IMG/VR virus record: IMGVR_UViG_3300034103_001292
Span: 1 to 25,621 of that record
DNA: 25,621 bases
Direction: 5' to 3' (one strand)
Source of the DNA: a virus
Below, piece after piece: positions 1 through 25,621 of this stretch. Positions within the stretch are counted from its first letter, which is position 1; every line of letters begins with the position of its first letter. Under the pieces are notes generated by a model. It worked only from the letters and a program-made list of their open reading frames with translations, was not told the origin of the DNA and did not search any database. A program made the translations under genes and the position numbers.

Positions 1-35
1 CCTTTGGGCGAAACTCCCCTCTTAGGAGGTGAGCC

Positions 36-731
36 ATGAGGAACGGTCTGTTTAGTTTCGTGGTCGCTGCGATCCTTGTGTTTGGAGTCGCACTCAATTC
101 GCCATCAGTAGTTGACAACAGAAGTATTGCCGAACAGGTGCTAGAAAGCAGCGTGGAGATTCACGCTTGCGAAAACGGAACAATAGCAGTCGGGTCGGGT
201 GTTGTGTACAAAGTGGATGGAGAAGTCTTCATCCTGACTGCCGCCCATGTGATTGGTGAAGGCAAAGGACTTTACATAGTGACGCAATCTGATCCTGATG
301 ATGATCTTGTAATGGAGTCATGGACGGCAAATGTCGTTGCACATGATCCTGTTTCCGATTGGGCAATACTCCGACCCGTGGGGGACTCTCGGTGCATCAA
401 GGGTGGAACTACCTTCGTGCCCTTGCCCCCACGGGTGGGGGACGAGGTATACGCAGCGGGTTCTCCGATGGGTGAAGAGAACACCATCTCCGAGGGGATC
501 ATCGCCAATCGAAACAGAAGTGTTCCGTGGAACATGGACAAGCACATCGTCGTGACTTGCAGCGGAACGCATGGTCTAAGCGGGGGAGGCGTATTCAATA
601 TTCATACTGGCAAATGTATTGGTATCGTTGTCAGGCTGAATGCTCTGTCAGACATGCTCTATGTCGTTCCTGTCCAAACCATAATCAACGATCTCAAGGA
701 ATCGGGACAACTCTCCCTCTTCCCCACTTGA
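36..731 (+). CDS. Secreted trypsin-like serine protease (S1/DegP-type peptidase domain)
   Basis: 231 residues. The N-terminus has a hydrophobic segment (about residues 5-20) that reads as a Sec signal peptide or signal anchor, so the protein probably acts outside the cytoplasm. The catalytic triad is visible: His71 in LTAAHV, Asp108 in VSDWAIL and Ser182 in HGLSGGG, the Gly-x-Ser-Gly-Gly pattern of chymotrypsin-fold proteases. It is shorter than DegP and has no PDZ domain after the protease fold. The start is supported by a strong AGGAGGT ribosome site at 24-30, five bases before ATG. The 35 bases upstream are too short to assign. The gene lies before the replication block; the clamp promoter overlaps its stop codon. 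The substrate is unknown; host envelope proteins or phage proteins are both possible. The fold is fairly certain, the role is not. Confidence 0.82.
   Translation: MRNGLFSFVVAAILVFGVALNSPSVVDNRSIAEQVLESSVEIHACENGTIAVGSGVVYKVDGEVFILTAAHVIGEGKGLYIVTQSDPDDDLVMESWTANVVAHDPVSDWAILRPVGDSRCIKGGTTFVPLPPRVGDEVYAAGSPMGEENTISEGIIANRNRSVPWNMDKHIVVTCSGTHGLSGGGVFNIHTGKCIGIVVRLNALSDMLYVVPVQTIINDLKESGQLSLFPT
374..436. repeat. Perfect 11-bp GC-rich inverted repeat inside the protease gene
   Basis: ACCCGTGGGGG at 374-384 is the exact reverse complement of CCCCCACGGGT at 426-436, with 41 bases between. In mRNA this would be a strong stem enclosing the stretch between the catalytic Asp and Ser codons. It may affect mRNA stability or be chance in a G/C-rich coding stretch. 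Confidence 0.6.
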
Positions 732-755
732 CTTTGTGCCTACACAGAGTATGAT
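728..755 (+). promoter_or_regulatory. Sigma70-type promoter of the clamp/clamp-loader operon
   Basis: TTGACT at 728-733 and TATGAT at 750-755 are separated by 16 bp, close to the bacterial housekeeping consensus. The -35 box overlaps the protease stop codon. Transcription would start near 762, giving a leader of about 30 bases that contains AAGGAGG (775-781) and TTCTACACC directly before the ATG at 792. The TACAC leader recurs at the other promoter-linked genes of the window. Confidence 0.75.
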
Positions 756-791
756 CTCTCAAACTACCTGAGCCAAGGAGGCTTCTACACC

Positions 792-1490
792 ATGAGCGCG
801 ACCATGAACAAGATCAAGATCTCGTCCGACACCCTGAACATCCTCAAGAACTTTGCTTCGATCAACAGCAATCTACATGTCAAGCAGGGCAAGACCATCA
901 CCACGGTCTCGCCATCGATGACCATCCTCGCGGAAGCCACGGTGGGGGAGGAGTTCGACACCGAATTCGGCGTTTGGGACATGGCTAAGTTTTTGTCCAC
1001 CATCAGCCTGTTCAAGGATCCCGAGTTTGAGTTTGCGGAGAACTTTGTGACCATCAGTTCGACGGGGACGAAGGCATCGGTCAAGTACTTCTATAGCGAT
1101 CCTCAGTTGCTGACGAAGGCAGACAAGAAGATCAACATGCCCAAGGAGTTCGTCTCCTTCGATCTCAGCGGCGCGGATCTCGCTGCGGTCATGAAGGCTG
1201 CTTCGGTGCTACAGGCTCCTGACATGTGCGTTGAGTCCTGTAACGATGGCATCTGCATTCGGATCTGCGACAAGAAGGATCCGACCGCACACAGTTGGAG
1301 TCTCACGGTTGGAGAGAACCCCGACGATCTCTCATTCAAGTTTTGGTTCAAGGTCGAAAACCTGAAGATGATTCAGGGCGACTATACGGTTCATCTCGCG
1401 GAGAAGCGTGTTGCCAAGTTCAACGGCTCATCGGTGCCAGTAAACTACTGGGTTGCGATGGAGTCGGACAGCACCACCTCCAAGGGATAA
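792..1490 (+). CDS. 45: DNA polymerase sliding clamp (T4 gp45-like)
   Basis: 232 residues, close to the 228 of T4 gp45. The protein has the pattern of a T4-type clamp subunit: alternating beta strands, an early SDTLNILKNFASIN segment and no enzymatic motif. Identification rests on this plus its position directly before an unmistakable gp44 and gp62. In the family it forms a ring around DNA that gives polymerase gp43 processivity; in T4 it also activates late transcription. A strong AAGGAGG site precedes the ATG, and the sigma70-type promoter at 728-755 drives it. Only three bases separate its stop from the next start, so the two are probably translationally coupled. Confidence 0.88.
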   Translation: MSATMNKIKISSDTLNILKNFASINSNLHVKQGKTITTVSPSMTILAEATVGEEFDTEFGVWDMAKFLSTISLFKDPEFEFAENFVTISSTGTKASVKYFYSDPQLLTKADKKINMPKEFVSFDLSGADLAAVMKAASVLQAPDMCVESCNDGICIRICDKKDPTAHSWSLTVGENPDDLSFKFWFKVENLKMIQGDYTVHLAEKRVAKFNGSSVPVNYWVAMESDSTTSKG

Positions 1491-1493
1491 ACC

Positions 1494-2426
1494 ATGAACG
1501 ACCTACTCGTTGAGAAGTACCGTCCAAAGACGGTCGCAGATTGTGTGCTTCCCGAAGCACTTACTGATACCTTCACGGACATCGTGAAGTCAGGGGACAT
1601 CCCCAACATGATCCTGTCAGGGGGCGCGGGTTGCGGAAAGACAACCGTGGCCCGCGCCCTCTGCGACGAGTTGGGACGAGATGTCCTGTTCATCAATGCA
1701 TCCGAAGACGGTGGTATCGATACGCTCCGAACTCGCATTCGGCAGTTTGCGTCTGCTGTGTCGTTGGGTGGCGGCATCAAGGTGGTCATCCTTGACGAGG
1801 CTGACTATCTGAACCCACAGTCAACCCAACCCGCTCTGCGTGGCTTCATCGAAGAGTTCGCCAAGAACTGTCGCTTCATCCTCACTTGCAACTTCAAGCA
1901 TCGAATCATCGAACCGCTGCATAGCCGTTGTACATGCATCGACTTCAAGATTCCTGCGAAGGAGAAGCCCAAGATGGCGAAGCAGTTCCTCACGCGCACG
2001 AAGGGCATCTTGGACGAGGAGAAGATCGGGTATGACGAGCGAGTCTTGGCTGAACTCATCATTCAGCACTTTCCCGATTTCCGTAGGGTACTGAACGAGA
2101 TTCAGCGGTACTCTGTGTCGGGTTCCATCGATACAGGAATTCTTGTTGCGTCTGATGTAAGCACGGAGACATTGATCAAGGCACTCAAGAGCAAGAACTT
2201 CGGTGATATTCGTAGGTGGGTGGTTGACAATTCAGACAGGGACACAGCCCATGTGTTCCGAAAGGTCTATGAAACCCTGATCGAAACCCTCCAACCATCA
2301 TCGATTCCACAGGCAGTACTCACTCTTTCGGAGTATCAGCACCGTGCTGCCTTTGCCGCTGACCAAGAGATCAATCTAGCCGCCTGTTGCGTTGCTTTGG
2401 CATCTGAATGCACCTTCAAAACCTAA
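1494..2426 (+). CDS. 44: Clamp loader large subunit, AAA+ ATPase (T4 gp44-like)
   Basis: 310 residues (T4 gp44 is 319). Visible motifs in order: N-terminal VEKYRPKTVADCVLP typical of clamp loaders; Walker A GGAGCGKTT at about 43-51; Walker B with DEAD at 101-104; the arginine-finger SRC motif at about 144-146. The family forms a gp44(4):gp62(1) complex that opens the gp45 ring and places it at primer-template junctions using ATP. The gene begins three bases after the clamp stop. Its stop codon lies inside a CTAAATAC motif at 2423-2430. Confidence 0.95.
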   Translation: MNDLLVEKYRPKTVADCVLPEALTDTFTDIVKSGDIPNMILSGGAGCGKTTVARALCDELGRDVLFINASEDGGIDTLRTRIRQFASAVSLGGGIKVVILDEADYLNPQSTQPALRGFIEEFAKNCRFILTCNFKHRIIEPLHSRCTCIDFKIPAKEKPKMAKQFLTRTKGILDEEKIGYDERVLAELIIQHFPDFRRVLNEIQRYSVSGSIDTGILVASDVSTETLIKALKSKNFGDIRRWVVDNSDRDTAHVFRKVYETLIETLQPSSIPQAVLTLSEYQHRAAFAADQEINLAACCVALASECTFKT

Positions 2427-2430
2427 ATAC
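2423..2430 (+). promoter_or_regulatory. Possible T4-late-type promoter motif CTAAATAC
   Basis: CTAAATAC overlaps the gene 44 stop and resembles the T4 late promoter element TATAAATA and its variants. A gene starts 23 bp further on at 2453. The same kind of motif occurs at 3566-3573 and 11341-11348, each at a gene junction. A TAA stop followed by AT-rich bases can produce it by chance, so support is weak. Confidence 0.3.
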
Positions 2431-2452
2431 AGGCAGCGAAGGGAGGCATGCG

Positions 2453-3181
2453 ATGGTTGTAAACAGCCTCAACGACTTGTCTATCACGATCCATGAGATC
2501 GGCAAGAGGTATAACATTCAGGATTATATCGATGAGTTCAAGACATCGATGACTACTGAGGTTAACTCTAAGTTTTGGGATGAGTTCGATGGACTTCGTT
2601 CCACGACAGCAAGCGAGATTGTAAATCCTTTGGAAAAGATCATGTTGCTTTCTAGCGTCATCACCGACGAAGAGTTGGAGAAGGTGACCAAGATCAACAA
2701 GCGGCTAGATCAGAAATACTCATACAGCGACTTTGTCAAGGAGTGTGAGAGTGCCCGTCAGGCGTTCCTGCGTGAACGCAAGACATACTTCTCCATGAAG
2801 GTGGCGAAGAAGCACAGCGATGATTCGGGCAACGGTGGATTGGGTTCGTATTTCGATATCACAGGCATGACCGATGTCATGCTTGCCGAATGGTTGGACT
2901 CTCTATTGGAGAAGATCTATCCCAATCATTTGGACATCGAATACGAAGACATGAACGGCAAGAAGGTAAAGACAAAGATCTCCCACAGAATCTGCGTTGT
3001 TGCCAAGGATTTTGTTGAGGCACCCCTGATCGACAGGTACCATGGCTCCAATGCCTATGACCAGTTCTACCTACACAGCGTGTACGACATCAAGAAGCGC
3101 AAGTGGATCTACCTCCCCATGCGCCTGATCGTGAGTGTGCGATCTGACAGTATTGATATTGAAGACTTGGAAATGACATGA
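2453..3181 (+). CDS. Unrecognised phage protein between clamp-loader subunits
   Basis: 242 residues. I do not recognise a domain. The sequence is mostly hydrophilic and charged: an N-terminal helical part with the long charged stretch around VTDEELEKVTKINKRLDQK, a Gly/Asn/Ser-rich linker (DDSGNGGLGSYFDI) near residue 130, and a C-terminal part with beta-like strands (KWIYLPMRLIVSVRSD). No signal peptide or membrane segment is seen. An upstream in-frame ATG at 2408 lies inside gene 44; the start at 2453 is preferred because GGGAGG at 2441-2446 sits seven bases before it. The stop overlaps the gene 62 start (ATGA). Its place between the two subunits of one complex suggests a replication accessory role, which is inference. 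Confidence 0.85.
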   Translation: MVVNSLNDLSITIHEIGKRYNIQDYIDEFKTSMTTEVNSKFWDEFDGLRSTTASEIVNPLEKIMLLSSVITDEELEKVTKINKRLDQKYSYSDFVKECESARQAFLRERKTYFSMKVAKKHSDDSGNGGLGSYFDITGMTDVMLAEWLDSLLEKIYPNHLDIEYEDMNGKKVKTKISHRICVVAKDFVEAPLIDRYHGSNAYDQFYLHSVYDIKKRKWIYLPMRLIVSVRSDSIDIEDLEMT

Positions 3182-3573
3182 GCAAACTCAGCCCTTTCGA
3201 CTACATCAAGAGCATCAACGAAAAGACAGGAAACATGATGGACATGAGTCCCGATGCAGAACGGGACTATGTTCCTTTCGTGGTCAATCGCGGTTTGTCA
3301 TTCAGCCCCGACACCGTCCTGTACGCAAACGAGATGAACTGCATGCCCCTGACCGACAAGCGAATGCAGTATGACTATCTGTATAACTCAATTCGCAAGC
3401 GCAAGCGGTTCGATAAGTGGATCAAGCCCGAGGAGATCAACGAGGAGACTCTTGAGGCTGTCATGCTTGCCTACAAGGTCGGGCGGAAGAGGGCAATCGA
3501 ATACATTCGTTTGCTGCCGAAGGATCGATTGGATGCCTTGCTGAGGAGCAGAGGCGGTTCTAATGCTAAATAA
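3178..3573 (+). CDS. 62: Clamp loader small subunit (T4 gp62-like)
   Basis: 131 residues, shorter than T4 gp62 (187) and in the size range of the shorter forms found in marine T4-like phages. Recognised by the central pattern VPFVVNRGLSFSPDTVLYANEMN followed by MQYDYLYNSIRKRKRFDKW, which is characteristic of the compact gp62 family. It acts as the single non-ATPase subunit that holds the gp44 ATPases and contacts the clamp. The start overlaps the preceding stop (ATGA). The stop codon is part of CTAAATAA (3566-3573), and an inverted repeat follows immediately. Confidence 0.85.
   Translation: MSKLSPFDYIKSINEKTGNMMDMSPDAERDYVPFVVNRGLSFSPDTVLYANEMNCMPLTDKRMQYDYLYNSIRKRKRFDKWIKPEEINEETLEAVMLAYKVGRKRAIEYIRLLPKDRLDALLRSRGGSNAK
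3566..3573 (+). promoter_or_regulatory. Possible late-type promoter motif CTAAATAA
   Basis: CTAAATAA overlaps the gene 62 stop codon, 33 bp before the RegA start. It is one of three similar motifs at gene junctions here. It reads simply as Ala-Lys-stop and may be chance. Confidence 0.2.
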
Positions 3574-3574
3574 T

Positions 3575-3593
3575 CCATGATTAACAATCATGG
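3575..3593 (+). promoter_or_regulatory. Perfect hairpin before the RegA start
   Basis: CCATGATT, loop AAC, AATCATGG: an 8-bp perfect stem with a 3-base loop. Its 3' arm ends in the GG of GGAAAG (3592-3597), the likely ribosome site for the GTG start at 3606. There is no T-run, so it does not look like an intrinsic terminator. RegA is known in T4 to repress its own translation, so a structure touching its ribosome site is a plausible control element. Confidence 0.55.
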
Positions 3594-3605
3594 AAAGCAT
3601 GAACC

Positions 3606-4037
3606 GTGAATACAGAAGAAATCGTGAACAACTTAGTCGAAGTAACCCTTCCTTCGGCAGACAACTTTCTGAAGGTGAAGGAGACGCTGACTCGCATCGG
3701 CATCTCCTCCAAGACTGAACGCAAACTCTATCAGTCCTGCCATATCCTCCACAAACGGGGTAAGTATTACATAGTTCACTTCAAGGAACTATTCATGCTT
3801 GATGGCTTGGCTAATGACTTCAGCGACTCCGACAAGGCACGGCGCAACACCATCGTCAACCTGTTGGAGCAATGGGGACTTGTAAAGATCGTGAACCCCA
3901 CGGTCACCAAGGAGCCTGTCTGCCCGATCTCTCACTTCAAGATCCTCCCCTTCGGAGAGAAGAAAGATTGGGAACTGATCCCGAAGTATCGCATTGGGGT
4001 TCGCAAGAAACCCCTTGACGGCGAACCAAGTTTGTAG
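3606..4037 (+). CDS. regA: RegA translational repressor
   Basis: 143 residues (T4 RegA is 122). Strong resemblance across the whole protein: DNFLKVKETLTRIGI, LYQSCHILHKRGKYYIVHFKELFMLDG, LLEQWGLVKIV and WELIPKYRIG correspond nearly word for word to T4 RegA. The family binds around start codons of early phage mRNAs, including 44, 45 and regA itself, and blocks translation. The start is GTG at 3606; an alternative in-frame GTG at 3624 would match the shorter T4 N-terminus. The ATG at 3599 is out of frame. A short extra C-terminal tail (VRKKPLDGEPSL) is present, and the promoter of the next operon lies within the tail codons. Confidence 0.95.
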   Translation: MNTEEIVNNLVEVTLPSADNFLKVKETLTRIGISSKTERKLYQSCHILHKRGKYYIVHFKELFMLDGLANDFSDSDKARRNTIVNLLEQWGLVKIVNPTVTKEPVCPISHFKILPFGEKKDWELIPKYRIGVRKKPLDGEPSL

Positions 4038-4043
4038 TACAAT
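4015..4043 (+). promoter_or_regulatory. Sigma70-type promoter of the dUTPase operon
   Basis: TTGACG (4015-4020), 17 bp, TACAAT (4038-4043). The box pair lies across the end of regA. Transcription starting near 4050 would exclude the ATG at 4051 and favour the dUTPase start at 4072, which has ATCTACACC directly before it, the leader element also seen before the clamp, uvsX and rmlB-like genes. Confidence 0.75.
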
Positions 4044-4071
4044 CTTCGTAATGCAAAGTGAGATCTACACC

Positions 4072-4611
4072 ATGAAGCAAGTGACCCTTGGGTGCTATAA
4101 GTTGCACCCCGATGCGTTCCTTCCCGCCTACGCAACCGAACACTCCGCATGTTTTGATGTGCGTGTGTGCCTACCCGCAGGAAAGCGGGAGGTTGACATG
4201 TGGGGGTCGAACAGCGTCAACTACAAGTCTCTAGCGTTCGTAGACGATGTGCAGGGCATCAAGGATGCCTCTGTGATTATCAGACCAAACGAACGCGCTC
4301 TCCTCCCAACCCAAATCATTTTGGACATCCCCGAGGGATACTCCGTGCGCCTACACATGCGCTCAGGTCTCGCCCTCAAGGGAGGTCTCATGCTTTCGAA
4401 CTGTGAAGGTGTTATCGACTCCGACTACACCCACCAACTCATGGTGCCTGTAACCAACACAAGCACCGTGAATGTCCGTATAACCCATGGAGACCGCATC
4501 TGCCAAGGGGAAATTGTCGAGAAAATCTACACGAACATCGTGCAGATTGCCGATGAAGTTAAGGGTAAGACCGACCGTAGCGGCGGCTTCGGCTCAACAG
4601 GAAAGGCTTGA
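4072..4611 (+). CDS. dut: dUTP diphosphatase (trimeric dUTPase family)
   Basis: 179 residues from ATG 4072. The five dUTPase motifs are present in order: ACFDVRV (26-32), MRSGLA (96-101), GVIDSDY (113-119), RICQGE (142-147) and RSGGFGSTG (169-177). The enzyme hydrolyses dUTP to dUMP and pyrophosphate, keeping uracil out of DNA and feeding thymidylate synthesis. In motif 3 the usual Gly after Tyr is replaced by His (DYTHQL). About 25 extra residues lie between motifs 1 and 2 compared with compact members. Start choice: the promoter at 4015-4043 and the TACAC leader point to 4072; ATG 4051 would add seven residues. The next start lies two bases after the stop. Confidence 0.93.
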   Translation: MKQVTLGCYKLHPDAFLPAYATEHSACFDVRVCLPAGKREVDMWGSNSVNYKSLAFVDDVQGIKDASVIIRPNERALLPTQIILDIPEGYSVRLHMRSGLALKGGLMLSNCEGVIDSDYTHQLMVPVTNTSTVNVRITHGDRICQGEIVEKIYTNIVQIADEVKGKTDRSGGFGSTGKA

Positions 4612-4613
4612 TA

Positions 4614-5009
4614 ATGGATCGTGACGAACTGCTTGCCCACCACAAGGCACTATGCAACAAGGCGTTTTCCCTGATGCAGCGCAAGAACGCCGACTACGCA
4701 GGAAAGGGCGGTGATGAACCGTTTGCCAACTTCACCCGATGTGAAGCCATGGGCATCTGCCAAACCGAAGCGGGAATGCTTGTCCGCATGACAGACAAGA
4801 TGTCACGCTTGTCATCCTTTGTTGAATCGGGTACCCTTGAAGTCAAGGACGAGTCTGTAGAGGACACTTGTCTTGATCTGATCAACTACTCAGTCCTCTT
4901 CTATTCATACCTTCAGTCTAAGAAGGAGCAGAAGCATGACTCAGTCCCGTCGAATCCTCTTGTCGGTCATCCTCTTTACGACCCTCCTGCTCCCGTGCAG
5001 ACTTGCTAA
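4614..5009 (+). CDS. Nucleotide-modification-associated (DUF1599/Nmad1) or MazG-like protein
   Basis: 131 residues from ATG 4614, with AGGAAAGG at 4599-4606 as ribosome site; a TTG in frame six bases upstream is less likely. Visible features: RKNADY at about 23-28, FANF at 37-40, a helix with RMTDKMSRL near 59-67 and a second acidic helix EDTCLDLINYSVLFYSYL near 83-100. This KxADY plus DLINY pattern is that of DUF1599 proteins (nucleotide modification associated domain 1), all-helical and thought to relate to MazG/dUTPase-type nucleotide hydrolases. The likely substrate is a nucleotide. The last 25 residues are Pro-rich and are encoded in the overlap with the next gene. Its position after dUTPase supports a nucleotide role; the exact reaction is unknown. 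Confidence 0.72.
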   Translation: MDRDELLAHHKALCNKAFSLMQRKNADYAGKGGDEPFANFTRCEAMGICQTEAGMLVRMTDKMSRLSSFVESGTLEVKDESVEDTCLDLINYSVLFYSYLQSKKEQKHDSVPSNPLVGHPLYDPPAPVQTC

Positions 5010-5394
5010 TGCGGACATCGGAAGCAACATCGACAGACTGCTTCCTGCATTGGCACTTGTGGAGTCGCGCAACGATCCGAAGGCTGTTGGGGACGGAGGC
5101 GATGCGATTGGTATCTACCAAATCCATCGGGCCTACTGGCAGGATGCAGTTGACTTTGACAAGACCCTTGGTGGTTCCTATAAGGACTGCTTCGATCCTG
5201 AGTACGCCGAGCGAGTTGTCCGTGCCTACCTCAAGCGATACGCACCCGCCAATGCAACTGTTGAGCAACTTGCAAGAATTCACAACGGCGGGTGCAACAT
5301 CCTGAAGAAGCAGCACAGCAAGAAGGCAAAGGACAAGAAGGCGTGGGACAATACCACGAAGTATTGGAACAAGATCAAAAAGGAACTCGAATGA
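4936..5394 (+). CDS. Secreted lysozyme/transglycosylase-like endolysin
   Basis: 152 residues. Residues 1-26 form a signal peptide: RR, a hydrophobic run (LLSVILFTTLLLP) and an ANA cleavage site. The mature part begins DIGSNIDRLLPALALVESRNDP with probable catalytic Glu43, then GIYQI (59-63) and RIHNGG (114-119), the Glu...GxxQ...NGG arrangement of SLT/lysozyme-like muramidases. It should cut peptidoglycan after export, so it may not need a holin. AAGGAG at 4923-4928 seven bases before ATG supports the start, which lies 74 nt inside the previous gene. The Lys-rich C-terminus (KKQHSKKAKDKKAW) could bind anionic walls. Lysis enzymes are not usually embedded among nucleotide genes under an early-type promoter. 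Confidence 0.8.
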   Translation: MTQSRRILLSVILFTTLLLPCRLANADIGSNIDRLLPALALVESRNDPKAVGDGGDAIGIYQIHRAYWQDAVDFDKTLGGSYKDCFDPEYAERVVRAYLKRYAPANATVEQLARIHNGGCNILKKQHSKKAKDKKAWDNTTKYWNKIKKELE

Positions 5395-5819
5395 AAGTCG
5401 TATTGGTGACGGGAGGGTTCGATCCCCTCCACAGCGGACACATTGCATACTTCAAGGCGGCGCGAAAACTTGGCGACCGCCTTGTCGTAGGTTTGAACAC
5501 AGACGATTGGCTGACCCGAAAGAAGGGAAAGCCATTCATGCCCCTGCACGAACGAGCAACAATCGTATCCTCTCTTTGCGTGGTGGATGACATTGTTGCC
5601 TTCAATGATGATGACAACAGCGCGAAGGCTGCTATCATTACCGTTCGTCAGTTGTACCCTGATGCACACATCGTGTTTGCAAATGGGGGTGATCGGACGA
5701 AGGAGAACATCCCCGAGATGGACATCGATGATCCGAACCTTTCGTTCGTCTTCGGTGTCGGCGGGGAGGACAAGAAGAACTCCTCCAGTTGGATTCTTAA
5801 GAAGTGGCATGAATCATGA
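5391..5819 (+). CDS. HxGH nucleotidyltransferase (cytidylyltransferase-like)
   Basis: 142 residues. TGGFDPLHSGHIAYFKAA near the N-terminus carries the H14-x-x-H17 motif of the cytidylyltransferase superfamily (HldE C-domain, TagD, nicotinate/pantetheine enzymes). These join a phosphate-bearing substrate to a nucleotide and release pyrophosphate. LVVGLNTDDWLTRKKGKPFMPLHERATIV matches the HldE/RfaE-type adenylyltransferase layout; the C-terminus (GVGGEDKKNSSSWILKKW) contains a KNSSSW segment in place of the usual ISSTxIR. Substrate unknown: a sugar or polyol phosphate is likely. Start ATG overlaps the lysozyme stop, with AAGGA six bases upstream. It could serve the downstream modification genes or the distant glycan cluster. 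Confidence 0.82.
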   Translation: MKVVLVTGGFDPLHSGHIAYFKAARKLGDRLVVGLNTDDWLTRKKGKPFMPLHERATIVSSLCVVDDIVAFNDDDNSAKAAIITVRQLYPDAHIVFANGGDRTKENIPEMDIDDPNLSFVFGVGGEDKKNSSSWILKKWHES

Positions 5820-6895
5820 GTCTATTTGATGAGCCGAAGCAAGTTGAACTGGTGAGCAAGGTCAAGGTTGATGAGACGGTCAAGGAACTGTCATCGGCTT
5901 TCGACTATCCCTTCACGGGGACAAGCACCTTTGTTCCACCAACCATGCCCACTCCACCCGAGGGGTTTGGCATCGGTCTCATCGTAGGCCCATCGGGAAC
6001 GGGCAAGTCAACCATCCTCAAGCAGTTTGGTAGCGAGGAGACCATAACATGGGATCCTGAGTTGGCTGTCTGCTCTCACTTCAACAACGCCGTCGATGCC
6101 CGTGAGCGGCTGTCTGCGGTCGGGTTCAACTCCATTCCCGCGTGGATGCGCCCGTATCATGTCCTGTCCACGGGCGAGAAGTTCCGTGCAGACTTGGCTA
6201 GACGGCTGCGGGACGGAGCCGTGATCGATGAGTTCACCTCCGTGGTGGATAGGAATGTCGCCAAGTCATGTGCCAACTCTATTCGCCGCTATGTCGATCA
6301 GAAGAACATCAAGGGATTGGTGTTTGCTTCGTGCCATTATGACATCATCGAATGGCTTCGTCCTGATTGGGTGTTCGACACTAGCAGCGGCAAGTTGACC
6401 GCAAGGGGGTCTGAAAGGCGACCTGAGATTGTCTTGGAGATGCTTCCTTGCTCCACCGAAGCGTGGGCAATGTTCCGCAACCATCACTATCTCGACGGAA
6501 ACATCAATAAAGGTGCAAGATGTTGGATCGCCGTTTGGGACGGCACCCCTGTCGGATTCTCCGCTGCCCTTTCATTCCCCAACGGCAACCTGAAGAACGC
6601 ATGGCGTGGTCACAGGACGGTTGTGTTGCCCGACTATCAAGGGCTTGGCTTGGGTGTGCGTATCTCCGATGCCACGGCAGAGATCTTCGTCGGGCAGGGC
6701 TGTCGGTACTTCTCCAAGACCGCACACCCGCGCATGGGCGAGTACAGGAATCGGTCTCTCCTGTGGAAGCCTACGAGCAAGAACGAGCGCACACGCGAGG
6801 ACTACAGCAAGGGCAGAAGCACATATGAGGAGGGCTACAAGATGAAACATGCCCACCGTTTCTGCTACTCTCATGAATACATCGGCAAAAAATGA
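5816..6895 (+). CDS. ABC-ATPase / GNAT acetyltransferase fusion
   Basis: 359 residues with two domains. Residues about 50-205 form an ABC-type ATPase: Walker A GPSGTGKST (58-66), signature-like LSTGEK (117-122), Walker B AVIDEF (135-140) and the H-loop FASCH (His164). No membrane segment is present, so it is a soluble ABC protein and not a transporter subunit. Residues about 215-325 look like a GNAT acyltransferase: HRTVVLPDYQGLGLG with an acyl-CoA-binding QGLGLG (265-270), then SDATAEIFVGQG and a TAHPRMGEYRNRSLLWKPTSKN segment. The start overlaps the previous stop and the stop overlaps the next gene (ATGA both sides). The target is unknown: DNA, tRNA or protein. The adjacent Mom-like gene makes nucleic acid modification the leading guess. 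Confidence 0.85.
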   Translation: MSLFDEPKQVELVSKVKVDETVKELSSAFDYPFTGTSTFVPPTMPTPPEGFGIGLIVGPSGTGKSTILKQFGSEETITWDPELAVCSHFNNAVDARERLSAVGFNSIPAWMRPYHVLSTGEKFRADLARRLRDGAVIDEFTSVVDRNVAKSCANSIRRYVDQKNIKGLVFASCHYDIIEWLRPDWVFDTSSGKLTARGSERRPEIVLEMLPCSTEAWAMFRNHHYLDGNINKGARCWIAVWDGTPVGFSAALSFPNGNLKNAWRGHRTVVLPDYQGLGLGVRISDATAEIFVGQGCRYFSKTAHPRMGEYRNRSLLWKPTSKNERTREDYSKGRSTYEEGYKMKHAHRFCYSHEYIGKK

Positions 6896-7815
6896 AACGA
6901 TCTGCAATAGACATCATCGAACGGGCGAAGAACTACGACAAGGATCATTGTTGGCAGTATGACATCCGCGTAAAAAATCTTCCACAGGACATTGTGGAGA
7001 GTGGCATCGACCCCGAGCGCATCAAGACGCTGACCGTCAATGACTTTTACTTCAAGCCCCTGACCACCGAAAAAGAGCGGCGAGAGGCAACCAAGTTCAT
7101 CGAACGCCATGAGTGGCTAGGAAACCTATCACAGTTCACTACCCATTGGTTCGGTGTATACTATCACGATCCTAACCAAGGCATCGTGGGCAGAGACATC
7201 CTCGCGGGTGTGACACTCATGAACATGCCGAATGCATTCTCCAAGTTGCTTGGGGAAGAAACGCGAGACATGGAGCGGCTGATCAGCCGTGGTGCTTGTA
7301 TCTCATGGAGTCCAAAGAACCTCGCAAGCGCATTCCTCATGTGGTCGATCCAATGGATGGTCAAGAACACACAGTATCGTCTGTTCACCGCCTACTCCGA
7401 TCCTACCGCCAAGGAGATCGGCACCATCTATCAGGCTTGCAACTTCTACTACTTGGGACAGAATGCGGGCACGACCACTCGGTATATCAATCCCTACACG
7501 GGACGCATCGTCTCCGATAGGTTTTTTCGTGTCCGCAGCGCATACAAGAAGTATGCCAAGGAGTTGGGCATCGAATGGGATAAGAGTTGGAACAACGATC
7601 AGAAGATGCTGTGGGAGAATATTCCTGCTCATGTTGAGAAGGCTCTCCGAGCGCATAGCAAACTAAAGCAATCGCAAGCGCAGAGTATTCAATTCCCATC
7701 CAAGCACAAGTATGCATATGTACTTGGTGCAACCAAGGCTGAGACGAAGAAACTCCGCAGAGAGTTCGAAGCCCGTAACAAGGTACTACCGTACCCTAAA
7801 CAAAGAGGAGAGTGA
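6892..7815 (+). CDS. Mom-like GNAT-fold putative DNA modification protein
   Basis: 307 residues. The central part resembles phage Mom-type adenine modification proteins: HEWLGN (73-78), THWFGVYYH (84-92), LAGVTLM, DMERLISRGA (126-135), AYSDP (167-171) and GTIYQACNFYYLG (177-189). In phage Mu, Mom has a GNAT fold and converts adenine in DNA to a carbamoylmethyl form that resists restriction. The N-terminal 60 residues and the basic C-terminal 100 residues (KKLRREFEARNKVLPYPKQ) are extra and may bind DNA. The start overlaps the stop of the ABC-GNAT gene. Family assignment is by pattern reading only; a general GNAT protein without DNA activity is the alternative. Confidence 0.68.
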   Translation: MKRSAIDIIERAKNYDKDHCWQYDIRVKNLPQDIVESGIDPERIKTLTVNDFYFKPLTTEKERREATKFIERHEWLGNLSQFTTHWFGVYYHDPNQGIVGRDILAGVTLMNMPNAFSKLLGEETRDMERLISRGACISWSPKNLASAFLMWSIQWMVKNTQYRLFTAYSDPTAKEIGTIYQACNFYYLGQNAGTTTRYINPYTGRIVSDRFFRVRSAYKKYAKELGIEWDKSWNNDQKMLWENIPAHVEKALRAHSKLKQSQAQSIQFPSKHKYAYVLGATKAETKKLRREFEARNKVLPYPKQRGE

Positions 7816-7816
7816 C

Positions 7817-8074
7817 ATGAAGACTATTGGCAAATGGGTGGCGGTAAAGACCATCGGCTTGGGCAAGGAAAAGAAGAGCGAGTCGGGCATCATCTACACG
7901 GAAAAGATCACCAACCCGAACATTTGGAGCGAGGTGATCAGCGTGGGCGAGAAGGTCACCGAAGACATTCAGGTAGGCGACAAGGTGCTGTGGGACATCA
8001 CCAAGGGCAGAGGCAATGCCTATGGCGGGTTTGACATTGTTCATCAGGACAACATCCTCGCCGTGGAGCGGTGA
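7817..8074 (+). CDS. GroES-like co-chaperonin
   Basis: 85 residues from ATG 7817, with AGAGGAG (7804-7810) six bases before; in-frame ATGs further upstream lie inside the previous gene. The pattern matches Cpn10: a short KWVAVKTI strand, a mobile loop KEKKSESGIIYTEK with the hydrophobic GII(Y) tip that contacts GroEL, WSEVISVGEKV, the VGDKVLWD segment and the terminal strand DNILAVER. It would work with the host GroEL, as T4 gp31 does for capsid protein folding, though gp31 is longer (111 residues). The size and sequence are closer to bacterial GroES than to gp31. Its stop overlaps a GTG at 8071. Confidence 0.85.
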   Translation: MKTIGKWVAVKTIGLGKEKKSESGIIYTEKITNPNIWSEVISVGEKVTEDIQVGDKVLWDITKGRGNAYGGFDIVHQDNILAVER

Positions 8075-8076
8075 GG

Positions 8077-8802
8077 ATGGCATACAAGGACAAAGAAAAA
8101 CAAAAGGCGACAGTCAAGGCTTGGCGCGAACGCAATCGTGAACGAGTTCGTGCAGAATGTAATGCTTGGTATGAACGCAACCGCGAACGACGATTGCTAA
8201 CAGTAAAGGCTTGGGGAGAACGAAATCGTGAACGAAAAGCAGCAACAGATAAGGCTTGGGTAGAACGCAACCGCGAACGACGATTGCTAACAATAAAGGC
8301 TTGGAGAGAACGAAATCGTGAAAGAACAGCAGCGACAGATAAGGCTTGGGTAGAACGAAATCGTGAACATGTAATCGAAAGAAACAGAAGACGAAGATGC
8401 AAAAAGAAAAATGCGTCTGTTCGTTTGACTGTCAGCGAACAGAAGAAACTGTTCTTGATGGAGCAAACTCGCCTAGAACTCCAAAAGGAAACAGGAAGAG
8501 AATATCACATTGATCACATTCTTCCAATTGCTCATGGTGGCATTCACCACCCAATCAATCTGAGAATACTAGATGGAAAAGAGAACGAGTCAAAACAAGC
8601 CAAACTCCTTCCTGAAGCGATTGATCTTGCATATGAACACTTCATGCTCTATCATGACAGAGTTAGTCCCGAACGAGCATGGGAGTTCGTCCATCAACTC
8701 GCAGAGGGCTTGGGTATTTCAGTTGACGAGATTCGGATCGATGATCAGCAGATCAAACTCTCCCTTCCGACCAAGTCAACCCTAGAGGATTTGATGGAAT
8801 GA
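8077..8802 (+). CDS. HNH endonuclease with tandem-repeat basic N-terminus (probable homing enzyme)
   Basis: 241 residues from ATG 8077; a GTG at 8071 overlapping the previous stop is an alternative start. Residues 14-108 consist of six copies of a 15-residue unit built around AWxERNRER, highly basic and helical, probably lying along DNA. The C-terminal half has the HNH motif: HIDH (144-147), then Asn161 in INLR and Asn170 in KENESK. Free-standing HNH genes of this kind in T4-like phages act as homing endonucleases. The gene is more A-rich than its neighbours (26 of 60 bases G/C in 8281-8340, against 39 of 60 in 9421-9480 of gene 43), which supports separate acquisition. Its stop overlaps the polymerase start (ATGA). 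Confidence 0.85.
   Translation: MAYKDKEKQKATVKAWRERNRERVRAECNAWYERNRERRLLTVKAWGERNRERKAATDKAWVERNRERRLLTIKAWRERNRERTAATDKAWVERNREHVIERNRRRRCKKKNASVRLTVSEQKKLFLMEQTRLELQKETGREYHIDHILPIAHGGIHHPINLRILDGKENESKQAKLLPEAIDLAYEHFMLYHDRVSPERAWEFVHQLAEGLGISVDEIRIDDQQIKLSLPTKSTLEDLME
8191..8370 (+). repeat. Two 90-bp direct repeats in the HNH gene
   Basis: The segments 8191-8280 and 8281-8370 are adjacent near-identical copies; both begin CGATTGCTAACA and end with GTAGAACG..CG.GAACGA-like sequence. Each encodes two 15-residue units. Divergent further units flank them at about 8116-8190. The arrangement points to growth by slippage or unequal recombination. Confidence 0.85.
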
Positions 8803-11339
8803 CTCCCTTCTACACCAATGTCGTTACAAAGGGCGGCAGACTCCTGCACCGTGGCTATGACAAGCACGGCAAGCGTGTGCATGAGTCGCTGACCTTTCGC
8901 CCCACCCTGTTCGTCCCGACCAAGAAGGTGAAGCCAACATCGTGGCACACCATCGACGGCAACAGGGTGGATCCCGTTGATTTTGAAAACATGTTCGAAG
9001 CGCGGGAGTTCATCAAGAAGTATCAGGATGTCGAAGGCTTCACCGTCTACGGCGACATCGAATCGCAGTACCAGTTCATTGCCGAGAACTACGGCAGCGA
9101 GGGCGAACTGGAGTACGACCCCACTCTGATCCGAGTGGCGTACATCGACATTGAGGTGGAGAGCGAGAACGGGTTTGCCACTCCCGAGGAGGCAACCGAG
9201 AAGGTAAACGCGATCACCATCGCACAGGGCAACGAAATCCATGCTTTCGGCTTGGGCGACTTCACGGCTCCCGAAGGCGTGACTGCACATCGCTATGTCG
9301 ATGAGGCACAGTTGCTCCATGGCTTCTTGGACACATGGGAATCCTTGGACTGCGACATCGTGACGGGGTGGAATGTCAACATGTTTGACATGCCCTATCT
9401 GTGCCGCCGCATCGAACGGGTGCTTGGTGGCAAGTCGGCAAAGCGACTGTCCCCGTGGGGTGAGTATCGCTCCCGCGAGGTGTATGTCATGGATCGCAAG
9501 AACATGGTGTATGACTTCTCAGGGATCACCGTGCTTGACTACATGGACTTGTACAAGAAGTTCACCTTCGTGACCCCCGAGTCCTACAAGTTGCAGCACA
9601 TCGCTTCCGTGGAGTTGGGCGAGAGCAAGATGGACTACTCCGATGTCGGCACCCTGACCGAGTTGTACCGCAAGGACTTCCAACGGTTCATGGAGTACAA
9701 CATCAAGGACACCCTGCTTGTCTGCAAGTTGGAAGACAAGTTGCGCCTGATCGAACTTGCACAGGCTCTTGCCTACAGCGCGAGAGGAAACTTCGGGGAT
9801 GTCTTCTCACAGGTACGCATGTGGGACAGCATCATCTACAACCATCTTCGCACCAAGAAGGTGGCGATCCCGCCAAAGACGGGCAACGACAAGGACAACC
9901 AGTTCGAAGGTGCATATGTCAAGCCCCCGATCATCGGTGAACATGAGTGGGTGGTCTCCTTCGACCTTGACTCGCTTTACCCCCACCTGATCATGCAGTA
10001 CAACTTGTCACCCGAGACGATTCTCTCCGACAGGATCCCCGCCGTCTCCGTGGACTCCCTGATCTCAGGGCAAGACCCCTCTCTAGAGGGATTCCTGTCC
10101 ATGTCGAAGGAGAAGGACATCTGCGTGGCTGCGAACGGCACCATGTACCGCAGGGACATCCGTGGCTTCCTCCCTGAACTCATGGACACCATGTACGCCC
10201 AACGCAAGGAGTACAAGCGGCGAATGCTTGAGGCGAAGGGGTGGATCAAGACAGAGGGCACCAAGGCTGACCCCGCCACGGTCGCCACCAAGAAGAAGGA
10301 AGTGTCGAAGTATCACAACTTCCAGTTGGTGCGTAAGGTGCAGTTGAACAGCGCGTTCGGTGCCTTGGGCAACCAATACTGCCGCTATTACAATCTCAGC
10401 ATGGCAGAGGCGATCACGGTATCGGGGCAGTTGTCGATTCGTTGGGCAGAGGACAATCTGAACCGCTTCCTCAACAAGGCTTGCGGCACGGAGGGCGAGG
10501 ACTATGTCATCGCCGTTGACACCGACTCCGTCTATCTGCGGCTCGGGCCTCTTGTCAAGACGGCGTTCCCGAAGAAGGACAAGAAGAAGACCACCGAGAT
10601 GGTGGACAAGTTCTGCAACGATGTGATCTCCCCGAAGATCAACAAGTGGTACGAGCAGTTGGCGCAGCGAATGAATGCATATGCCAATCGCATGTCGATG
10701 AAGCGCGAAGCCATCGCATCAAAGGGAGTATTCGTCGCCAAGAAGCGGTACATGCTTGCCGTGCAGTTGGGAGAGGACAATGTCTACATGGACGATCCCG
10801 ACCTGAAGATCATGGGCATCGAAACCGCCCGTTCGTCCACACCGCAGATCGTCCGTACACGGCTCAAGGAGGCGATCAAGTTGATCCTGACCGCTGATGA
10901 AGGTGCATTGCACTCTTTCGTTGAGAGGTTCCACGACGAGTTTGCGGGGCTTCCTGTCTACGACATCGCGTTCCCCCGTGGCTGCAACGGCTTGGATGAC
11001 TATGCCGATGCCGCAAGCATCTACAAGAAGGGCACACCCATGCATGTCAAGGGTTCGTTGGTCTATAACCATTGGATCAAGAAGATGGGGCTGTCCAAGA
11101 AGTATACCCTGATCCGCAACGGCGAGAAGATCAAGTATGTCGAACTGAAGGTGCCCAATCCCGTGCGAGAGAAAGTGTTGTCTTTCCCCGCCACCTTCCC
11201 CGAGGAGTTTGGTATCGATGCGTTCATCGACAAGGAGACGCAGTTTGAGAAGGCTTTCATCGAACCGCTCTCCAACATCCTCAACTGCATCGGGTGGAAG
11301 GTGAAGGAAGAAGGGTCGTTGGAAGGTCTGTTTGCCTGA
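8799..11339 (+). CDS. 43: Family B DNA polymerase with 3'-5' exonuclease (T4 gp43-like)
   Basis: 846 residues (T4 gp43 is 898). Exonuclease motifs: AYIDIEVES with Asp117/Glu119 (Exo I), WNVNMFDMPYL with Asp197 (Exo II) and YNIKDTLLV with Asp304 (Exo III). Polymerase motifs: SFDLDSLYPHLIMQYNLSPET (A, Asp389), KVQLNSAFGALGNQY (B, about 513-527) and AVDTDSVYL (C, Asp574 and Asp576). All catalytic residues are present, so it should be an active proofreading replicase. The C-terminus GSLEGLFA resembles the clamp-binding tail of gp43 proteins. No split or intron is seen, which is relevant given the HNH gene directly upstream and overlapping its start codon. Confidence 0.97.
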   Translation: MTPFYTNVVTKGGRLLHRGYDKHGKRVHESLTFRPTLFVPTKKVKPTSWHTIDGNRVDPVDFENMFEAREFIKKYQDVEGFTVYGDIESQYQFIAENYGSEGELEYDPTLIRVAYIDIEVESENGFATPEEATEKVNAITIAQGNEIHAFGLGDFTAPEGVTAHRYVDEAQLLHGFLDTWESLDCDIVTGWNVNMFDMPYLCRRIERVLGGKSAKRLSPWGEYRSREVYVMDRKNMVYDFSGITVLDYMDLYKKFTFVTPESYKLQHIASVELGESKMDYSDVGTLTELYRKDFQRFMEYNIKDTLLVCKLEDKLRLIELAQALAYSARGNFGDVFSQVRMWDSIIYNHLRTKKVAIPPKTGNDKDNQFEGAYVKPPIIGEHEWVVSFDLDSLYPHLIMQYNLSPETILSDRIPAVSVDSLISGQDPSLEGFLSMSKEKDICVAANGTMYRRDIRGFLPELMDTMYAQRKEYKRRMLEAKGWIKTEGTKADPATVATKKKEVSKYHNFQLVRKVQLNSAFGALGNQYCRYYNLSMAEAITVSGQLSIRWAEDNLNRFLNKACGTEGEDYVIAVDTDSVYLRLGPLVKTAFPKKDKKKTTEMVDKFCNDVISPKINKWYEQLAQRMNAYANRMSMKREAIASKGVFVAKKRYMLAVQLGEDNVYMDDPDLKIMGIETARSSTPQIVRTRLKEAIKLILTADEGALHSFVERFHDEFAGLPVYDIAFPRGCNGLDDYADAASIYKKGTPMHVKGSLVYNHWIKKMGLSKKYTLIRNGEKIKYVELKVPNPVREKVLSFPATFPEEFGIDAFIDKETQFEKAFIEPLSNILNCIGWKVKEEGSLEGLFA
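10057..10090. repeat. Two adjacent perfect inverted repeats in the polymerase gene
   Basis: CCCTGA-TC-TCAGGG (10057-10070) and CCCTCT-CT-AGAGGG (10077-10090), each a 6-bp perfect stem with a 2-base centre, separated by six bases. They fall in the codons for SLISGQDPSLEG between polymerase motifs A and B. Possible mRNA structure or nuclease site; chance is not excluded. Confidence 0.5.
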
Positions 11340-11340
11340 C

Positions 11341-11348
11341 CATAAATA
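11341..11348 (+). promoter_or_regulatory. Possible T4-late-type promoter CATAAATA
   Basis: CATAAATA lies just after the polymerase stop and differs from the T4 late element TATAAATA by one base. The next gene starts at 11355, only 6 bp after the motif, so a late transcript would be leaderless or nearly so. It is the best of three such motifs in the window. Confidence 0.4.
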
Positions 11349-11354
11349 CGGCAT

Positions 11355-12128
11355 ATGGCACAACCATTCCACTCGTTCCTCACCGAAGAGAAAGTAAAGT
11401 ACCCCCATGTACACCTTTCGTTCGATGACCATTCGGTGTCGAACTGGTATGCATGCCGCGATCTCTTCAACAAGTACGGTGCAAAGGCTGTGTTCTATAT
11501 CGATTCGTTTCATCTGTTGGAGGTGAACGAGATTCAAATGCTGAAGGAACTGCGGGAGGACGGACATGTCATCGGATGTCACAGCAAGAGTCATAAGGAT
11601 GCATTGGTATATGTCCGTCGATATGACATTGACCGCTACATCGATGATGAGGTTCTTCCCGCAATGGAAGACATGGCGGGTGCAGGATTCAAGCCGACCC
11701 ATTTTGCCTTTCCATACTCTCACTTCGATGAGACTCTTTACTCTGCCGTCAGTCCTTTCTTTTGCTATGTTCGACCAGGCAACGAGAGCCATTTCTATTC
11801 GGGCGAGAGGATGTTCTTCAGCCCGAACAGGCTCGGTAAGGAGGAGGCTCCACGGGAAGCCCTGATCCGCAGCGGTGCCATGGAGCGCGTCCTAGAGGGT
11901 CTGCGCGAGACCGCAGAGGCTCGTAGGGGCATCAGCATCGTCCTGCATGATATTCGTCTCACGGGCGCGGACGCGCACACGGGCACCCACGCACACGCGC
12001 ACACCACGCGGGAGGAGTTGGAGCAAGTCCTAAAGACTTTGAACGAAGTAGGCTACGCATACGAAACCTTTGAGAAGGTTTGCAAATATGGCTCGGATCC
12101 CTTTGACAAGCCCGATGGCTTGGTGTAA
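11355..12128 (+). CDS. NodB-type polysaccharide deacetylase
   Basis: 257 residues. The NodB homology motifs appear in order: LSFDD (21-25, catalytic base and metal Asp), HVIGCHSKSH with His76 and His80 as metal ligands, FAFPYS (118-122) and IVLHDI (195-200). The family removes N- or O-acetyl groups from glycans such as peptidoglycan, chitin oligomers or exopolysaccharide. No signal peptide is seen, so it probably acts in the cytoplasm, perhaps on a glycan precursor for the downstream cluster. No good ribosome site precedes the ATG. A His/Ala/Thr-rich stretch (about 204-217) follows the LHD motif and is encoded by unusually GC-rich low-complexity DNA. The uvsX promoter overlaps its 3' end. Confidence 0.85.
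   Translation: MAQPFHSFLTEEKVKYPHVHLSFDDHSVSNWYACRDLFNKYGAKAVFYIDSFHLLEVNEIQMLKELREDGHVIGCHSKSHKDALVYVRRYDIDRYIDDEVLPAMEDMAGAGFKPTHFAFPYSHFDETLYSAVSPFFCYVRPGNESHFYSGERMFFSPNRLGKEEAPREALIRSGAMERVLEGLRETAEARRGISIVLHDIRLTGADAHTGTHAHAHTTREELEQVLKTLNEVGYAYETFEKVCKYGSDPFDKPDGLV
11961..12012. repeat. GC-rich low-complexity tract in the deacetylase gene
   Basis: A tract made of shuffled CGCAC, ACGGGC, ACGCG and CACACG units, unlike the flanking coding DNA. It encodes the stretch TGADAHTGTHAHAHTTR. A similar tract occurs at 25471-25523 in the helicase tail. Confidence 0.65.
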
Positions 12129-12131
12129 GAT
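12103..12131 (+). promoter_or_regulatory. Sigma70-type promoter of the uvsX/glycan operon
   Basis: TTGACA (12103-12108), 17 bp, TAAGAT (12126-12131). The -10 box contains the deacetylase stop codon. The leader has GTGAGG (12148-12153) and GTATACACA directly before the uvsX ATG. Genes from 12162 to 21474 follow with only tiny gaps or overlaps and no visible terminator, so this promoter probably drives about 9 kb. Confidence 0.78.
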
Positions 12132-12161
12132 CACCTAAATCACTCTAGTGAGGTATACACA

Positions 12162-13199
12162 ATGAACTTTCTGAAGACACTTGTTAAGAGCAGCGGCAAC
12201 GAATACGCCTCTATCGCAAACGATGGTTTGGAAGCCGATGTTGGCGGCTTCATCGATACAGGCTCCTACTCCTTCAACGCCCTTGTATCGGGCAGTCTGA
12301 AGGGTGGAATCCCCGACAACAAGATCCTAGGCATCGCGGGTGAGTCTGCCACGGGCAAGACTTACTTTGCCTTGGGCATCGCGGCACAGTTTCTCAAGGA
12401 CAACAAGGACGGGGCTATCCTCTACTTCGATTCGGAACAGGCTGTGACGAGCAGCATGATCTCTGATCGTGGATTGGACAAGAACCGTGTTGCCGTCTTC
12501 CCTGTTGCCACGGTGGAGCAGTTCCGCTATCAGGTTCTTCAGATCCTTGAGAACTACGGCAAGTTGGACAAGGCAGAGCAGAAGCCGATGATGATCGTGC
12601 TTGACTCCCTTGGCATGTTGTCTACCTCAAAGGAAATGAACGATAGCACGGAGGGCAAGGAAGTCCGCGACATGACTCGCAGTCAGGTCATCAAGTCCGT
12701 CTTCCGTACCGTGACTCTCAAGTTGGGCAAGCATAACATTCCGATGATCGTGACCAATCACACCTACGATGTTGTGGGTGCATATGTCCCGACCAAGGAG
12801 ATGGGCGGCGGCAGCGGTCTCAAGTACGCTGCGTCCACCATCATCTACCTGTCCAAGAAGAAGCATAAGGACGGGGACGGCGAGGTTATCGGCAACATCA
12901 TTCATTGCAAGACATACAAGAGCCGCCTGACAAAGGAGAATCGTGTCATCGATGTTCTTCTGAACTTCGACAGCGGTCTTGATCGCTACTACGGTCTGAT
13001 CGACCTTGGTATCAAGCACGGTGTCTTCAAGAAGGTTGCAAACAAGGTTCAATTCCCCGATGGCAAGTCGGACTTTGAGTCCAAGATCAACAAGGATCCC
13101 GTCAAGTGGTTCACCGAGGATGTCCTGAAGGTTCTTGAAGAGGCTGCTGCCAAGGAGTTCAAGTACGGTCAGGACGAGGAGGTGGAAAGTGCAGAGTGA
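12162..13199 (+). CDS. uvsX: UvsX RecA-like recombinase
   Basis: 345 residues (T4 UvsX is 391). Walker A is GESATGKT (60-67). The core shows YFDSEQAV, the Walker B region MMIVLDSLGML, an ssDNA-binding-loop-like region ending EMGGGSGLKYAASTIIYLSKKK, and an acidic C-terminus (DEEVESAE) as in other UvsX proteins. It forms filaments on ssDNA for strand exchange and recombination-dependent replication. It is driven by the promoter at 12103-12131, and the TACAC leader precedes the start. The last 11 bases overlap the next gene, whose ribosome site lies within the acidic tail codons. Confidence 0.95.
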   Translation: MNFLKTLVKSSGNEYASIANDGLEADVGGFIDTGSYSFNALVSGSLKGGIPDNKILGIAGESATGKTYFALGIAAQFLKDNKDGAILYFDSEQAVTSSMISDRGLDKNRVAVFPVATVEQFRYQVLQILENYGKLDKAEQKPMMIVLDSLGMLSTSKEMNDSTEGKEVRDMTRSQVIKSVFRTVTLKLGKHNIPMIVTNHTYDVVGAYVPTKEMGGGSGLKYAASTIIYLSKKKHKDGDGEVIGNIIHCKTYKSRLTKENRVIDVLLNFDSGLDRYYGLIDLGIKHGVFKKVANKVQFPDGKSDFESKINKDPVKWFTEDVLKVLEEAAAKEFKYGQDEEVESAE

Positions 13200-13710
13200 T
13201 CCCAAGCCAATCCTGTTCGACGGCTTTGACAGAGCGTTCATGGGTGTGCTTCGTCGCCACGGGCAGACCGTGCCGATTGCAGTCTATGACTATGGTCGTT
13301 GCATGCAGATCCTCATGGATCGTGACGGCATGGAAGAAGACGAGGCTGTTGAATGGCTTGAGGTGAACACCCTAGGTGCGTACTTCGGAGAGACAACTCC
13401 TGCAATGGTCTTTCGCTGCTCACTAGAAGAACTTGGTGAAGAGTGCGGTATTGATGTCGGTCATGATGACCGTGACTACGGCGACGAGCATCAGTCTGAG
13501 GAAGACGATACCGAGGAGATGACCGAAGAAGAGCAGCAGTTGGTTGACGAGGCGATTCAGAACTTCGCCCTCAACTTCATCAAGTATGTCCGCGAGGTCG
13601 ATGAGTCTCTGTACAGCCGTGCAAAGCAGTACGCCGCCGACTATTCGGGCAATGCCGTAGTTGAGTTCATCGATGATGGAGAAGGAGACGAGAATGAGAA
13701 TGGTGATTAA
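13189..13710 (+). CDS. Acidic conserved-type phage protein of unknown function
   Basis: 173 residues from GTG 13189. The start is chosen because GAGGAGGT (13176-13183) sits five bases before it; an upstream ATG at 13135 lies deep inside uvsX. The N-terminal half (ILFDGFDRAFMGVLRRHGQ, VYDYGRCMQILMDRDGMEEDEAVEWLEVNTLGAYFGETTP) is of a type often seen in phage genomes without assigned function. The middle (HDDRDYGDEHQSEEDDTEEMTEEEQQ) is extremely acidic and probably disordered, followed by a helical segment and another acidic tail. It overlaps uvsX by 11 bases and the next gene by 17. A DNA mimic or a partner of a basic protein is conceivable, but nothing shows it. Confidence 0.85.
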   Translation: MQSDPKPILFDGFDRAFMGVLRRHGQTVPIAVYDYGRCMQILMDRDGMEEDEAVEWLEVNTLGAYFGETTPAMVFRCSLEELGEECGIDVGHDDRDYGDEHQSEEDDTEEMTEEEQQLVDEAIQNFALNFIKYVREVDESLYSRAKQYAADYSGNAVVEFIDDGEGDENENGD

Positions 13711-14422
13711 GTTCCCCACGCGGGGGCGACCGCAGAAGTTTGTGTCCGTATTAGACAAGTACATCAACTTCCTTTCGGGGATGCATGAGGTACATTTCGT
13801 TGTGTCATTTGATTATGACGATCCGAGCATGAACAATGACAACATGTGGTCTCTGTTCAATCGCCTAAACTCACAACTGGAAGGTCGAATTCATCCTGTC
13901 TGTGGCAAGTCTACGGGCAAGATCTCAGCCGTTAATGCTGACTTGGATGTCGTTCGTCGCCTGAATCCCGATGTCATTCTGCTTGCGTCCGATGACATGA
14001 TCCCCGTTCATGGCGGCTACGACGATGTGATTGCACGGGCTATGGCGAAGTTCTTCCCCGATACGGATGGGGTTCTTTGGTTCAACGATGGCTTCTCAGG
14101 AGGCAACAAGTTGATCACCCTTTCGATCTTGGGTCGCAAGTATTTCGAACGCTTTGGTTACCTGTACTACCCAGGCTATAAGTCTGTGTTCTGTGACAAC
14201 GAGTTCACGGATGTTGCAAAGATGCTTGGCAAGGTTGTGTTCATCGACCATGTCATCATTCAGCATCAATGGGTCGGGGCTACGACACCTGATGCCCTGC
14301 ATGCCCGTAACGAGTCTCCTGAGATGTATGCCCATGATCAGCCGCTCTACCATGAGCGTCTTGCAAAGAACTTTGATTTGAACCCTGAGGAGATCAAGAA
14401 TGTCTTGGCGACCAATGCATAA
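13694..14422 (+). CDS. Glycosyltransferase-like protein (phage GT-A type)
   Basis: 242 residues from ATG 13694, with GAAGGAG at 13681-13687 six bases before. It begins IKFPTRGRPQKFVSVLDKYI, the opening common in phage-encoded glycosyltransferases, followed by HFVVSFDYDDPS and a metal-binding-like LLASDDM (96-102). A later WFNDGFSGGNKLITLSILGRKYFERFGYLYYPGY resembles the acceptor half of family 2 enzymes, and a C-terminal VIIQHQWVG is present. It would transfer a sugar from a nucleotide sugar to an unknown acceptor. First gene of the glycan cluster; the stop overlaps the next start by 8 bases. Confidence 0.75.
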   Translation: MRMVIKFPTRGRPQKFVSVLDKYINFLSGMHEVHFVVSFDYDDPSMNNDNMWSLFNRLNSQLEGRIHPVCGKSTGKISAVNADLDVVRRLNPDVILLASDDMIPVHGGYDDVIARAMAKFFPDTDGVLWFNDGFSGGNKLITLSILGRKYFERFGYLYYPGYKSVFCDNEFTDVAKMLGKVVFIDHVIIQHQWVGATTPDALHARNESPEMYAHDQPLYHERLAKNFDLNPEEIKNVLATNA

Positions 14423-14996
14423 ACTCTCCATCCTCATTCCAAGCCTTGAGGAACGGAAGCCCAAACTTGAACAACTGAAAGCCGAACTGGCGAGTCAGAT
14501 TGGCAAGCGTAATGTTGAGGTGCTATCTCTGTCCGACAACAGGCAGATGACCATCGGTCAGAAGCGTAACATGCTGCTCACCCAATCCACGGGCGAGTAT
14601 GTTTCTTTTGTGGATGATGATGACATGGTCAGCCCCGACTACATCGAAAAGGTTCTGAATGCCTTGACCAAGAACCCCGACTGCTCGTCGCTCACAGGCG
14701 AGATCGTCTTCTCAGACGGCTATAGCCGCCCCTTCATTCACTCTTTGCGGTATACCCAATGGATCGATGATCATGAGGGCAAGGTCTACTATCGACCACC
14801 AAACCACCTGAACGCCGTCCGCAGGGCGATTGCCGTACAGGTCGGGTTCCCGCCATGGAACAGCGGAGAAGACCGCTCATTCAGTATGGGCATTCGACAC
14901 TTCCTCAAGAAGGAAGAGTGGATCGAAGGTGTGATCTACAACTACAAGTGCAGCAAGACTTTTGAGGAAACCCACAACAATCAGGTGACACGATGA
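14415..14996 (+). CDS. Family 2 glycosyltransferase
   Basis: 193 residues from ATG 14415, chosen over an ATG at 14400 because the family begins at the first beta strand (KLSILIPSL). DNRQMTIGQKRNMLLTQSTGEYVSFVDDDD places the metal/nucleotide-sugar DDDD at 67-70. A later PPNHLNAVRRAIAVQVGFPPWNSGEDRSF is the acceptor-side motif with the likely catalytic Glu-Asp. Length is short but contains the complete GT-A fold. It is clearly related to the next gene product (MTIGxKRxML, DDDD), so the two look like a tandem duplication. Confidence 0.85.
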   Translation: MHKLSILIPSLEERKPKLEQLKAELASQIGKRNVEVLSLSDNRQMTIGQKRNMLLTQSTGEYVSFVDDDDMVSPDYIEKVLNALTKNPDCSSLTGEIVFSDGYSRPFIHSLRYTQWIDDHEGKVYYRPPNHLNAVRRAIAVQVGFPPWNSGEDRSFSMGIRHFLKKEEWIEGVIYNYKCSKTFEETHNNQVTR

Positions 14997-15640
14997 GCAA
15001 CATTCTACTAACAATCGCAATTCCATCTATTCCATCTCGTATTCGTATGAATCTTGAGCCGATGTTCTCTCGTCTCCAAAGCCAAATTGGTTCTCGGAAA
15101 GATGTAGAGATCGTTTCAATTCTCGACAACAAGAGCATGACAATTGGCAAGAAGAGACACATGCTGCACCGATTGGCACAGGGAAAGTACTGTGCAATCA
15201 TTGACGATGACGATGATGTGACTCCAAACTATGTGGACGAAGTAACAAAAGCGATCCAAGCCAATGATGGAGTAGATGTCATTCATTACGACCAAGAAGC
15301 CATTATCGATGGTACATCGTTTCTAATCAGCACCGATGTGAAGGCAAAGATGTTTCCGTTTGACCAACTTCCTAGAACTCCAAAGGACGCAAATGGCAAC
15401 TACATTCCATGCGTAAGACCGCCTTGGCATTGGTGTGCTTGGAGAACAGAGTTTGCGAAGAAATTCCCATTCGGTGACTCCTTTTCAGGAGAAGACGCAA
15501 TCTTTGTAGAGAAGGCGATCCCTAGTGTCAAGAGTTCACACAAGATTGACAAAATTCTTCACATCTATCGTTGGTCATCGAAGGAGACATCTGCTCCTCT
15601 TATTCCCAACAATCCAAACAAGCCCGTAGAGGTAGCATGA
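14993..15640 (+). CDS. Family 2 glycosyltransferase (paralogue of the preceding gene)
   Basis: 215 residues. VEIVSILDNKSMTIGKKRHMLHRLAQGKYCAIIDDDDD (Asp71-75) parallels the preceding protein; PCVRPPWHWCAWRTEFAKKFPFGDSFSGEDAIFVEKA carries the acceptor-side GED. AGGTGA (14983-14988) precedes the ATG, which overlaps the previous stop (ATGA). The DNA is more AT-rich than the replication genes (23 of 60 bases G/C in 15001-15060) and more AT-rich than the adjacent paralogue, so the copies may have different origins. Confidence 0.85.
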   Translation: MSNILLTIAIPSIPSRIRMNLEPMFSRLQSQIGSRKDVEIVSILDNKSMTIGKKRHMLHRLAQGKYCAIIDDDDDVTPNYVDEVTKAIQANDGVDVIHYDQEAIIDGTSFLISTDVKAKMFPFDQLPRTPKDANGNYIPCVRPPWHWCAWRTEFAKKFPFGDSFSGEDAIFVEKAIPSVKSSHKIDKILHIYRWSSKETSAPLIPNNPNKPVEVA

Positions 15641-16398
15641 ACTGCTCCTTGTTTGTCATCTTCCATTCCAGTCTCCACGAAGATCAGTATCGTGGCAAAG
15701 AGAATGCATTCATTTATGCAAAGGTCGGGGAACACCCTATTCGCGTTTCTTCACCCAAGATCTTGGAAGGTGTGATCGAACATACGAAAATGCCAGTAGT
15801 TGATAGACGGGGGAAACATTGGGCAGAATCAGAATTTCTGATCTCGTTGTACAAAAGCCTAAAGGAACGCCCAAGTTACATTGGTGACAGCAAGTGGGTA
15901 GGCTTCATTCAATACGATCACACGATTAGGGCTAGAACTGGCATCGATCTATTAGACTTTCTACAAGAGAACTTGGGTCAAATTGACAACTCGGCAGCAA
16001 TCTGCTTTGCCCCAATAAACCTAAAGATGGAAGTTTCGCAGAATCACATCGCAATGGATCCATCAGATCCACAGAAGTTGCGTGGAGATCCAATCTGCTA
16101 TTTGCAGATGATCTCCGACTACAATGAGTTCTACGGCACCAATCACACTTACAAAGACTTTTTGCAGAACAACGAGACAATTGCACTCTGCTCATCATTT
16201 GTAATCACCACAGAGAACTTCATGAAGATGATGGAATTCTGTGTTTGGGCTGCGGAGAAGAACGACCTAAATCAATACGACATTGCTAGAAAGCACCGTA
16301 TTGCGGGCGGTTTAATGGAACGGTACTATGGATGTTGGCTAGCCCTATCAGCCGTGAAACTTACCAAATTTGCATTGGATGAACTGCCGCGAATGTGA
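15637..16398 (+). CDS. Unrecognised protein of the glycan cluster, possibly glycosyltransferase-like
   Basis: 253 residues from ATG 15637, overlapping the preceding stop, with GAGG at 15629-15632. No firm domain. It starts SLFVIFHSSLHEDQY, has WAESEFLISLYKSL and WVGFIQYDHTI, reminiscent of DUF4422-type exopolysaccharide glycosyltransferases, and a C-terminal CVWAAEKNDLNQYDIARKHRIAGGLMERYYGCWLA segment like an acceptor-recognition helix pair. There is no signal peptide or membrane helix. The surrounding genes suggest a role in glycan assembly; the enzyme class is a guess. Confidence 0.75.
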   Translation: MNCSLFVIFHSSLHEDQYRGKENAFIYAKVGEHPIRVSSPKILEGVIEHTKMPVVDRRGKHWAESEFLISLYKSLKERPSYIGDSKWVGFIQYDHTIRARTGIDLLDFLQENLGQIDNSAAICFAPINLKMEVSQNHIAMDPSDPQKLRGDPICYLQMISDYNEFYGTNHTYKDFLQNNETIALCSSFVITTENFMKMMEFCVWAAEKNDLNQYDIARKHRIAGGLMERYYGCWLALSAVKLTKFALDELPRM

Positions 16399-16418
16399 TA
16401 TATCAAGGAGACTTTGAC

Positions 16419-17207
16419 ATGAACACACCGACATACAGCATTGCGATATCGACATTTGTATACAGGCTCGACAAGTATTTCAAGCCTTTGATGAACTCTA
16501 TTTGTGCGATGCGTCCTGATGTTGACAAGGTTGTATTTGTCAATGGACAGCACAAGAAAGGATTCGATCAGGAGTATCGCAAGGAGATTATGCGATTCTG
16601 CTCTCTGTGTCCTCGCACATATCTCATCATGTCCCCAATCGTTCGTGGTTGTTCTTTCATGTGGAATAGTTGTTTCAACTTCACGAACACAGATTACATC
16701 CTCAATCTGAACGATGATGTGATTCTTGCTAGCGGGTTCTTTGATGACTATGAGGGAATGCTGCGCGAATCAAAGAACGAATCATTCCGAATCAACTACA
16801 GTTTTTCTCACTTCAGCGTCAATCGTCAGGATCTCTTCGATGTGGGATACTTCGATGAACGGCTCTTGGGGTTTGGTGAGGAAGATGGTGATTGGCTTTG
16901 GAGGTGGGAAGTTAAAAAGCAGCGTTCACTTCCGTGCTATATGACGAACAAAATTCATAACTGTATTGACATGGCACCAACAAACGCCGAGAACATGATT
17001 AAGCACAACGAGGGTGGTGGGAAATACTCTGCTTTCAATCGAAACCTCATACTCAACCACATGTACGAGTTTCCACAGACTCCCGATCCTGCTCGACCTG
17101 TTCATGTGGGTCTCTATGGTCGCCCCGCACAGAGGCGTGTCGGTGTGGAGACTCTTTCATACTATCCCGCAGAGAAGTGGTACAGAGACAACATCAACTC
17201 AATCTGA
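16419..17207 (+). CDS. Family 2 glycosyltransferase
   Basis: 262 residues from ATG 16419, with AAGGAG (16405-16410) eight bases before; an in-frame GTG at 16395 overlapping the previous stop is less likely. YSIAISTFVYRLDKYFKPLMNSI is the first strand/helix; YILNLNDDVIL contains the metal-binding NDD (98-100). FDERLLGFGEEDGDWLWRWE (135-154) is the classic FDExxxGxxEDxD acceptor motif of bacterial GT2 enzymes. It should be an active sugar transferase with unknown donor and acceptor. The gene uses ATA isoleucine codons, for example near 16443. Confidence 0.87.
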   Translation: MNTPTYSIAISTFVYRLDKYFKPLMNSICAMRPDVDKVVFVNGQHKKGFDQEYRKEIMRFCSLCPRTYLIMSPIVRGCSFMWNSCFNFTNTDYILNLNDDVILASGFFDDYEGMLRESKNESFRINYSFSHFSVNRQDLFDVGYFDERLLGFGEEDGDWLWRWEVKKQRSLPCYMTNKIHNCIDMAPTNAENMIKHNEGGGKYSAFNRNLILNHMYEFPQTPDPARPVHVGLYGRPAQRRVGVETLSYYPAEKWYRDNINSI

Positions 17208-17218
17208 TTGGATAACTC

Positions 17219-17848
17219 ATGCTTCATATGGACTTCAAAAAACTGTTGGCAAAGTATGGCAAGACAAAGAGAGACGGTATTATTCATGTTGGTGCCCATA
17301 TTGGTGAAGAAATAGGCTTTTACAAAGAACTTGGCTTTGCGAAGATACTTCTGTTCGAACCGCTGACCGAGCCGTTTGGAAAAATTCCCGTGTGTGAAGG
17401 CGTTTACAAAGTCAACTGCGCTTTGGGTTCTACCAACGAAACTCTTGTGATGAATGTTGCCGACAACTTTGAATCGTCTTCGATTCTAAAACCAAGTCAT
17501 CATTTGGTAGCACATCCCGATGTAAAGTTTGTTGGTGAGGAGTCTGTTTCTGTAAAAAGATTGGACGATTGGTTTGAAACCAATGAGTTTGCTCTTTCAA
17601 TGAATGATTTTTCCTGCATGGTATTAGACGCGCAGGGGTACGAGGGAAAGATTGTTCTAGGAGCGACTGAAACGCTGAAGCGCATGGATGTTGTGTATTC
17701 TGAGGTAAGCGTACAGGATCTCTACCATGAGAACACACACATGAATTACCTAGACTACCAACTCAATAGGTATAACCTGAACAGAAAAGAGACTTGGATT
17801 TCCTATTCGGGTTCGGGCGAGGCGATTTACATTAAGGATAACACATGA
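17219..17848 (+). CDS. FkbM-family SAM-dependent methyltransferase
   Basis: 209 residues. IIHVGAHIGEEIGFYKELG (about 21-39) is the SAM-binding glycine motif I, LLFEPL follows as motif II, and VLDAQGYEGKIVLGATETL is the FkbM-type LDxxGxE segment. The family O-methylates sugars or polyketides; in glycan clusters it usually caps a sugar hydroxyl. Start ATG 17219 is used; ATG 17228 is possible, and neither has a strong ribosome site. Several ATA codons occur. Its stop overlaps the next start (ATGA). Confidence 0.85.
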   Translation: MLHMDFKKLLAKYGKTKRDGIIHVGAHIGEEIGFYKELGFAKILLFEPLTEPFGKIPVCEGVYKVNCALGSTNETLVMNVADNFESSSILKPSHHLVAHPDVKFVGEESVSVKRLDDWFETNEFALSMNDFSCMVLDAQGYEGKIVLGATETLKRMDVVYSEVSVQDLYHENTHMNYLDYQLNRYNLNRKETWISYSGSGEAIYIKDNT

Positions 17849-18747
17849 AGATCGACAAGATTGCATTCCCCTGCTCTGAATTGTTCAGCCCATTTTGGAA
17901 CATCCAATCTAGGGTGTGGAAAACCAAGTTGGGCATCCATCCCGTCTGCTTCCTGTATGGAGATAAGCGGAAGTGTGGTATGTCGGAAGAATACGGCGAG
18001 GTAGTAGAACTTAAGCCCGACCCGACAGTTCCTTCTGTTCTTCAACTGCAATTCAGCAGATTTTGGTATCCTCACCTTGAACCTGAGACTACATGGCTCA
18101 TCGGTGACATCGATCTTATCCCACTACAGAAAGAGTATTTCCTTGCAGGCATGGAATCGATCCCCGATGATTCATACTGCCACTTGAATTACTCCATCAT
18201 TGGTAGGGAGATGGGACTAAATCCCAAAACATATTTCGAAAAAGGTGCATTAAAGATGGGCGGTTACGACCTCCCAGGGCATTATCATTGCGCCAAAGGC
18301 AAAGTTCTGAAGCAACTATTCTTCGCTGACTATGAGGATTACTCAACATTCCTGAAGAAAGAAATCATAGACTCAGGAAAATACAAGGACATCCGCGAAG
18401 GCGATCCCCCGCACATGCGCGAACAGAGGGGAGACCATTGGATGGCTGAAGAACACTACACATCGGAAAAGGTATGGGATTACTTCCGACCCAAAAACTT
18501 CCAAGGAATGTTTGTGCGAGAGTATTTGGCGCAATTCCAACGGCTTGAGGCGAAGTATCAACATGCGTATAACCCAAACTACTATCCCCCTGTTTGGGAT
18601 GGAGTGCGGTTTAGACATGATGCCGACCGTAGATGCCCCAATAGACTTCAGGATGGGATGTTGGTTGAGATACATTGCCCACTCCCGTATGAACCACACG
18701 AAAAGGCGTTGCTGCAACTACTCACCGAAGCAAAGATGTATCCATGA
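17845..18747 (+). CDS. Unrecognised glycan-cluster protein, possible GT-A glycosyltransferase
   Basis: 300 residues. TTWLIGDIDLIPLQKEYFLAGM around residues 82-103 contains a DxD (Asp88, Asp90) in the position typical of GT-A enzymes, after a strand-rich N-terminus (IAFPCSEL, HPVCFLYGD). The rest has conserved-looking blocks (HYHCAKGKVLKQLF, REQRGDHWMAEEHYTS, HCPLPYEPHEKALLQLL) that I cannot assign. It is soluble and carries no signal peptide. It is coupled to both neighbours by ATGA overlaps. A nucleotide-sugar-dependent transferase is the best guess. Confidence 0.7.
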   Translation: MKIDKIAFPCSELFSPFWNIQSRVWKTKLGIHPVCFLYGDKRKCGMSEEYGEVVELKPDPTVPSVLQLQFSRFWYPHLEPETTWLIGDIDLIPLQKEYFLAGMESIPDDSYCHLNYSIIGREMGLNPKTYFEKGALKMGGYDLPGHYHCAKGKVLKQLFFADYEDYSTFLKKEIIDSGKYKDIREGDPPHMREQRGDHWMAEEHYTSEKVWDYFRPKNFQGMFVREYLAQFQRLEAKYQHAYNPNYYPPVWDGVRFRHDADRRCPNRLQDGMLVEIHCPLPYEPHEKALLQLLTEAKMYP

Positions 18748-20144
18748 ACATTTGTATTTCTGGTAGTTCGGGCGTTGGAAAAACCACCATCGCACATCTC
18801 ATCCGATCTGTATTGGGAGATAGCGATACTGTGCTTGTTAGTGGTGATGATCTGCATAAGTGGGAAAGAAGTGATCCAGTTTGGAACAACTTGACTCACT
18901 TGAACCCCGAGGCGAATGATTTGGAGATGGGATACGATCATATCGTTTCCCTGAAGCAGCAGAGACCCGTCAGTCGAAGGATCTATAATCACGATACAGG
19001 GAAGTTTGACCCTGCGATCACAATAGAACCCAAAAAGTACATTGTCTATGAGGGTCTTCATGCTCTTTATCATGATCCCACTATGTCATTGGCAGACATC
19101 AAGATATTCGTTGATACTGATCATGCACTCAAGACCGAGTGGAAAGTCAAACGCGACACCAAGAAGAGGGGATATACCGAGTCGCAAGTCTTAGACACAA
19201 TGCGAAGACGCAAGCGCGATGAAGAGATCTATATTACCCCACAAAAGAACCGCGCAGACATCATCGTAAAGTTCACCAAGTCAAAAGACGGGGACATCTC
19301 TTTAGAGTATGTCTCTGTCACGGGAACTGGCGAATCGCTAATGTCTAAAGTGAAGGGCTTCTACGAAAGCCTGACTGAGTTCATGGATATCTGTAAATGG
19401 CTGTCTCTTGAGCCATCTCTGACACAAGGCAGGGGCGGGAATGTATCCGTAAAGTCCAATAGCGGGTTGATCATCAAAGCATCAGGATCGAACATGGCAG
19501 ACATTAATCTCCATCATGGATTCTGCCTATGCAACATCGATGGTGAGTCAATACCTCGCTTCGAAAGAGAGGATGAATACAACCAGTTCATCAACCAATC
19601 AAAGATCGCGGGTACGCAAAGACCCTCTATGGAAACAGGGTTTCATGCATCCATTTCCGATCAAGTTGTTGTACATACTCACCCAATCCATTTGAATGTC
19701 ATTCTTTGTAGCAAAGAGGCACGGGCTATCGTTCGAGGTCTATTTCAGGATCTCTCATATGAGTTCGTAGAATACACCACCCCAGGTGCGAGACTCACGA
19801 ATAGGATCAGAGATCTTCGTGGAGTGATCTTCTTAGAGAACCACGGACTAATCGTGAGTGCGAAAACAGCAGAGAGTGCGATGGTCATGACGGAAGACAT
19901 CAACCGTCGATGCAAGAAATGGTTAGGCAATCATGTCGAATCGTTTGTTGATATTGAGGACGCTATCGCACATGCCCCGCTTTTCCCCGATGCCGCTGTT
20001 CTTCCCGATGAGATGGGAGAGACGAACAACTACATACTTCGGTTGATGATGGGTGCCTGTCTGAACCCCAAGTTTTTGGATAGTTCTGAAGTGCAGCAGT
20101 TAAACAACATGCAGTCAGAGAAATACAGGAAGGCTTTAGTATGA
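18744..20144 (+). CDS. Uridine-kinase-like P-loop kinase fused to class II aldolase
   Basis: 466 residues with two domains. Residues 1 to about 190 are a uridine kinase/phosphoribulokinase-type kinase: GSSGVGKTT (7-15), SGDDLHKW, IVYEGLHALYH and an Arg-rich lid (RRRKRDEE). Residues about 205-440 are class II aldolase/adducin: QGRGGNVSVKSNSGLIIKASG (about 228-248), Zn-binding HTHPIH with His311 and His313, and ENHGL with His367. Members of the second family cleave or epimerise sugar phosphates through a metal enediolate. Fusion of the two suggests that a small polyol or sugar is phosphorylated and then joined or cleaved to give a precursor. A nucleotidyltransferase gene follows with an ATGA overlap. 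The exact substrate is unknown. Confidence 0.87.
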   Translation: MNICISGSSGVGKTTIAHLIRSVLGDSDTVLVSGDDLHKWERSDPVWNNLTHLNPEANDLEMGYDHIVSLKQQRPVSRRIYNHDTGKFDPAITIEPKKYIVYEGLHALYHDPTMSLADIKIFVDTDHALKTEWKVKRDTKKRGYTESQVLDTMRRRKRDEEIYITPQKNRADIIVKFTKSKDGDISLEYVSVTGTGESLMSKVKGFYESLTEFMDICKWLSLEPSLTQGRGGNVSVKSNSGLIIKASGSNMADINLHHGFCLCNIDGESIPRFEREDEYNQFINQSKIAGTQRPSMETGFHASISDQVVVHTHPIHLNVILCSKEARAIVRGLFQDLSYEFVEYTTPGARLTNRIRDLRGVIFLENHGLIVSAKTAESAMVMTEDINRRCKKWLGNHVESFVDIEDAIAHAPLFPDAAVLPDEMGETNNYILRLMMGACLNPKFLDSSEVQQLNNMQSEKYRKALV

Positions 20145-20998
20145 AGATTGTGATTCCTATGGCGGGTACTGGCAATCGATTTGTTGAGCGGGGGTATAAA
20201 GACCCCAAGCCACTCATCAAAGTAAATGGCAAGCGAATAATCGAATACATCTTGGATATGTTCGACCGCAAGAATGACGAGTTCGTCTTCATCTGCAACT
20301 CTGTGCATTTAGAAACGACAAACATGAGGAGTGTTCTTGAGGAACTGGTGCCAAACGCAACAATCGTTTCGATGCCACAACACAAGTTGGGCCCCGTATA
20401 CACGGTGCAAACAGTCTATGACATGATTGACGATGATGAGGAGGTCATTATTTCGTATTGTGACAACCCTCATCTGTGGAATCGGGATGATTTCCATGCA
20501 AAGATGACGAATGGTGATTTCGATGGCTGTGTTCTCACTCATACTGGGTTTCACCCCCACACCTTGGCACACACCAAGATGGCGTTCGTCAAAGGTTCTG
20601 ATGGGGTGCTTGACGAGATCAAGGAGAAGGCTTGCTACACAAACAACCCGCTAAATGAGCATGCTTCTACGGGGGTCTACTACTTCAAGAAGGGTTCTTA
20701 CATCAAGAAATACTTCGACCAAGCAGTCAAGGAGAATATCCAGTACAACGGCGAGTTCTATGTTACGCTCGTCTACAATCTTCTTGTCCGTGATGGATTG
20801 AAAGTGGGGTACTACGACACCCCATTCGTCACCGTTTTTGGAACCCCCGAAGAGGTACAGAATTTTGAGGCATGGGTGACTATCCTGAATGGGGGTCAAT
20901 GTAAGACAGCAACAGACGCTGCTGCGGCATTTGACTATTGGAAGAAATACCATCTTGCAGCAAAGCAAGATCTACTAAAGGAGACGGTAATCAGATGA
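20141..20998 (+). CDS. Sugar-phosphate nucleotidyltransferase-like protein
   Basis: 285 residues. IPMAGTGNRFVERGYKDPKPLIKVNGKRIIEY is the nucleotide-binding signature of the NTP_transferase family (GxGxRF then the KPLI lysine). ISYCDNP is in the place of the usual DxD/DGD metal site, and NEHASTGVYYFKKGSYI is the sugar-pocket GxYxF segment. The family forms NDP-sugars from NTP and sugar 1-phosphate, or CDP-linked compounds in capsule clusters. It probably activates the product of the preceding kinase-aldolase. It is coupled to that gene and to the following one by ATGA overlaps. Confidence 0.85.
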   Translation: MKIVIPMAGTGNRFVERGYKDPKPLIKVNGKRIIEYILDMFDRKNDEFVFICNSVHLETTNMRSVLEELVPNATIVSMPQHKLGPVYTVQTVYDMIDDDEEVIISYCDNPHLWNRDDFHAKMTNGDFDGCVLTHTGFHPHTLAHTKMAFVKGSDGVLDEIKEKACYTNNPLNEHASTGVYYFKKGSYIKKYFDQAVKENIQYNGEFYVTLVYNLLVRDGLKVGYYDTPFVTVFGTPEEVQNFEAWVTILNGGQCKTATDAAAAFDYWKKYHLAAKQDLLKETVIR

Positions 20999-21474
20999 TC
21001 TTCATTTCGCACCGTGGAAATCTTGACGGAGTCAATACACAAAGGGAAAACGAACCCGCTTACATAGAGGAATGCCTAAGCAAGGGATTTCATTGTGAGA
21101 TTGATCTTCGCATGAAAGATGGTGTCCCTCATTTGGGACACGACACACCTGACTACCCAGTTTCTGCTGAGTGGATACGAAAGCGTTGGTATTATCTTTG
21201 GATTCATGTCAAAGAGTATCAAGCCCTGATTTGGTTGATGAAAAACTGTCCAGGGACAAACTACTTCTGCCATGAATCGGATCGCTACACCCTCATCAGC
21301 AACGGTCTGATTTGGTCGCATGATTTGGAAAATCAAATGAACGACAAGTGCATCATTCCTTTACTCTCTCGGGAATCTGTGATGTCGTACAATCAAACAG
21401 GTTTTGTTGGAGTTTGTTCCGATTACATCTACGATTGTGTAGAGAAGTTCGGAAAGCAAAATACTAGGGCTTGA
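20995..21474 (+). CDS. GDPD/PI-PLC-like phosphodiesterase
   Basis: 159 residues from ATG 20995, with AAAGGAG at 20977-20983; upstream in-frame ATGs lie inside the previous gene. ISHRGNLDG (His6, Arg7), the CEIDLR acidic pair (Glu35, Asp37) and HLGHD (His49) are the active-site pattern of glycerophosphodiester phosphodiesterases; LWIHVKEYQAL and NYFCHESDRYTL follow. It is shorter than full GDPDs (about 250), but the end (CSDYIYD) looks natural. Small forms like this are common in capsule clusters. It may hydrolyse a phosphodiester in a glycan precursor or recycle one. The rmlB-side promoter overlaps its stop. Confidence 0.75.
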   Translation: MIFISHRGNLDGVNTQRENEPAYIEECLSKGFHCEIDLRMKDGVPHLGHDTPDYPVSAEWIRKRWYYLWIHVKEYQALIWLMKNCPGTNYFCHESDRYTLISNGLIWSHDLENQMNDKCIIPLLSRESVMSYNQTGFVGVCSDYIYDCVEKFGKQNTRA

Positions 21475-21499
21475 CATCAAGCATAAGTACTGTTAGAAT
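21471..21499 (+). promoter_or_regulatory. Sigma70-type promoter of the rmlB-like/gene 41 unit
   Basis: TTGACA (21471-21476), 17 bp, TAGAAT (21494-21499): the best match to the bacterial consensus in the window. The -35 box lies inside the inverted repeat GCTTGA-CA-TCAAGC (21469-21482). Downstream, CGAAAGG (21509-21515) and GTCTACACT precede the ATG at 21524. Confidence 0.8.
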
Positions 21500-21523
21500 C
21501 AGACAAATCGAAAGGTCTACACT

Positions 21524-22564
21524 ATGAAGAATGTTCTCATCACGGGTGGCGTTGGATTCGTTGGTCATCATATGGTCGATTACTTGCTCCGTAATACGGA
21601 CGCAAACATCACCATCATTGACAGATTGGATGTGTCGGGCAATCTCAATCGTCTCACCGAACTTCCATCTTGGAAGAATAACAGCAACAGAGTGAAGTTC
21701 GTATGGCACGATCTCCGTGCCGAGTTGTACAACAACGAGATTCTTTGCTCCCTGTTGGGCGAACCTGATACGGTTCTTCACATTGGCGCAGGATCCCATG
21801 TGGATCGAAGCATCGAAGACCCGCTGTCGTTTGTCATGGACAATGTTGTAGGCACTTGCAATATCCTCAACTATGCCCGTCACCTCGACAACCTCGACAA
21901 CTTTGTATACTTCTCAACAGACGAAGTGTTTGGCCCAGCACCCGAGGGTGTAAACTACAAGGAATGGGATCGGTATCAGTCGGGCAATCCATACTCTGCT
22001 ACAAAGGCGGGCGGCGAAGAACTCTGTCTTGCCTTTGAAAACACTTACAAGATGCCCATCAAAATCTCGCATTGCATGAACATCTTTGGTGAGCGTCAGC
22101 ACCCAGAGAAGTTCATTCCGTCCTGTATCCGCAAGATCTACAAAGGCGAAAAGGTCATCATTCACGCCAACAAGAGCCTCACCCTTGCAGGAAGTCGGTT
22201 CTACATTCACGCTCAGAATGTCTGCTCTGCTGTAGACTTCATCCTCAAGAACGGTAAGAACGGTGATAAGTTCAACATCGTGGGCGAACGAGAGATCGAC
22301 AATCTTTCTCTCGCAAAGATGATTGCAAACATCATGGACAAGCCGCTGAACTACGAGTTGGTTGACTTCCACAGCAGCAGACCTGGGCACGACCTTCGAT
22401 ATGCATTGGACGGAAGCAAGATGAAGGAAATGGGCTGGGATCTTCCGATGAACCTCAGTCAATCGATGGAGGCTGTTGTAAAGTGGTCTCTGTCGAACCC
22501 ACAATGGATCGGGATGAAGCCATCTGAAGTTGGTTCACGACCTGTTCTTCATCATTCGATCTGA
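21524..22564 (+). CDS. dTDP-glucose 4,6-dehydratase-like SDR (RmlB-like)
   Basis: 346 residues, the usual RmlB size. Rossmann motif TGGVGFVG (7-14); STDEVFG (131-137) with the Thr-Asp-Glu catalytic triad part specific to 4,6-dehydratases; YSATK (Tyr157, Lys161); then SRFYIHAQNVCSAV, typical of the sugar-binding half. The enzyme converts an NDP-hexose to the 4-keto-6-deoxy form, the first step to many deoxy and amino sugars. No partner RmlA, C or D is recognised nearby, so the product may feed a different pathway or rely on host enzymes. It starts a new transcription unit with a consensus promoter and TACAC leader. Confidence 0.88.
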   Translation: MKNVLITGGVGFVGHHMVDYLLRNTDANITIIDRLDVSGNLNRLTELPSWKNNSNRVKFVWHDLRAELYNNEILCSLLGEPDTVLHIGAGSHVDRSIEDPLSFVMDNVVGTCNILNYARHLDNLDNFVYFSTDEVFGPAPEGVNYKEWDRYQSGNPYSATKAGGEELCLAFENTYKMPIKISHCMNIFGERQHPEKFIPSCIRKIYKGEKVIIHANKSLTLAGSRFYIHAQNVCSAVDFILKNGKNGDKFNIVGEREIDNLSLAKMIANIMDKPLNYELVDFHSSRPGHDLRYALDGSKMKEMGWDLPMNLSQSMEAVVKWSLSNPQWIGMKPSEVGSRPVLHHSI

Positions 22565-22585
22565 TAGGGAACGGAACACTTCTAT

Positions 22586-23149
22586 ATGGAACACATATAC
22601 CAACAGCCCCAATTTGGGGAAAACTGGTTCACATACCCAAATCTATACTCTTCGTTCGTGAAGCAACTCCCCAATGGTTCAAAAATCGTTGAGGTTGGTT
22701 GTTGGAAAGGAAAGAGCATTGCTTACTTGGGGGTAGAAATCATCAACTCGGGGAAGGACATCGCAGTTGATGCAGTAGACACATGGGCGGAAATGTCAAC
22801 AGAGTCGTATCACAAAAATGACACCTATGTGAAGACAAATACTCTCTATCAATTGTTCTGTTCGAACATCTCCCCTGTTTCAAAGGTTGTAAAAGCCGTT
22901 AGACTCTCTTCCATTGAGGCTGCGGCAACATATAGCGACAACTCTTTGGATGTGGTGTTCATCGATGCGTGTCACGATTATGCTTGTGTAAAACAAGACA
23001 TTGCGGCATGGTTGCCAAAGGTAAAGGTCGGTGGATACTTAGCAGGCCATGATTACTCTTGGAGTGAATCGGTAAGACGAGCAGTAGATGAATCTGTTCG
23101 TCCCGTGACTGAAACTGAGGGCTGTTGGGTTTATCTAAAAAAGGACTAA
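22586..23149 (+). CDS. Class I SAM-dependent methyltransferase
   Basis: 187 residues. KIVEVGCWKGKSIAYLGVEI (about 33-52) is motif I for SAM binding; DAVDTW follows as the acidic motif II; VVFIDACHDYACVKQDIAAWLPKVKVGGYLAGHDYSW is the FIDxxHxY...GGxxxGHD pattern of the methyltransferase-24 type. Such enzymes occur in many phage and bacterial glycan clusters. The acceptor is probably a sugar, but could be a small molecule or protein. It sits 21 bases after the dehydratase; the ribosome site is weak. Confidence 0.85.
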   Translation: MEHIYQQPQFGENWFTYPNLYSSFVKQLPNGSKIVEVGCWKGKSIAYLGVEIINSGKDIAVDAVDTWAEMSTESYHKNDTYVKTNTLYQLFCSNISPVSKVVKAVRLSSIEAAATYSDNSLDVVFIDACHDYACVKQDIAAWLPKVKVGGYLAGHDYSWSESVRRAVDESVRPVTETEGCWVYLKKD

Positions 23150-23152
23150 TAC

Positions 23153-24076
23153 ATGCGGTACATGGTGACGGGCGGCGCAGGGTTCATAGGTTCTCATTTG
23201 GTAAAGGCTCTGCTAGACAACGGAAACACCGTTATCTGTGTCGATAACGAAAGTTCCGAGGGACACGAAAAATTCAAATGGGATGATCGCGCAGTCAATA
23301 TGAACTGCGATATCAATGACCTTACAGTTTCCGACTTTGAACAAGTCGATATGGTTTTTCACATGGCAGCGGAAGTTAGTATTCCCCGTTGCATTGCCAA
23401 TCCACAAAAGACCTCCAACTCTAATGTTACTGGTACTTTTAATGTACTGGACTGTGCGAGAAAGGCGGGGGTCTCTCGCTTTGTGTTCTCATCGACATCC
23501 GCAATCTATGGGATGGGCGATGCTTCTTTCGGTTTGTACGGAAGTCAGAATGAGATGGGCAAGACTGACTGCCTCAACATCTATTCGACAAGCAAGTTGA
23601 TGTGTGAGGAGTTGTGCAAACTCTACAGTAAGCCTTTGGTTACCGATAACGGCGTTCATTACATGGACACCGTTTCTCTGCGTTACTTCAATGTGTACGG
23701 AGAAGGACAATCCAACAAAGGTCAGTATTGCCCCGTTGTGGCTGTGTTCAAGCGACAGAAGGCAGAGGGTGTCCCCCTCACAGTAGTCGGAGATGGAATG
23801 CAGACACGGGACTACATCCATGTCTCTGACATTGTGTCTGCCAACATCGCTGCTGCGAATTCAATCAAAAAGTTCAATGGTGACATCATCAACATCGGTA
23901 CGGGAACTTCCCACTCCGTGATTGAGATTGCCAAGGTGATCGCGGGTGACGATGGAACAATTCGATTCCTGCCCCCACGGTCAGGCGAGGCAAGACATAC
24001 GCTTTGCAACTGGCAAAAAGCAAAAGAACTATTGGGTTGGTCTCCAAAGGTTTCATTGATGAATTGGTTGATCTGA
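23153..24076 (+). CDS. NDP-sugar epimerase/dehydratase (GalE-like SDR)
   Basis: 307 residues. Rossmann motif TGGAGFIGS (6-14), HMAAEVSIPRCIANP, FSSTSAIYG, catalytic YSTSK (Tyr145, Lys149), SLRYFNVYGEGQ, VVGDGMQTRDYIHVSDI and NIGTGTSHSV: the full set for extended SDRs acting on UDP- or GDP-sugars (GalE, uronate epimerases). The end KELLGWSPKVSLMNWLI is natural. It probably interconverts a nucleotide sugar used by the glycosyltransferases. AAGGA at 23141-23145 supports the start. It lies directly before the helicase gene. Confidence 0.88.
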   Translation: MRYMVTGGAGFIGSHLVKALLDNGNTVICVDNESSEGHEKFKWDDRAVNMNCDINDLTVSDFEQVDMVFHMAAEVSIPRCIANPQKTSNSNVTGTFNVLDCARKAGVSRFVFSSTSAIYGMGDASFGLYGSQNEMGKTDCLNIYSTSKLMCEELCKLYSKPLVTDNGVHYMDTVSLRYFNVYGEGQSNKGQYCPVVAVFKRQKAEGVPLTVVGDGMQTRDYIHVSDIVSANIAAANSIKKFNGDIINIGTGTSHSVIEIAKVIAGDDGTIRFLPPRSGEARHTLCNWQKAKELLGWSPKVSLMNWLI

Positions 24077-24079
24077 GGC

Positions 24080-24107
24080 TTGTATTTCGCTGAAAGTGTG
24101 GTACTAT
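24080..24107 (+). promoter_or_regulatory. Weak possible promoter before gene 41
   Basis: TTGTAT (24080-24085), 16 bp, TACTAT (24102-24107). The -35 box is poor. The -10 box overlaps the upstream candidate start ATG 24106, so a transcript from here would begin near 24114 with almost no leader before ATG 24118. There is no TACAC leader, unlike the four clear promoters. Confidence 0.3.
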
Positions 24108-24117
24108 GTCCGAATCC

Positions 24118-25551
24118 ATGACGGACAACATCGAACTCATCATTCTTCGCAGCCTTCTTCACCGTCCTGAATTCACACGCCGTGTTCAGCCGTTTCTCAA
24201 GCAGGAATACTTTCATGACCCCTGCGAGAAGCGGCTGTTCAATACGGTATCTGATTTCATTGAGAAGTATGCTACCGCACCCACCCGCGAAGCCCTAAAG
24301 ATCATCCTCAATCAGCAGGATGGTCTGTCTCAGGGCGAGTTCGATGAGTGTGTCAAGTTGGTGGAGTGCTTGGAGAAGTCGGGCGAGGAGCCTGATGAGC
24401 AATGGCTTGTCGATCAGACCGAGAAGTTCTGCAAGGACAAGGCTGTCTACAACGCTCTCATGGAGTCCGTTGAACTGCTAGACGAGAAGAAGGCGAAGGG
24501 TCGCTCAAAGAACGCGATCCCCGAGATCCTGACCAAGGCTCTCAGCGTATCTTTCGATGAGCATATCGGACACGACTTCATCGAAGACGCAGAGAAACGC
24601 TATGACTTCTACCACCGCGTGGAGAAGAAGACGGCGTTTGACCTTGACTACTTCAACAAGATCACTAACGGCGGGGTGCCCGACAAGACTCTGAATGTCA
24701 TTCTAGCGGGTACTGGTGTGGGCAAGTCCCTGTTCATGTGCCACCATGCCGCCAACTGCCTGACCCAAAGCAAGAATGTGCTATACATCACATGCGAGAT
24801 GGCTGAGGAGCGGATCGCAGAACGCATCGATGCCAACCTGATGGACATCACGCTTGACGATCTCAAGAAGTTGCCGATGGAGATCTATGCCAAGCGTCTA
24901 GCCAAGGTGACCATGGGCATCACAGGAAAACTCCTGATCAAGGAATACCCAACCGCATCTGCGAATGTCAACCACTTTCGTCACCTGTTGGACGAACTTC
25001 GACTGAAGAAGAACTTCAAGCCCGATGTCATCTTCATTGACTATCTCAACATCTGTGCATCCTCCCGCTTCAAGGCAAATGGGAATGTCAACTCGTACAC
25101 CTATGTGAAGGCGATTGCCGAGGAACTTCGTGGCTTGGCTGTGGAGATCGGTGTTCCGATCTTTACTGCAACACAGACCAACCGTTCGGGCTTTGGCAAC
25201 ACCGATGTCGAACTCACGGATACATCGGAATCATTCGGTCTTCCTGCCACCGCAGACTTCATGTTTGCACTCATTGCAACCGAGCAGTTGGACGAGTTGG
25301 GACAGGTGATGGTGAAGCAGTTGAAGAATCGATACAACGATGTCGCCACGAACCGTAAGTTCGTGATTGGCATCGACCGTGCAAAGATGAAGTTGTTTGA
25401 TGTGGATGAATCTCAGCAGCAGTTGATTCAAGGCAACGCTGCCGAAGACCAAGACGATGAAGACAATGGTCACGCGCACGGGGGCGGGGGCGCGTACAGG
25501 CGCACGGGCGGGTACGGGCGCGAGAAACCCGCCATAAAGGGTTGGTCTTAA
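24118..25551 (+). CDS. 41: Replicative DNA helicase, DnaB-type (T4 gp41-like)
   Basis: 477 residues from ATG 24118 (T4 gp41 is 475); an in-frame ATG at 24106 would add four. The N-terminal helical domain (about 1-110) precedes a RecA-like motor: AGTGVGKS (197-204) Walker A, a CEMAEERIAERIDANL segment, VIFIDYLNIC Walker B and FTATQTNRSGFGNTD. It forms hexamers that unwind the lagging strand at the fork with primase. The C-terminal 25 residues (GHAHGGGGAYRRTGGYGREKP) are Gly/Arg-rich, low complexity, and encoded by GC-rich repetitive DNA, while the motor itself is ordinary. The tail may bind DNA or a partner. A tRNA follows after five bases. Confidence 0.95.
   Translation: MTDNIELIILRSLLHRPEFTRRVQPFLKQEYFHDPCEKRLFNTVSDFIEKYATAPTREALKIILNQQDGLSQGEFDECVKLVECLEKSGEEPDEQWLVDQTEKFCKDKAVYNALMESVELLDEKKAKGRSKNAIPEILTKALSVSFDEHIGHDFIEDAEKRYDFYHRVEKKTAFDLDYFNKITNGGVPDKTLNVILAGTGVGKSLFMCHHAANCLTQSKNVLYITCEMAEERIAERIDANLMDITLDDLKKLPMEIYAKRLAKVTMGITGKLLIKEYPTASANVNHFRHLLDELRLKKNFKPDVIFIDYLNICASSRFKANGNVNSYTYVKAIAEELRGLAVEIGVPIFTATQTNRSGFGNTDVELTDTSESFGLPATADFMFALIATEQLDELGQVMVKQLKNRYNDVATNRKFVIGIDRAKMKLFDVDESQQQLIQGNAAEDQDDEDNGHAHGGGGAYRRTGGYGREKPAIKGWS
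25471..25523. repeat. GC-rich low-complexity tract at the helicase 3' end
   Basis: Runs built from CGCACGGG, GGGGCGGGGGCG and TACGGGCG units. It contains ACGGGCGGGT at 25504-25513, repeated exactly at 25555-25564 at the 5' end of the tRNA. A similar tract is in the deacetylase gene (11961-12012). Confidence 0.65.
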
Positions 25552-25556
25552 TCTAC

Positions 25557-25621
25557 GGGCGGGTGCCTGATAGTGGTAAAAGGTGGTGACTTATAATCGC
25601 CCTCATGCGGGTTCGACTCCC
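25557..25621 (+). tRNA. tRNA-Ile (anticodon UAU), cut by the window end
   Basis: GGGCGGG at 25557-25563 is the 5' acceptor strand, followed by T8, G9 and a D arm (CCT at 25566-25568 pairing AGG at 25581-25583, with GG at 25575-25576 in the loop). The anticodon stem GGTGA/TCGCC (25585-25589, 25597-25601) encloses CTTATAA, giving anticodon TAT (25592-25594), which reads AUA isoleucine. A five-base variable loop and a T arm GCGGG-TTCGACT-CCC follow. The last T-stem bases and the 3' acceptor strand (expected CCCGCCC) lie beyond the window. The isotype depends on the anticodon only. Confidence 0.85.

What the first reader, a model, noticed from the sequence alone, without database searches (positions are those of the whole stretch)
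5391..7815. Candidate nucleic-acid modification module: nucleotidyltransferase, ABC-ATPase/GNAT fusion, Mom-like protein
Two GNAT-fold enzymes are coupled head to tail by an ATGA overlap. One is fused to a soluble ABC ATPase with intact Walker A, signature, Walker B and H-loop; the other carries the AYSDP...GTIYQACNFYYLG pattern of Mom-type adenine modification proteins. A HxGH nucleotidyltransferase, an Nmad1-like protein and a dUTPase lie directly upstream in the same transcription unit. In T4 the base-modification genes also lie near gene 43. Seen: motifs and coupling. Known: Mu Mom modifies adenine and blocks restriction. Inference: these genes jointly make an ATP-driven DNA (or tRNA) modification, with the ABC domain acting as a DNA-scanning or gating motor.
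Basis: partly seen in the sequence, partly recalled or inferred. Interest (0 to 1): 0.72.

Follow-up and report, generated by a model that had tools for sequence, protein, structure and literature searches.

The report
Mom-type enzyme beside ABC-ATPase acetyltransferase fusion
A T4-like phage carries, side by side, two enzymes of known families that probably decorate its own DNA to escape bacterial restriction; the pairing is unusual, but relatives carry either enzyme without the other, so they look like two independent modules rather than one machine.

Summary
ORF 6892-7815 is a Mom-family protein: Pfam Mom above its cut-off, Mu Mom crystal 8bv8 as best structural match (Z 17.0, next 12.3), and the serine whose mutation inactivates Mu Mom is kept. 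ORF 5816-6895 is a compact soluble ABC ATPase fused to a GNAT domain (phrog_11143), a published but untested predicted DNA base-acylating family.

The "one joint ATP-driven pathway" reading is not supported. Sister T4-like phages carry Mom alone or ABC-GNAT alone in the same slot before gene 43. In most Mom-bearing sisters the slot also holds N6/N4 DNA methyltransferases. The nucleotidyltransferase is absent in one close relative, and the overlaps are ordinary for this operon. Best reading: a swappable DNA-modification/anti-restriction slot holding two independent modules.

New details: this Mom belongs to a well-supported long subfamily in which the H-Y-S motif of Mu (His48-Tyr49-Ser50) is E-W-L. 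The window's ABC-GNAT belongs to viral lineages without the ParB-like partner found beside 52 of 60 cellular/prophage homologues. Which base or group is modified, and whether ABC-GNAT acts on DNA at all, is not shown.

The parts
5816..6895 (+). ABC-ATPase/GNAT fusion, 359 aa; ABC domain about residues 7-201 (nt 5834-6418), GNAT domain about 205-358 (nt 6428-6889)
   Evidence: phrog_11143 2.7e-111; AF2 pLDDT 92.5; structural matches to ABC ATPases (Z about 13) and GNATs (Z 14.5)
5987..6010 (+). Walker A of the ABC domain (GPSGTGKS, residues 58-65)
   Evidence: G58, S60, G61, G63, K64 identical in 88/88
6164..6178 (+). ABC signature LSTGE (residues 117-121)
   Evidence: S118 and G120 identical in 88/88
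6215..6253 (+). Walker B and D-loop (GAVIDEFTSVVDR, residues 134-146)
   Evidence: D138, E139, T141, S142, V143, R146 identical in 88/88
6335..6337 (+). H-loop histidine 174
   Evidence: 88/88
6482..6493 (+). HHYL motif of the GNAT domain (residues 223-226), resembling the HHYS motif of ordinary Mom proteins
   Evidence: H224 and Y225 88/88; weak profile alignment to Mom, E 0.0026, probability 11%
6614..6655 (+). GNAT acyl-CoA motif A region (R267 to G280, contains QGLGLG)
   Evidence: Q275 and G276 88/88, G278 and G280 85/88
6892..7815 (+). Mom-family GNAT enzyme, 307 aa, long EWLG subfamily
   Evidence: PF25680 1.2e-14; phrog_1384 2e-17; 8bv8 (Mu Mom) Z 17.0 over 192 residues
7108..7122 (+). 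HEWLG motif (residues 73-77); E74-W75-L76 stand where Mu Mom has H48-Y49-S50
   Evidence: alignments A2 and A5; one clade on the tree, SH-aLRT 99
7327..7329 (+). Ser146, equivalent of the serine mutated in the inactive Mu Mom crystal (S124A in entry numbering, S114 in AAF01131.2)
   Evidence: 69/69, 20/20 with Mu; mutated position read
7399..7431 (+). Asp170 to Tyr180, equivalents of Mu D139 and Y149 (AYSDP...GTIY motif)
   Evidence: invariant in 20/20 including Mu and in A5
5391..5819 (+). HxGH nucleotidyltransferase (cytidylyltransferase-like, HldE-C-like); neighbour, probably not part of a common pathway
   Evidence: PF01467 2.8e-14, phrog_7878 6.6e-31; absent in relative L008
4614..5009 (+). 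Nmad1-like gene (DUF1599), left border of the variable slot
   Evidence: PF07659 8.2e-5 below cut-off; phrog_1485 5.4e-18; present in most T4-like relatives whatever the slot content
4936..5394 (+). lysozyme-like (SLT/destabilase) gene between Nmad1 and the slot
   Evidence: PF05497 1.8e-9, PF01464 7.5e-7
7817..8074 (+). GroES-like (Cpn10) gene downstream of the pair
   Evidence: PF00166 1.6e-7
8799..11339 (+). family B DNA polymerase (gene 43), right border of the slot
   Evidence: PF00136 2.6e-25

Best explanation
The stretch is the filled variable slot of a T4-like replication cluster, between Nmad1/lysozyme and gene 43, where these phages collect DNA-modifying enzymes. Two independent modules sit in tandem here. 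(1) A Mom-family acyltransferase probably modifies adenine in phage DNA with a small group from an acyl-CoA-type donor, blocking restriction (family and fold shown; activity, base and group inferred from Mu Mom). (2) An ABC-GNAT enzyme probably dimerises head to tail on ATP binding, clamps its substrate, and lets its two GNAT sites transfer an acyl group, most likely to a DNA base (domains and intact ATPase and CoA motifs shown; dimer, clamp and DNA target inferred). They protect the same genome in parallel, not as steps of one reaction; the nucleotidyltransferase is a bystander.
For: Mom: PF25680 above cut-off; profile A5 finds only 8bv8 in the PDB, E 3e-25; 8bv8 best by structure, Z 17.0 against 12.3 next; inactivation serine kept 69/69. 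ABC-GNAT: all ATPase motifs and the CoA motif conserved, pLDDT 92.5, family predicted to acyl-modify a DNA base (PMC7824862). Independence: L106 and L050 have ABC-GNAT without Mom, L010 and L020 Mom without ABC-GNAT, in the same slot; among long contigs each often lacks the other. The slot holds N6_N4_Mtase genes in sisters, one overlapping the start of Mom; of 30 distinct T4-like loci 19 have Mom plus methyltransferase, 4 Mom plus ABC-GNAT. Mom was exchanged on its own: in L007 and L008 the other shared genes are 92-100% identical in DNA but Mom 77-78%. Both genes under purifying selection.
Against: No biochemical evidence for any member of the ABC-GNAT family was found. ABC-GNAT neighbours are not enriched in methyltransferase-motif genes (1.8% within 2 kb against 2.7% farther), so guilt by association for a DNA target is weak outside the T4-like slot. 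The EWLG change in the window's Mom lies in a motif conserved in Mu, so activity may differ. Loose linkage of Mom and ABC-GNAT recurs (L317 0.35 kb, L117 1.1 kb, L147 1.7 kb), which leaves room for cooperation.
Confidence: 0.6

Rival explanations
1. One reading: nucleotidyltransferase, ABC-GNAT and Mom jointly make one ATP-driven hypermodification, with the ABC domain acting as scanning or gating motor.
For: ATGA overlap of the pair kept in 5 related contigs (gap -4 in each); looser Mom/ABC-GNAT linkage recurs in L317, L117, L147.
Against: Either gene occurs alone in the same slot of sister phages; in long contigs each often lacks the other; nucleotidyltransferase absent in L008; Mom swapped independently of ABC-GNAT in L007 and L008.
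Confidence: 0.12
2. ABC-GNAT acts on a protein (for example host RNA polymerase or a ribosomal protein), while Mom alone modifies DNA.
For: Its GNAT half matches protein and small-molecule acetyltransferases such as RimI about as well as others; phage GNATs acting on RNA polymerase are known (Rac, cited in PMC7824862); no methyltransferase enrichment nearby.
Against: A related lineage is coupled to a ParB-like gene in 52 of 60 loci and often lies just upstream of terminase (23 of 52 with enough downstream sequence), a DNA-handling context; published prediction is DNA acylation; HHYL motif resembles Mom's HHYS.
Confidence: 0.2
3. ABC-GNAT acetylates tRNA, analogous to TmcA/NAT10, in which an ATPase-helicase is fused to a GNAT.
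For: ATPase plus GNAT architecture is shared by analogy; one ABC-GNAT phage (Axumite) has a gene annotated tRNA-methyltransferase next to it.
Against: Different ATPase fold; terminase and ParB contexts point to DNA.
Confidence: 0.06

Closest known systems
Phage Mu Mom (Pfam PF25680; PDB 8bv8, named methylcarbamoylase mom)
   Same: GNAT fold (Z 17.0 over 192 residues); serine of the inactive S124A mutant, plus R101, D139 and Y149 (AAF01131.2 numbering), conserved.
   Different: 21% identity; about 300 aa with an N-terminal extension; H48-Y49-S50 replaced by E-W-L; lies in a T4-like replication cluster rather than behind a Com gene.
ABC-ATPase/GNAT predicted DNA acyl-modification family (Burroughs/Iyer/Aravind; Tenacibaculum phage pT24; phrog_11143)
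   Same: Same domain order and motifs; the pT24 locus is 40% identical.
   Different: In the window it is followed directly by Mom; no ParB-like partner; in pT24 the two domains are annotated as separate ORFs.
ParB-coupled ABC-GNAT systems in prophages and bacterial genomes (Planctomycetota, Nonomuraea, Streptococcus and Gordonia phages)
   Same: Homologous ABC-GNAT (about 33-44% identity).
   Different: ParB-like gene directly upstream in 52 of 60 cellular loci against 0 of 41 viral-contig loci; often just before terminase.
TmcA / NAT10 RNA cytidine acetyltransferases
   Same: ATPase and GNAT in one protein, modifying a nucleobase (analogy only, from general knowledge).
   Different: Helicase-type ATPase, RNA substrate, no shown sequence homology to ABC-GNAT.

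Membership tests
Mom family (broad, PF25680) for 6892-7815 | Match to the family profile above the curated cut-off | tested here: met
   54.9 bits against cut-off 27.1; profile A5 finds 8bv8 at 3e-25
Mom family (broad, PF25680) for 6892-7815 | Fold of Mu Mom | tested here: met
   8bv8_A Z 17.0, 192 aligned, rmsd 3.5; next best GNAT 12.3
Mom family (broad, PF25680) for 6892-7815 | Serine whose mutation inactivates Mu Mom (S124A in 8bv8) | tested here: met
   Ser146 in the window, 69/69 homologues
Mom family (broad, PF25680) for 6892-7815 | Adenine modification in DNA that blocks restriction | not testable with these tools
   needs LC-MS and restriction assays
Mu-type (HYS) Mom subfamily for 6892-7815 | H-Y-S motif at Mu H48-Y49-S50 | tested here: not met
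   E-W-L in the window and its subfamily; HYS and EWLG split once on the tree, SH-aLRT 99. A one-residue alignment shift that keeps H73 over H48 is not excluded
ABC-GNAT family (phrog_11143) for 5816-6895 | Soluble ABC domain with complete ATPase motifs fused to GNAT with CoA motif | tested here: met
ABC-GNAT family (phrog_11143) for 5816-6895 | Acyl modification of a DNA base | not testable with these tools
   published as a prediction only (PMC7824862)
ParB-coupled ABC-GNAT systems | ParB-like gene directly upstream | tested here: not met
   none in the window; 0 of 41 viral-contig relatives; no ParB_N match over cut-off in 16 long contigs, 12 of which carry ABC-GNAT
Nmad1 (PF07659) for 4614-5009 | Profile match above curated cut-off | tested here: inconclusive
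   23.3 bits against cut-off 25; phrog_1485 5.4e-18 without known function

The most novel reading that the evidence does not exclude
The EWLG subfamily of Mom makes a modification different from Mu's (for example plain acylation with Glu74 as base instead of the Mu chemistry), and where it sits behind ABC-GNAT the two GNAT enzymes act in sequence on the same base to give a two-step hypermodification not yet described.
Probability: 0.1. Interest if true: 0.75.

Novelty: new variant of a known kind. Interest (0 to 1): 0.4.

Why it matters
It places two little-studied DNA-modifying enzyme families in one exchangeable slot of T4-like phages, defines a Mom subfamily with a changed motif at Mu's H48-Y49-S50, and shows two ABC-GNAT contexts (with and without a ParB-like partner). 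That gives natural single-enzyme, double-enzyme and methyltransferase versions of one slot, which makes the untested ABC-GNAT prediction directly testable.

Tried and rejected
COG2401 was searched in papers with no hit; the 2013 and 2020 papers on these families are not in the library. Methyltransferase enrichment near ABC-GNAT was tested and not found. A PADLOC match of the ABC domain to mad3 covers only 52 residues around signature and Walker B and was taken as a generic ABC match. T4-type hydroxymethylation: no thymidylate synthase-like gene in the 168-kb relative, so a T4-like hmC route is not supported there. Profile comparison of the two GNAT domains is weak (E 0.0026 and 0.021); common descent beyond the GNAT fold is not claimed. 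The phrog_11143 whole-genome search rings in all control genomes because of the ABC part, so only strong full-length matches were used. Residue roles in Mu Mom other than the S124A mutant rest on memory and were not used as tests.

Full report
What is there. The window is a whole 25.6-kb IMG/VR virus record, a linear fragment, with the T4-like order clamp, clamp loader, regA, dUTPase... gene 43, UvsX/RecA-like, gp41-like helicase. The finding's three genes are real, on the + strand, with ATGA overlaps. Other neighbours overlap in the same way (lysozyme to nucleotidyltransferase, HNH to gene 43), so the overlap of the pair is not evidence of joint function.

Mom. ORF 6892-7815 matches Pfam Mom at 1.2e-14 and PHROG 'Mom-like DNA modification protein' at 2e-17. 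A profile of 69 relatives finds one PDB sequence, Mu Mom 8bv8, at 3e-25. The AF2 model (pLDDT 94.7) matches 8bv8 best, Z 17.0 over 192 residues, clearly above the next GNAT at 12.3. 8bv8 is titled an inactive mutant; its mutated serine (S124 in entry numbering, S114 in AAF01131.2; read) aligns with Ser146, which is identical in 69 of 69. R101, D139 and Y149 of Mu are also kept. One motif is not: the H-Y-S of Mu and ordinary phage Mom proteins is E-W-L here. The EWLG proteins (about 300 aa, against about 200) form one side of one branch of the tree with SH-aLRT 99. A one-residue shift that would keep His73 over His48 cannot be excluded by sequence alone.

ABC-GNAT. ORF 5816-6895 matches phrog_11143 over its full length (2.7e-111). 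The model (pLDDT 92.5) has an ABC domain at residues 7-201 and a GNAT domain at 205-358. Walker A, signature, Walker B with catalytic Glu, D-loop and H-loop are invariant or nearly so, and the GNAT motif A (QGLGLG) is kept. Only about 53 residues separate Walker A from the signature, so the helical arm that transporter ABC domains use is short (sequence reading; interpretation inferred). The family has been predicted to perform an uncharacterised acyl modification of a DNA base (PMC7824862); no experimental test was found.

Context. Loci from viral contigs, phages and genomes were collected. In T4-like relatives the slot between Nmad1 and gene 43 is variable. Of 30 distinct loci, 19 carry Mom plus DNA methyltransferase genes, 4 Mom plus ABC-GNAT, 2 Mom only, 2 ABC-GNAT without Mom, and 3 nothing in the slot, with Mom lying after the RecA-like gene instead. 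The loci were selected for having Mom or ABC-GNAT, so these are not frequencies in nature. Several methyltransferases match N6_N4_Mtase, and in L006 one stands where ABC-GNAT stands here, overlapping the start of Mom. The adjacent pair was seen only in the window's close relatives (L005, L007, L008, L045, L058). Looser linkage was seen in L317, L117, L147, L130 and L220. Among 16 long contigs, Mom and ABC-GNAT co-occur in 5.

Independent exchange. Against L007 and L008 the other shared genes are 92-100% identical in DNA but Mom only 77-78%. Against L005, the lysozyme and nucleotidyltransferase genes (about 87-88%) and Cpn10 (69%) differ while ABC-GNAT is 99%. L008 lacks the nucleotidyltransferase. 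dN/dS of Mom and ABC-GNAT is 0.02-0.14. ABC-GNAT genes 80-83% identical occur without Mom in otherwise unrelated phages (L046-L049). This is the pattern of separate, swappable cassettes.

ParB-like partner. In cellular and prophage loci a ParB-like gene lies directly upstream in 52 of 60; in viral-contig loci 0 of 41. Pfam ParB_N confirms three of four tested representatives, one above its cut-off, and PHROGs names others ParB-like. The label needs 6 changes on the tree against about 28 in shuffles. In 23 of 52 cellular loci a terminase-like gene follows within 2.5 kb (identity of representatives). The window's ABC-GNAT therefore belongs to lineages without a ParB-like partner.

Mechanism. Shown: families, folds, conserved catalytic and ATPase residues, selection, modular exchange. 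Inferred: Mom modifies adenine in phage DNA; ABC-GNAT forms an ATP-dependent dimer on its substrate and acylates, most likely, DNA; both serve protection from restriction. The weakest step is the DNA target of ABC-GNAT.

Verdict. Observation confirmed; joint-pathway interpretation not supported; DNA-modification reading plausible and in line with published prediction. New variant of a known kind, interest 0.4.

Noticed in passing
L073:3917-5646; L077:3899-5502: In a Pseudomonas phage and a Porphyromonas phage an ABC-GNAT gene overlaps a downstream formyltransferase gene (PF00551, 3.2e-17 for L073), a possible hint to the chemistry of the family.
   Followed up: partly
L004:7857-9029; L072:3875-4944; L074:3998-5058; L069:3947-5343: The ABC and GNAT halves lie on separate consecutive ORFs in pT24, Streptococcus, Oenococcus and Thomasclavelia phages (also split in contig G013), so the fusion is not obligatory.
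   Followed up: partly
8077-8802: HNH-like gene with a repetitive basic N-terminus directly before gene 43; present in L007 but absent in L005, L008 and L045, so it looks mobile and may help local gene exchange.
   Followed up: partly
L024:8783-9598 and L025:17723-18538: A second, divergent Mom-like ORF (E 3.4e-6) downstream of gene 43 in phages that also carry the EWLG Mom.
   Followed up: no
13661-24076: Long run of sugar and glycan genes (GT2 glycosyltransferases, FkbM methyltransferase, nucleotidyltransferase, two NAD epimerases) between UvsX-like and gp41-like genes; the 5391 nucleotidyltransferase may belong functionally to this set.
   Followed up: partly
18744-20144: Fusion of a phosphoribulokinase/uridine kinase-like domain with a class II aldolase domain.
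   Followed up: no
36-731: Trypsin-like protease gene at the edge of the replication cluster, conserved in relatives.
   Followed up: no
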